A stretch of DNA of 52,411 bases from a virus, in the IMG/VR virus record IMGVR_UViG_3300001352_001640, positions 3,169 to 55,579 of that record, one strand, 5' to 3'. The notes below the pieces were generated by a model, which saw nothing but the letters and a program-made list of their open reading frames with translations, did not search any database and was not told the origin of the DNA. The first letter of the stretch is position 1. The number at the start of each line of letters is the position of its first letter. A program made the translations under genes and the position numbers. Shown here one piece after another: positions 1-52,411 of the stretch.

Positions 1-1226
1 TTTTCAATTATATACTGCAAATAATATTGATTGTAATTGTGGTGCTTGGGTGTATTGGTGAAATCCAACAAAACCTTCTCACATTCAATTAATCCTAAGT
101 TGAATTGTTTTTTGTGAAATTTGACTCCAACCACCACATGATCACCGTATTGCTTTCTGTGATCAACTATTGACTTTGGTTTTATGGTTTTTAGTTTATT
201 GACAAAATCAAACGAGTTTGTGTTTATCGAAAATGATCTGTTGTGTTTTTTTATCAATCGTGAAATTTTTGTGCGAAGGTGATAACCATCTGTGCTATTC
301 GCTAGGTGATCATCCTCTTTTCTTTGAACAAAATAATCGTTTAATAGCACAAGTGCTTTTTTGTTTTTAACTTTATATAAACGAGTTGTTTGTTCTAGAT
401 CCTGATTTGGATTATATTTTGCTAACCTAAGAATGTGTTCTCTGTCTACATATTTTCTGTTCTCTGGTGTTCCGTGGTATGAAACTTCTAATTCTATTTT
501 TAATGATTTAATTTCGTTCACTTTTTTGGTTGTGTGTCTCCATTTAATGAAATCTTGTTTGAACTCTCGTAGATCAGAGAAAAATCTATCACTGTTTATG
601 AAAGAATCAAAATTATCAATTTCAAGAAATCCTATAAAGTTTAGGTAATCTCCGGATCCTGCGATTGCCCTGTCGTATAGTGGTGCGTCCGATGACAAAA
701 ATGAAACTGGATATACATAACCGTAACCAGGTTCACCCTTTCTGAAGTGTAGCATATCATGGAGTTCAGTTGACTGAGTTTCAATTGCATATGACAAAGA
801 ATCACATTTGTAAAAATCACCAAAGTGGTTTTTGTGTTTTTTGATGGTGGAGCATATCTGTATAATTGAATTGGGTGACACTTCTTGTGTAAGTTTATTA
901 TACCAACTTGGATTCGTTGGATTTATGTCACAATCTAACCACCCTATATATTCATATTTACTTTTGATTTTGTTTATCTGAAGATTTAGTAACTGCTCTT
1001 TTTTCCAATAAGTCTGTTCGCAGTAAATAGATGTAATACGATGGCAGTTTTTATTTATTCTGTATTTTGATTCGTTGTTATACGACTCTATTACATAAAT
1101 CTCGTATAAGGTGTCGTTGTACATTTTATCATAAAACATCAAGAAGTTAATGTATTTTGATAAATAATTACACGGATTAAAATAACAACACACAAATGCA
1201 ATTTTTGGTTTACTTGACACTTCCAT
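1..1226 (-). CDS. Glycosyltransferase-like protein, GT-A-type (partial, C-terminus beyond window)
   Basis: The reading frame is open from an ATG at 1226 to the left edge of the window, at least 408 codons, so the C-terminus is missing. The protein starts MEVSSKPKIAFVCCYFNP, a nucleotide-diphospho-sugar transferase type beta strand. Around residue 95-100 it carries WLDCDINP, which looks like the DxD metal and sugar-nucleotide binding motif of GT-A enzymes. The start overlaps the end of the upstream glycosyltransferase gene by 17 bases, so the two are probably translated together. I do not recognise the family precisely. The second half (basic and aromatic-rich) has no motif I can name. The glycosyltransferase assignment rests on the N-terminal strand, the DxD-like motif and the neighbours. 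Confidence 0.6.
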   Translation of the reverse strand, partial: MEVSSKPKIAFVCCYFNPCNYLSKYINFLMFYDKMYNDTLYEIYVIESYNNESKYRINKNCHRITSIYCEQTYWKKEQLLNLQINKIKSKYEYIGWLDCDINPTNPSWYNKLTQEVSPNSIIQICSTIKKHKNHFGDFYKCDSLSYAIETQSTELHDMLHFRKGEPGYGYVYPVSFLSSDAPLYDRAIAGSGDYLNFIGFLEIDNFDSFINSDRFFSDLREFKQDFIKWRHTTKKVNEIKSLKIELEVSYHGTPENRKYVDREHILRLAKYNPNQDLEQTTRLYKVKNKKALVLLNDYFVQRKEDDHLANSTDGYHLRTKISRLIKKHNRSFSINTNSFDFVNKLKTIKPKSIVDHRKQYGDHVVVGVKFHKKQFNLGLIECEKVLLDFTNTPKHHNYNQYYLQYIIE

Positions 1227-1839
1227 CTGAATTATAATTACTATCGTAGATATTGTTATTTGTTTCTTGCTTGGATATTGATTTTGTGTGTATTAAATCT
1301 AACGAGTGGTCTTTGGGTAAATTAGACGCAGATGTATGCCCTACAATGTATTCATGTACAGAACGAGTCCAACGAATTGATTTCTTGTTTTTAAATATCC
1401 GTGTTTGATAATCTGGATAGTTTATACGAGATTGTGAATCTAATACCCAATTCCACTTCTTTAAATGGGTTGTCTGTATGCCGGTTACGTAGTTTTCACG
1501 TGGTACTCGGAACATCTCGGTTTTTGGGTTTTTCCTTAAAATTGTTTTTATATTCTTGAATAAGGTTCGTGTTGGATATTCATCTGCGTCTATTTGAAAT
1601 ATATAATCACCCGAACACTTTGTTATTAGTATGTTCTTGTGAGTTGCATAATCTTTATTTAAATTATTGTAATGTACATTGGGTTGAGATTTTAATATAT
1701 CAAGTGTTTCTTGATTCGTGGAGTAATCGTCAAGAATAACAACTTCATCTTCTGCGTCTTTGTTTATAGTAAGTTCATTGATTAATTTTAATAAACAACT
1801 CACTTCGTTGTGAGTGCATATAGCATAACTAATTTTCAT
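1210..1839 (-). CDS. Glycosyltransferase family 2
   Basis: This 209-residue protein is a typical short GT2 enzyme. It opens with MKISYAICTHNE (the first GT-A beta strand), followed by VVILDDYSTNQE and, at residues 83-87, IDADE, the DxD motif that binds the divalent metal and the sugar nucleotide. SVHEYIVG near residue 165 resembles a segment of the WaaE/KdtX-like subgroup. It should transfer a sugar from an activated donor; donor and acceptor cannot be read from sequence. It lies three bases after the preceding gene and overlaps the next one by 17 bases, in a run of co-directional genes. No signal peptide or membrane segment is visible, so it should act in the cytoplasm. Confidence 0.85.
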   Translation of the reverse strand: MKISYAICTHNEVSCLLKLINELTINKDAEDEVVILDDYSTNQETLDILKSQPNVHYNNLNKDYATHKNILITKCSGDYIFQIDADEYPTRTLFKNIKTILRKNPKTEMFRVPRENYVTGIQTTHLKKWNWVLDSQSRINYPDYQTRIFKNKKSIRWTRSVHEYIVGHTSASNLPKDHSLDLIHTKSISKQETNNNIYDSNYNSDGSVK

Positions 1840-1842
1840 TTT

Positions 1843-2547
1843 CTATTTCTCGTCAACTGGTGGTTCACTAGAACTTGTCACATCGGTTTCTTTTACAAAA
1901 TTCTCAACTTCACGAAATACACTTAAAAATGTATCAACATCACCAAATCTGTCAATAACAATATTTTTAAATTTTCTGTCTGACAATCCATCTAACTTTG
2001 TTCCAATCGCATTTTCGACAAGCTTCTTTTCTCTCAATAACTCTGATAGTTCATCGTCTTTTGATATTAAGGTTTTCTTTTGTTCTCGGTGACCGGTGTA
2101 AATTTTTGAGAAATCTATATATGCAAGCTTGAGGGTGCTCATGTTGCTTGTTATGTAGGTTCTATAACAATCACGAAACGAAAGTATCCGTTTGACATGG
2201 GTTGCATAAAACGAACGTGGACGATTTACTATTTCCTTCACTGGGGATATTAGTTCATATCTCCGTTTTAAAAGTGATAGTGTATCGGTGACTAAAACTA
2301 CTTTTAAAAATGATTTGAACTCACTCCAAGGCAGAATTTCTAAATTTATTCCATGAAGCTTCAACCCACGAGCATCTCTGAATGTATTTAATACAAATAC
2401 AATACGCATTAATTTTCGTTTTGTTTTCTTGGAGTCATCCGATGGTGCATATGAGAATGTTACGATTTGACCTGGTTTTATACTGCGTATTGGTGTATTT
2501 TTGAAACCACCGACTAATCTAGATAAATATGCTTTGTAAAAACTCAT
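1843..2547 (-). CDS. Hypothetical phage protein, 234 residues
   Basis: The function is not recognised. I place the start at ATG 2547 (MSFYKAYLSRLVGGFK) rather than at an in-frame GTG at 2568, because a candidate promoter motif lies between them and the GTG overlaps the stop of the upstream gene. Residues about 20-70 read PGQIVTFSYAP...MRIVFVLNTFRDARGLKLHGINLEIL, followed later by FRDCYRTYITSNMSTLKLAYIDF. From memory these elements recur in proteins of unknown function in many large phages. The protein is basic, has no membrane segment and ends in an acidic, helical region of about 70 residues. It lies inside the glycosyltransferase cluster, but that does not show a role in glycosylation. Confidence 0.7.
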   Translation of the reverse strand: MSFYKAYLSRLVGGFKNTPIRSIKPGQIVTFSYAPSDDSKKTKRKLMRIVFVLNTFRDARGLKLHGINLEILPWSEFKSFLKVVLVTDTLSLLKRRYELISPVKEIVNRPRSFYATHVKRILSFRDCYRTYITSNMSTLKLAYIDFSKIYTGHREQKKTLISKDDELSELLREKKLVENAIGTKLDGLSDRKFKNIVIDRFGDVDTFLSVFREVENFVKETDVTSSSEPPVDEK

Positions 2548-2551
2548 TGTA

Positions 2552-2559
2552 TATAAATA
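2552..2559 (-). promoter_or_regulatory. Candidate late-promoter-like motif (TATTTATA on coding strand)
   Basis: On the coding strand the motif TATTTATA lies four bases ahead of the ATG at 2547. The same sequence recurs just upstream of several other genes here. A promoter this close to the start would give an almost leaderless mRNA. The role is inferred. Confidence 0.25.
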
Positions 2560-2567
2560 CAAACACA

Positions 2568-3809
2568 CTAGTTTATATCAGGTAAATCAATTGGAACTTC
2601 TACCGAAACCTGCTCAAACTTTGGAATTAGAGTCTGTGTGTATTTCTTGAACGCAGATTCCTTGGAAAACTCAGTGAGATTAATTTCTTTTAATTTTACT
2701 GCACTCTCTTTGTATCCTTCATATGTTTCATATATAGTCCTAAGTTCTTTTGCTGAATCTGATTCTACCACATCCGCCCACGTTGAGTCTTCACAAAACA
2801 ACTCGTTGGTTACCCCTACAAGTTTTGGAACATAATTTAATAAGGTAGAGTGTTCTTCTGATAGAAAGTCTAGATGCCCTGACCAATTAGGTGCTACTAC
2901 AGGTACGGCACACAAAGTTGCTTCTAACAGAGGTCTACCAAAACCCTCACCTCTGGTATGCGTTACAAAGACCTTTACCTTTGTGTGGTTATACAACTGA
3001 TTTAGTTCATTTGAGTCAATTTCACCGTGGAGCAAATAAACGGAAGGTCGGTTTGATTTTGGATAATCAGAAAGAATATCACGTATGCGTTCTTGTGTAT
3101 CGTAATAATCAGATGTACTAAAATTAGTTCCGTTTGTTTTTAATATTAACCCAGGTTTGACATCATGTGAATTGAATGCATTTACAAATGTGTTGATCAA
3201 TGAACTTATATTCTTTCTACCCCCGTCATCCGTGGGTGATGCTGTCCATTGACCCATAAACAAATAGCAAAAATCTTCCTGAATTGAATTAAGTTGGTTT
3301 GTGATATCCGAGTTGCATATCTCTTTGGTGTTTTTGTAAAAACAATCGTTTGCATATTCGTGTACAACTTGTATATCAGTTGTTAGTTTAACTGATTCGT
3401 ATATTGAATTTTCAAATGTGAGTTTGGTGAATTCAGATGGCACTATAACGATATCCATTTGATTGCACCCCTGTATAAACGGAACATTTACCTTTGATGT
3501 CTCGACTCCGGCCGTTATACCTACATTGTATGTACCAAGACGTTTAAATTCAGGTGGTAGTCCCATTTGAACATATATGTCGTAGAAATCATGTACATCA
3601 TCTTTATCTACAAACATAGGTGATAATTGTTTATGCAATTCGGTGTTGTCTTTTAATCCTGTCTGTGGATTGTGACCCCAAGGTGTTGCTATCAAGTGTA
3701 TGTCATATTCAGATGTATGTTCCAATAAAAATTGTGCAAACTCTCTTGCGTGGTCACCATATCCACTACGAGACAATATGGGTGATACATATAGTAATTT
3801 CTTTTTCAT
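2568..3809 (-). CDS. Glycosyltransferase, GT-B fold (GT4-like)
   Basis: This 413-residue protein has the two-domain GT-B layout. The N-terminus MKKKLLYVSPILSRSGYGDHAREF is a typical first strand and glycine loop. The C-terminal half contains the linker strand CYLFMGQWTA, then HGEIDSNELNQLYNHTKVKVFVTHT, and around residues 285-300 GEGFGRPLLEATLCAVPVVAP. The last is the EX7E signature of GT4-type retaining transferases, where the glutamates contact the donor sugar. Length is normal for the family. It starts one base after the stop of the upstream glycosyltransferase gene, so the two are probably co-translated. Donor and acceptor are unknown. Confidence 0.85.
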   Translation of the reverse strand: MKKKLLYVSPILSRSGYGDHAREFAQFLLEHTSEYDIHLIATPWGHNPQTGLKDNTELHKQLSPMFVDKDDVHDFYDIYVQMGLPPEFKRLGTYNVGITAGVETSKVNVPFIQGCNQMDIVIVPSEFTKLTFENSIYESVKLTTDIQVVHEYANDCFYKNTKEICNSDITNQLNSIQEDFCYLFMGQWTASPTDDGGRKNISSLINTFVNAFNSHDVKPGLILKTNGTNFSTSDYYDTQERIRDILSDYPKSNRPSVYLLHGEIDSNELNQLYNHTKVKVFVTHTRGEGFGRPLLEATLCAVPVVAPNWSGHLDFLSEEHSTLLNYVPKLVGVTNELFCEDSTWADVVESDSAKELRTIYETYEGYKESAVKLKEINLTEFSKESAFKKYTQTLIPKFEQVSVEVPIDLPDIN

Positions 3810-3810
3810 G

Positions 3811-5070
3811 TTAGAGTTTCTTTATTTTTAACTTAGTACGTGGTTTGAATTTTTTAATACAGGTATCAATTATATCAACTATACCAGATGTCATGTGTTT
3901 CAATGAAAAGTTTTTTTCAATATACTTTCTACCGGACTTTCCCATTTCAAGACGTTGTTTTGGAGTTTTGTTGTATAACTTAATAATTGCCCGAGCTACA
4001 TCATCTGAACACACAAAGTCTTCGTATAAATACGGAGTTGTTGCGTCACCTGATAATTTTCTTACTTTGGGGGTTATGCCAACGCCACCTGTATTTGTTT
4101 TGCTTAGTTGATCAGATAGACCTCCTGTTTTATTGCATATTATGGGTGTTCCCGCTGCAAGTGATTCAGCTGTTGATAAACCAAATCCCTCGTTGCTTGA
4201 TGCGTTTATTGTTACATCAAATGTATTGTACATTCTGTTGAGGGTAATTTCATCTACCTTGGTGGTGGAAAATATTATATTTCTATTCGGATATAATTGA
4301 TCAGACAATTTAACAATGTCATGCCCACCTTCTCCAATTTGATTGGTGTGGAACATTAATAGTGTTTTTTCTGCTTGTTCAGGTGAAATCATACTGCAAA
4401 ATTTATCGTATGCCTCCATTACAACAGGAAGCTGCTTACGTCTCATGTTGGCATTGTTGCAAAACAACGCAAACTCACATCCGTTTTTTAGCAAGTTGTA
4501 TTTACTTTCACGAATGTTTGATTCACTTAACTTGTTAAATACGGTTGTATCAACTCCATGTGGAACATAACTACACAATGTGTCAGATCCCTCTGTTAAC
4601 GAATTAACGATTGAATATGTCAACTGACTGATACACGCTATTCCGTCACAACTCATATAAACTTTTTTATTAAACTCCGGAATTGGATCGTTGTCCCATA
4701 CATGGTAATATATCATGGGACACAATTGACGAATTTGAGTATCTAGTTTAAATAACCATTGATAATAACGTGGATCTGTCATAAACATCACTACATCCGG
4801 AGTTTCTTCTTCAAGAATTTTATTTAAAATCGTCTCATTTCCATATCCCGAACTGCAATATAGTCGTGCATAGCAATCTTTAACGTCGGTTAGTTTAGTT
4901 ATTGACTGAGATATGTCAATAACCGATCCGTGTTCAGGATGCTCTTTTCTGCACGCTATCTGTATCCAGTCGTATTTGTCAATGGTATTTAGAATAATAT
5001 TTTTACATATATTCGATACACCTGTCGGATATCTTATATCGTCACCAATTAGTAGTATTTTAGATTTCAC
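3811..5070 (-). CDS. Glycosyltransferase, GT-B fold (GT4-like), forced GTG start
   Basis: This 419-residue GT-B enzyme begins KSKILLIGDDIRYPTGVS, has SYVPHGVDTTVF (the end of the N-terminal domain), and near residues 285-300 NEGFGLSTAESLAAGTPII, an EX7E-type donor-binding segment. A DUF-like basic tail (KKFKPRTKLKIKKL) ends the protein. The codon before the GTG at 5070 is a stop in the same frame and no usable start follows nearby, so GTG 5070 must be the start. That GTG lies in one arm of a 34-base palindrome (5065-5098) and overlaps the stop of a five-codon frame. Translation may therefore be controlled by this structure. Together with the next gene it forms a pair of GT4-like enzymes. Confidence 0.85.
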   Translation of the reverse strand: MKSKILLIGDDIRYPTGVSNICKNIILNTIDKYDWIQIACRKEHPEHGSVIDISQSITKLTDVKDCYARLYCSSGYGNETILNKILEEETPDVVMFMTDPRYYQWLFKLDTQIRQLCPMIYYHVWDNDPIPEFNKKVYMSCDGIACISQLTYSIVNSLTEGSDTLCSYVPHGVDTTVFNKLSESNIRESKYNLLKNGCEFALFCNNANMRRKQLPVVMEAYDKFCSMISPEQAEKTLLMFHTNQIGEGGHDIVKLSDQLYPNRNIIFSTTKVDEITLNRMYNTFDVTINASSNEGFGLSTAESLAAGTPIICNKTGGLSDQLSKTNTGGVGITPKVRKLSGDATTPYLYEDFVCSDDVARAIIKLYNKTPKQRLEMGKSGRKYIEKNFSLKHMTSGIVDIIDTCIKKFKPRTKLKIKKL

Positions 5071-5098
5071 TCACTTAGTATCATACTATTGAGTGAAA
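5065..5098. promoter_or_regulatory. Palindrome / hairpin over a glycosyltransferase start codon; possible RHH operator
   Basis: Arms TTTCACTCA (5065-5073) and TGAGTGAAA (5090-5098) are perfect inverted repeats of nine bases. Inside them TAGTAT (5076-5081) and ATACTA (5083-5088) are a second inverted repeat, with a small internal asymmetry (CT against T). The structure can form as RNA on either strand and as a DNA palindrome. It lies between the ribbon-helix-helix gene and the glycosyltransferase gene and contains the GTG start of the latter. No T-run follows on either side, so it is not a standard terminator. Operator or translational control are both possible. Confidence 0.6.
5067..5084 (-). 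CDS. Possible five-codon leader peptide MILSE
   Basis: On the minus strand an ATG at 5084 opens a five-codon frame (MILSE) whose TGA stop overlaps the GTG start of the glycosyltransferase in the arrangement GTGA. The frame lies wholly inside the palindrome. No good Shine-Dalgarno sequence precedes it. Such a mini-frame could open the hairpin and couple translation to the next gene, but so short a frame can also arise by chance. Confidence 0.2.
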   Translation of the reverse strand: MILSE

Positions 5099-5106
5099 AT
5101 GTCAAA

Positions 5107-5304
5107 CTAATATTTTTTGTTGTCTGTGATCGGAGATGACTCGTCAATGGTTTTTTTAAACTTAGAGTCGGTCAAGTACAAATGAATTGCACGATTTACT
5201 AGTTTTTGCAGTGTCATTTCGGAATTTAATGTCTCCATTTTAAATTCCTTGTACTTGTCCGATAAGACCTTTACGGTGGTTAATTTGTAATTAGCATCAT
5301 TCAT
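5107..5304 (-). CDS. Small ribbon-helix-helix-type DNA-binding protein
   Basis: This 65-residue protein has the layout of Arc/MetJ/CopG ribbon-helix-helix repressors: a short N-terminal strand (YKLTTVKVLSDK), a first helix (YKEFKMETLN), then EMTLQKLVNRAIHLYLTD, where the segment LQKLVNRAIHLYL is the typical second helix. A hydrophilic tail follows. Members bind operators with twofold symmetry as dimers. A palindrome lies nine bases downstream of the stop, between this gene and the glycosyltransferase genes, which makes an autoregulatory or local regulatory role plausible. The fold is assigned by pattern, not by alignment. An ATG start at 5304 follows a TATATTTATA motif by five bases. Confidence 0.65.
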   Translation of the reverse strand: MNDANYKLTTVKVLSDKYKEFKMETLNSEMTLQKLVNRAIHLYLTDSKFKKTIDESSPITDNKKY

Positions 5305-5309
5305 GTGAA

Positions 5310-5319
5310 TATAAATATA
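5310..5319 (-). promoter_or_regulatory. Candidate promoter motif TATATTTATA
   Basis: On the coding strand TATATTTATA lies five bases before the ATG of the ribbon-helix-helix gene. Identical copies precede genes at 13645, 14268, 21042 and 38257. The opposite strand reads TATAAATATA, which contains the T4 late-promoter consensus, so the direction of transcription is not certain. Confidence 0.35.
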
Positions 5320-5358
5320 TCGTAAATAAGTTTTAATTCTAAAATATTATAAAAACTA

Positions 5359-5991
5359 CTACCATCTTGGTGGATTTAGAGGACATTTACTACTTGCTAA
5401 TAATAATTTTCCACTTCCACATCCACATTTTGTACACTTTGCATAGTTGGTTTGCTTATTTTCTGTCCAAAACGAACATGATCTACATATTGAGATTCTT
5501 TTATTCCATTGATGTGATTCTACCACAGGTCTTCCACTTTTTTTCCACGATACAAGAGAGTGAGCTAAATTTTTTGGAAGATTTTCAAATCCCAAGTCTC
5601 TTGCTTCAACTTCATATTGCTCTTGTGTGGGTTGTTGTGGTTCGTGTGTAGGTGGATTTGGTGAAACTGGTATTGGATTATTTAAGTGAATGTTAGAATC
5701 TTCGGTTTGTGAATTGATGTATTCTGATAAATGTTGTTTGAATTCAGCTGGTATATCAAATGTAGGATTATCTAAATCACCACCCACAGACTGTTTAACT
5801 TCATGTTCATTACTTTTATGTAATTGTGGTTCGTTCCTCCTGGCAACGGATTCAAGTTGCAGTTGGTTGTCGGTGGCGTTAATTGATATTGAATCTTCTG
5901 ATTTGGTTTCATCCACTTCTTTATATTTAGCTTCAGTAAACTCACCGACCTGTCGGCCGTTTCTTTTGTATCGTTGATATAGTTTTCCCAT
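5359..5991 (-). CDS. Protein with C-terminal zinc-ribbon-like cysteine cluster
   Basis: The 210-residue protein has a long, hydrophilic, probably disordered N-terminal part (residues 1-130, rich in E, Q, N, S and P, with PISPNP-like runs). Its C-terminal 48 residues hold six cysteines: CRSC at 169-172, CTKCGC at 186-191 and C203, ending KCPLNPPRW. From memory, a cysteine-rich tail of this form ending in CP...W is common in small phage proteins of unknown role and probably binds zinc. Here it is fused to a long linker. The gene is the first on the minus strand, preceded by AGAAAG as a possible Shine-Dalgarno site, and diverges from the gene at 6038. Confidence 0.7.
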   Translation of the reverse strand: MGKLYQRYKRNGRQVGEFTEAKYKEVDETKSEDSISINATDNQLQLESVARRNEPQLHKSNEHEVKQSVGGDLDNPTFDIPAEFKQHLSEYINSQTEDSNIHLNNPIPVSPNPPTHEPQQPTQEQYEVEARDLGFENLPKNLAHSLVSWKKSGRPVVESHQWNKRISICRSCSFWTENKQTNYAKCTKCGCGSGKLLLASSKCPLNPPRW

Positions 5992-6037
5992 TTTATCTTT
6001 CTCGAAAATAATTTTACTCTAAATACTTATATAGTAC
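5992..6037. promoter_or_regulatory. Divergent intergenic region, probable bidirectional promoter area
   Basis: This 46-base gap is the only place where transcription diverges: all genes to the left are on the minus strand and all to the right on the plus strand. It is AT-rich and contains CTAAATACTTATATAG towards the plus-strand gene, close to the T4-type late promoter core. Promoters for both directions must lie here or in the flanking coding ends; their exact position cannot be read. Confidence 0.4.
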
Positions 6038-6340
6038 ATGGATTCAAATATTATTACAATTCCAAGCACAAACGATGAACTTGATGCAGACTTATCCAAA
6101 AATAAAGATGAATACATAGATTTCATATACGGAGAGTTTGAAAGATTTAAAACATTAAAGACAATTCCCGAACACGTCAAGATTTTTAATTTTAAAGAAA
6201 CTGACCTACAAGTCATTATACGAGAAGCAAATTATATCTCTAATATTGACAACTTACTAAAACACTATATAACAAAGGAGGAATATGAAAAATGTAATAC
6301 GCTTAATAAATTAAAGAATAGAATAATGGATACTAATTAG
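6038..6340 (+). CDS. Hypothetical protein, 100 residues
   Basis: I do not recognise this protein. It is acidic and predicted largely helical (for example DLSKNKDEYIDFIYGEFERFKTL and NIDNLLKHYITKEEYEKC), without membrane segment, signal peptide or cysteine motif. It is the first gene of the rightward block and lies 48 bases before phoH. The ATG at 6038 follows the AT-rich divergent region directly, with no clear Shine-Dalgarno sequence. Codon use and reading-frame integrity support a real gene; function is open. Confidence 0.65.
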   Translation: MDSNIITIPSTNDELDADLSKNKDEYIDFIYGEFERFKTLKTIPEHVKIFNFKETDLQVIIREANYISNIDNLLKHYITKEEYEKCNTLNKLKNRIMDTN

Positions 6341-6359
6341 TAGTAGCAGGAAATAGCAT

Positions 6360-6367
6360 TATAAATA
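6360..6367 (+). promoter_or_regulatory. Candidate T4-type late promoter (TATAAATA) ahead of phoH
   Basis: TATAAATA at 6360-6367 matches the T4 late promoter consensus in the sense direction, 21 bases before the phoH ATG. The spacing leaves room for a transcript start and the Shine-Dalgarno sequence AGAGGA. A gp55-type sigma factor that would read such promoters is encoded at 16280-17056. Confidence 0.45.
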
Positions 6368-6388
6368 ATAATAGTAGAGGAAATTAGG

Positions 6389-7132
6389 ATGTCAAGCAAA
6401 AAACAAACAACCACCTCAGATGAAATAAGGTCGGATAGTCAATTACAAGACCAAATCAGAGAAAACGAGAAACCAAGAACATTAAAAATAAAACACAAAA
6501 AGTTTACAGATAAACAAAAAAACTTTGTAGATATCGGTTTAGCAGATAATACAAACATGATGTTTATCAACGGACCAGCTGGTAGTGCAAAAACATACAT
6601 CAGCATATATTGTGGATTAAAATTGTTATCGGAACAAAAAGTAGAAGAACTAGTCTACATAAGAAACGCAGTAGAAAGTTCAGATCATAAGTTGGGATTT
6701 TTACCAGGAGCACAAGATGACAAGATGGCTCCGTATTTAGAACCACTTAAAGATAAACTTGAAGAATTTTTAAGTATCGTAGATATCAAATATTTACAAG
6801 AAGACAACCGAATCTACGGAGTTCCAGTTGGATTTTTGCGAGGAGCAAGTTGGACAGATAAGTTTGTAATTGTAGATGAAGCTCAGAACATGACAGAAAA
6901 AGAACTAATCACAATCATGACACGAGTCGGTGAAAATACAAGAGTGTTTATATGTGGAGACACAATGCAAAGTGACATCGGCAACAAATCAGGGTTTGCT
7001 AATATTCAAAATCTATTCAATGATGAGTCCTCTAAAGAGCAGGGAATATTCACCTTTGAGTTTGACGAAGACGATATTATTAGGAGTAAACTTGTGAAAT
7101 TCATAGTCAGACGAATAAAAAGTTTAAGATAG
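6389..7132 (+). CDS. phoH: PhoH-like P-loop ATPase
   Basis: The 247-residue protein is a PhoH-family ATPase, common in marine phages. Residues 62-69 are GPAGSAKT (Walker A), residues 161-168 IVDEAQNM (Walker B with the DEAQ box), and FICGDTMQSD at 187-196 is the conserved sensor region. LGFLPGAQDDKMAPYLEPL is also typical of the family. A 40-residue hydrophilic extension precedes the ATPase domain. PhoH proteins bind and hydrolyse ATP and are related to superfamily 1 helicases; the exact role in phage infection is not settled, and a link to phosphate stress is only by name. The start is supported by AGAGGA about 12 bases upstream and a TATAAATA box. Confidence 0.93.
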   Translation: MSSKKQTTTSDEIRSDSQLQDQIRENEKPRTLKIKHKKFTDKQKNFVDIGLADNTNMMFINGPAGSAKTYISIYCGLKLLSEQKVEELVYIRNAVESSDHKLGFLPGAQDDKMAPYLEPLKDKLEEFLSIVDIKYLQEDNRIYGVPVGFLRGASWTDKFVIVDEAQNMTEKELITIMTRVGENTRVFICGDTMQSDIGNKSGFANIQNLFNDESSKEQGIFTFEFDEDDIIRSKLVKFIVRRIKSLR

Positions 7133-7163
7133 GCCATATTTATTGAAATATAAAAAATATACA

Positions 7164-7173
7164 TATATTTATT
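7164..7173 (+). promoter_or_regulatory. Candidate promoter motif ATATATTTAT
   Basis: The motif lies in the 68-base gap after phoH and 27 bases before the ATG at 7201, with a weak TAGG ribosome binding site between. It is a variant of the TATATTTATA motif found ahead of other genes in this window. Confidence 0.3.
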
Positions 7174-7200
7174 TATAGACAGACGAATTTAGGTTAAACA

Positions 7201-8940
7201 ATGGCGAATCAAAAAATAACGGATTTAAACAAACACACCAAGTTGACAGGTGAAGACTTGTTTATTGTGGTTGACAAAGACGAGTACGGTACATCACCAA
7301 CAGGTGAAACTAAAGCAATCACCGCAAAAACACTAGCGGAACAACTTGCAGAAATAAAACACTCGGATGTCGGCATCCGATTCAGTGAACTTGCAGACGT
7401 ACCCAACGAGTATATCGAAAGTGCAGGATCGTTTGTAAAAATAAATGACACAGGTGACGGTGTTGATTTTACCGAGTCACCTGGTCATTCTGAGATAACC
7501 GTAAAATACGAAGAGTTATTTCAAAGTATTGAAAGCAACCAAGTTATTGTATATCGTGTAGGTGATGTATTGATGCGTGATCCTGCAACCAACACATATA
7601 AACACGCATCATCAGATAATCCAGATTCAGCTGAAGTTGTAGGAGTTATTCGTAAAATCAAAAAAGATATTGAAGGAGACATCGTTCAAGTTAATATCGC
7701 ATTTGGTGGTCATGTAGTTTTCGAAGAACCGGTTCATGTTGAAAAAAGTCAAATTGACAATACATCAGCCATGGCAACCGAGTCAGTCTTGGTTGGAGGA
7801 AAAACCTACTTTTTGGGAAGAATTGGAAAGTTATCAGATTACGATCCTTCTATACAAGTCAATGATAGTGACCCACATATATCAAAACCACTATTAGTTG
7901 CGACAGGTCCTCAATCGGGTATCTTTGTTAATTATCGTGGTTTGCTTTCTGAAAAAACAGACGAACCTCATAAATTTGTGGTTGAATATAGTGCAAGTTG
8001 TAGCAAAATTAAAGTAGGTGACATAGTGCGAGTACGCAGGCGCATCAAACGTAATGTCAATGGAAATTTCGGTAGTGCTATAGAAAATGCTGATAATGCG
8101 TTTGACGGAATGCCCGAAAACATACGACCTGCATATCTAGACTTTGAGAGTGGAGAGTCACCCTATGTATTAGCCAACTCAGCATCACAAGATGCAGAAC
8201 TTGCACATGAAGATGCGTATGCGTGTGAGTTTATTGGAATTGTGACAATTGCGTCTTCTGATTACTTCCAAATACAAACAAGTGGAATGATAACATTTGA
8301 TATGCCGGCATCCGTTATATCGGATGATAACTCTGCCATTGAGAAATCAAATGCAATATTCAAACGAGGATACACATACTATTTGGAGTCATTTGATATA
8401 ACTTCCGACCAAAACACAAATGTTTACACGAAACGTCTTAGACGAACACTTTACGATTATAGCACAGACGAAATAAATGATTACTATGGAAATTCAATTG
8501 TTGATTCTAACATTGAAGATGTAGTAACCGGTATATCTCCATTTAGAAACACCACAATAAACAATCCGTTCGCACGTGATCCAGAAACACAGAAAGTTAC
8601 ATCATATGCCAAACCTGTTTTTTATGCAGTTTCTGAAAATCAAATACTTTTATTGAACCACGCAACATATCCAATGCCGTTTGATGCGTGTAACGCAGTT
8701 AATCCAACTGCAAATCAACCATGTAAAGAATTTACTCAGTCAAAAAGTTTTACAATGAACGAAACACTTGGTGATGTAAATGAATTCTTGGGTGACAAGT
8801 GGTCAGATGCAAATAAGGGTGATACTGCTGATGTTCAATTAATAAATTTCAGTGAATCAACGATCAAACACCAAGTGTGGAAAAAGGTTGAAGAAAATTC
8901 AGCTGCAGGTGTTTGGCAAATGCAAGAAGGAGATACATAA
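7201..8940 (+). CDS. Virion structural protein with two repeated beta modules
   Basis: The 579-residue protein starts ANQKITDLNKHTKLTGEDLFIVVD, an opening common among phage fibre and decoration proteins. Residues about 110-250 form a module with VGDVLMRDP, SAEVVGVIRKI, GGHVVFEEP, GGKTYFLGR and HISKPLLVATGPQSGIFVNYRGL. Residues about 265-400 look like a second, diverged copy (VGDIVRVRR, CEFIGIVT, QTSGMITFDMP, RGYTYYLESFD). The same module occurs in the protein at 9304-11466. Glycine and beta-rich composition and the neighbours point to a tail fibre, head decoration or neck protein; which one cannot be told. The stop TAA shares its last base with the ATG of the next gene. Confidence 0.75.
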   Translation: MANQKITDLNKHTKLTGEDLFIVVDKDEYGTSPTGETKAITAKTLAEQLAEIKHSDVGIRFSELADVPNEYIESAGSFVKINDTGDGVDFTESPGHSEITVKYEELFQSIESNQVIVYRVGDVLMRDPATNTYKHASSDNPDSAEVVGVIRKIKKDIEGDIVQVNIAFGGHVVFEEPVHVEKSQIDNTSAMATESVLVGGKTYFLGRIGKLSDYDPSIQVNDSDPHISKPLLVATGPQSGIFVNYRGLLSEKTDEPHKFVVEYSASCSKIKVGDIVRVRRRIKRNVNGNFGSAIENADNAFDGMPENIRPAYLDFESGESPYVLANSASQDAELAHEDAYACEFIGIVTIASSDYFQIQTSGMITFDMPASVISDDNSAIEKSNAIFKRGYTYYLESFDITSDQNTNVYTKRLRRTLYDYSTDEINDYYGNSIVDSNIEDVVTGISPFRNTTINNPFARDPETQKVTSYAKPVFYAVSENQILLLNHATYPMPFDACNAVNPTANQPCKEFTQSKSFTMNETLGDVNEFLGDKWSDANKGDTADVQLINFSESTIKHQVWKKVEENSAAGVWQMQEGDT

Positions 8941-9293
8941 TGGGTTCTTTATACGACATAGGAAATTTTAGATACAAACACTTTACTTTTTACTCCCCGT
9001 GTGAAGCTGGAAGAGATTGCTTTCCATACGAAGGACAATCGGCACTTATAGACACGGAAATCAAAAACTTTCTAAATAAAGTATGGCCGTATCGTGGAGT
9101 ATTAATCGGTGACTCATCTGAAGGTGATTATGCGTTCGTTACATATGTTCACAACGAACTTGATAATCAACAAACCCCAACACAGATAGTTGACAACATA
9201 TACACATACACCCGTATACAACTTGGAACAGGTGAACCTCAGTGGGTTCAGGCAACAACTCCAAAGAAAACTTTAGAAAGAACAACATCTTAG
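8940..9293 (+). CDS. Hypothetical protein of the structural block, 117 residues
   Basis: I choose ATG 8940 (MGSLYDIGNFRYKHFTFYS) as start. It overlaps the preceding stop (TAATG) and is preceded by a strong Shine-Dalgarno sequence AGAAGGAGAT, whereas the upstream in-frame start candidate at 8913 lies inside the previous gene without one. The protein is soluble and aromatic-rich (WPYRGVLIGDSSEGDYAFVTYVHNEL) with four cysteines or fewer. No family is recognised. Tight coupling between two structural genes suggests a virion component or an assembly partner of the protein at 7201-8940. Confidence 0.7.
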   Translation: MGSLYDIGNFRYKHFTFYSPCEAGRDCFPYEGQSALIDTEIKNFLNKVWPYRGVLIGDSSEGDYAFVTYVHNELDNQQTPTQIVDNIYTYTRIQLGTGEPQWVQATTPKKTLERTTS

Positions 9294-9303
9294 AAAAATA
9301 GTT

Positions 9304-11466
9304 ATGGCAACGTTACAACATAGATCAGCATTCAACCTCAGAGGAAGTCTTCCCTTGGGTGGAAGTGCAGTACAAACAATTGATTCAACTTGTGATGGAG
9401 TAGTTCTTGACAACATACACGAACAAGTAAGACAGGCTGCAAACGATTATAAATGGGAAACCAACCGAACTGCAATGCGGGCAAACTTAAAATATAATTG
9501 CCCCAAGGTTGGAGACGCAGTTAGATGGGACCCATCAATAAACGGATTTAATTTATCATATGCGATGTTTGATACAAACAACCCCACCGACCAAGAACAT
9601 ATGGTAGAAGTTGTGGGTATAGTTGAAAGTGTCACAGTTGATTGCACAGGTGACGGAATTGATTTCACAAACGATGACACAGAAACCAATGCAGTTATTG
9701 TACTGAGTGGCCAAGTTTCATTCAACACCTTACCAACCGAATCTAGTTTAAATCCAGGTATGGTATATTATTTATGGGACAAAGGTTCTCCTCAAACACT
9801 TGCTCTAGCAAATAATGTGGTGGGTGACACACACGAACCTGTAATCAGCAAACCATTATTTTTAGCAACAGGAACAAATTCCGCAATAGTTTTGACATAT
9901 CGTCCTCTAACAGGATCACCAACAGGTGGTAAACCTAGATCAGAATCATATGAGGTTGATGTTAAAAACATCACAAGTGGGTGGAGAGTCAAAGTAAAAA
10001 ATACTTCTGTTGTATCATCAAAACATCCACTCGTTGTGCAACTTGATTACGACAGAGCAGTTGGTCCACGTAGCAACCTAAACGGAAACGAAGTGTACTC
10101 AATGTTCAAGCACATTGGTATATTACATGACGAAATTGTTGCCAGTACAACTGTAGATGCAAACGGAATGACGACACTATTAAACGAAATAGAATTTGAT
10201 GTAGACATAAATTCAGAGTTTGGTATAAGTGGAGGTATTGCCGGTAATGCTGAAAACGGAGTAAATGGTGTTGGTAGATTGACAGTTAGTTTAAAATCAA
10301 ACACAACAGGATCAATGAGTGCAAGTGCATTAAGTTCACTTATACCACTACATACAACTCCGAGATATTTAAGAAAACCATCAGTTCAACTTTTAACAAA
10401 ATGCAACGACACGAATGCATTGGGCAACATAACCACAAACGATCCTAACATTCCGGACTTGAAAGTAACTCAAGACGGAACAACACAGAATGACATTCAA
10501 GAAGGTATTGTATATGAAATTAAACTACTTGAGGCAGGTGGTGAGTGGGTGCATCGTGGTGGAGAAGACGAAGTTAATTACGTTCCAATGGCAGACGAAC
10601 TACATTTTGAAATCAGTAGTTCTGCACTAGACAAACCAATCAGAAGTTCACTTGAACTGCACCACCCAGACAACAATACAGGAAACGGAGCTTCAGTTGA
10701 AGTTATTCCTGTTAATGATTCTGGAAAAGGACTAACAAAAAGTAAAGTTTATTTCAAATTTATAAACGCAGACGGAACGGATTTACACAAAAACCACTGG
10801 GCATACTCACTTGGAATTGCAGGACGTTCGTGTGATGATAAAATATGTTGTGATACATCAACACACATAAACATTGATGTAGAGCGTCTTGGATTAACAA
10901 ATGCAGATGCACCTCTTAGTGATTTACTTGATGCAGATGATTCATATATGAACAATAAGGCAGCTGCTAGGTTGTATTCACTTGATCCAAACCAACTTCC
11001 GTCAATAACTAACTATGGTTCAGGTGATCCACTAATTGCGTCATTTAAGAATGCAAGAGAAGGTACAACACTTTGCTACTCAGGTAATATTCAACCAGGA
11101 AGCGAACCTTCGTTTATGGCATTATACTTTAACGATGCAAAACGGATACCATCAAGTGATCGTACCGCAAAGGCATATGATCCAAGATACATTGCAATTG
11201 AGATTGGGGCGCAAGACTCACTACAAGACCAAACAATAACAATAACACTAAAACGTGATACAGACGATCAAGTGTGCATTGAACTTGAGTTTGACGGAAG
11301 TGCAACTGGAACTCATTATACATTTGAAGAATTGTACGCAGAGGGTAAGGTAAAAAGTTGGGGAAGTAAACTTGATAGTCATAACTACTTCGGCAATATA
11401 GCACCCACCTCCACGGTGGATGGATCTTTTGGTAACACAAACGAATCTACAACCACCAATGGATAA
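9304..11466 (+). CDS. Large virion structural protein sharing a module with its neighbour
   Basis: This 720-residue protein is rich in beta-type sequence, glycine, serine and asparagine, like a phage fibre or decoration protein. Residues about 55-205 repeat the module seen twice in the protein at 7201-8940: VGDAVRWDPSING, HMVEVVGIVESV, VLSGQVSFNTL, LNPGMVYYLWDKG and VISKPLFLATGTNSAIVLTYRPL. The remaining 500 residues are unlike the neighbour, with several cysteine-containing segments (SCDDKICCD at about 512) and no recognised domain. The last eight bases overlap the start of the glycosyltransferase gene. A virion role is inferred from composition, module sharing and position. Confidence 0.75.
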   Translation: MATLQHRSAFNLRGSLPLGGSAVQTIDSTCDGVVLDNIHEQVRQAANDYKWETNRTAMRANLKYNCPKVGDAVRWDPSINGFNLSYAMFDTNNPTDQEHMVEVVGIVESVTVDCTGDGIDFTNDDTETNAVIVLSGQVSFNTLPTESSLNPGMVYYLWDKGSPQTLALANNVVGDTHEPVISKPLFLATGTNSAIVLTYRPLTGSPTGGKPRSESYEVDVKNITSGWRVKVKNTSVVSSKHPLVVQLDYDRAVGPRSNLNGNEVYSMFKHIGILHDEIVASTTVDANGMTTLLNEIEFDVDINSEFGISGGIAGNAENGVNGVGRLTVSLKSNTTGSMSASALSSLIPLHTTPRYLRKPSVQLLTKCNDTNALGNITTNDPNIPDLKVTQDGTTQNDIQEGIVYEIKLLEAGGEWVHRGGEDEVNYVPMADELHFEISSSALDKPIRSSLELHHPDNNTGNGASVEVIPVNDSGKGLTKSKVYFKFINADGTDLHKNHWAYSLGIAGRSCDDKICCDTSTHINIDVERLGLTNADAPLSDLLDADDSYMNNKAAARLYSLDPNQLPSITNYGSGDPLIASFKNAREGTTLCYSGNIQPGSEPSFMALYFNDAKRIPSSDRTAKAYDPRYIAIEIGAQDSLQDQTITITLKRDTDDQVCIELEFDGSATGTHYTFEELYAEGKVKSWGSKLDSHNYFGNIAPTSTVDGSFGNTNESTTTNG

Positions 11467-12835
11467 GCAAAATATCACAATAGTAGTTCCTATATATAAC
11501 TTAGGATCTTTTAGGTTTAATAATTTTTGCTTTTTGGTAAAAAAATTAAACAATCTCGGTTGTTCTGTTATTGTAGTTGAACAACGATCAGACAGAACAG
11601 GACCCGTTGAGCAGATAGTTCTTAGTTTAGAAAACGTATCCCACTCACTTGTTGAGGTGGACGGTTTGGATTTCAATAAATCAAAATTAATAAATTATGC
11701 GTTTAAGAGAGTGTACACTGAGTTCATGTGGGTGGTGGACGGTGACTTTTACACAAACTTTAAAGATGTCATCACCGATGCTGATAGTTCATCTGACTTG
11801 ATAGTACCGTTTAGTGAAGTTTTGTTTTTAAACAAACAAGAATCTAATAATTTACACACATCTGGTAGTGTACTATTAAATCACGATGAAAAATACAAAA
11901 CCAACAATCAAGAAGGTAAATTTTCCTTTATAGTAAGATCGTCCGTATTTTCTAATTGCAAAGGAATGAATGAAGATTTTTACGGATGGGGATTTCAAGA
12001 CTTGGATTTCGTGGAAAATAGATTAATGGGTGACGAGTTGAAATCACGTGTGCAAATCAGGGCGTATCATATGTTCCACTTACCTCAATCAAAAGACAAC
12101 ATAGAGATAAACCGAAAGTTATATTTAAACTACAAAGAAGTTAATATCAAACAGGTTGTAAAAGATAAATTAAAAGAATATGTGGGTCAGGCAAATCAAC
12201 TAAGTCAAAGCAAAACCGACTTATACACCAAAAAACACAAACCGAAAACCACAGAAACCAACACATCGGTAAAAACAAAAATTACTAAACGTGTAGTTAA
12301 CAAGTGGAGTAAACCAACTTTTGGAATTTTGTATTCATGTAATAGCAAAATATACTACCCAACCAACGATGTTATTACAATTCGAGACACTACACTTGTA
12401 GAGTATAAACGAATAAACGGAAAACTTTCAAAGTTGTCCACAAAAAAGCATTTTTTATATTACTACATGGAATACATATGTCATGTATATGGTATGTTCA
12501 GCTCAAACGAATCAGTTTTGTTTGCAAATGATAGTTTTTGTAAATCCCATGAGCAACTTGCTGATTTTTCGGAAAAGTTGAAACATATAAGCAACGGAAA
12601 TATCCTTAATTTAGATGATTCTAACTTCATGTTCGTACACGAAGAGCAGAACATAAAACAAGGTGGAACTAGCAAAAAATTCTCTCCACAGGGATGCTTT
12701 TTCGTAAACACGGACTTGATTCTTAAAAAGAAATTTGATTTTTATTACAACCTATATACAAAGTTTGGGAACATGACAAACGAGCAAATTGGAGAGTATA
12801 CATCAAAAATTCGTTCTATTTTTCTTGACAATTAA
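11459..12835 (+). CDS. Glycosyltransferase, GT2/GT7C-like, with extra C-terminal domain
   Basis: The start is ATG 11459 (MDKQNITIVVPIYNLGSF), which overlaps the preceding stop in the arrangement ATGGATAA; a longer frame to 11420 exists but would run inside the previous gene. Residues 94-96 are DGD, the metal-binding motif, in MWVVDGDFYTNF. Residues 170-185 (MNEDFYGWGFQDLDF) match the acceptor-side signature GWG.[QE]D of galactosyltransferase-like and polypeptide GalNAc-transferase-like enzymes. After residue 270 comes a domain of about 190 residues with no recognised motif (FGILYSCNSKIYYPTNDVI). Its tight link to a structural gene suggests it may glycosylate a virion protein; this is inference. 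Confidence 0.8.
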   Translation: MDKQNITIVVPIYNLGSFRFNNFCFLVKKLNNLGCSVIVVEQRSDRTGPVEQIVLSLENVSHSLVEVDGLDFNKSKLINYAFKRVYTEFMWVVDGDFYTNFKDVITDADSSSDLIVPFSEVLFLNKQESNNLHTSGSVLLNHDEKYKTNNQEGKFSFIVRSSVFSNCKGMNEDFYGWGFQDLDFVENRLMGDELKSRVQIRAYHMFHLPQSKDNIEINRKLYLNYKEVNIKQVVKDKLKEYVGQANQLSQSKTDLYTKKHKPKTTETNTSVKTKITKRVVNKWSKPTFGILYSCNSKIYYPTNDVITIRDTTLVEYKRINGKLSKLSTKKHFLYYYMEYICHVYGMFSSNESVLFANDSFCKSHEQLADFSEKLKHISNGNILNLDDSNFMFVHEEQNIKQGGTSKKFSPQGCFFVNTDLILKKKFDFYYNLYTKFGNMTNEQIGEYTSKIRSIFLDN

Positions 12836-12860
12836 AAAAACGTTTAGTAGTATAGGTTCT

Positions 12861-13529
12861 GTGAAAAATTATACAGAAACTGAATTAGAACAAAACTACA
12901 CGGCATTCCTTAAGTTTATTGAAGATACATTTACAGGAGACCGACAGGAAAAGTTGCTATATATGTACGGTACCGATGACAATTGCTTTGGTTTACGGGC
13001 ATTAACTGCTCCTGCAAGTGGAACAATACATTATCACAACGCATATGACGGAGGTTATATTGACCATGTAATGAATGTGTGTCGTGCAGCTAGAGGACAA
13101 AAAGTTCTACTACAGAGTTTGGGAGCAAGAATTGATTTTACAGATGACGAACTAATGTTTTCGGCACTTAACCATGATTTGGGTAAGTTAGGTTCACTTG
13201 ACGGTGAGCAATACCAACCGAATGATAGTGATTGGCACATCAAAAATCAGGGTAAGTTATATAAAATGAACACAGACATCCAATGGATGAGTGTAACAGA
13301 TCGTTCAGTATTTATATTACAACACTTTGATATCAAGTATACCGAAAAGGAGTTTCTCGCAATAAAATTATCAGACGGAATGTACGATGATTCTAACATT
13401 CAGTATCTAAAATCCTTTAATCCAGATAACGGACTTAGAACTGAACTTCCACGGGTGCTTCATTGGGCAGATCATATGTCATGTGTATTAGAGAAATCAC
13501 TAACAGACGAAAATTTTAAATTTGAATAG
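12861..13529 (+). CDS. HD-domain phosphohydrolase
   Basis: The protein has the HD metal-binding pattern: TIHYHNAYDGGYIDHVMNV supplies the first histidines, followed by ALNHDLGKLG with the HD pair, and a later aspartate in KLSDGMYDD. HD proteins of this type hydrolyse phosphate esters, often of nucleotides; the substrate is not known here. The frame extends upstream to 12789 without any ATG. I prefer GTG 12861 (222 residues), which follows the previous stop by 25 bases and has ATAGG seven bases upstream; TTG codons at 12789 and 12825 are alternatives. From memory similar HD proteins are frequent in marine T4-like phages. Confidence 0.8.
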   Translation: MKNYTETELEQNYTAFLKFIEDTFTGDRQEKLLYMYGTDDNCFGLRALTAPASGTIHYHNAYDGGYIDHVMNVCRAARGQKVLLQSLGARIDFTDDELMFSALNHDLGKLGSLDGEQYQPNDSDWHIKNQGKLYKMNTDIQWMSVTDRSVFILQHFDIKYTEKEFLAIKLSDGMYDDSNIQYLKSFNPDNGLRTELPRVLHWADHMSCVLEKSLTDENFKFE

Positions 13530-13558
13530 TGATATTTGACAAATTTAACATTTTATAG

Positions 13559-13568
13559 TATATTTATA
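13559..13568 (+). promoter_or_regulatory. Candidate promoter motif TATATTTATA ahead of hsp20
   Basis: An exact TATATTTATA copy lies in the gap between the HD gene and hsp20. A transcript starting shortly after it would carry a leader of about 70 bases that contains two hairpins. This spacing fits a promoter better than the copies that touch start codons. Confidence 0.4.
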
Positions 13569-13573
13569 CCATA

Positions 13574-13622
13574 AGACAATGCTCAACTGAGATTGTCTAA
13601 CGAATGCCCACATCGGGATTTG
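13574..13622 (+). promoter_or_regulatory. Tandem bulged hairpins in the hsp20 leader
   Basis: Hairpin 1: AGACAAT (13574-13580) pairs with ATTGTCT (13592-13598), G13581 is bulged, CTC (13582-13584) pairs with GAG (13589-13591), loop AACT. Hairpin 2: CGAAT (13601-13605) pairs with ATTTG (13618-13622, one G-U pair), G13606 is bulged, CCC (13607-13609) pairs with GGG (13615-13617), loop ACATC. Both have a single bulged G on the 5' arm. The Shine-Dalgarno AGGAA (13632-13637) is outside both. No T-run follows, so these are not terminators. They may stabilise the mRNA or sense temperature. Confidence 0.6.
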
Positions 13623-13644
13623 TAACTAAAATAGGAAACATAAA

Positions 13645-14142
13645 ATGAAAAACTACGGATTACACAAGTCCAACGGAACAGGACTTAATAAACACGTTCC
13701 AACACTAAGAGACGAATTTTTGATACCATTCGACTCGTTGTTTGATAAAGTTGTAGGTCAGGCCTTCCCAAACTTTGGACAAGAGTTTGGAGTAAATTTC
13801 TTCGGAAATAGTTCATACCCAAGAGTAAATGTCGCGGATCATAAAAAAGAAATTCGCATAGAAGCTGAAATTGCAGGTCTTGCTAAAGATGATGTGTCGG
13901 TTGAGTATGAAGATGGTCTTCTTACCATTGCGGGAGACAAAAAATCAGAAATACTAGATCCAGATGTAACATATGTGTATAAAGAACTTAAACGATCTTC
14001 GTTCAAACGTTCGTTTAAAGTAGATGAAACCACATTACAGGTAAACAACATATCAGCCAAGTTTGACAACGGAATACTGAATGTTATTATTCCCAAAAAG
14101 GAAGTAGTTGAAACTAAATCAAAGAAAGTCAAAATTCTTTAA
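13645..14142 (+). CDS. Small heat-shock protein, Hsp20/alpha-crystallin family
   Basis: This 165-residue protein has the alpha-crystallin domain at residues about 59-150: YPRVNVADHKKEIRIEAEIAGLAKDDVSVE, then DGLLTIAGDKK, and the signature AKFDNGILNVIIPKK at 138-152. The N-terminal 55 residues are the usual variable region. Small heat-shock proteins hold unfolding proteins in a refoldable state without ATP; in phages they may assist virion assembly or protect host proteins. From memory Hsp20 genes are a hallmark of marine T4-like phages. The gene stands alone between a candidate promoter with structured leader and a strong terminator, so it is probably its own transcription unit. Confidence 0.93.
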   Translation: MKNYGLHKSNGTGLNKHVPTLRDEFLIPFDSLFDKVVGQAFPNFGQEFGVNFFGNSSYPRVNVADHKKEIRIEAEIAGLAKDDVSVEYEDGLLTIAGDKKSEILDPDVTYVYKELKRSSFKRSFKVDETTLQVNNISAKFDNGILNVIIPKKEVVETKSKKVKIL

Positions 14143-14172
14143 TATTTGGTTTAAACTATTGTATTAATTTAA

Positions 14173-14200
14173 GGGGGTAATTTTTTTACCCTCTTTTTTT
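14173..14200 (+). terminator. Rho-independent terminator after hsp20
   Basis: GGGTAA (14175-14180) pairs with TTACCC (14186-14191), extended by G14174-T14192 and G14173-C14193, with a five-T loop. Seven T residues follow at 14194-14200. This is a standard intrinsic terminator 31 bases after the hsp20 stop. Confidence 0.8.
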
Positions 14201-14210
14201 ATAATTATAT

Positions 14211-14220
14211 TATATTTATA
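14211..14220 (+). promoter_or_regulatory. Candidate promoter motif TATATTTATA after the terminator
   Basis: An exact TATATTTATA copy sits ten bases after the T-run of the hsp20 terminator and 47 bases before the next ATG. A promoter is expected here because the terminator should stop upstream transcription, which strengthens the promoter reading of this motif. Confidence 0.45.
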
Positions 14221-14267
14221 GTCATTGAAGACATCACATAAAATGGAACTTGGGGATATATATTAAT

Positions 14268-15362
14268 ATGAAGGTATTTACTGCAATCATAGGAGGACTT
14301 GCACTGGCAGTAGCAGGAACTGCAGCTTTCTTTTCGGTACGAGGTATTGGTTTATTGTTTGCAGGAGCAGCCATTGCCGTTATGATAATGGCGGGTGTTC
14401 TTGAGGCAGGTAAACTTGCTATGACTTCTTTTTTATATCGTTATTGGGAACGAATTCCGAGATTGTTAAAATGGTACTGCACGATTGCAGTTGTGGTTTT
14501 AATTGGAATAACGTCACTTGGTATTTATGGATTTTTGAGTGATGCATACGATGACACTCGTTCAAGGGTGGAAATGCACGAAAGCAACATTGAAACTTTA
14601 AACAAAGAAATTGTTGTTATTGAAACTGAGATTAAAACCTTAAAGAACACAGATATCACAGTCGAGGGTAAGAAAACAGAAACAATCGCAGGTTTTCAAA
14701 AAATCTACGATGATTATGTTAGTGATAGAAGAAACAGACAAGAAGCTTTATCTTCACGGAACAAAGGTGATGCAGAAGTAAGAGCTAATCGTAGACAACA
14801 ATTACTTGATCGTCTTTCAACATTAGACTCTTCAAAAACTGCAATAGAGTCTAAGGGTGGTGGGTTATTTTCAAGTAACAAAAAGAAAATAGAAGAATTA
14901 AAAGTTGCTCAACAACCAGAACGAGATTCCATTGCGTCTTCACTATCATCAATTTCAGAAGAAGAAAGTTCCGCAACAAAATCATACAATTCTGCACTTA
15001 CAAAGATAGATGACGAGATTGCAACAGAATACGATAAATTTGTGGAAAAGGTAAATGGACTTCGTGATACAACAAATGATTTAGATAATGTATCTGTTAT
15101 TGAAGACAAATATACCAAGATAAAATCAAATCAAGCAGATATACTTGTAGAAAAAGAAGGAATTCGTGCAACGGATATAGGAAGTTTTCGTTTTATTGCA
15201 GAATCATTTAATATGCCAGTTGATCAAGTTGTTAAGTGGTTTATTATTGTGATCGTTTTAGTATTCGACCCGGTGGCAGTTGCACTTGTGTTAGCATATA
15301 ACATTATGGTAGGTGGAAAAATGACTCTGGGAGAAGAGTTACCGAAAAAAAAAATTGGATAG
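14268..15362 (+). CDS. Membrane protein with long coiled coil (zero-frame product)
   Basis: I choose ATG 14268 ([15 protein letters not shown]); an in-frame TTG lies 18 bases upstream. GGGGA at 14252-14256 is a possible ribosome binding site. The 364-residue product has hydrophobic segments at about residues 4-22, 27-45 and 68-90, a charged coiled-coil region at about 100-300 (for example [20 protein letters not shown]), and a last membrane segment at about 321-350 ([23 protein letters not shown]). The final stretch reads EELPKKKIG and stops at TAG 15360. A ten-A run directly before the stop and an open -1 frame beyond suggest a second, longer product of 563 residues. Function is unknown; a role in the host inner membrane is inferred. 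Confidence 0.8.
15329..15354 (+). promoter_or_regulatory. Probable -1 frameshift (or transcript slippage) site
   Basis: Ten consecutive A residues (15345-15354) precede the zero-frame stop TAG at 15360. A Shine-Dalgarno-like GGGAG lies at 15329-15333, 11 bases before the run, the arrangement that stimulates -1 frameshifting in bacterial dnaX. A slip on AAA AAA changes KKKIG-stop into [14 protein letters not shown] and joins the open -1 frame. No initiation codon (ATG, GTG or TTG) exists in the -1 frame between its upstream stop (15299-15301) and 15743. Confidence 0.65.
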
Positions 15363-15958
15363 ATAAGTTACCATTCACCGACAAGTTACAAACAGACGGT
15401 GACTTTGACGAAGAACAGGATGTTATATCAGAAACCCCAACTCCGTCTCCAACTCCAACTGAGACTCCGACTCCCGAGGAAACTCCCACACCAACTCCGT
15501 CACCAACTCCGTCACCAACTCCGTCTCCAACGGAGACTCCGACTCCTGAGGAAACTCCCACACCAACTCCCACACCAACTCCGTCACCAACTCCGTCTCC
15601 AACGGAGACTCCGACTCCTGAGGAAACTCCCACACCAACTCCGTCTCCAACGGAGACTCCGACTCCTGAGGAAACTCCCACACCAACTCCGTCACCAACT
15701 CCGTCTCCAACGGAGACTCCGACTCCGTCTCACATTCCAAGTTTGAAACCAACATCCCAAGAAGATGAAAATGTTATGTCAACACCGATGTATAACACAG
15801 ATGACCCAAATATAGCAGGACCTTACTATGTTCCGTGGAAAAAAACATCAATGGAGGCACATGACAAATATTTTGCAAAGAAGATATATAGAAAAAATTC
15901 AGGTGAATATATACCTGATAGCACTCTCGGAAATGTACCTACTAATAATGACGAATAA
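15353..15958 (+). CDS. -1-frame extension of the membrane protein: Pro/Thr/Glu-rich tail
   Basis: This frame encodes 201 residues that follow the membrane protein if the ribosome slips back one base at the A run. It reads [15 protein letters not shown], then an acidic stretch, then about 100 residues of repeats such as [18 protein letters not shown], and a unique C-terminal part of about 65 residues containing [19 protein letters not shown]. The open frame, absence of any start codon before the repeats and a normal-looking unique C-terminus imply that it is translated as part of the upstream protein. The alternative is an indel error in the homopolymer, which would make this one ordinary gene of 14268-15958. 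Either way the tail belongs to the same product. Confidence 0.7.
15431..15731 (+). repeat. Imperfect tandem repeats encoding Pro/Thr/Ser/Glu
   Basis: About 300 bases of imperfect repeats with basic words ACTCCGTCTCCA, ACGGAGACTCCG and CCTGAGGAAACTCCC. Larger repeating blocks of about 48-66 bases encode [22 protein letters not shown] and ACGGAG are inverted repeats, so each block can form a small hairpin. The low complexity leaves all six frames open, which produces spurious long frames on both strands. A related, shorter Pro/Thr/Ser tail ends the 3106-residue protein at 34870-34967. Confidence 0.9.
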
Positions 15959-15972
15959 AATATATATATACT

Positions 15973-15982
15973 TATATTTATT
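15973..15982 (+). promoter_or_regulatory. Candidate promoter motif TATATTTATT
   Basis: A one-base variant of TATATTTATA in the 65-base gap between 15958 and 16024, 41 bases before the next ATG. It would serve the operon with the late sigma factor gene. Confidence 0.3.
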
Positions 15983-16023
15983 AAACACTTGACTTTTCCC
16001 ACTATATTCCTATAAACTTCATT

Positions 16024-16287
16024 ATGTACATTAACATATATTTAGTTTTTTCTGCCATACTTCTGTTCATTATATTAATTTATATAATAGTAAATTTGTA
16101 TAAAAAAAATTCAACATACGAAAATTGGGTATACGAATTAAACGAATCGTTGTCCGACGTTTTACGCAATTGGAATACAATTGACTCCAAGCAGATGTTT
16201 GAAAAAGATGACGAAGTTGGTGTAGTGTATGAAGGAATTGATGATATCATGAAAGACATAGAAACAAGGACAACCAAAAATGGCTAA
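16024..16287 (+). CDS. Small single-pass membrane protein
   Basis: The 87-residue protein has one strongly hydrophobic segment at residues about 4-25 (IYLVFSAILLFIILIYIIVNLY) followed by KK, and a soluble acidic part of about 60 residues (ENWVYELNESLSDVLRNWNTID). The layout suggests an N-terminal membrane anchor with a cytoplasmic domain by the positive-inside rule. No family is recognised; small membrane proteins next to the late sigma gene occur in T4-like phages but I cannot name an equivalent. Its end overlaps the sigma gene start by eight bases (ATGGCTAA), so the two are translationally coupled. Confidence 0.75.
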   Translation: MYINIYLVFSAILLFIILIYIIVNLYKKNSTYENWVYELNESLSDVLRNWNTIDSKQMFEKDDEVGVVYEGIDDIMKDIETRTTKNG

Positions 16288-17056
16288 CAAACAGAAACAA
16301 ACAGAAACCAAACCAGCAGAGGTTACGGAAGTTAAACGGGTAATAAAACGCAGACGCAGAAAAAAAGGCAAAGGTAAGCAATACTTCACACAAGAAACTG
16401 AAGATGCAATTGTAGAATACAATGGTTCTGAAGATGTAAAGATTAGAAATGATATATACAACGAACGAATACGATACGCATTTGATAAACTAGCCGAAAA
16501 CATTTTAAACACATTTAAATTTTCTTATTTTCAGTGTAGTCACGAAGAAGTACAACAAGAGGTTGTCAGCAACTTGGTTGGCAACATACACAAATACAAA
16601 CAACAAAACGGAAAGGCCTTTTCATACTTTTCAATTATAGCAAAAAATTTCCTAATTTTATACAACAACGGAAACTATAAAAAATTCAAAAGACACATGA
16701 GTGTGGACGATGATGAAATTGTATATGAACGAAAAGAATTAACAGTAAATCCAAAAAATGAAGTCAAACTGAAAGAGATAAATGAATTCATCAGATTAAT
16801 GATAGAGTATTATGACACAAATCTGGAAAATATGTTTAAGAAACCACAAGAGTTAAAAATAGCAGCTGCAGTTGTAGAAATATTTAGACGATGTGATTCA
16901 ATTGAAAACTTCAATAAAAAGGCAATATATTTGTATATTCGTGAAATGACAGATTGTAAAACTCAAAACATTACAAAGGTTGTAAATAAAATGCGTGATG
17001 TGCAAAAGACTATAACAAAGTCTTATTTTAAAAACGGATACATTGATAAGAACTGA
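16280..17056 (+). CDS. 55: Late-transcription sigma factor, T4 gp55-like
   Basis: The 258-residue protein matches the gp55 pattern of marine T4-like phages. After a basic lysine/arginine-rich N-terminus (RRRRKKGKGK at 24-33) comes YFTQETEDAIVEYNGSED (35-52), then RNDIYNERIRYAFDKLAENILNTFKF (56-81), and the region-2-like segment GKAFSYFSIIAKNFLILYNN (111-130). gp55 directs host RNA polymerase to late promoters, with the core TATAAATA in T4. Here it probably controls the virion genes that fill most of the window. The basic N-terminus could contact DNA. The assignment is from motif memory and gene size; the C-terminal clamp-binding motif of T4 gp55 was not identified. Confidence 0.82.
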   Translation: MANKQKQTETKPAEVTEVKRVIKRRRRKKGKGKQYFTQETEDAIVEYNGSEDVKIRNDIYNERIRYAFDKLAENILNTFKFSYFQCSHEEVQQEVVSNLVGNIHKYKQQNGKAFSYFSIIAKNFLILYNNGNYKKFKRHMSVDDDEIVYERKELTVNPKNEVKLKEINEFIRLMIEYYDTNLENMFKKPQELKIAAAVVEIFRRCDSIENFNKKAIYLYIREMTDCKTQNITKVVNKMRDVQKTITKSYFKNGYIDKN

Positions 17057-17080
17057 AGATTCTAAAAAATATATACATCC

Positions 17081-17089
17081 ATATTTATA
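17081..17089 (+). promoter_or_regulatory. Candidate promoter motif ATATTTATA
   Basis: The motif lies in the 39-base gap after the sigma gene, six bases before the ATG at 17096. Used as a promoter it would give a very short leader. It matches nine of ten bases of TATATTTATA. Confidence 0.3.
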
Positions 17090-17095
17090 TTTACT

Positions 17096-17515
17096 ATGGA
17101 TTCAGATACAGAAATTTTTAAAGGAAAAACATTTTCCTCTTTGGTAAAGGACATTTATTTCAACTCTAGTCACAAAAAGGAGCAAATAAATCAACTTATA
17201 AAAGACCTAAGAGAAATGGTCAAAGACCTCGGGTCGGCAACAGTTATAGCTCCTATGATAAAAGACTATATTGATGTGGGTATAAAAAACGATGATCAAC
17301 TCGTTAAATTATCCGCGGTTCTACAAAGATTTATAGCTGGAACTTCGGGAGGAGGAGATGACGGAGCAACTGGTGGAGGGCTGTCCGATGCAGAAAAAGA
17401 ACAACTACTTTCTACTGTTAAAAAAGAACTAGATGATCTTGAAAAGACCAACTCTGTTGTGGAAAAAACACTCGATAACGCAGACGTACCAAACGAAGAA
17501 AAACTAATTGGATAA
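17096..17515 (+). CDS. Hypothetical protein, 139 residues, helical with glycine-rich hinge
   Basis: The product is not recognised. Residues 1-85 are predicted helical (KEQINQLIKDLREMVKDLGSATVIAPMIKDYIDVGIKNDDQLVKLSAVLQRFI). A glycine-rich hinge (GTSGGGDDGATGGG) follows, then an acidic helix (SDAEKEQLLSTVKKELDDLEKT). No membrane segment or cysteine is visible. It lies between the late sigma factor and the large gp5-like gene, ten bases before the latter, and is likely expressed late. A scaffold, chaperone or minor structural role is possible but unsupported by motif. Confidence 0.65.
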   Translation: MDSDTEIFKGKTFSSLVKDIYFNSSHKKEQINQLIKDLREMVKDLGSATVIAPMIKDYIDVGIKNDDQLVKLSAVLQRFIAGTSGGGDDGATGGGLSDAEKEQLLSTVKKELDDLEKTNSVVEKTLDNADVPNEEKLIG

Positions 17516-17524
17516 TAACGATTT

Positions 17525-20500
17525 ATGGCTTATACCAAGTACATAAAAAAATCAGTAACAAAGGAGTTGAATACCAATCATCTGGTAACTCACAGACATC
17601 TGGTGAGTGGAACTCCTGATAATACTGAGTTTTATGAAATGGAACCTGGAGTGGTTGTGGATGTAATACGAGATGAAAACCATCCCATATTTTCTGACGA
17701 AGAGTTAAAACCGGAGATTTCTCCTGATGAGTGGCCTGCCGGATTTAATTCCGATGGGCAGGTAGATTATTCATGGATAGGTAGAGTTAAAGTGCGTTTG
17801 TTGTATAGTCAAAACAAAGCACCATTAAACGAACTATCGTGGGCGTTACCTGTGGATGGAACAATAAAAGAATATCCACTATTAAATGAAACTATAATTG
17901 TCACCAAATATGTAAACAACTTATATTATACACGTAGATTAAATTCAAGAAACTTTTTAAACAACTCAGCTGACTTTAGAACAGAACCAAGATTCGGTGC
18001 AAATAATCGTCTAAATTCTAAAAATTGTCCCAACTTAAAAGGTGCATTGAATTCATCTAATATCAGTAAAGCATCAAATCAATATGGTCAATATCTTGGC
18101 AAGTACTTTAAAGCAAATAACCGAGTTAGACCACTTAAAAACTTTGAAGGGGATACCATTATAGAAAGTCGGTTCGGTTCTAGTATTAGATTTGGTTGTT
18201 ATGAAGATAATCCTGAAATTGATGTAGGATCTGCTACTGGTAGTGGAGATGCGTATGATTCCAATTTAGGCAATCCGATGATTATCATTCGCAATAGGCA
18301 ACACCCAAGAGGGGGTGACGAGGAAATTTATTCACATACTATGTTAGAAGATATCAATAAAGATGGTTCGTCTATTCACATAACCAGTGGTAAAACAATA
18401 AGTAAATTTGCTCCTACTTTGTCCGGTCCTTCTGATGACAGTGGTGGAGCAAAACCAAAGGGATTTGGGGGTCTTTCAAAATTAGCAAACTCTTCGGTTG
18501 GTACGGGTATAGATCCTGCCAACATGGTTGCACAGACGGGGGCAATGACATCAGCAGCTGGAGCAGTGGGGCAATCGGGTCTCAATTTAGCAGAAACTGC
18601 CGGAAATGCATATGTCGACCAACAACTTGCTGGTCCAATGGCAGCTGCTCAGACAGGAGCTAGTGTGGCACAGGGAGCATCTTCGGCATCCGGTAGTGGA
18701 GGGGGTGGAGGAGGAACATCCACCTCGGACAGAACAGGACCAACCGCAGCTGCACAAAAAGCATCGCAGGGAGACTGGTCCGGATCAATTGGTTCAAGTA
18801 TGGGAACTGCGGTAGGACAGGAAAACGGTGCAAAAGTGGGTGGTCGTTTGGGAAACATGGGAATTGAAAATGCTTCCAAGTTGGTTAAGGTTGAGGGTGT
18901 GTCAACAGGTGGAGTGGGGGTAGCATCTGCAACAGCTTCAATTGGGGGAAGTGTAGGATCAACCGGAGTTTCCGGAGCCACAACTCATTCTATCGGAACA
19001 TCTGCGGGTAAAAAAACCTTTATGAAGGGTGTGGGTCTTGGAAATTTCTCACTAAACTCCACATATGAAAGTGGAATTATAGGTGCAATAAAAACTGCAA
19101 ACAAAGTAGGAAAATCTACCTTATTAAAAAAGACAAAGGCAGGACGAGCTTTATCCGCTGCATCTTCCCTCGGAATTGGAATTCCGGGTGCGGGTGGTCT
19201 AGGTATAAACTCAGGTGATAGTTCTATGTTCAAAATTTTCAAATTGGCATCATTTGGTGTTCGTTCCATATGTGCAGGTTTGAAAAATAAAAATGATTTT
19301 GGATCAGACACAGAAGAATCCCTCGGGTGGTTACTTTCGTTTGGGATCAATCTGGAATTACTTGCTCTACTTATGGCAATTTTTGATAGATTGCGAAATC
19401 TAAAATTTAATTTCGGTTCTATGTTTTCATTTGATTTAGATAGTCTTACATTTGATTTATGTGATTGGATGAATCAAGTTGAGTTCGGTTCGTCATTAAC
19501 TGACACACTAAAAGGAGAAGCAGGAAAAATGCTTGGTGGGGGTTTGACAGGAAGTGGTTCTTCCGGAGCAGGATTGTTGGGAGGAGTCGGTGCAGGATTA
19601 TTAGGAGGACTAACAGGATCAGCTTCAAACAAAGATAAAACAAATGCCCTGGGGAAAGATTTATCTGCCAAAGGAACACTTGGTGCGTTCACAAGCAGGG
19701 ATTCTGACTTTGGTCAACAATTTCAATTAATAACAGACGAAGAAAAGGAACAACTAAAGGCATCCGGTATGAACTTTGGGTCAATGGGGTTATCGTTAAA
19801 AAAAGGAAATAGTCAAGTAGCCACGATGGGATTTGATCCGTTAACTGGACTGCTTAGAAAGAAATCTCCCGGAGGAGCAAGTACATTTAGTGCATCCGTT
19901 GATCCAAGTGCAGCTAGTTCATCTAAAGTGGCCAGCAACTTGGGAGCAATAAGTTATATGTCTGGTGGAGGGGGAATACAATATGGATCGTCTGTTGATG
20001 CCATTAACGAACGAGATGCAACCAAAGAAATAAAAGACCCAACAGGAACTTCACCACAAACAACAACGGGTTCAACAGATACAGCCACAGGACCTTCAAC
20101 AACAGGCCCGGATTCGTCAACTGAAGAATCTGTACCAGGATCACCAACTCCATCTTTTGGTGGACCCGAATCATCACCAAGTGGAACGTCACCATCAACC
20201 GGTGGAACAACTGGTTCTGTTTCATCTCAACCAACCCAAGGTGGTTCTCAACCATCTAGTTTAGCATCTGATCCATCTACACAATCTTCTCCAGTTGCAC
20301 CAACAACAACAAGTCCATCTGCATCAAACGGAGTTCAGGCTGCCCCACCTATGCCAGATTCGGTCAATTCGTTTCACACAGGTGAGAAAATAACAGCTGC
20401 TGACTTAGCAGGAACACCACTCGCAGGTGCTGACTTAAATGCAGTTGCTTGTTTAGCACCCGCTGATCTTGCTATGTTAAAAGATACAAAAGCAGTTGCT

Positions 20501-21016
20501 GATTCTATTCAACAAGCAACTGATGCAGCTAATCAAGCATTTGATGCTAAACTGGAACAAGCAGAAACTGAGGCACTTGCAGAGGGTGGGGGTGAACTTA
20601 TATTTGGTGGCCAACTTCCAAAATTAGACGGAAATCAAATAATACTAAACTCAGACCGGGTTTTAATTTCTTCAAAAGTTGGAGAGATGGTCAGTTTCTC
20701 GAAAGGAAAATACGCAGTAGCTACGGACGGAGAGTTGACAATGAATGCAGTAAGTCGAATAGTAACCGTCACAGCTGAACACACTTCGTTGGTTTCCCCT
20801 ACAATTCACCTTGGAGATTATGTTACAACCAGACATCCTGTACTAAAAGGAGACGCTGCGGTTTCTTGGTTGAATTCATTGTGTGGTTGGTTGGGTTCTC
20901 ATACCCACCACGATCCATACATATCAACAAGCAGCTCAGCTCAACAAGGACAATTATCCGGATTAAAAGCAACTTTGCCTACATTATTAAGTACACGGGT
21001 ATTTATAGACGGATAA
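17525..21016 (+). CDS. 5: Baseplate central spike/hub protein, gp5-like
   Basis: The 1163-residue protein has an N-terminal OB-fold-like region (residues about 35-140: EPGVVVDVIRD ... YSWIGRVKVRLLYSQ ... ELSWALPVDGTIKEYPLLNETIIV), the arrangement at the start of gp5/VgrG-type hub proteins. A very long glycine/serine/alanine-rich middle follows, with a short leucine-rich segment near 610-640 (LLSFGINLELLALLMAIFDRL). The C-terminal 140 residues resemble a beta-helical spike (QIILNSDRVLISSKVGEMVSFSKG ... HLGDYV) and contain GSHTHHDP, a histidine cluster like the metal-binding tips of phage spikes. The lysozyme domain of T4 gp5 was not recognised. Upstream of gp25 and gp6 homologues, its position supports the call. 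Confidence 0.75.
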   Translation: MAYTKYIKKSVTKELNTNHLVTHRHLVSGTPDNTEFYEMEPGVVVDVIRDENHPIFSDEELKPEISPDEWPAGFNSDGQVDYSWIGRVKVRLLYSQNKAPLNELSWALPVDGTIKEYPLLNETIIVTKYVNNLYYTRRLNSRNFLNNSADFRTEPRFGANNRLNSKNCPNLKGALNSSNISKASNQYGQYLGKYFKANNRVRPLKNFEGDTIIESRFGSSIRFGCYEDNPEIDVGSATGSGDAYDSNLGNPMIIIRNRQHPRGGDEEIYSHTMLEDINKDGSSIHITSGKTISKFAPTLSGPSDDSGGAKPKGFGGLSKLANSSVGTGIDPANMVAQTGAMTSAAGAVGQSGLNLAETAGNAYVDQQLAGPMAAAQTGASVAQGASSASGSGGGGGGTSTSDRTGPTAAAQKASQGDWSGSIGSSMGTAVGQENGAKVGGRLGNMGIENASKLVKVEGVSTGGVGVASATASIGGSVGSTGVSGATTHSIGTSAGKKTFMKGVGLGNFSLNSTYESGIIGAIKTANKVGKSTLLKKTKAGRALSAASSLGIGIPGAGGLGINSGDSSMFKIFKLASFGVRSICAGLKNKNDFGSDTEESLGWLLSFGINLELLALLMAIFDRLRNLKFNFGSMFSFDLDSLTFDLCDWMNQVEFGSSLTDTLKGEAGKMLGGGLTGSGSSGAGLLGGVGAGLLGGLTGSASNKDKTNALGKDLSAKGTLGAFTSRDSDFGQQFQLITDEEKEQLKASGMNFGSMGLSLKKGNSQVATMGFDPLTGLLRKKSPGGASTFSASVDPSAASSSKVASNLGAISYMSGGGGIQYGSSVDAINERDATKEIKDPTGTSPQTTTGSTDTATGPSTTGPDSSTEESVPGSPTPSFGGPESSPSGTSPSTGGTTGSVSSQPTQGGSQPSSLASDPSTQSSPVAPTTTSPSASNGVQAAPPMPDSVNSFHTGEKITAADLAGTPLAGADLNAVACLAPADLAMLKDTKAVADSIQQATDAANQAFDAKLEQAETEALAEGGGELIFGGQLPKLDGNQIILNSDRVLISSKVGEMVSFSKGKYAVATDGELTMNAVSRIVTVTAEHTSLVSPTIHLGDYVTTRHPVLKGDAAVSWLNSLCGWLGSHTHHDPYISTSSSAQQGQLSGLKATLPTLLSTRVFIDG

Positions 21017-21028
21017 TATGTATATAGA

Positions 21029-21038
21029 TATATTTATA
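21029..21038 (+). promoter_or_regulatory. Candidate promoter motif TATATTTATA
   Basis: An exact copy lies between an in-frame ATG at 21018 and the ATG at 21042, three bases before the latter. If it is a promoter, the transcript would be leaderless or nearly so, and the later ATG is the true start. Confidence 0.35.
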
Positions 21039-21041
21039 ATT

Positions 21042-21458
21042 ATGAAAAAAGAACAACTAACTAATCTAATAAGAGAAGCGGTGAGAGCAGAATTGAAATC
21101 TTTTCTACCCAATGTGCTGAAAGAACTCAATACACTCACCAAACAACCCAAGAACAATGCTGATTTAGTTGAAGTTACAAGGAAATCACTGAAGAAAGTT
21201 CGTGCAGATAAACCAATTAAATCTAACACAAACTATAAAACATATTCTAAAAACTCTGCTATAAATGATATACTGAATGAAACAGTAGGTGGAATACCAC
21301 AAGAAGGGGGTGTGTCATCTGGAATAAATGAAGTTAAAGATTTTCAAGGTCAGGTCGTTGATGTTGACGCATTACCTGATCATGTTTCCAATGCACTAAC
21401 CCGGGATTATTCGGCAGTATTAAAAGCAGTTGATAAAAAACGAGGAAACATTAAATGA
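21042..21458 (+). CDS. Hypothetical protein between gp5-like and gp25 genes, 138 residues
   Basis: I choose ATG 21042 (MKKEQLTNLIREAVRAELKSFLPNVLKEL). An in-frame ATG at 21018 is closer to the previous stop but would put the TATATTTATA motif inside the gene and add MYIDIFII. The N-terminus is an amphipathic helix of a type common at the ends of proteins in marine T4-like phages. The middle is basic and low in structure and the C-terminus (VDALPDHVSNALTRDYSAVLKAVDKK) is helical. It overlaps gp25 by four bases (ATGA). Position suggests a baseplate assembly component; no family is recognised. Confidence 0.65.
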   Translation: MKKEQLTNLIREAVRAELKSFLPNVLKELNTLTKQPKNNADLVEVTRKSLKKVRADKPIKSNTNYKTYSKNSAINDILNETVGGIPQEGGVSSGINEVKDFQGQVVDVDALPDHVSNALTRDYSAVLKAVDKKRGNIK

Positions 21459-21847
21459 GTGGAGATGGTTTAGGTATAAAACTACCCTACACACGCAGTA
21501 ACAAAGAAGGGTATTTTGCTCAAGTTGAAACTGAACTTGACAAAGCAAGAACCAACTTAACGATGTTGTTGATGACATCAAAGGGTGAGCGACCGATGAT
21601 GCCCACATATGGAAGTGATTTAAAAAAAATACTATTTTCTCAAAACACAGAAGGAGCGGTTGATGTTGAATTTGAAGATGCAGTTGTTGATGCAACATCA
21701 ACTTGGATGAATAGTGTGGTTATCACGGACGTAAAGATAAACCGAGATCCTATAAACAATCCATATCAAGCAGAAATTAAAGTGACTTTTGAACTAACAA
21801 ATCTACCTGACTCAGAACAAGAGTTGGACTTACAAATAGAGGTTTAA
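21455..21847 (+). CDS. 25: Baseplate wedge protein gp25-like
   Basis: This 130-residue protein has the gp25/GPW family pattern: KEGYFAQVETELDKARTNLTMLLMTSKGERPMMPTYGSDLKKILF, where GERPMMPTYG (44-53) contains the conserved Glu-Arg-Pro (EPR-type) segment, followed by a beta-rich C-terminal half ending LDLQIEV. gp25 sits in the core of the baseplate wedge, joins the gp6/gp53 complex and is linked to sheath initiation in contractile tails. Length (T4 gp25 is 132 residues) is normal. The next gene starts two bases after the stop and is a gp6 homologue, which matches the usual gene order. Confidence 0.92.
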   Translation: MSGDGLGIKLPYTRSNKEGYFAQVETELDKARTNLTMLLMTSKGERPMMPTYGSDLKKILFSQNTEGAVDVEFEDAVVDATSTWMNSVVITDVKINRDPINNPYQAEIKVTFELTNLPDSEQELDLQIEV

Positions 21848-21849
21848 TT

Positions 21850-23823
21850 ATGACAACCGATATGGACATATTCGCAAATAAAAAAGGTAAAGATATAAAT
21901 TACCTTAGTAGAGACTTCAACTCTTTTAAATCAAGTTTGGTACAATATATAAAATCATACTTTCCTGGATCATACAAAGACTTTAGTGAAAACTCAACAG
22001 GAATGATGTTTGTAGAATTATCTGCGTATGTTGGTGATGTTTTGTCTTATTATATAGATTATCAATTTAAAGAGGGATTTTTGCAATATGCAAGTGAACG
22101 AAATAACATAATGACACTTGCGGGTTATTTAGGATACAAACCAAAACCATCGGTTCCTGCATCCACAAATATTTCAGTTATGCACATAGTACCATCAAAA
22201 CTTGATAGCATGGGAAAGAATATTCCAGACATGAAATATGCATTAAATATTGAAGCTGGTATGGAAGTTAGGTCTGGAGATAATTCTGATATTGTGTTCA
22301 GAACAACCCAACCAGTAATCTTTGCCGAAAATACCCAAGACTCTCCATTAACCATTAAAGTTTTTCAAAGAGATTCTTCTGGTCAACCTGTGTATTACTT
22401 GCTTAAAAAACTTGCCCATGTATCAAGTGGAACTTTAAAAAGAAAAGTTGTTCAAGTAGGTGAGGCCTCTTCATTTTATGAAATAGAGTTGGGTGATACT
22501 AATGTGCTGGAGGTGGTTTCTGTAAAGGACTCTGATGAAAATGCTTGGCACGAAGTTCCCTATCTAGCTCAAAGCACGGTGTTGATAGATGAACCAAACA
22601 ACTCAAGAAATAGTCCACTTTATTCTAAATACGCAACAACGGTTCCCTATGTATTGCGATACATGAAAACCTCAAAAAGATTTGTGGTACATACAAATAC
22701 AGACAACACAACCACAATTGAGTTTGGAAAGGGTGATGATAAAATTGACGATGAACTTATAGTCCCGAGTATGAGTAATGTGGGTCGTACTATCAATACA
22801 AATCGTTCTATTTTAGACATGGGTTACGACCCAAGCAACTTTTTGAAAAACGATTCATACGGAGAAGCACCATCCAACACAGAATTGACAATTGATTATT
22901 ATGTGGGAGGTGGTGCGAGCTCCAATGTTGCAAGTAACACACTTAACAACATCAGTCTCGTTTCATATGCCGAGTCAAATGAATTTTTAAATGCAAACGA
23001 ACGATCCACATTAGAAGGAATTAAAAATAGTTTAAAAGTAAACAACGATGAACCTGCACGTGGGGGTAAGGGTGCTGAAAGTGATGAAGAAATAAGATTA
23101 AAAGGTTTGGCCTCTTTTCCTGCTCAACTTCGTGCAGTTACTAGAGAAGATTATGTTATTCGAGCATATTCTATGCCAGCAAAGTTTGGAAGTGTCGCGA
23201 AGTCGTTTGTAACAAAAGACGGAATTTTAGATACACAATCTCAACTTGATATAATTAAAACAAACGAAACGAACCAAGATATATCACCCGAATCAATAAA
23301 TACCGTATACGGAGAAGTGAATAATCCGTTTGCGATAAATATGTATGTACTTAGTTATGATGAAGATAAGAAACTAACACAACCCAATGAACTTGTTTTC
23401 AAAAATCTAACAAGATACATGACACAATATAGAATGTTAACTGATGGACTAAACATATCCAGTGCGTTTATCATTAACATCGGAATATATTTTGAAATCT
23501 CTGTTCTTCATAACTTTAATCAAAAAGAGGTTCTTGATAACACTATGGTTGAACTAACAAATTATTTTGAGATAGATAATTGGCAAATTTCACAACCAAT
23601 TGAAATTAGTAGTTTAGAAATAATGATTTCAAAAATAAACGGAGTTCGTACGGTGGGCAACTTGAGGATTGTAAACCTTACATCAAATGATGGAAATTAT
23701 TCCGTAAACGAATATGACATAGAGTCGGCCACCATTGGTAAGATATTATACCCATCAATGGACCCATCAATATTTGAAGTAAAATTTCCTGGTAGAGATA
23801 TAGTTGGGAGGGTTGTGTCGTGA
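21850..23823 (+). CDS. 6: Baseplate wedge protein gp6-like (baseplate J family)
   Basis: The 657-residue protein (T4 gp6 has 660) begins INYLSRDFNSFKSSLVQYIKSYFPGSYKDFSENSTGMMFVELSAYVGDVLSYYIDYQFKE in its first 80 residues, and then YASERNNIMTLAGYLGYKP, the characteristic N-terminal region of gp6 homologues. The C-terminal half has EEIRLKGLASFPAQLRAVTREDYVIRAYSMP, the typical baseplate J-like segment. gp6 dimers form the inner ring of the baseplate and connect the wedges. It is followed at once by a gene whose GTG start overlaps the TGA stop. Family and gene order agree. Confidence 0.93.
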   Translation: MTTDMDIFANKKGKDINYLSRDFNSFKSSLVQYIKSYFPGSYKDFSENSTGMMFVELSAYVGDVLSYYIDYQFKEGFLQYASERNNIMTLAGYLGYKPKPSVPASTNISVMHIVPSKLDSMGKNIPDMKYALNIEAGMEVRSGDNSDIVFRTTQPVIFAENTQDSPLTIKVFQRDSSGQPVYYLLKKLAHVSSGTLKRKVVQVGEASSFYEIELGDTNVLEVVSVKDSDENAWHEVPYLAQSTVLIDEPNNSRNSPLYSKYATTVPYVLRYMKTSKRFVVHTNTDNTTTIEFGKGDDKIDDELIVPSMSNVGRTINTNRSILDMGYDPSNFLKNDSYGEAPSNTELTIDYYVGGGASSNVASNTLNNISLVSYAESNEFLNANERSTLEGIKNSLKVNNDEPARGGKGAESDEEIRLKGLASFPAQLRAVTREDYVIRAYSMPAKFGSVAKSFVTKDGILDTQSQLDIIKTNETNQDISPESINTVYGEVNNPFAINMYVLSYDEDKKLTQPNELVFKNLTRYMTQYRMLTDGLNISSAFIINIGIYFEISVLHNFNQKEVLDNTMVELTNYFEIDNWQISQPIEISSLEIMISKINGVRTVGNLRIVNLTSNDGNYSVNEYDIESATIGKILYPSMDPSIFEVKFPGRDIVGRVVS

Positions 23824-25040
23824 ATATATTTTACAACCCAGAAAAAGATTCAACGATTTATAGTCAGTCAGCAATCAGAGAACTAAACTTTGGTAAGTCC
23901 GAGATATTAGAATTAAAAAACTCATGGTCTGTGGGAAGAGGAACGGGTATATCTAGAATTTTGTTGCAATATAACATACCATTCAATTTAGAAAACTATC
24001 AAGACTTTGAACATCTCAAGTTTTATTTGGAACTGAAAATAACTCAATCTGAAGAATTAACAGATACAACTCAAATATCTGCATTTCCTATATCTGATTA
24101 TTGGCAATCAGGAATTGGAATCGGTTTAGATGCCGATCCTGTTTATCAACCGGTCAACTGGATATACAAAACAGATTCAGAAAAATGGGAGTCTGAAGAT
24201 GATGAGGGTGGGGGTTCTTATTACACACACATTGAACGATGTGGTGAAGACAAAATCCCAATTTCATGCACATATACATTTTCACAAAAAACATCGGACG
24301 TTAATTTAGATGTGACATCAATTGTAAAGTGTTGGATGCTAGGTGACATCCCAAATAATGGATTTTTAATAAAATTCACCCAAGAAGGTAGAACCGAACG
24401 AAATCAATCTATAAAGTTTTATTCTAGTGACACCAACACTATATACTCTCCACGACTAAGAGCTGCATATTTTGATTACGTAAGTCAACAACCAAACACA
24501 CCACCTTCAAGTGAATCGGGTAGTTTATCAGGAACACTACAACAACTTAGTATTTCTAACCAACCAACTTCAGAAGTTACTGATTACGATCTTGGTTGGG
24601 AACGGGTTATTGTTGGTTCGTGTGAGACTATATTGGATCATACAAATGTAATCAACAAACCAACTCCATCTTTAACTGGAGATATCGTTGCCAAAATAAA
24701 AACTATTAGGAAAAAATACTTCAACAACGAGCAAATAAAGTTCAATTTGTCGGTTAGACACAAACACCCAATCAAAACATTTTCTGACAAAGCAACATAC
24801 TCTGGTAAAAATATAGTAGATGCTGATATGTTTTACAGCATAAGAGATGCAGAAACTCAAGAGGTTATAGTTGGTTTTGATGAATATTCTAGAATAAGCA
24901 ACGACTCTGCTGGTCACTTTTTTATACTAGATTTAAGTGGACTTCATGTGGGTAGATACTATGTGTTTCGTTTATTGGTTTCTGGTGAAAATGGAAACGA
25001 AATTTTTGAAGACACACGAACATTTGAAATCGGAAGTTAA
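23820..25040 (+). CDS. Baseplate-associated protein with DNRLRE/CBM96-like domain
   Basis: The GTG at 23820 overlaps the gp6 stop (GTGA) and is preceded by GGGAGG, a good ribosome binding site. In the first 220 of 406 residues the protein resembles DNRLRE/CBM96-like beta-sandwich domains: NPEKDSTIYSQS, RILLQYNIP, a mid-domain TSDVNLDVTSIVKCWMLGDIPNNGFLIKFT and YSPRLRAAYFD at the end. In the family these domains bind or support carbohydrate-associated cell-surface proteins. A serine-rich linker follows, then a second beta domain (residues about 260-406). Position after gp6 suggests a baseplate or short-fibre component. Confidence 0.7.
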   Translation: MNIFYNPEKDSTIYSQSAIRELNFGKSEILELKNSWSVGRGTGISRILLQYNIPFNLENYQDFEHLKFYLELKITQSEELTDTTQISAFPISDYWQSGIGIGLDADPVYQPVNWIYKTDSEKWESEDDEGGGSYYTHIERCGEDKIPISCTYTFSQKTSDVNLDVTSIVKCWMLGDIPNNGFLIKFTQEGRTERNQSIKFYSSDTNTIYSPRLRAAYFDYVSQQPNTPPSSESGSLSGTLQQLSISNQPTSEVTDYDLGWERVIVGSCETILDHTNVINKPTPSLTGDIVAKIKTIRKKYFNNEQIKFNLSVRHKHPIKTFSDKATYSGKNIVDADMFYSIRDAETQEVIVGFDEYSRISNDSAGHFFILDLSGLHVGRYYVFRLLVSGENGNEIFEDTRTFEIGS

Positions 25041-25042
25041 TA

Positions 25043-25633
25043 GTGAGAAAATTGCCAGAATATTTAAAAGAAGAAGATTTCAACCAAACTGAATTACAAA
25101 AGTTATTAAATTCGGGTGAACTTGAGAATGATATAGATTCGTTTAATACAATAAGTTTTTCAACGGAAACCACGAACCAGGATTCTAAACTCGAAAACTA
25201 TATAATGCTTATTCCGACAGAAAAACGAAAGGCGATTCCACCACAACTTGAAACTTATGTACCAACTGTTGTAACAGATTTTGCAGGTGATATCGCATCT
25301 AATCCGGATGAGGATGTACAATTACTTGATGAACTAGAAAACTTAGAAGAAGAAATGGACAACATGATAACATCTGAGCAAATGCTACAAGCACAAATTG
25401 ACGAACTAAGCAACAGACTAGATACAGAAATAAGCAACACTGTTAAAGAAAAAGAAACAGCGGCCGAAACATATTCAGCAGCCAAAGACATTATCGTATC
25501 ACAACGAATTGCAGCTGGAGAGGGAAATTCTCCACAAGAGTTTAGTGATGTATTTCCGTTTTTACCAATAACCGCAGAAGAAAAAGCAAACCAAGTACCT
25601 GACCCTCTTCCATTTATGGGTGGATACGAATAA
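25043..25633 (+). CDS. Coiled-coil protein of the baseplate operon, 196 residues
   Basis: The start is GTG 25043, two bases after the preceding stop. The protein is acidic and mostly helical. Residues about 93-150 form a clear coiled coil (LLDELENLEEEMDNMITSEQMLQAQIDELSNRLDTEISNTVKE). The N-terminus (RKLPEYLKEEDFNQTELQKLLN) is helical, and the C-terminal 35 residues are proline-rich (VFPFLPITAEEKANQVPDPLPFMGGYE). No family is recognised. It may trimerise or act as an adaptor between the neighbouring large tail proteins. It lies 13 bases upstream of the giant tail gene. Confidence 0.7.
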   Translation: MRKLPEYLKEEDFNQTELQKLLNSGELENDIDSFNTISFSTETTNQDSKLENYIMLIPTEKRKAIPPQLETYVPTVVTDFAGDIASNPDEDVQLLDELENLEEEMDNMITSEQMLQAQIDELSNRLDTEISNTVKEKETAAETYSAAKDIIVSQRIAAGEGNSPQEFSDVFPFLPITAEEKANQVPDPLPFMGGYE

Positions 25634-25646
25634 GGATCAATAAAAT

Positions 25647-28600
25647 ATGCCTGATTTTTTACAGTATATACAGGATACTCCTTACGAGAAGAAACGACTA
25701 ACTCGGGGGTATGATGTAGATGAATCTACTTTATCTATCGGATTTGCTGAAGAACCAACTCCTTATGACTTTGGATTATCTCCAAAAGACTCAATAGAAT
25801 TTTCAGTTTATTCTTCAGATGGAATAAAACTCGCATGGAAAGTCGTTGATGATGAACCTAACTATGAAATCATAAACTTAGATTACACCAATATGTCTGA
25901 TGAACGTGTTGGTGGGCAGGCCAGAATATTTACTAAAAACTATCCTACCATTGACGGAAGTGTTGTAGTTTCACCCAGTATAGATGCCAAATCGGTTGGA
26001 ATAGATTCTGGTTATTATTATATGAGGTATTCGTTTGTAAACGATATAATTGGGTCTTCGGCAAATAAAAGTAAGTTGTTGATAAAGGATATATCAAACT
26101 CACGAACTGAAATAAAAGTTATACCTGAGTGTTTAAAAACCTCAAACCGACCCGAGGATATTTCTCTATCATTTGAATACGAAAACTTTTCAAACAAAAG
26201 ACTACCGGTTTCTCATTTGTACAACTTTACAGAAAAGTTATTAAAACCAACTAATATAATAGCAAACGAATTTGATGAGAGTTTATCTGAATTACTCACA
26301 GATTATGAAACTTCTATGGAACTGGCCATGGAAATGCTGGGCAACACCGACCGAAAACAAGTGTTTATAGAAATTGAATCGGTTAGAAAACGTGTATTTG
26401 AACTGTATAAAAACACATTGTTATCAGAATACAATGAAGTATATTCTAGAACAGACTTTTATGTACAATATATAAATTCAATAAACTATGAGATTTCAAA
26501 GCAGAAACGATTAGCAGATTCAGAGGTATCACCACAGATTATTGATTTATATAAATCTGTTTTGATAATTTTATTTGACTCAGATTACTTGAATACTCTA
26601 TTTGTTGACCGATTTGAAATGTATTTTAATAATTACATAAACTTTGGTTCGGCCGAGAGTTACCCCATATTGTCAGTCTCTTCTGCAAATGAAAACATAG
26701 GAGATGTTGAAAAACACGTTCCTATGATAATAAAACTATCAGAACCATTGCCACAAACAATAACAACTGGTAATCGTCTTTATATATCAAACAAACTATA
26801 TTCAGATGATGTGGTGCAAAAAGTAAATTATTACCAAGAAATAAAATCTAATTTAACAAAACTAAGAGGACCAAACCGATCACAGGTAGTTTCAAATTCT
26901 GGTACAAAGGAATATACAAAAGACGAACTACAAACGGAGTCGGGTACATCTGAAATAGATTCCACCACCATCGCGATGTCATCTTATTTTAATTCCAATA
27001 TTAATAAAGGAATGACAAAGTTTGATGAGTTTTCCGACTTTGTAAAGTTTTCATCTGCAAAGGGTCAACTTGATGTGTTTATTCAAAAGTTCTCAAAACT
27101 ATCTAAGTTGATAAATACAATTACTTCATATGAATATTCAATTGAGGTTATTGATAAAAAAATAGAAGACAACAAATTACCAGATACCCAGTCATCCCGA
27201 TCATCTATTTCAATTTTACAAAGAATTGATCTTAAAGAAAAACTTACTGAACTAGACAATGAACTACTTATGTTGTCTGATTACGAACGATTTTTATTTT
27301 ACACAGAATCTGTTCGTGCATATCCACGAAGCACCGATTTATATATATCAAAAATAACAGGATCAAATAGACTTGCCAATGGTCGGTACGTATCGTATGG
27401 ATATTTTAACGATAAAACTTCGTACAAGCACTGGTTGGCTGATTGGTTTTTTTGGTGGGACTCACAAACATATCAATGGGTGTTATCAGACACACAATAC
27501 ACAAAGGGTGGTGTATTCTTCGCAGTAAAAAGTGAAACATATTTTTACGAAGCTGAAGCAAAGTGGTCTGATACAAATGAGTTCGAAGATGATGTTATTC
27601 TCAAGGTTTCAAAAGAAACTATTGAGTATGGTCCTGAAAAAGGAAAACTTGCTCCTGAATATGTAACGGAAGATGTAGCTGATTGGTCTAAAACAAGTTT
27701 GGGTTATAAGTGGTACATAGACATGGCAACCGAGGCAACTTATTACGACAAAAGCAACGATGACTATTTAGCATTAAACATACCAGAGTTTTTAATAAGA
27801 GATGATTCCAACGAAGATTTCATAAAGTTACTTAGTGCAGTTGGTTTAACATTTGATACAATTGATAACTACATCAAAAATATGGGGAACTCACGCGAGG
27901 TCAGAAACGATCCTAACAAGGGAATTTCCGATGATCTTGTGTATTACTTTTTAAATGCATACGGAATGAGTGTGTCGGGTAAAAACACCCGTGCCGATCC
28001 AGCTTCAAAGTTAAAACTAAAAGACGAAACCAGTTCCGAGTACAAAAGAACACAGACCTGGAGAAGAATGCTAAATAACTTAGCATACATACTAAAAACA
28101 AAAGGCACACGTGAAGCAGTAGAAGCACTTATCAAGTGCTATGATATACCAGAACAACTTTTCGTTACACGTGAGTATGGTGGCTCTTCATTAGAAGACT
28201 CGTCCACAAAGTTTTCGGAATTTTCATTTGATACATATGATTATAGATTATCAATTCAAGAAGAAGATGAGTATGTACAAGTTCCTTGGAATTACAATGA
28301 TTTAAAACCAAAAGCACTTGAATTAAAATTGCACATACAATCAACTGCATCATTGACACCCAAGTTTTATGAAGTCGAGTTTACACCTATAATTGAATGT
28401 GGAGATTGGTCGTTTGGAATAAAACGAAACACATCAAATTCTGACGGGTGGTGGAGGTTTTACATAAACTTTGCGGGCAACATTACTTATGGTGCTGACC
28501 AAGATTCACCATTTGACGCAGTAATACCACCAAATGACAAAGACCCGTTGTATATGCACCAGGACGATGGATACGACATACTCATACAAGTTTCTGACAA

Positions 28601-31600
28601 ATACAAAGGCCTTAAAAGAAAAATGTTGTCTGTTTATGTCAAACGGCAGAATGATGGAGACCTAGTTTTAGAGGAAGTGGTGGATGTCTTAATTGACGAG
28701 ACATCATACATTAATTTTTCAAAACCAACCGATCTGTTCATCGGAAATTACACAGGAGGTGCGTTTCAGGGTGAAATCGATAGACTGAGAATTTATACGC
28801 ACGAAATAGAAGAAGAGGATTTTAATCAGCACATAAAGTTCGGTCAGTCTTATAGTTTACGAGTTACTGATAAGTCACTGGAGGATACTCTCATATTTAA
28901 AACTAACTTTGATTATCCACACGACGTTTCGTACTCTTCAAACTACCAATATGGGTATGGAATAATTCCCAATTCTTCTTTAAAAGATAGTCACTCTAAG
29001 CATTTAAAATGTTACAACTTTAAGAAAACAGAGTATCCATATAATTTCGTTGGTTCTTACAAAAAAGAGTTCGCAGAACTTCCTGCATTTGGTGCTCAGG
29101 TTTTCAACAACAAAAAAATTCGTATAGAGGAACAAGAAACAACTGCAAATCTAAATCCGTTTAGTCGTGTAACGAAACGTTCACTTGATCGTGTTGGTAT
29201 TGATACTAATAAACTTGGTGTGTTTTTTGGAAAAAGTGTTTCATTAAACGAAGAGATTATTAAATTTTTCGGAAAAATAAAACTTGGTGATTTTATAGGA
29301 AACCCAGAAGACTACAACAAGAAACAATATACAGAACTCACCAAACTTAGAAAGATATTTTTTAAACACGGATTTGGTAAGGTTGATTGGTATGATTACA
29401 TAAACCAACTCAAGGGATATTTTGATGAATCCTTTTTTGAAAATTTAGAAAGATTGGTTCCTGGTAGAACTACATTAACGAGTGGGTTGTTGATTGAACC
29501 ACTTTTATTGGAACGACCAAAAATAAAAGGTACGGAAATAAAAACAGACATTGAATCAAATGTTGACAGATATCAAGTAATAGAACCAACTGAAAAAATA
29601 AAACCACTTAGAAATATCAGGTTGTCTGCCAAGTTAAAAAATAAGAATATTGTTCAGTTTTCAAATGCGTCTGTGTACGGAGACCGAAACACAGACACCA
29701 ATGTTACTTGTTTGAGTTCAAAATTTTTATATAAAAAAATTAAAGGAACGAGTTATTCAACTGACCTCTTTGCTAATGTTGATTATTCTTATTTAACTGG
29801 AATTTGTTCTAATTTTGGTCATACAACATTTGACGGAATTACATACCGGGTTGAAAACGAAGATTTCAAATTAGCACACAATAATAAGTTTTTAAGTGGG
29901 TTAGTTGATTACACAATAGCTAATAAAGTTAAATTGACTCTGACGTTCGTAGAAACCCGTACCTCAGTCGAAGCTCACTTTTCAACTGCAATGGGTGAGT
30001 ATATATCAGATAAAAATGTTAATGGAGCAAGGTTGTTTATAAACTCAGCTCAAACTTGGTTTATATATTATGAACCATATATAACTCGTTGGGTTTTGGT
30101 TGATGTTGACCCACGACAAACCACAGACACCCACGAACTTCTACCAGATGGTTCGGCCAGAAGAATGTATTCAACCACCACTGGTGGAACATTTCCCACC
30201 GAGTTTACTATAAATGCGTATACAGAAGTCAACTCTGTTTTAACAGGAAATTACGAAGGGTGGCACGGGATGTTCCGGTCACAAGGAACAACCGGCACAA
30301 CACCACTTACACGAAACCGAGAATACAAAACATCCTCGGTGGTAGAAATCCTAAATGACAAATTCATTAATATATCAGGGGAAGTTCTTGGTGTATTAGA
30401 GTGTGAGGTGACAGGAAGTTTTAACGGAAAATATAATGAAGTAACAGACGACGGTACCGTTATCTCTCATAAACATGGCAGTTATTTATTTAGAGGATCA
30501 AAGAAAACACTAAAATTGGAAGGACACTTCACCGGAACACTTGCACACGGATTTGTTGGTTCTAAAGAAACACGTTCTGAGTTTGTGGTTAAAAACGGAT
30601 ATGTAAATGCAGAAAGATTCGGTGGTTGTTATTTTTCAAACAAAAAAATGTACGGTCCGGTCAACGATGTAGTTGAAGATGATCTGCGTTATACTAATTT
30701 AAATTTAGATATTTTTGATTCAACTAAACTGAATCAAACAACACAGAGTTTTAAAAACATAAAACTGGTACCTGTTCCATCTCGGATTAAATATGATATA
30801 ATAAACGAATCGGTTGAAATAAAGAAAAAAGTAAACATTGAACGAAATTCAACAAATAAAGTTTTTTACGAAAATGGAATACGAACAAGAAAAACCCTCG
30901 GAACATATACAAATTGTTTTTATCAAGAAACTCAAGATGACATAATACCTGCACTGTATCACAATGTTCAACTAAAACTAAAAACAAAACTAAAAACAAA
31001 TCACATCAGGAACATAAAGATTTTGGCATATACATCTGATATGGCCAAACCGAGCACTCAGCAGAACATCTCGTATGTCAGAAAATTTAAAACACAAGTA
31101 ATTAAAAACGAAACCTATACTATAAATCTTGGCTTAAATTTCTATTATAAAATGGAAACTGATTCGTATAAGGTAGAACCTGTGATTTACTCACGTGGCA
31201 GAGAGTTAACAGAAAACTCATTTTATAGTATAAAGTATGATCAGTATGGTGATTCAATTTCTGAAAAAGAAAACTTTTGGGATTCTGAGATGTGGAGTGA
31301 TCTTGACGATATATACAATAAGTCAGACTATGTGTTTGTTATGACACAAGAAGAAACAAAACAAGAATTCAGAACAACTCGTAGTTCTTTGTTTTCACTT
31401 GATATAAGTGCATCACACAGAGTTTATTTTGTTGCAAACTTAAATGACCAAGAATCATCTGATATCGGATTTCATTCTCTTGACTATGTAAGTGATGCCA
31501 AAGAAACAACCCACCGAGGAGAAACAAACACACTCAATGCACAGGACCTGTATAGTCGCATAGACAATTACATATACACAGAACAGGATGAGGGAGTAAC

Positions 31601-34600
31601 ATATGACAGAATTAAAATAATTCACAACCGACACTATAAAATTCATAATAACATCAAGGTCGGTGATTCAATACGACTTGATGTGTACGGAAAGAAGAAA
31701 ACGAAATATTCATTGCAACTAAATCGTGAACTTACTCCCGGTGAATCTGATGATTCAGAGGCCGTCATTTTTACAAAAGAGACACTTGATTGCCACATAA
31801 CTTATGACATAAAAGAAAAATTTCTGAGATATGAAGCAATCATAGAACCAATTAAATATCACGCATATTACACAACCGAGAGTCCGTCAACATATTTTCT
31901 GATAATGCCCAAGTCAGAGTATGCGGGTTTCTCTCTTGCAGGTTACAATGGTCGTTGGAAATCTGCAAATGGAACATATGCTCAAAGTCATCGGATAAAC
32001 GGAAAGTACACTTATTTAAATGAAAACGGAACTTGGTTGGTATTTTGGACCACCGATACTCCAAAGTGCAACAAAGAAAATTTAAACGGAGCATGGGTCT
32101 TGGTTAAAGTAAATCCTGTGGAATTTCCCTCGTTAATACAAACCGAACTAACAAATCAGACAATATCATTGTGGATGTATGGATTTATTCCAAGTGAGTT
32201 TAATTCAGAAGTTGTGTCTAATTCGAGTACGCAAATGAACGCAACGGTGTTTAGCACAGACTATGGTTCAGGAAAACCTGCAACTGATATCAAATATGAG
32301 GCAACCGTTTCGTATACCAAAGAGTTGTGTAACGACCAGGATTATGTACAACAACAAATTAAACAAAGAAGTTCAAATTCGATTGATACCTCGTTTGTTG
32401 TAATTCCAAATAAATCTGCATTTGAATTTGCAGAAAAGCACGGTAAAAATACTCTCGGAGTTAAAGATCAAACTTTATCATGGGTATTAAGTATAAGCAG
32501 TGTTGAAAGTAAACTACCTGCCAGAGGATTATATGAAAAAATAAAACCGAGTAAAGATGTAGATGTTCAACTTGAGGTAGATTATATACAAGAGTTTGAC
32601 AGAACTACTCCCGTGGTTAGGGTAATTGGTTCTGATGTTAGAACCACGGATTTTCTTATGACAGAGGGTGAATACTACCCAACCTCAGTTGAATCTAGTG
32701 GATTTCCTGTGTATAGAAATAAAAACGGATTTTTGATTCGTCGAGATAAATACATGGATGAAAGTTCCAACATGGGTTATGTTTGGTTGATTGCACAAGA
32801 TTCTCAACCAATTAACACACGAACCGATGACTTGCTAAATAAAAAACGACTGGTATTCGTATCATCTGCGGGTAGTTGTACAAGTGATGACTTTAATTTT
32901 AGAGTTGGATATGACATGAATCCGAATATAAATACAAACCGAAGTCGGAATGATATGCTTGCAGGTGCATTTGAGGATTCAGTAAAACTAAAAAACCCCG
33001 ACACACAAATTAAATGGGGGTACAATAGAAACGAATCTGCCTGTTCCGTGTGTGAAGATATAACCACACCTGATTTTAACATTGAGATAACTCCTGATGA
33101 TATATACACATCATACGCAGGTAGGCAGAGTTATATAACAACTTATGTGGGTAGTGTTGATGCTAACATTGAATGCAACCAACTATCATGTCCTCCTGAT
33201 GTGCTAAAATTCCAAGGAGACTATACAAATGCCGATTCGGTTTATTGTGATAGTTTATTGTGCTATGATCAAGTCGACGGAAACTCCAGATTCAAGAAAA
33301 CCGAAGCTGGGTGGGTGATTGAAGCTTCTATGGTAGGAACTGGAGGAGATTTTTCATCTTATGTGTCTAGTAACAACTCTGACATTTCCTCTATCGGCAC
33401 ACAACATCAACACCCTAAGTATGGAATGTATATATCAGATGAAGGACAACATAGTTTTATTTATTATGAAAAAAATGAATATTCAGAAATTAAAATATGC
33501 ATAAACTCAGATAACACCAAGTTGCATCCTAAGTTCACAAAAACAAATTACATAAAAAATGGAAGACCGGTTTATGAAAATGAAAACGAGTGGTTCATAT
33601 TTTACAACAAAGAAGAAATTTCAGAAAACGAATATTGGTGTATAAGTGATACCATGTCAGACAGAAATGTAAAATATAAAGCAGACGTTCGGTGGGCAGA
33701 TGAAAAAAATCATAAAGAAGGAGACAGACAATTTGATGAAGAATTTGGTGTGTACTATAAAAAGACTGATATCATTGATCTAACAGAAAAAAATGCAATC
33801 GTTGTTAACATGAAAATTAATTTGAATGTTGATAGTGCTCGTAATATATTAGCACTGGACGAATACGATTTATCATCGTTATCATATAAATTAACATATG
33901 ACGGTGTCCGACAGATAGAATCAAACATTCTTGAAATACTTCCGATTATGAGTTCGTCAAAAAATCAAATTATATCAGAAATACCATTGTCAGTTAATTA
34001 CAGACCCGAGATGATGTACGGAGATTATCCTAAATTGCTGGACATCGAATTTGAAACTAAAGGAAATTACGATTACAACTCTACAGACAAAACTCCCATA
34101 ACTTTAAAAATAAAGTCTCTTGGCAATGTGAAGTCGTTTAACTTTGATGTTGATCTTAAAAACTCGTACTCTCGTCTTGACAAAGTTACACATCAGTCAT
34201 TTAACTTGTTAATTAAAAATAACCCAAGTAATGATGATTTAGATGCAGGATTTCTTGCGATTGATCCTGAGTTTGAAAAATATTATGTAAACGAATTAGA
34301 ATATGAATTGGATGTTGTCGTAAAAACTACACGTGAACCAATTACTGTCATTAAAAATCTAAAAAAAGTTGATCAACAAGTTAGTTTTTGTGAATTGTTT
34401 GAAGATGATGGAGATGAATCTGACCGAGATATAGTAATAAGTTTTTCCGAAAATTTAAATTATACAATTGATAAACAATATTCACTCACGGATGTTACTA
34501 AAGTAAAAGTAAATAATGATTTAGTTGTACGTGGACGATCAAAGGAACATATATCATACAAAAGAAAAAGAACTAAACGAAACTCGGTAAATACTGTGAA

Positions 34601-34967
34601 TTCAACTGTCAACCTTGACGGTGGTGTGCTTGATTTTACGTCACCGGTTGTACGAACAAGAAGTGTACTCCCACGGACAGGATATGACTCTGGTGCACCT
34701 GATTCTTTTTGGTTTACGGATGAAACTCCAGTAACTAAACTACCGACACAAGAACCCGTTATAGTACGCAATGGTGTATATGATTTACCACACGATGTGT
34801 TGGATAACTTGGAATTTTATTATTCATTCAACAACGAAGATTCGGAGTTTGTTGGAAATTTAGAAACACCCACCCCATCTCCATCTGCCACAGAAACACC
34901 CACACCGTCACCCTCCCCAAGTCCATCTACCACAGAAACACACTCACCAACCCCAACCGATGACTAA
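25647..34967 (+). CDS. Giant multi-domain tail/baseplate protein, 3106 residues
   Basis: One uninterrupted frame spans 9.3 kb. Residues about 570-640, 1444-1518, 2081-2156, 2321-2388 and 2589-2688 carry diverged copies of an aromatic module (NGRYVSYGYF, NGARLFINSAQTWFIYYE, NGKYTYLNENGTWLVFW, GEYYPTSVESSGFPVYRN, NGRPVYENENEWFIFYN). Residues about 818-845 read KTKGTREAVEALIKCYDIPEQLFVTREYGG, a segment found in tail proteins related to phage gpI and T4 gp7-like proteins. Residues about 858-1073 form a LamG/concanavalin-like domain ending FIGNYTGGAFQGEIDRLRIY. The C-terminus is a 35-residue Pro/Thr/Ser tail. It is likely a baseplate-wedge or tail-fibre protein that also contacts cell-surface glycans. 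Confidence 0.8.
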   Translation: MPDFLQYIQDTPYEKKRLTRGYDVDESTLSIGFAEEPTPYDFGLSPKDSIEFSVYSSDGIKLAWKVVDDEPNYEIINLDYTNMSDERVGGQARIFTKNYPTIDGSVVVSPSIDAKSVGIDSGYYYMRYSFVNDIIGSSANKSKLLIKDISNSRTEIKVIPECLKTSNRPEDISLSFEYENFSNKRLPVSHLYNFTEKLLKPTNIIANEFDESLSELLTDYETSMELAMEMLGNTDRKQVFIEIESVRKRVFELYKNTLLSEYNEVYSRTDFYVQYINSINYEISKQKRLADSEVSPQIIDLYKSVLIILFDSDYLNTLFVDRFEMYFNNYINFGSAESYPILSVSSANENIGDVEKHVPMIIKLSEPLPQTITTGNRLYISNKLYSDDVVQKVNYYQEIKSNLTKLRGPNRSQVVSNSGTKEYTKDELQTESGTSEIDSTTIAMSSYFNSNINKGMTKFDEFSDFVKFSSAKGQLDVFIQKFSKLSKLINTITSYEYSIEVIDKKIEDNKLPDTQSSRSSISILQRIDLKEKLTELDNELLMLSDYERFLFYTESVRAYPRSTDLYISKITGSNRLANGRYVSYGYFNDKTSYKHWLADWFFWWDSQTYQWVLSDTQYTKGGVFFAVKSETYFYEAEAKWSDTNEFEDDVILKVSKETIEYGPEKGKLAPEYVTEDVADWSKTSLGYKWYIDMATEATYYDKSNDDYLALNIPEFLIRDDSNEDFIKLLSAVGLTFDTIDNYIKNMGNSREVRNDPNKGISDDLVYYFLNAYGMSVSGKNTRADPASKLKLKDETSSEYKRTQTWRRMLNNLAYILKTKGTREAVEALIKCYDIPEQLFVTREYGGSSLEDSSTKFSEFSFDTYDYRLSIQEEDEYVQVPWNYNDLKPKALELKLHIQSTASLTPKFYEVEFTPIIECGDWSFGIKRNTSNSDGWWRFYINFAGNITYGADQDSPFDAVIPPNDKDPLYMHQDDGYDILIQVSDKYKGLKRKMLSVYVKRQNDGDLVLEEVVDVLIDETSYINFSKPTDLFIGNYTGGAFQGEIDRLRIYTHEIEEEDFNQHIKFGQSYSLRVTDKSLEDTLIFKTNFDYPHDVSYSSNYQYGYGIIPNSSLKDSHSKHLKCYNFKKTEYPYNFVGSYKKEFAELPAFGAQVFNNKKIRIEEQETTANLNPFSRVTKRSLDRVGIDTNKLGVFFGKSVSLNEEIIKFFGKIKLGDFIGNPEDYNKKQYTELTKLRKIFFKHGFGKVDWYDYINQLKGYFDESFFENLERLVPGRTTLTSGLLIEPLLLERPKIKGTEIKTDIESNVDRYQVIEPTEKIKPLRNIRLSAKLKNKNIVQFSNASVYGDRNTDTNVTCLSSKFLYKKIKGTSYSTDLFANVDYSYLTGICSNFGHTTFDGITYRVENEDFKLAHNNKFLSGLVDYTIANKVKLTLTFVETRTSVEAHFSTAMGEYISDKNVNGARLFINSAQTWFIYYEPYITRWVLVDVDPRQTTDTHELLPDGSARRMYSTTTGGTFPTEFTINAYTEVNSVLTGNYEGWHGMFRSQGTTGTTPLTRNREYKTSSVVEILNDKFINISGEVLGVLECEVTGSFNGKYNEVTDDGTVISHKHGSYLFRGSKKTLKLEGHFTGTLAHGFVGSKETRSEFVVKNGYVNAERFGGCYFSNKKMYGPVNDVVEDDLRYTNLNLDIFDSTKLNQTTQSFKNIKLVPVPSRIKYDIINESVEIKKKVNIERNSTNKVFYENGIRTRKTLGTYTNCFYQETQDDIIPALYHNVQLKLKTKLKTNHIRNIKILAYTSDMAKPSTQQNISYVRKFKTQVIKNETYTINLGLNFYYKMETDSYKVEPVIYSRGRELTENSFYSIKYDQYGDSISEKENFWDSEMWSDLDDIYNKSDYVFVMTQEETKQEFRTTRSSLFSLDISASHRVYFVANLNDQESSDIGFHSLDYVSDAKETTHRGETNTLNAQDLYSRIDNYIYTEQDEGVTYDRIKIIHNRHYKIHNNIKVGDSIRLDVYGKKKTKYSLQLNRELTPGESDDSEAVIFTKETLDCHITYDIKEKFLRYEAIIEPIKYHAYYTTESPSTYFLIMPKSEYAGFSLAGYNGRWKSANGTYAQSHRINGKYTYLNENGTWLVFWTTDTPKCNKENLNGAWVLVKVNPVEFPSLIQTELTNQTISLWMYGFIPSEFNSEVVSNSSTQMNATVFSTDYGSGKPATDIKYEATVSYTKELCNDQDYVQQQIKQRSSNSIDTSFVVIPNKSAFEFAEKHGKNTLGVKDQTLSWVLSISSVESKLPARGLYEKIKPSKDVDVQLEVDYIQEFDRTTPVVRVIGSDVRTTDFLMTEGEYYPTSVESSGFPVYRNKNGFLIRRDKYMDESSNMGYVWLIAQDSQPINTRTDDLLNKKRLVFVSSAGSCTSDDFNFRVGYDMNPNINTNRSRNDMLAGAFEDSVKLKNPDTQIKWGYNRNESACSVCEDITTPDFNIEITPDDIYTSYAGRQSYITTYVGSVDANIECNQLSCPPDVLKFQGDYTNADSVYCDSLLCYDQVDGNSRFKKTEAGWVIEASMVGTGGDFSSYVSSNNSDISSIGTQHQHPKYGMYISDEGQHSFIYYEKNEYSEIKICINSDNTKLHPKFTKTNYIKNGRPVYENENEWFIFYNKEEISENEYWCISDTMSDRNVKYKADVRWADEKNHKEGDRQFDEEFGVYYKKTDIIDLTEKNAIVVNMKINLNVDSARNILALDEYDLSSLSYKLTYDGVRQIESNILEILPIMSSSKNQIISEIPLSVNYRPEMMYGDYPKLLDIEFETKGNYDYNSTDKTPITLKIKSLGNVKSFNFDVDLKNSYSRLDKVTHQSFNLLIKNNPSNDDLDAGFLAIDPEFEKYYVNELEYELDVVVKTTREPITVIKNLKKVDQQVSFCELFEDDGDESDRDIVISFSENLNYTIDKQYSLTDVTKVKVNNDLVVRGRSKEHISYKRKRTKRNSVNTVNSTVNLDGGVLDFTSPVVRTRSVLPRTGYDSGAPDSFWFTDETPVTKLPTQEPVIVRNGVYDLPHDVLDNLEFYYSFNNEDSEFVGNLETPTPSPSATETPTPSPSPSPSTTETHSPTPTDD

Positions 34968-35955
34968 ATTATATAAAATAAAAGATATAACAGAAAAGGT
35001 TACCGATGCCACATTGTATGGTGATGTAGCGAGTTCAAAAGCAGATGACGCAGATACGAATTTTGCCATTTTAAAAAATCTAAGTGATCAAACCAACGAC
35101 ACACCACCAACTGAACGTATGGAAATCAAAAACTCAGATAACTCTGAGTTATTTAATACAAACAATTTAACACTATCATGTTGGATTTATTTAACCGGTG
35201 AATCTGAAGAAAGTTGTGGGGTGATAACAAATGGAGATAATACCAACCGGTGTGGTTTGTTGATAAACGCAAATGCCGGAGTGGGAAACGATGAAGAATC
35301 TGGTATAATTGGATATACATGGAAAAACTCACAAGAGCAAAATTCAGAAGGAGATAGTGTGTGGTCACAAGAAGACAATCCGTTCGGTGAGTTGACTATA
35401 CCAAAAAAGAAGTGGACGCACATAGCAATTATGATTTATTCGTCAGGACGGGCTCGTCTTTTTATAGATAACATATACAAAGCATCTTTTGATGAGGGGG
35501 TTGTTCGTGATAGTGTTTCATTTTCTAAAATAGAACTCGGAAGATTTAATGGATATGCAGATGGATTGATGTGTTTTTCTACTACACTTGATTATGGAAA
35601 TGTTGATATAGATCAAGAAGCAACCTCCGATTTCTCTTATTTATATTACACAAGTCGCACAAATCCACGAAGTCCTGTTGTAGAAACACCGATAGTTACT
35701 CCCAAACCAACGGCAGATAATATACCATTTTTTTATATGCAACCAGAAGAATACAATGAAGCAGCTGCTTTGTATGAAGAAAACACTGCTAAAAAAATTA
35801 AAAGTGGGATGTTTAAAAAAGATGTCCTTGCAGGACAAACACAAGAAGCTTTAATGTTACAGAAACATCCTATCGCAGGTGGTCCTAATGATAAAACACG
35901 GGTTTATGCAGATAATAAGTTCATGTCGTTCACAGGAGAACTCAGGAAACTGTAA
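34960..35955 (+). CDS. LamG-domain tail protein
   Basis: The 331-residue protein has a concanavalin A/LamG-type domain at about residues 45-225: NNLTLSCWIYLTGESEESCGVIT, KKKWTHIAIMIYSSGRARLFIDNIYKASF and FSKIELGRFNGYADGLMCFS. LamG domains bind glycans or other cell-surface ligands. A short proline/threonine linker (VVETPIVTPKPT) separates it from a helical C-terminus (QPEEYNEAAALYEENTAKKI). ATG 34960 overlaps the end of the giant gene by eight bases, so the two are translationally coupled and probably belong to the same structure. A role in host attachment is inferred. Confidence 0.78.
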   Translation: MTKLYKIKDITEKVTDATLYGDVASSKADDADTNFAILKNLSDQTNDTPPTERMEIKNSDNSELFNTNNLTLSCWIYLTGESEESCGVITNGDNTNRCGLLINANAGVGNDEESGIIGYTWKNSQEQNSEGDSVWSQEDNPFGELTIPKKKWTHIAIMIYSSGRARLFIDNIYKASFDEGVVRDSVSFSKIELGRFNGYADGLMCFSTTLDYGNVDIDQEATSDFSYLYYTSRTNPRSPVVETPIVTPKPTADNIPFFYMQPEEYNEAAALYEENTAKKIKSGMFKKDVLAGQTQEALMLQKHPIAGGPNDKTRVYADNKFMSFTGELRKL

Positions 35956-35988
35956 TTTGTGGGTTTATTAAAGAATAAAAACCTAATA

Positions 35989-36002
35989 TATAAATATTTA
36001 TT
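35989..36002 (+). promoter_or_regulatory. Candidate promoter TATAAATATTTATT
   Basis: The site contains TATAAATA in the sense direction and, overlapping it, the reverse form ATATTTAT, in the 76-base gap before 36032. It is followed by AAGGAA and then by GATATATATATTG just ahead of the ATG. It is the second sense-strand TATAAATA in the window. Confidence 0.35.
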
Positions 36003-36031
36003 AAAAAGGAAATCTAGATATATATATTGTT

Positions 36032-36727
36032 ATGGGTTATTTAAATAATGAAACTATTACGGTCGAGGCAACTTTGACCAAACGAGGCAGAGAATTACTT
36101 GCATCAGACTCCGGTTTGAATATAACAAGTTTTGCACTGGCAGACGATGAAATTGATTACAAGTTATACGATCCCGAGCATCCAGGTGGTTCTCAGTATT
36201 ACGATGCAGCTATAAGAAATATGCCAATATTTGAACCATTGGCAGATGAAACGCAGGCACTTAAGTATAAGTTGGTAACCCTTCCGGCCGGAACTCAATA
36301 TATTCCGTTGATTAAGTTGGGTCAACAGAGTATAACATTAGATAAAAACTACAATGGAGTGGTGAGTATATCACCAACTACTGATCCGGTATATAATACA
36401 ACACTTGGATACACGGCTGTTTTATCAGATAAACGAGTGGGATCAATAACAGGATCCGGAGTAGACGGAACTGCAGCTTCTTCCTCTGCTTTATTTTTGG
36501 GAGATACTTCAAGTGATCAAGCACAAACCGTGGTGGGTCTTACATTTACATTTCGTCCTAATTCAACTATTGACAAAGATAGAACTGCAACACTAACCAT
36601 CATCGGTAATGAAAGTGGTGGTTCGGTTACAATCCCGGTGAGAGTGTTCACCGACAACTTGGCAGAAAGTGGACTTTCCGATTCATTGAGTTTAGACTCA
36701 GGATCACCAGCTAGTTCCAATTACTAA
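36032..36727 (+). CDS. Virion structural protein, 231 residues
   Basis: The protein begins GYLNNETITVEATLTKRGRELLASDSGLNITSFALADDEIDYKLYDP, a pattern I recall from virion proteins of marine T4-like phages that are annotated only as structural. The remainder is beta-rich with glycine, serine and threonine (TVVGLTFTFRPNSTIDKDRTATLTIIGNESGGSV) and no membrane segment. The gene is followed after one base by the next structural gene. It could be part of a tail fibre or neck structure; no specific T4 counterpart can be named. Confidence 0.7.
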   Translation: MGYLNNETITVEATLTKRGRELLASDSGLNITSFALADDEIDYKLYDPEHPGGSQYYDAAIRNMPIFEPLADETQALKYKLVTLPAGTQYIPLIKLGQQSITLDKNYNGVVSISPTTDPVYNTTLGYTAVLSDKRVGSITGSGVDGTAASSSALFLGDTSSDQAQTVVGLTFTFRPNSTIDKDRTATLTIIGNESGGSVTIPVRVFTDNLAESGLSDSLSLDSGSPASSNY

Positions 36728-36728
36728 A

Positions 36729-38225
36729 ATGATTTACAAACAAATAGAAGATTCCGATAAAGTTTTTGGTCGTTCGTTACGAATTTCCACCGGAACTTTC
36801 AACGAAGGATTTCAATTAAAAAGTATGCACATTGATGAAGATGAAGTTACTACCAGCATGGCAAAGTATATTCAATCGGGTGCAGGAACCGAGTCAAATC
36901 AAACAGACATAGATTTAACTACCCTTGACGCAGATGAACTTGAAATATTTGCACAGGGAACAAATTATGACTCGTATGAAGATGCGTTCACATTAAATGG
37001 GTATTCTCCACAAATTACTGCTACGCAAAATTACCAACATGGTCATTGGACAGATGTTAGTTATGGTGATTATTATGCCAATGTTTATGACGAACAAACC
37101 AAGATAGGTGAAATAGAAAATGAAAATGCACAAGTTCAATTTTCGGTTTCATATGGTCATAAAACTGGACAAGGAAGTAGAATAGGAAGTCGTTCATCGG
37201 CAGTTACGCAGGCAATATACAATCAGTACAGAAATATATTATTAGGTCCTGGTGATGATTCGTTTACATTTACATCTGACAACTCTGCTATGTCGGGTAA
37301 AGATAGAGATTCCTTTTTTGTTATTAACTTTTCAGCAGCTGCATTAAAAGATAGACTTGACGAAGGAAATTTAGAGTTCACTTTGAGTTTAACTGCACGA
37401 TTTGAATACGACATAGACAACAACCGAACTTTCATAGAGCAAACATTTTCACAGACATTTAGAGATGATTCTAGATTTGAAACTGAAGTTCTATCTGCAA
37501 CGGGTGAGAAAAAGGTAGGAAAATCATTTAACATAATTAAAGGAACTCTTGCAGATGGAGCCCCACAGACAATAGATAAGTATGCAGTTGGAACAGGTGA
37601 GGGTTCTGGTGAAGGATTTGGTTTGTTGTATCCTGATCTTGGCTTACTTCTTTTGAATCCATATGCTCTTGCGTGTGAGTTTGGTACAAAAATTGAAACT
37701 TGGTATGATGAATGGTACGCAACCAATAAAACAAATATATTCCCTGCCAGAGAAAACAACGTAGGCAGAGCAATCGCATGGCCAGGAAACATAAATCCTG
37801 ATACAAACGATATAACGGTTTCAGATGATCTCAAGATGGGTATCGAACGAAATCACCAAAACTTTTTAAAATTGTTTTATATGCTAAAAAGTGGAGGGGA
37901 TTTTAAATCAAGAAGTAGTGAGTTGATTCCTTCAAAGCATTATTTCATCCGAGTTAGAAACACAGATTTTAATTTTAGCAACAATCCAAGTTATATAATT
38001 CAAAATGCAGAAGCACGATCATTGGCAACATCAACAGGAATGCCACTAGAATACTATACAGGTAGATTAAGGTTTGATTCGTTTTCAAATGACCCAAAAT
38101 CATATATCACTACAATTGGTTTGTATAATGAAAATAATGAATTATTGGCAGTTGCAAAGTTGAGTGTTCCTGTTCTAAAAAGTTTTGATAGTGAGACTCT
38201 CATTAAAGTAAAATTAGATTTCTAA
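36729..38225 (+). CDS. Virion structural protein, 498 residues, with shared C-terminal module
   Basis: The 498-residue protein has SYGHKTGQGSRIGSRSSAVTQAIYNQYRNILLGPGDDSFTF at about 140-180, followed by SFFVINFSAAALKDRLDEGNLEFTLSL; these elements I recall from structural proteins of marine phages. The last 35 residues (SYITTIGLYNENNELLAVAKLSVPVLKSFD ... IKVKLDF) closely resemble the C-terminus of the next large protein (APYVTTIGLYDGPDLVMTAKLGSAV ... FLIKYDS). The two probably share an assembly or docking element. It is beta-rich, soluble and without signal peptide. No enzymatic motif is seen. Confidence 0.72.
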   Translation: MIYKQIEDSDKVFGRSLRISTGTFNEGFQLKSMHIDEDEVTTSMAKYIQSGAGTESNQTDIDLTTLDADELEIFAQGTNYDSYEDAFTLNGYSPQITATQNYQHGHWTDVSYGDYYANVYDEQTKIGEIENENAQVQFSVSYGHKTGQGSRIGSRSSAVTQAIYNQYRNILLGPGDDSFTFTSDNSAMSGKDRDSFFVINFSAAALKDRLDEGNLEFTLSLTARFEYDIDNNRTFIEQTFSQTFRDDSRFETEVLSATGEKKVGKSFNIIKGTLADGAPQTIDKYAVGTGEGSGEGFGLLYPDLGLLLLNPYALACEFGTKIETWYDEWYATNKTNIFPARENNVGRAIAWPGNINPDTNDITVSDDLKMGIERNHQNFLKLFYMLKSGGDFKSRSSELIPSKHYFIRVRNTDFNFSNNPSYIIQNAEARSLATSTGMPLEYYTGRLRFDSFSNDPKSYITTIGLYNENNELLAVAKLSVPVLKSFDSETLIKVKLDF

Positions 38226-38242
38226 GTATTTTTAACAAAAAA

Positions 38243-38252
38243 TATATTTATA
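38243..38252 (+). promoter_or_regulatory. Candidate promoter motif TATATTTATA
   Basis: Exact copy in the 31-base gap between two structural genes, four bases before the ATG at 38257. As elsewhere the short distance to the start codon implies an almost leaderless transcript if it is a promoter. Confidence 0.35.
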
Positions 38253-38256
38253 TTTT

Positions 38257-41200
38257 ATGATAAAGAGTTTACGTGTATCAGATAAAACCGTCAGAAAATT
38301 TAAATCAGTTAAATCATGGAGGTACTCCACAATTGACTCCATGTCTGATTTAATGCTTGAGCAAACACAAACAGACGGAACTAAAATCGCACTGAGTATA
38401 AACACAAATCAATCGATTGCGCTTGAGCAAGCATCAAATACCACAAAAGTAAAAGTAAAATTTGGTAAGAATATGCAAGATAGATTTTATCCAGATTCAC
38501 ATGAGTTTCATAATCCAACAACCGAACTAAAAAACACAGACGGGTCTTACTACAGAACAGTTTATTCTTCGGTTAAGCATTTATTCTATAACAAATATGG
38601 AATATATGATAACGAAGATGAAATTAAAAACCCGTTGATGGTTTTTGGTTCGGAAACAGGACACTACAAAACAACAGGTGACACAGGTGATGTACTAAGA
38701 GATAGTTCAGACCGATACGAAACCAGACGATTAACTGATAATGTATTGGTAATTGAATTTGCTAAATCTCAGTTTGGTGAAAAAATAAAACCCAACAACT
38801 TTAAGATTACCGATTATAGTTCCCCATACGGAACTATTGAAATTGTTGATGATGGTTGTACAAACCTAGTCGTTAGTAACTCTTCGTTCAATGAAATAAC
38901 AGAGATATCTCATTCTAATTCCGATAAAATTGAAAATCCTGATAAATCAACAACATTCGATTCAAGTATGTTGTCGTTCGGAAAAAATATATCAGCTGAA
39001 GGTGATTATGTATTATCGGGAAGTCCAATGGATCAAGATTCACCGTCTGACTTTTTGGCAGGAAACGCATCTTTATTCAAGTACGATGTAACACAAAAAC
39101 AATTTAGGTTGATTAGAAAGTTTAAGTGTCCATTTACTCAAGAAGGTCTGTTGTATGAATCTAAACAAAACTCTGATGGATTTTTAGTCACCGAGCTTGG
39201 AAATTTGGTAGCATCTGAAGATTACTCAATGAACGATAACTTTGGAGATGCGGTTGAATTACAAAATGGAACGTGTGCAATTGGCAGTTCTCGTTCCCAC
39301 ATAACATCTGCTTGCAACGAGTCAAGGCAAGGTCATGTATTCATATACGATATAAACAAGGGAGGAACAGAGCATTGGGGCCTTGTAAACATTTTAGAGG
39401 GAACTCCTGCATCAGAATTCGGTGCATCTATATCCGTTAGTGGAAATTTAATGGCAATTGGTGCTCCTGGTATGTACCACTGCGAAGGAGCAATATATAT
39501 TTTTGAAAAGACAGTTCGTGATAAAACAACCCCTTGGTACAGAATATCAGACTCACATGATGATTTTTGTTTCAATGAACGTTCTGATAATTTTCTTGGG
39601 TTTCCTGTTTGCGACAAACTAGAAGAGTTGAACAAAACGATACACAGATGGAAAGTTGAATCTGCCACACCCGATGAATATCCACTGACTTACTTTTCTA
39701 ATGATGAAGATATTTGTGAAGAACAAGAAATTGTTACATTTGACAATGAATCAGTTTCATCTCATGGATACGACACAAAACTACCTGTGTCAACATATCA
39801 CGAATTTGAAAAGGGTCGTTATAGTCCAAAATATTCAGAGGGTGATGTAACTTGGAAACTCGTTACTATTGTCCGTCTTCCTGGAAGTAATATGCTTGGT
39901 CAAAAGGTTAAACTGAAAGGAAATTTGTTGGTTTCGTCTACACCTGATACAAGAACTCAAGATGTTTATGTATTCAAGAAACGAGTTAGTGAAACATCTG
40001 GATGTGAAATGTGGGAACATACTCAAAAAATTAATCACGACAAAATTTACAATTATGATAGAAATCAACTATCATTGGGGGATGGAATTGAAAATGTGGT
40101 GTATCAACTAAACAGAAGTTCTATAACACTTCGTGTTGTCAATAAACCAGCAAATACTTCTAGTGTTGGTTTTGTTTGGAACTTAAATAAAGTCTTCGGC
40201 CAAGGTGAGGACATATATCAAACTAAGATTATGCACGGAGGTACTGTAAATGAAACCGATGAGTTAACTTTAAAAGATTTACCTTACGGTGATCATGTGC
40301 TATACATAGGAAGGTATGACGGTGATATGTTGGTGGGAAACCCAACTGCGTTAAAGTTCTCCATCAATCCCACACTTGTAACTCCTGCATTACGACCAAC
40401 TCAGGTTAAATATCCATTTTCATATAACGAAACTAACTCTAGAAATTTTGGAATATCACTAGACACAAATGGTAGTCACTTATTCATAGGAGATGACCGA
40501 GACCGAGAATATTCCGATTCGGATTTCAATTCAGTATTTAAAAAGACATTCAACGCAGGTGCTGTATATTTCTATAAAATAGAAGATACTTCGGTTGAGT
40601 TTATTAAAAAAATATATGAAGATGATGACGATGAACGACGTTATTCAAGTGGGTTTGGGTGTAGTTTATCTTTGTTAGGAAAGGATATACTGATAGGATC
40701 ACCTTGCATCGAGCAAACTAAAATATCTATAATTGATAACGGAGCAAGTTTTGTTATACCTGACTTTTCATACGGTGTTGACAATAATGAAGAAACTACC
40801 TTTATAGTTGGTCAATCTTTGTTTACTAAATTTGAACATGAATTTATTGGTGATGGTTACGTTGATTTAAAAATGATAATTGATGTTGCTTCTATTGATG
40901 CATTATCTATTGACTCAATTGATGATTTTGAGGTTAAGGCTTCCTTTTTATCAAAAGAACCAAGTAGAGTAGACGGTAAGTATGGTTCTTTTACCCGTGG
41001 TATTTATCGTGACAAAACTGAATACGATGGTCGCAATATAATATTTCATTTAAAAATTATTGGTCACGACTTTAATCCGGACGAAGAAATTGAGTTTATA
41101 TATTACATACACAGAAACAGCATCCAAGGAACTGCAACCTATTGCAAGATAAGTGGTGCTGATGAAATAACTAAAATTAAAAACATCAAAACTATAAAAC

Positions 41201-42363
41201 AGAGAAACAATGTTATGGGTAGTTATGGAACATCTGTAGCACTTAGTTCTGAATTTATATATGTGGGAGAACCTGTCGTGGGTGACTGGCCAATTGATCA
41301 AATTGGTGGATTTGATGCAGAAACATTTGTTTCATTTGATGGATGTTCTCATGTGTTTACCTCGGCAGGTGATATTGCATGGGGAAGTTTAGAAAAACAA
41401 GATATATTTGTTGAAGGAAGTATCATCAGTTATGACATTCGTACTATTCGTGATAACGTAAGAATCCACGTCGGAAATATATTCTATAAAAACGGAATTG
41501 CAGTTATCACCGAACTTGGAAATTATTTCAAACAGATGCTTACCAAAGGAGGCAACCGAGGATTTGAGGTTACCTATGATGGTGTAAATTCTATATTTGA
41601 AAATGAAATAATATGTAAGGTTAATCCCAACGAGTTCAATGTAAGCACAAATCCAACATCAGTTACTTATTCAGATGTGCCATTTGATGTAACGGGTAGT
41701 CAAAGTTTTGATATCATAGATGTATCTTACATTTACCGATATATAATGGGTACATTCCGAAAAGTCGTAATCGAAAAAGATGAAACGGACGAAGTTTCAA
41801 ATAGTTTTGTATTGGAGCAGGACTCTCACTGGCCCAATGAAGATGTATTGTTGAGTGAATCTGAAGATGTTATATTAATGAACACACTTTTGAATATAAC
41901 AAAAGACAATACTTTAAATTCTACCGAAGAACTTCAAATTCTTGAAAACATAGATAGACTGTTTAATATGGGTGCAGATGGTCTCGATGTTGATGGGGAT
42001 GGTGTGGTTTCTTCAAACGATGCAAAATTACTTGCACGATATTTTGTGGGCAGAAAGGGTAGTGCATTGGTTGATGGTCTAATAAACCCACTAGATATGT
42101 CTATAACCCGTGCAAAACCATATGAAATAATTCAATATCTTGATACTAAAACAGGAAAAGACAGAGGCCGACGTATAATGAATGAATTTCTTGAATATGA
42201 CGAAAAGGACCGAGATGACAAACGAGGTAGTTATCTTGCTCCCTATGTCACCACAATTGGATTATACGACGGACCAGACTTAGTTATGACTGCAAAACTT
42301 GGTTCAGCTGTCAAAGTTGTTCCTAACTATCCCATAAATTTTTTGATAAAATACGACTCTTAA
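38257..42363 (+). CDS. Large structural protein with FG-GAP-like repeats and a dockerin-like segment
   Basis: The 1368-residue protein opens with a structural region (NVLVIEFAKSQFGEKIKPNNFKITDYSS at about 165-195). From about residue 230 it contains repeats such as FGKNISAEGDYVLSGSP, FGDAVELQNGTCAIGSS, FGASISVSGNLMAIGAP, LGQKVKLKGNLLVSSTP, FGISLDTNGSHLFIGDD, FGCSLSLLGKDILIGSP and YGTSVALSSEFIYVGEP. These look like FG-GAP blades of an integrin-alpha-type propeller, broken by insertions. At about 1245-1265 LDVDGDGVVSSNDAKLLARYFVG is a dockerin/EF-hand-like calcium loop. The last 40 residues resemble the end of the preceding structural protein. Probably a tail-fibre or adhesion protein. Confidence 0.75.
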   Translation: MIKSLRVSDKTVRKFKSVKSWRYSTIDSMSDLMLEQTQTDGTKIALSINTNQSIALEQASNTTKVKVKFGKNMQDRFYPDSHEFHNPTTELKNTDGSYYRTVYSSVKHLFYNKYGIYDNEDEIKNPLMVFGSETGHYKTTGDTGDVLRDSSDRYETRRLTDNVLVIEFAKSQFGEKIKPNNFKITDYSSPYGTIEIVDDGCTNLVVSNSSFNEITEISHSNSDKIENPDKSTTFDSSMLSFGKNISAEGDYVLSGSPMDQDSPSDFLAGNASLFKYDVTQKQFRLIRKFKCPFTQEGLLYESKQNSDGFLVTELGNLVASEDYSMNDNFGDAVELQNGTCAIGSSRSHITSACNESRQGHVFIYDINKGGTEHWGLVNILEGTPASEFGASISVSGNLMAIGAPGMYHCEGAIYIFEKTVRDKTTPWYRISDSHDDFCFNERSDNFLGFPVCDKLEELNKTIHRWKVESATPDEYPLTYFSNDEDICEEQEIVTFDNESVSSHGYDTKLPVSTYHEFEKGRYSPKYSEGDVTWKLVTIVRLPGSNMLGQKVKLKGNLLVSSTPDTRTQDVYVFKKRVSETSGCEMWEHTQKINHDKIYNYDRNQLSLGDGIENVVYQLNRSSITLRVVNKPANTSSVGFVWNLNKVFGQGEDIYQTKIMHGGTVNETDELTLKDLPYGDHVLYIGRYDGDMLVGNPTALKFSINPTLVTPALRPTQVKYPFSYNETNSRNFGISLDTNGSHLFIGDDRDREYSDSDFNSVFKKTFNAGAVYFYKIEDTSVEFIKKIYEDDDDERRYSSGFGCSLSLLGKDILIGSPCIEQTKISIIDNGASFVIPDFSYGVDNNEETTFIVGQSLFTKFEHEFIGDGYVDLKMIIDVASIDALSIDSIDDFEVKASFLSKEPSRVDGKYGSFTRGIYRDKTEYDGRNIIFHLKIIGHDFNPDEEIEFIYYIHRNSIQGTATYCKISGADEITKIKNIKTIKQRNNVMGSYGTSVALSSEFIYVGEPVVGDWPIDQIGGFDAETFVSFDGCSHVFTSAGDIAWGSLEKQDIFVEGSIISYDIRTIRDNVRIHVGNIFYKNGIAVITELGNYFKQMLTKGGNRGFEVTYDGVNSIFENEIICKVNPNEFNVSTNPTSVTYSDVPFDVTGSQSFDIIDVSYIYRYIMGTFRKVVIEKDETDEVSNSFVLEQDSHWPNEDVLLSESEDVILMNTLLNITKDNTLNSTEELQILENIDRLFNMGADGLDVDGDGVVSSNDAKLLARYFVGRKGSALVDGLINPLDMSITRAKPYEIIQYLDTKTGKDRGRRIMNEFLEYDEKDRDDKRGSYLAPYVTTIGLYDGPDLVMTAKLGSAVKVVPNYPINFLIKYDS

Positions 42364-42374
42364 ACTTTTTTTTT

Positions 42375-42384
42375 AATATTTATT
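42375..42384 (+). promoter_or_regulatory. Candidate promoter motif AATATTTATT
   Basis: A weaker variant of the recurring motif, 31 bases before the ATG at 42416. The leader holds a clear Shine-Dalgarno sequence (TTGGAGAT) ten bases before the start. Confidence 0.3.
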
Positions 42385-42415
42385 AACATACAAACCTTAA
42401 ATTGGAGATTTAACT

Positions 42416-42937
42416 ATGATTACAACACCACCACCAACCGGATTCAGAGACTTTAAGACTCAAGAAGATAGAGCATCAAACAAACTTTCTTTAGAAAAAC
42501 GACTACTTGATTATGATACAATGTATCGTCAATCAGCACCAAGTCCATCAGGAAAAGGTGCACCTGGTATTGATGATCAAACAAAAGGCGCAGAAGGAGA
42601 AGGAGCAAACTTTTTCGGATATGGTAGTAAAACTACTACAAATCCATTTGGTGGAGGTGACACAGGTAGTTTGGTATCAAATGCTAATGCGACTGGTTCG
42701 GTAAAAATTAAAGGTTTCACTACCAAAAAGAGTGCCGGTAACAAAGTATCTGATTATGGTCACGGAAAACCAGGTGATGCAGCTGATGCCAGTTTTTATC
42801 GTGATGGTAAGATTGATTCATCAAAAGACAAATATTCTAGTTATATATCAGGTTTCACAGGAACCCAACGACAACAAGACGGTGGTGATACTGCCGGCCG
42901 TTCTCGTTCAGGTGTTGGTAACTCCAACTCCAGATAA
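42416..42937 (+). CDS. Low-complexity hypothetical protein, 173 residues
   Basis: The protein is rich in glycine, serine, lysine and aspartate (SGKGAPGIDDQTKGAEGEGANFFGYGSK; KSAGNKVSDYGHGKPGDAADASFYRDGK) and probably largely unstructured, apart from an N-terminal helix (ASNKLSLEKRLLDYDTMYRQ). No family is recognised. It is the last gene of the structural block and has its own promoter-like motif and ribosome binding site. After its stop a T-run (42949-42957) occurs without a convincing stem. It may be a virion-associated or assembly protein; this is a guess from position. Confidence 0.6.
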   Translation: MITTPPPTGFRDFKTQEDRASNKLSLEKRLLDYDTMYRQSAPSPSGKGAPGIDDQTKGAEGEGANFFGYGSKTTTNPFGGGDTGSLVSNANATGSVKIKGFTTKKSAGNKVSDYGHGKPGDAADASFYRDGKIDSSKDKYSSYISGFTGTQRQQDGGDTAGRSRSGVGNSNSR

Positions 42938-42978
42938 ATTAATATTGCTTTTTTTTAATATTTGGTGTACATTAGTGT

Positions 42979-43506
42979 ATGTCAAATAATAATATCTCCC
43001 TTGGACTTGATATAAGCTCAACCACTATAGGTTATTGCTTTTCCTCTTCTAAGAACAAAATAAACCAAGCAGGTTTTATAGCCGTTCATAAAGAAATATC
43101 CATAAGAAGCAAGGCACATAAGGTTGCAGACGAATTGAAACAGATTCAACTGCAACCTTCTGATGTAATTGTAGAAGATTCATTGAGTGGGTTTGGTGGG
43201 GGTCGGACAAGTCAACAGACTATAGTCAAACTTGCCAAGTGCAATGCCATAATAAGTTATGTGGTAGAAGAGATGTATAATCTTGAGGTACAACACGTAA
43301 ATGTGTCTACTATGCGTAAATCTGTGTTTGGTAAAAGCAGAGAAAAAGGATTGGATAGTAAAATATTCGTAAAGAACAACTTAGATAATATGCTTGATTT
43401 ATCTGAATTTACCTTCTATAATAGTAGGCAGAATTATGATAAAAAAAACTATGATATGCTTGATGCCGTGGTGGCATCGTTGCACTATTGGTATTCGTTA
43501 AAGTAG
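42979..43506 (+). CDS. RuvC-like Holliday junction resolvase
   Basis: The 175-residue protein has the RNase H-fold resolvase layout of RuvC. LGLDISSTTIGYC supplies the first aspartate (D11), DVIVEDSLSGFGGG the catalytic glutamate (E66), and YDMLDAVVASLHYW the C-terminal acidic pair (D159, D162). RuvC-family enzymes cut four-way DNA junctions in recombination and help resolve branched replicating phage DNA before packaging. T4 uses the unrelated gp49 for this. Size is normal for the family. It overlaps the primase gene by one base (TAGTG), and the operon continues into the recombination nuclease. Confidence 0.85.
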   Translation: MSNNNISLGLDISSTTIGYCFSSSKNKINQAGFIAVHKEISIRSKAHKVADELKQIQLQPSDVIVEDSLSGFGGGRTSQQTIVKLAKCNAIISYVVEEMYNLEVQHVNVSTMRKSVFGKSREKGLDSKIFVKNNLDNMLDLSEFTFYNSRQNYDKKNYDMLDAVVASLHYWYSLK

Positions 43507-44432
43507 TGGGGGTTTCTGAACAAAAACTTCTTAATCTTTTACAAAAAATATTGGGAAGTGGCAAAGTCGTCTCTAAGGACGAGGTAATGTTTGTGTGTCC
43601 GTTTTCTCATCACAGAAAACCAAAACTGGCAGTAAACCTAACAACTCAACGGTGGCAAAGTTGGATTGATACAAATGCCAAAGGACGAAGTATTTATTCA
43701 TTATTTAAACGTCTGCAAGTTCCTGGTAACTATTTCACAGAACTTTCTAAAATTGTAAAACTTCCCAAGAACATAAAACCAGAAAATGCAGAAGAACAAT
43801 TTGTATCGTTGCCATATGAGTTTAAAAAACTAACCGAAACACATACCGAATTTGCATATAAGCAGGCCTTGGCATATCTTAAAAAAAGAAACATCGGTTC
43901 ATATGATATAGAACGATACGACATGGGATATTGTGCAAACGGAGATTATGCAGGAAGAATAATAGTTCCCTCGTATGACGCAGATAATAAGTTGAATTAT
44001 TTTCTTGCTAGAGATTTTACCGGCAATGCGTATTTAAAATACAAAAACCCACCAGTTAGTAAAGATGTGGTTGTGTTTGAAAATCAAATAGATTTTTCTG
44101 AACCACTTGTTTTTTGTGAAGGTGTGTTTGATGCAATGGCCATTCGTAGAAATGCAATTGCACTGTTGGGAAAAAACATACCAAGTAAATTGAAAATGCG
44201 ACTGATAGAACACGGGGTAACTGAAGTTAGCATTGTATTGGATAACGATGCGTATAAAAACGCATTGGCAATGTCCGAGTCGTTGATGAACGATAATATT
44301 AGAGTTAAGTTGATTAAAATGGGAAACGAAGATGCAGCGGACATTGGGTTTAATAAAATTATTCAAAGAATCAAGAGTGCAACTCTTCTTGATTTTGGTG
44401 AATTGATGAAGCAAAAATTATGCATGAATTAA
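43506..44432 (+). CDS. 61: DNA primase, DnaG/gp61-like, with degenerate zinc finger
   Basis: I choose GTG 43506, overlapping the previous stop (TAGTG), giving 308 residues; a TTG lies 18 bases upstream. The catalytic Toprim fold shows VFCEGVFDAMAIRRNAIALLGKNI (about 200-223, with the key glutamate) and VSIVLDNDAYKNA (DxD metal site). Residues 31-60 correspond to the N-terminal zinc finger: CPFSHHRKPKLAVNLTTQRW keeps one cysteine and histidines, but where the second CxxC pair is expected the sequence reads SWIDTNAKG. Primases make RNA primers for lagging-strand DNA synthesis. Loss of ligands may mean a different fold stabilisation. It overlaps the next gene by 13 bases. Confidence 0.85.
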   Translation: MGVSEQKLLNLLQKILGSGKVVSKDEVMFVCPFSHHRKPKLAVNLTTQRWQSWIDTNAKGRSIYSLFKRLQVPGNYFTELSKIVKLPKNIKPENAEEQFVSLPYEFKKLTETHTEFAYKQALAYLKKRNIGSYDIERYDMGYCANGDYAGRIIVPSYDADNKLNYFLARDFTGNAYLKYKNPPVSKDVVVFENQIDFSEPLVFCEGVFDAMAIRRNAIALLGKNIPSKLKMRLIEHGVTEVSIVLDNDAYKNALAMSESLMNDNIRVKLIKMGNEDAADIGFNKIIQRIKSATLLDFGELMKQKLCMN

Positions 44433-45124
44433 AATCGGATATAAAAAATGTTGAAAAAATATATCATTTAGCAGACATTCACATACGAAATATAAAACGA
44501 CACACCGAATATTCACAGGTGTTTGAAAACTTTTACGAACAGGTTAAAAAAGATAATCTTGATAATGCACTTATTTTCATTGGTGGGGACATTGCTCATG
44601 CCAAAACTGAAATGAGTCCAGAGTTGATAAAGCAAATATCCTCATTTTTACGTAGATGTTCAAAATTACACCCAACTCTCGTAATTGCAGGAAACCACGA
44701 TTGTAATTTAAATAATCCTGATCGGTTAGATGTGTTGTCTCCTATAATGGATATGATGGATGATGATAATTTGTTCTACTTAAAAAATAGTGGGGTTTAT
44801 AAAATCGGAGATGTTGCAGTTGGTGTGTTTAGTATTTTAGATGATCCGGAAAATTATGTAGCAGGTCTAGACATAACAGATCCCGACATTAAAACTAAAA
44901 TAGGAGTTTATCATGGTGCAGTAAAACGAAGCATGACTGACATAGGATATGTAGTTATGGGGGGTGACATTGAGTTACCTATGTTCAACGGATATGACAT
45001 CGTTATGTTAGGAGATATACACAAATATCAGGTGTTACAAGAATATCAATCGGAACATAGATTTATACCAGAACATAAAGTAGATGAATACAAATTAAAA
45101 GGTTGGTGTTTAAGTGATGACTAA
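44420..45124 (+). CDS. 47: N-terminal part of gp47/Mre11-like nuclease (split gene)
   Basis: The 234-residue product carries all early phosphoesterase motifs of gp47/SbcD/Mre11: HLADIHI (D19, H21), GGDIAH (55-60), AGNHD (90-94), VYHGAV (H165) and LGDIH (197-201). Homology appears to end after KYQVLQEY at residue 209. The last 25 residues (QSEHRFIPEHKVDEYKLKGW and LSDD) do not look like nuclease. The missing remainder (SGSMIQQNHGE, GHGYVLWD and the cap) is at the start of the gene at 46042, after an unrelated glycosyltransferase gene. T4 gp47 has 339 residues. Whether the two parts reassemble is unknown; catalytic residues are intact. Confidence 0.85.
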   Translation: MHELKSDIKNVEKIYHLADIHIRNIKRHTEYSQVFENFYEQVKKDNLDNALIFIGGDIAHAKTEMSPELIKQISSFLRRCSKLHPTLVIAGNHDCNLNNPDRLDVLSPIMDMMDDDNLFYLKNSGVYKIGDVAVGVFSILDDPENYVAGLDITDPDIKTKIGVYHGAVKRSMTDIGYVVMGGDIELPMFNGYDIVMLGDIHKYQVLQEYQSEHRFIPEHKVDEYKLKGWCLSDD

Positions 45125-46052
45125 AATACTCATAAAATGCAGAAACATCCACATCGGTGATACATTGTTTGCAAGTAGTGTAGCAAAAAAACTCAAAGAA
45201 CAAAATTCCGAATCTACAATTCACTATGATGTTACATTTTTGCAACCAATTGAGTTGCTGATGAACAACCCATACATTGATAGAGTTTACTATCGTGAAA
45301 GTTGTGAAACAGATTATGATGTAGTTTATCAACTGATGGGTGAGGATGTATCTGTGTTAAACCCGTATGAATCAGCAGTTTCTCAATTTCAACGAATGTG
45401 TAATATAAAAAACTTTGACGATACCTTTGAAGTTTATACAAACAAACACCTTGATTATTCAATTAAACGGAGTATGGAGGAGTTAACTGAACTTAAAGAG
45501 TGGAATTCAGATTTAATAAAAGTCGGATATCAAATGGACTGGGAACGCAAAAGTTTTTTATTTACCGAACAAGAATATGATAGTGCAGTTGGTGGAGAAG
45601 ATGGAACTGGATATGGAAATGGAAGCAGACAAATTTTTGATATTATCAATTGCCTAGAATCATCTCCTAAAATAATGTTGTTTGCACTTGGTTTGGAAGA
45701 AACTATATCAAAAAACTATCCTTGTTTAAATTCAACAAGTAAATTCTCGTTTACTGCAAGTTTAATGAAAAATTGTGATTATGTAATTGGAACAGAGGGT
45801 TGTTTGACAAACATCTCATCTGCTCTTGGAACACCCACCATTATTACAACCGACTATATCCATCAACTGTTTGGACCAAAAGGAATACATTGGCAACAGT
45901 CGGGTGGAGATTTAAGCAACTTAGAAACAAGAAAACCCTTTTTGGGTCCTAATTCATATTTTCCAACCGGAAATCATGTTCACTTGAGTCCGTTTTTGAC
46001 AGACGGTGAGGTGGGTAATCAAATAGAAAAAATCATTTTTAATGGAAACTAA
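45117..46052 (+). CDS. Glycosyltransferase family 9, heptosyltransferase-like
   Basis: The protein of 311 residues starts MTKILIKCRNIHIGDTLFASSVAKKLKEQ, the GT9 opening (nucleotide-sugar heptosyltransferases of LPS inner core), then IHYDVTFLQPIELLMNNPYIDRV, and in the C-terminal half LMKNCDYVIGTEGCLTNISSALGTPTIIT, the typical donor-site region. The ATG at 45117 overlaps the end of the gp47 N-terminal part (GTG at 45114 is possible) and the stop overlaps the start of the gp47C-gp46 gene. It thus sits inside a split recombination gene. The substrate may be ADP-heptose or another nucleotide sugar. It might modify host LPS, but this is not shown. Confidence 0.85.
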   Translation: MTKILIKCRNIHIGDTLFASSVAKKLKEQNSESTIHYDVTFLQPIELLMNNPYIDRVYYRESCETDYDVVYQLMGEDVSVLNPYESAVSQFQRMCNIKNFDDTFEVYTNKHLDYSIKRSMEELTELKEWNSDLIKVGYQMDWERKSFLFTEQEYDSAVGGEDGTGYGNGSRQIFDIINCLESSPKIMLFALGLEETISKNYPCLNSTSKFSFTASLMKNCDYVIGTEGCLTNISSALGTPTIITTDYIHQLFGPKGIHWQQSGGDLSNLETRKPFLGPNSYFPTGNHVHLSPFLTDGEVGNQIEKIIFNGN

Positions 46053-48642
46053 AGAAGTATACGTAAAAGTAAAACGGCACAACGCAAATAAACCTGTCGT
46101 GGTTTATTCGGGAAGCATGATTCAACAAAATCACGGTGAAAAACCACATGGCCATGGTTATGTTTTGTGGGACATCCCCAGTCGGAAGCACACACACCAT
46201 GATGTTCACAACGACTATGGTTATTACACAATCGAAGTCCGTGACGGAAAATGCGTTAGTGATTTAGATAAACTCCCCAACAAAGCAAGACTTCGTGTAA
46301 AAGTTTATAATACAACTGCAACCGAAACAAAAGAAATAATTGCAGACATTCGTAGACGTACAAGTATAAGTGATTTGAATGTTACCCGATGTGATGCAAT
46401 ATCAGAAGCAAAGAAATTCGATAGAGACAACAAATTTGATTTCGGTGATATATCGTTAGTTCAGGTTCAGAATAATCTAATTGAAGATTATCTACGGCGT
46501 AACTTTGTCGTGGATGATGAGCAAATAAAAACTGCACTTGATATCAACAAAGAAGTAAACGAAAAACTTGTAATAAAGGAGACACTTAGAAATTGTATTT
46601 GGAAACCAAAGAAATTTGAGTTTGGAAATATGTTCAGTTACGGAGATGGTAACGTTGTTGACTTTTCTAATATGAAAAGTGTTATGGGGTTGTTTGCATC
46701 AAATGCAAGTGGAAAAAGTAGTGTAATGAGTGCATTGAGTTTTTGTCTGTTTGATAAATGTGATAGAGCATTCAAAGCAGCTCATGTATTGAATACACAA
46801 ACAGAATCTTTTTATTGTAAATTAAACTTTGAAATATCAGGAGTAAACTATTTCATAGACCGAACTGCAACTACCAAAAAGAATGGTGATGTAACCGTTG
46901 TAGTTGACTTTTGGAAGTTAGATGAAGATGGTCAACAACTATCATTAAACGGAGAACAACGAGCAGGAACCAACGCAGCTATTCGTGACCATGTAGGTTC
47001 ATATGATGATTTTGTTTTAACTGCACTTAGTTTGCAAAACAATAATGCTATTTTTATAGATAAAAGTCAAAGTGAACGAAAAGATTTACTTGCTCAGTTT
47101 ATGGGTATCGATACCTTTGATCAATTACATACAACTGCATCCGAGGACATCAAAGAAATTAATGCCTTATTAAAACGATTTAATCGTGACGATTTTGATA
47201 AAACTTTATCTGAAACCCAAGAAAATCTTGATGATGTTAAGAAACGATATTCTGAACAAGATAGTAAAACTAACATGGCACTACTTGAGCAAAAACGATC
47301 CAACAAACAATTGGCAGATAAAAACTCTCAATTTAAGAATTGTTCTTTTGACGAATCATCGGTGGACATAGACAAACTTGAGTTTACTAAAAAGAATCTA
47401 CAAGAACGTTTGGTTGTGGCCAAAGAAAACCGAGACGCAGAATCCGAGAGAAAGGCACAATTAGCAACGAACCGAAAAAATAAATCAACCGAGTTAGTTA
47501 AATTGGATGGTACAGAAGAAAAGTATGTTAAAGTTCTAGCAATCCGTGAAGAAATAACAACAGTTGAAAAAGACTTAGCAGTTCTTCGTACATCTGTAAA
47601 TGCTAAATTAGACAAACTCAAACACTATGATAGTCACGCATATGATCCTAAGTGTAAGTTTTGTGTAAACAATTCCAAAAATCTTATAGAAAGTGCTTCA
47701 CAAACAAAAGAAGAACTTGATAAAGATAAAGCAGCTGCTGATGATCTGGTAACACAAAAAAATGAATTGTTGACGATACTAGATGAATATAAAGATATTG
47801 AATCTAATTATGAAAAACTGGGTGAGTTAAAATCCACCACAACTCAACTTACTTACGAAGTTAATGAAGCAGATTCTAAAGTTCTTGCGTTGTCAAGTAT
47901 GATAGAGTCGTTGGATAAAGATGTGGTATTAAATGATAAAAATATTGAAGCATACTACGAATGTAAGGATATTATAGAGTTCAATAAAAAACTACAATTG
48001 GAGGTGGATGCAATTCAGAACAAGTTAATCAGCATAAATAATTTAGCAAATATTGAAACTGAAAAACTACAAACTTTATTCGGAGAAGTAAAAATTGTTG
48101 AAAAGGAACACGAAGATATTGTTGCATCAATTGAAGAGGCAAAGGGATATGAACGAAAAAAACGTGGATATGAACTTTATTTAGATGCAGTAAAACGAGA
48201 TGGTATTTCATATGAACTTATTTCCAAAACAATTCCAAGTATAGAAAGTGAAGTTAATAATATTCTTTCTCAAATTGTTGATTTTGGTATGCAACTTGAA
48301 ATGGACGGAAAACACATCTATTCAAAGATTACATATGAAGATCGTCATTGGCCATTAGAAATGTGCAGTGGAATGGAACGATTCATCAGCAGTATCGCAA
48401 TGCGGGTAGCACTTATCAACGTAAGTAGTTTACCACGTTCTAATTTCCTTGTTATTGACGAAGGGTGGGGTTCGTTGGACGGAGACAACATAAGTAGTGT
48501 ATTTAACCTGTTCACCTATTTAAAGGGGCAGTTTGAGTTCGTAATGGTTATTAGTCATTTGGACGTAATGAGAGATATGGTGGACGAAATTATTGAAATT
48601 CAAAAAGAGGGTTCTTTTAGTAAGATAAATTACGGAGCATAA
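46042..48642 (+). CDS. 46: Fusion of gp47 C-terminal part with gp46/Rad50-like ATPase
   Basis: The 866-residue protein begins with residues that complete gp47: VVVYSGSMIQQNHGE (19-33) and GHGYVLWDI (37-45), followed by the cap and Rad50-binding region up to about residue 187. It continues as gp46/Rad50: FGNMFSYGDGNVVDF, the Walker A-like ASNASGKSS (219-227; the usual first glycine is A), long coiled coils with a zinc hook CKFC near 536-539, the ABC signature CSGMERF near 775, and NFLVIDEGWGSLDG (Walker B and D-loop) near 803. gp46/gp47 process double-strand ends for recombination-dependent replication. In T4 they are separate genes. Start ATG 46042 overlaps the GT9 stop. Confidence 0.88.
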   Translation: METKEVYVKVKRHNANKPVVVYSGSMIQQNHGEKPHGHGYVLWDIPSRKHTHHDVHNDYGYYTIEVRDGKCVSDLDKLPNKARLRVKVYNTTATETKEIIADIRRRTSISDLNVTRCDAISEAKKFDRDNKFDFGDISLVQVQNNLIEDYLRRNFVVDDEQIKTALDINKEVNEKLVIKETLRNCIWKPKKFEFGNMFSYGDGNVVDFSNMKSVMGLFASNASGKSSVMSALSFCLFDKCDRAFKAAHVLNTQTESFYCKLNFEISGVNYFIDRTATTKKNGDVTVVVDFWKLDEDGQQLSLNGEQRAGTNAAIRDHVGSYDDFVLTALSLQNNNAIFIDKSQSERKDLLAQFMGIDTFDQLHTTASEDIKEINALLKRFNRDDFDKTLSETQENLDDVKKRYSEQDSKTNMALLEQKRSNKQLADKNSQFKNCSFDESSVDIDKLEFTKKNLQERLVVAKENRDAESERKAQLATNRKNKSTELVKLDGTEEKYVKVLAIREEITTVEKDLAVLRTSVNAKLDKLKHYDSHAYDPKCKFCVNNSKNLIESASQTKEELDKDKAAADDLVTQKNELLTILDEYKDIESNYEKLGELKSTTTQLTYEVNEADSKVLALSSMIESLDKDVVLNDKNIEAYYECKDIIEFNKKLQLEVDAIQNKLISINNLANIETEKLQTLFGEVKIVEKEHEDIVASIEEAKGYERKKRGYELYLDAVKRDGISYELISKTIPSIESEVNNILSQIVDFGMQLEMDGKHIYSKITYEDRHWPLEMCSGMERFISSIAMRVALINVSSLPRSNFLVIDEGWGSLDGDNISSVFNLFTYLKGQFEFVMVISHLDVMRDMVDEIIEIQKEGSFSKINYGA

Positions 48643-48656
48643 AACATATTTAGATA

Positions 48657-48666
48657 TATATTTATT
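48657..48666 (+). promoter_or_regulatory. Candidate promoter motif TATATTTATT
   Basis: The motif lies in the 43-base gap after the gp46-like gene and 19 bases before the ATG at 48686. An out-of-frame ATG (48667) follows it directly, and GTATTTATG overlaps the true start. It would open the last operon of the window. Confidence 0.3.
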
Positions 48667-48685
48667 ATGTACCTGACGTGTATTT

Positions 48686-49735
48686 ATGAGCAATTCCGAA
48701 GAAAATCAAGAAGTCCAAGAAGAAAGTCTTATCAAGGCTGGTCTTCGCAAAGGATATTTTACACTCGTTGAGGGTGTATATGATCCTGGTATTTTAAAAG
48801 CAGTATTTTTGGCAGGTGGTCCTGGTGCAGGTAAATCAGCAGTTGTAGATACCGTTTTTAATACAACACCCGAAGTAAAGTCATTAACTTCAACTGGATT
48901 AAAAATAGTAAATAGTGATAGTTCATTTGAGCATTTATTGAAAAAAGCAGGACATAGTTTAGATTTAGGTTCTTTAGACGATGATGTGTTTCAACAAATA
49001 ACAAGTGATGATCCAAATTCAATTCGTTCACGTGCCAAGAACATTATGCTTAAACAATACGAGAATTACAAGAACGGTAGATTGGGTGTTATTGTTGATG
49101 GAACTGGTGATGATTATGCTAAGATATCAAAACAAAAGAAAGAGTTGGAAAAACTTGGATATGATTGTTATATGGTATTTGTTAATACAACACTTGAAGT
49201 TGCACAACAAAGAAATGCGTTTCGTGCAAGAAAACTTCCACGTAAAATTGTGGATGTTATATGGAAAGATGTTCAAAAGAATATGGGGAAATTCCAAAGT
49301 TCATTCAAGCAGAATTTTACGATTATTGATAACTCAGAAGATTTAAGAAGCAAAACAAAACCAGGAAAACTTAATCTTGCTCCTTTTATATTAAAAGCAA
49401 CTGCAAAATTTATCGGAAAACCAATTCGCAATCCTATTGGTAAACAATGGATTACGTTAATGATGAAACATGATAGCATGACCAAAAGTGGAGATTCTAG
49501 AAATCGCATGAATGAGGATCTAGACATGGTTGATATGGAGGGTGTAATGTTACCTATGGACTTGGAACGGCATTTAAGTCGTTCTATATTTGTTATTAAA
49601 AAATTTAAATTAAATGAAAGAAGAAATCTTGCGGTTTTATCTCGTCTGGTGGAGAGTTTGGAGTTAAACAGAAATCAAATGGTCAAGTATTTTCATCACA
49701 TTAGAACTTTGAAATTTAAAGGAGAGAAATCTTAA
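48686..49735 (+). CDS. P-loop kinase, zeta-toxin-like/AAA_33-like
   Basis: The 349-residue protein has a Walker A motif GGPGAGKS at 44-51 in KAVFLAGGPGAGKSAVVDTV, then KIVNSDSSFEHLL, a central GVIVDGTGDDYAKISKQKKELEKLGYDCYMVFVNTTLEVAQQRN, and an arginine-rich lid (RNAFRARKLPRKIVDVIW). This is the pattern of zeta-toxin-type and polynucleotide-kinase-type phosphotransferases. Its substrate is unknown. The C-terminal 130 residues carry no known motif. No antitoxin-like gene is adjacent, so a toxin role is unlikely; it is more likely a phage nucleotide, RNA or protein kinase. The stop overlaps the next ATG by one base. Confidence 0.78.
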   Translation: MSNSEENQEVQEESLIKAGLRKGYFTLVEGVYDPGILKAVFLAGGPGAGKSAVVDTVFNTTPEVKSLTSTGLKIVNSDSSFEHLLKKAGHSLDLGSLDDDVFQQITSDDPNSIRSRAKNIMLKQYENYKNGRLGVIVDGTGDDYAKISKQKKELEKLGYDCYMVFVNTTLEVAQQRNAFRARKLPRKIVDVIWKDVQKNMGKFQSSFKQNFTIIDNSEDLRSKTKPGKLNLAPFILKATAKFIGKPIRNPIGKQWITLMMKHDSMTKSGDSRNRMNEDLDMVDMEGVMLPMDLERHLSRSIFVIKKFKLNERRNLAVLSRLVESLELNRNQMVKYFHHIRTLKFKGEKS

Positions 49736-50085
49736 TGTTTGATAAACTACTAGACGAACTTATTACCGAAGATAAGTTAGGAGAAATGTGGAGAATAGAA
49801 ATGGCTCCAAATCATGCTCGTTATAGTTTTTCATCATCAAAATCAGGAAATGAAAATTGGGCAAGAACCGTAGCAATTAAACTTACTCAAAAAGAAAAAG
49901 ATGATTTTAAGTTCATTGGAATTTTTAGTGAAGGAGATTCTTCCGAAGGACCAATCGTAGACGGATACATATTTCATTGTACAGAAGAGTATTTAAACAA
50001 CGCACCTCATATGCATCGTGATAAAAAGAAGGCCTGTAAACGATATCTTAAAACAGGAAAAATAGAAGAATATTTAGAGGATTGA
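49735..50085 (+). CDS. Hypothetical protein, 116 residues
   Basis: I do not recognise this protein. It reads FDKLLDELITEDKLGEMWRIEMAPNHARYSFSSSK, then a central beta-rich part (FKFIGIFSEGDSSEGPIVDGYIFHCTEEY), and ends in a basic helix (MHRDKKKACKRYLKTGKIEEYLED). No membrane segment. The ATG overlaps the stop of the kinase gene (TAATG) and the stop precedes the next ATG by two bases, so it is part of a tight operon of kinase, two small proteins and nucleotidyltransferase. A partner role for one of these enzymes is possible. Confidence 0.7.
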   Translation: MFDKLLDELITEDKLGEMWRIEMAPNHARYSFSSSKSGNENWARTVAIKLTQKEKDDFKFIGIFSEGDSSEGPIVDGYIFHCTEEYLNNAPHMHRDKKKACKRYLKTGKIEEYLED

Positions 50086-50087
50086 TA

Positions 50088-50612
50088 ATGAGCATCAAAG
50101 AATACAAACAATATAAAGACGATCCGTTTTGGATGAAGTCAAAGTATGATGGGGTCTCCGGTGAACAAAAATTACCTGTTCAACGAAGATTGCGTAAAGG
50201 TGAAGTAAAATTTAAGAAGGGTGATGAAATACTTTATTATCCAAAAGGAAAAGTAATATTAGTCGGAAAAAAAGCAGAACAAGCATATCGTGATTTTCAA
50301 GCAGCTGCATCTGATGAAGATTTTTATATGTCTCAATACGAGGAATCAAACATGAAAACAACAAATGAAGTAAAACTAACAAGTCCTGAATACAAGAAAG
50401 CTCTGAATTTTATGTCAAATATGCATTCTAGTATTTTGAAGGCAAAAGACAAAGTAATCAAGTTCTTACAAAGAAAGGGGTTTGACGAAATGGCTGATGA
50501 ACTTACAAAAATGTCAAAAGGTGAGTTTAATAAATTCGTTACCCAAAAGGTATACGAAAATAAACTAAGAAAGCATATTCGTTCTATTTTGTCTGAATTG
50601 TTAGAGAAGTAA
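50088..50612 (+). CDS. Hypothetical protein, 174 residues
   Basis: The start is ATG 50088 (MSIKEYKQYKDDPFWMKSKYDG), two bases after the preceding stop; an in-frame TTG at 50082 is less likely. The N-terminal half is basic with beta character (VKFKKGDEILYYPKGKVILVGKKAEQAY). The C-terminal half is helical and ends KVYENKLRKHIRSILSELLEK, a basic-amphipathic tail of a type seen in several proteins of marine T4-like phages. No catalytic motif is recognised. It may be a small nucleic-acid-binding or adaptor protein; the evidence is only composition. The stop directly precedes the next start (TAA ATG). Confidence 0.7.
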   Translation: MSIKEYKQYKDDPFWMKSKYDGVSGEQKLPVQRRLRKGEVKFKKGDEILYYPKGKVILVGKKAEQAYRDFQAAASDEDFYMSQYEESNMKTTNEVKLTSPEYKKALNFMSNMHSSILKAKDKVIKFLQRKGFDEMADELTKMSKGEFNKFVTQKVYENKLRKHIRSILSELLEK

Positions 50613-52411
50613 ATGACACAACCCACCACATCCTCGTATACAACCGATCTTACTGAATATATGCTTGGTGACTTGTTGACAGAAGCATCAACTATCACAA
50701 AGGTAATCGGAATTTATCCAGGTAGATTTCAACCTGCTGGTGCTCACCACTATAAAACATACAAGTGGTTAGACAAACAATTTGATGAAGCTTGGGTTGC
50801 CACAAGCAACAAAACCGATTCTACAAAAAGTCCACTGAATTTCAAAGAAAAGAATATGATATGGAAAAAACACAAAGTAAAAAATGTTGTTCAGGTTAAA
50901 AATCCGTATGTATGTGCAGAGTTATTGGATAATTATGATCCAGAAACTACTGCGGTTGTTTATATATTTGGAGCAAAAGATGCAGGTAGACTTAAAACTA
51001 AAAAGGTGGATGGCACTGCCGGTTATTATCAGTCATATGAAAAAAACAAAAACAACTTAGAACCATACGCCAAGCATGGATATTTTATTGTTGCTCCTCA
51101 TGTAAGCATCAAGGTTCTCGGAAAAGAAGTAAACGGAACATACATCAGAGACCTTCTTGGTAGTCCAAAATACACCGACTCCCAACGGGTTGAAGCATTT
51201 GAGGAACTCTTTGGTTGGTATGACGAAAAAATTTATGTGTATCTAAAAAAGAAATTCAGCACGTTATACGAAAACGAAGAACTATTTGAATCTTTCTTAA
51301 AAGAGTATCCTGGTTATGAAAAATCTATTCCGAAACTTTTAAATGAAGTTAGTTCAATTGCAAGATCGGGCATCCAACTTGTTGACGATGGTCCTGGTTC
51401 CTTTTTTCCAGGTGATGTTTATGAAAAAGACAGTGATGTCCGTGTAAAACAACTTGGTTATGACTTAGTCGATTATGTTGTTGGAAAAAACGACCTTGGT
51501 CGTAATATGGATTATCGTGAATGGGGAAAATATGCAGGACCGGTGCCTGCGGTAAGTTTTTATCCAGCAGGAGTTACAGACGAAACAACCGCAAATAATC
51601 AAATTTCGATTGTTAAAAGTAAATCTGCTCATGATCAATGGGTTGAATTTATTAACGGTATTGCAGAAACTTCCGGATATAAACTCATTGACTTTGTCGG
51701 TTCGGAAGCATCCATCAGAAAAGATGATAAAACCGGTGAAGAGAATATAGACGGAAATACACTTGATATAGAAGACGAAGAAAAAGAAGATAAAATTGAT
51801 AAGGGTGTTGAGGGCCAAGCAATCAAAGAAAAAATTGAATCTATACTCAATGACTACACAGAACTTTTAATTGAAGGAGGTGCAGCTGGTCATATGAGTC
51901 ATCCATTTGACGATAAGGATTTAACGTTTGCCGATTTAAAAGAAATGATTCGTAGGTCACTTGCAGGTGAACTTAATGTTGAAAAGGAAGTTACTGAAAA
52001 ACTTGATGGTCAAAATTTGATGTTCTCTTGGAAAGATGGAAAGTTGGTCTCGGCGAGAAATCAAGGTCATTTGAAAAACGCAGGTGCGGCCGCACCTGAT
52101 GTTACTCAGTTTGAAAACATTTTTGCGGATCGTCCTGAGAACATTCGTGATGCGTTCGTAACAGCAGTCAAAGATTTAGAATCTGCTATTTCAAGTTTAA
52201 GTGATGCACAAAAGAATAAAGTATTTAAAGAAGGTGAAAGATTTATGAACATAGAGGTGATGACACCTGCAACACAGAATGTTATTCCTCAAAATGTAGA
52301 TATGTTGGTTTTCCACGGAACACAAGCATACGATTCCGCAGGAAAACCAGTTTCAGTAGACTCTGATGGAAACGACATAACAAGTGAATTAAAAGATTCT
52401 GCTCGTATGCT
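50613..52411 (+). CDS. Nucleotidyltransferase fused to ligase-like adenylation domain (partial, runs off window)
   Basis: The frame is open from ATG 50613 to the right edge, 599 codons, so the C-terminus is missing. Residues about 31-180 have the HxGH-type nucleotidyltransferase pattern: VIGIYPGRFQPAGAHHYKTYKWL, and NGTYIRDLLG in the place of the ISSTxxR motif. This fold includes NMN adenylyltransferase, phosphopantetheine adenylyltransferase and cytidylyltransferases. A middle region of unknown type (about 245-450) contains a long acidic loop. From about 455, EKLDGQNLMFSW has the KxDG motif I of DNA/RNA ligase adenylation domains (K463), followed by RNQGHL and, near 544, FMNIEVM and MLVFHG, which may be motifs III and IIIa. 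Substrate unknown. Confidence 0.72.
   Translation, partial: MTQPTTSSYTTDLTEYMLGDLLTEASTITKVIGIYPGRFQPAGAHHYKTYKWLDKQFDEAWVATSNKTDSTKSPLNFKEKNMIWKKHKVKNVVQVKNPYVCAELLDNYDPETTAVVYIFGAKDAGRLKTKKVDGTAGYYQSYEKNKNNLEPYAKHGYFIVAPHVSIKVLGKEVNGTYIRDLLGSPKYTDSQRVEAFEELFGWYDEKIYVYLKKKFSTLYENEELFESFLKEYPGYEKSIPKLLNEVSSIARSGIQLVDDGPGSFFPGDVYEKDSDVRVKQLGYDLVDYVVGKNDLGRNMDYREWGKYAGPVPAVSFYPAGVTDETTANNQISIVKSKSAHDQWVEFINGIAETSGYKLIDFVGSEASIRKDDKTGEENIDGNTLDIEDEEKEDKIDKGVEGQAIKEKIESILNDYTELLIEGGAAGHMSHPFDDKDLTFADLKEMIRRSLAGELNVEKEVTEKLDGQNLMFSWKDGKLVSARNQGHLKNAGAAAPDVTQFENIFADRPENIRDAFVTAVKDLESAISSLSDAQKNKVFKEGERFMNIEVMTPATQNVIPQNVDMLVFHGTQAYDSAGKPVSVDSDGNDITSELKDSARM

Follow-up and report, generated by a model that had tools for sequence, protein, structure and literature searches.

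Phage genes that are interrupted by an inserted gene, with both pieces retained, form a known class, and in the best-studied cases the intruder is a selfish endonuclease. In phage Aeh1, nrdA is split by mobE (nrdA-A / mobE / nrdA-B) and the split enzyme is active (PMC2988022; Friedrich 2007 and Crona 2011, as cited in PMC2988022 and PMC3267527). The products of the split gene 43 of Aeromonas phage 25 co-purify, and this case and T4 genes 39/60 are endonuclease-linked splits of replication genes whose parts are translated separately (PMC2988022). A second comparison concerns Mre11 and Rad50, which are fused in Mimivirus (R555), in Bacillus phage 0305phi8-36 and in aquatic viral metagenomes, the order being nuclease then ATPase (PMC3175470).

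The locus described here lies in a window of 52,411 nucleotides, the whole stretch of viral DNA that was analysed. It resembles the Aeh1 case in that a small gene interrupts a housekeeping gene in a critical region, without an intron, and both pieces are kept and carry extra tails where they were separated; the tail at the C-terminus of NrdA-A resembles those of the window's clade. The two differ in gene and insert, an HNH homing endonuclease in nrdA for Aeh1 and a putative glycosyltransferase (GT) in gp47 for the window. The phage 25 and T4 genes also contain another type of insert, and their tails bear no resemblance to those of the window that is evident by eye. As to the Mre11-Rad50 fusions, which are frequent in aquatic viruses, they share with the window a nuclease and an ATPase on one chain in this order, whereas those of Mimivirus R555 and 0305phi8-36 are uninterrupted. 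With a conserved gene cut by an inserted one, both pieces conserved and neither intron nor intein, the locus belongs to the class of endonuclease-split phage genes. New here are the glycosyltransferase insert, found in all split loci except one, and the endonuclease-like insert in that one, LR756508.1, at the same loop. We consider it rather probable that a homing endonuclease broke a one-polypeptide gp47-gp46, that the glycosyltransferase gene replaced it, and that the two-piece nuclease reassembles.

A gp47 gene in two pieces

The features of the locus are collected in Table 1. As the initial annotation had read from the letters, all three ORFs overlap, the first and the GT gene by 8 nt and the GT gene and the third ORF by 11 nt; a scan for promoters and terminators between the genes gave nothing above shuffles. 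The first ORF matches phrog_100, an SbcD-like profile, at positions 19-222 (E 1.4e-15) and residues 16-181 of the third ORF match positions 222-384 (E 1.8e-7); the pieces therefore abut at one profile position and no part of the nuclease is missing. Residues 157-864 of the third ORF then match the SbcC-like phrog_77 over 690 profile positions, with Walker A and B heads around a coiled coil (the Walker B model is weak, E 0.0077). The earlier placement of phosphoesterase motifs I to V in the first piece, and of the end of gp47 in one frame with gp46, is borne out by these matches. In the window, gp46 is fused to the gp47 remainder only, and the nuclease core is split after residue 209 of the protein.

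Table 1. Features of the split gp47-gp46 locus in the window (dN/dS values are rough, synonymous sites being near saturation for most pairs)
Feature	Position	Strand	Evidence or remark
RuvC-like resolvase gene, synteny marker	42979..43506	+	phrog_159, E 5.7e-9; order matches intact relative L066
DnaG-type primase gene, adjoining gp47 in split and intact relatives	43488..44432	+	phrog_47, E 4.6e-41
First ORF, 234 aa, Mre11/gp47-type phosphoesterase ending after motif V	44420-45124	+	
gp47/Mre11 first piece, residues 1-209, motifs I-V, eight metal ligands	44420..45046	+	PF00149, E 2.5e-8; phrog_100
First-piece tail, 25 residues, putatively of homing-endonuclease type	45047..45121	+	Not in intact relatives; dN/dS 0.34, short stretch
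Putative GT-B fold, GT9/heptosyltransferase-like gene, 311 aa, exchangeable insert	45117..46052	+	Fold match, IGD motif, allele swaps; alternative start GTG 45114 gives 312 aa
Third ORF, 866 aa, gp47 remainder and gp46	46042-48642	+	
New N-terminus of second piece (METKEVYVKVKRHNA), about 15 residues	46042..46086	+	Not in intact relatives; dN/dS 0.38 over 14 codons
gp47 remainder: last nuclease-core strands (KPVVVYSGSMIQQNHGE), cap, Rad50-binding region	46087..46620	+	phrog_100 222-384; dN/dS 0.13
gp46/Rad50-like ATPase, in-frame fusion to gp47 remainder	46621..48639	+	phrog_77, E 9.6e-42; AAA_23, E 3.7e-11

Intact relatives have GDIHKHQVLQEYDEKENKPVIAYASSMIQQNHGE at this place; in the window GDIHKYQVLQEY is followed by the tail, and the nuclease resumes with ...NANKPVVVYSGSMIQQNHGE after the insert. 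The break was placed on an AlphaFold model of the intact nuclease of a relative, L066 (mean pLDDT 78.7), whose top PDB matches are Mre11 structures. It falls in loop 211-219 of this model, between strands 207-210 and 220-223, and the length of this loop varies among intact relatives. The model thus places the break in a predicted surface loop that follows the last metal-ligand motif (GDIHKxQ) and precedes the next beta-strand of the core (KPVVVYSGS). All metal ligands (D19/H21, D57, N92/H93, H168 and D202/H204 in L066 numbering) belong to the first piece. As a separate observation, in the ten intact fusions that were aligned and in all split sequences motif V reads GDxH in place of GHxH, a metal-ligand His being replaced by Asp; Aeh1 gp47 has GHYH.

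An IMG/VR scan with the third ORF returned 79 loci. A close group (L001-L035, 70-100% identity) contains the same three genes in every locus that covers the region, and four further contigs from a scan with the GT show the matching layout. Altogether the layout of the window recurs in 38 split loci, which come from about 35 metagenomes, and two contigs (134.8 and 151.8 kb) are nearly identical to it. The first half is 234 aa long in all of them and overlaps the GT gene by 8 nt throughout, while the overlap between the GT gene and the second half ranges from 8 to 14 nt. The split clade is monophyletic (support 100/100). One contig, L028, has a frame change within gp46 at 8307-8309, perhaps a sequencing error.

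The initial annotation had proposed that a one-piece nuclease-ATPase was broken just past its last metal-binding motif, and had suggested a search for related phages with an uninterrupted gene. Such a fusion was found in 124 deeper relatives (102 distinct), namely the distant group L036-L079 (41-44%), L144-L147 and L166-L244, the last counted without three split contigs that were recovered again. In these the gp47-gp46 gene adjoins a primase gene as in the split loci, and in L066 also a RuvC gene; Microcystis phage Mel-JY01 likewise carries the one-piece form. Since, in the split clade, gp46 is still joined to the remainder of gp47, the fusion preceded the split, and the sequences support the ancestral one-piece state. 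With more than 30 independent loci, and intact relatives that align across the break, the split layout did not arise by chance. Glycan-type genes flank gp47-gp46 in several intact relatives (L144 and L147, 3255-4397; L066, 8543-12902; L053, 8566-9384) and look by eye like genes for glycosyltransferases, methyltransferases and a nucleotide-sugar dehydrogenase; this neighbourhood therefore appears to attract such genes.

The glycosyltransferase insert

The initial annotation took the insert for a GT9 heptosyltransferase gene, a reading that its predicted fold favours and Pfam does not. The model of the GT (pLDDT 81) has as top Foldseek matches 3tov (E 2.3e-9), 1psw (E 2.3e-8) and 2h1h, the best PDB folds being a GT9 protein of Veillonella, heptosyltransferase II and heptosyltransferase I/WaaC. 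By sequence there is no GT9 match in Pfam or PHROGs, Pfam giving only DUF354 (E 0.0016), and the GT profile reaches 3tov in the PDB at E 0.16. The residues I13, G14 and D15 are invariant in 21 sequences, and we take this IGD to correspond to the WaaC motif that contains the catalytic Asp. The insert shares the GT-B fold and the N-terminal (I/M)GD motif with the GT9 ADP-heptose:LPS heptosyltransferases WaaC and WaaF, although sequence identity to them is about 10%. On this basis the product is predicted to be a GT-B fold, putative glycosyltransferase of GT9 type. No relatives of it were found in IMG/VR outside the split loci, in phage GenBank, or in bacterial genomes by one pattern scan.

The insert evolves faster than its flanks (dN/dS 0.38, a rough value as most pairs are close to saturation at synonymous sites) and has its own history. 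For L016 and L029, identity is about 90-96% over the first half and about 88-95% over the gp47 remainder, yet 43-84% over the GT, and the borders of these identity levels coincide with the ends of the GT gene; L008 and L015 show a milder version of this pattern. The trees of the four segments reject one another. L003 and L027 differ by a divergent block that begins where the first half begins and extends into gp46; its flanks are 90-98% identical, and it resembles a conversion tract centred on the insertion. GT alleles are thus exchanged between close relatives, the gene itself is fixed in the clade, and its presence in gp47 is not a one-off event.

Tails and the origin of the break

Clues to the maker of the break came from LR756508.1, a 484-kb uncultured phage in which the break in a one-piece gp47-gp46 falls in the loop that is also broken in the window's clade. 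The two loci are also alike in the length of the insert, in a similar first-half tail, and in their neighbours, a RuvC-like ORF and a primase gene; they differ in the insert itself. That of LR756508.1 (5677-6594, 305 aa) contains zinc fingers of HNH type (phrog_1271, E 3.5e-15) together with a nuclease domain like that of TnsA (PF08722, E 5.8e-6, above cut-off), and is therefore a putative homing endonuclease. This pairing of domains is unusual, and here it stands inside gp47.

The first half ends in ...EEDELEKYLNSGWKLDEN... in LR756508.1 and in ...PEHKVDEYKLKGWCLSDD in the window. We compared tails against 25 distinct tails of the clade, with 2000 shuffles and 1548 real ORF C-termini as controls. 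The score of the LR756508.1 tail was reached by none of the 2000 shuffles and none of the 1548 C-termini, and with GW masked by a single C-terminus of the 1548. The Aeh1 NrdA-A tail was examined because nrdA is known to be split by an endonuclease gene; here 10 of 2000 shuffles and 1 of 1548 C-termini did as well. In a search of eight whole records, the LR756508.1 tail had one hit beyond its own genome, the tail of the first half on one contig (L017, E 0.03), that is in one of five split records. An HMM of the clade tail found LR756508.1 weakly (rank 180 of 1550) although the pairwise scoring was clear; this HMM was built from near-identical rows. The tail gave no match in phage GenBank by tblastn, and in PHROGs nothing beyond phrog_1378 at E 0.28. 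Outside these comparisons, the N-terminal extension of T4 gene 60 (SSSVDMKKYKL) resembles the tail motif (S)xVDxxYKL; it sits on the second piece, and the likeness may be due to chance.

Since the tails of LR756508.1 and Aeh1 match those of the clade, the break and the tails are probably the work of a homing endonuclease, which the GT subsequently replaced. The tail had first been thought a piece of another small gene carried in with the GT; this view gave way, because the tail appears to be selected and resembles the tails of endonuclease-split genes, which suggests that the original intruder was an endonuclease. In the scenario we propose, a homing endonuclease gene would have broken the ancestral fusion in the loop after the last metal-ligand motif, leaving the first half with the 25-residue tail and the second with about 15 new residues. 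A gene of GT9 type would then have taken its place and become an exchangeable cassette. The overlapping genes would be translated in turn from one message, and the halves would fold together without a covalent link, probably aided by the tails, in the manner of the split Aeh1 ribonucleotide reductase. Against an endonuclease-first history we count the shortness of the tails and the second-half extensions, whose likeness to those of LR756508.1 and Aeh1 is not significant. For the fuller version, in which an endonuclease split the nuclease, the GT replaced it, the tails still hold the halves together and the site is a stable docking place where GT alleles are swapped via conserved flanks, the arguments on the two sides seem to us evenly balanced.

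The GT could also have been inserted directly, with no endonuclease stage, the tails being read-through of the cassette and their similarity convergence. It is the sole insert seen in the clade, its alleles are exchanged, and the sugar genes beside gp47-gp46 in intact L066, L053 and L144 indicate a neighbourhood that receives such genes. We nevertheless regard this course as unlikely, as the match of the clade tail with those of LR756508.1 and of Aeh1 NrdA-A, whose gene is interrupted by mobE, surpasses all or almost all controls, and the break lies in the loop that is also broken in LR756508.1. Whether one endonuclease event underlies the endonuclease-first history of both splits is a further matter. 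A single clade of the split sequences and LR756508.1 is not rejected (AU p 0.122), and a common origin may thus be envisaged. In the best tree, however, LR756508.1 is not the sister of the window's clade, and no endonuclease was found on any contig of that clade, so that two independent breaks are possible. Every LR756508.1-like relative found in IMG/VR is uninterrupted.

Selection on both halves and the case for reassembly

Pooled dN/dS was 0.19 for the first half, 0.13 for the gp47 remainder and 0.21 for gp46, against 0.34 for the tail and 0.38 for the second-half extension; all are rough because most pairs are close to saturation at synonymous sites, and the last two rest on short stretches. 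Both halves of the protein are thus under purifying selection (0.13-0.21). The ligands D, H, D, N, H, H, D and H are kept in 34 of 34 first halves, and of the 84 columns invariant among ten diverse intact proteins, 74 stay invariant in the split sequences of the clade. The conservation of the ligands together with selection on both halves makes a split nuclease likely, and the halves likely reassemble in trans into an active enzyme. The opposite outcome would be that the second half is not rejoined, one half being dead or newly employed and the phage making no use of a gp47 nuclease. The break does fall inside the catalytic domain, and retained activity is deduced here from sequence conservation. 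This outcome is nonetheless improbable, given the ligands kept in every first half and the strand and cap residues of the second half, the most constrained stretch of all (dN/dS 0.13, a rough estimate). Moreover, a replacement is missing: the initial annotation had considered that close relatives might carry a full-length gp47 elsewhere, and none was found in 16 split-type records of up to 170 kb, some of which may be incomplete.

A covalent rejoining of the halves by an intron, an intein or ribosome bypass is very improbable, even though introns and inteins often interrupt phage genes (PMC3653736). The insert is almost entirely an ORF, in another frame and overlapping both halves by 8-14 nt, and the tail and extension appear to be selected as protein. 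Extra stretches of 25 and 15 residues seem too short for the halves of a split intein. No Rfam match was obtained at E up to 5, which speaks against an intron or structured RNA, and frames and lengths do not fit an intein or ribosome bypass. That the GT segment is an assembly chimera, an objection raised early on, for which the one argument is that the window is a metagenomic contig, can be set aside as practically negligible, because independent contigs from about 35 metagenomes have identical junctions in 38 loci with 48-100% identity among their GTs.

Here the catalytic domain of gp47 is divided in many wild phages by a gene that is ordinary and probably useful, while a relative keeps an endonuclease-like gene at the same site. 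This offers a testable route from the insertion of a parasite to a permanently split protein with a cargo gene. It also makes a natural split Mre11 available for biochemistry, and the tails could serve to recognise further endonuclease scars.

Some other features of the window may be mentioned. Downstream of gp46, a 349-aa ORF (48686-49735) matches a Zeta_toxin/P-loop kinase (PF06414, E 2.1e-10) and phrog_12810 (E 1.9e-35). Two further glycosyltransferase-like genes lie at 2568-3809 (- strand; phrog_2170) and 11420-12835 (+ strand; phrog_1721). A baseplate wedge protein is encoded at 21850-23823, from which it follows that the phage tail is contractile, and a single ORF of 3106 aa spans 25647-34967.
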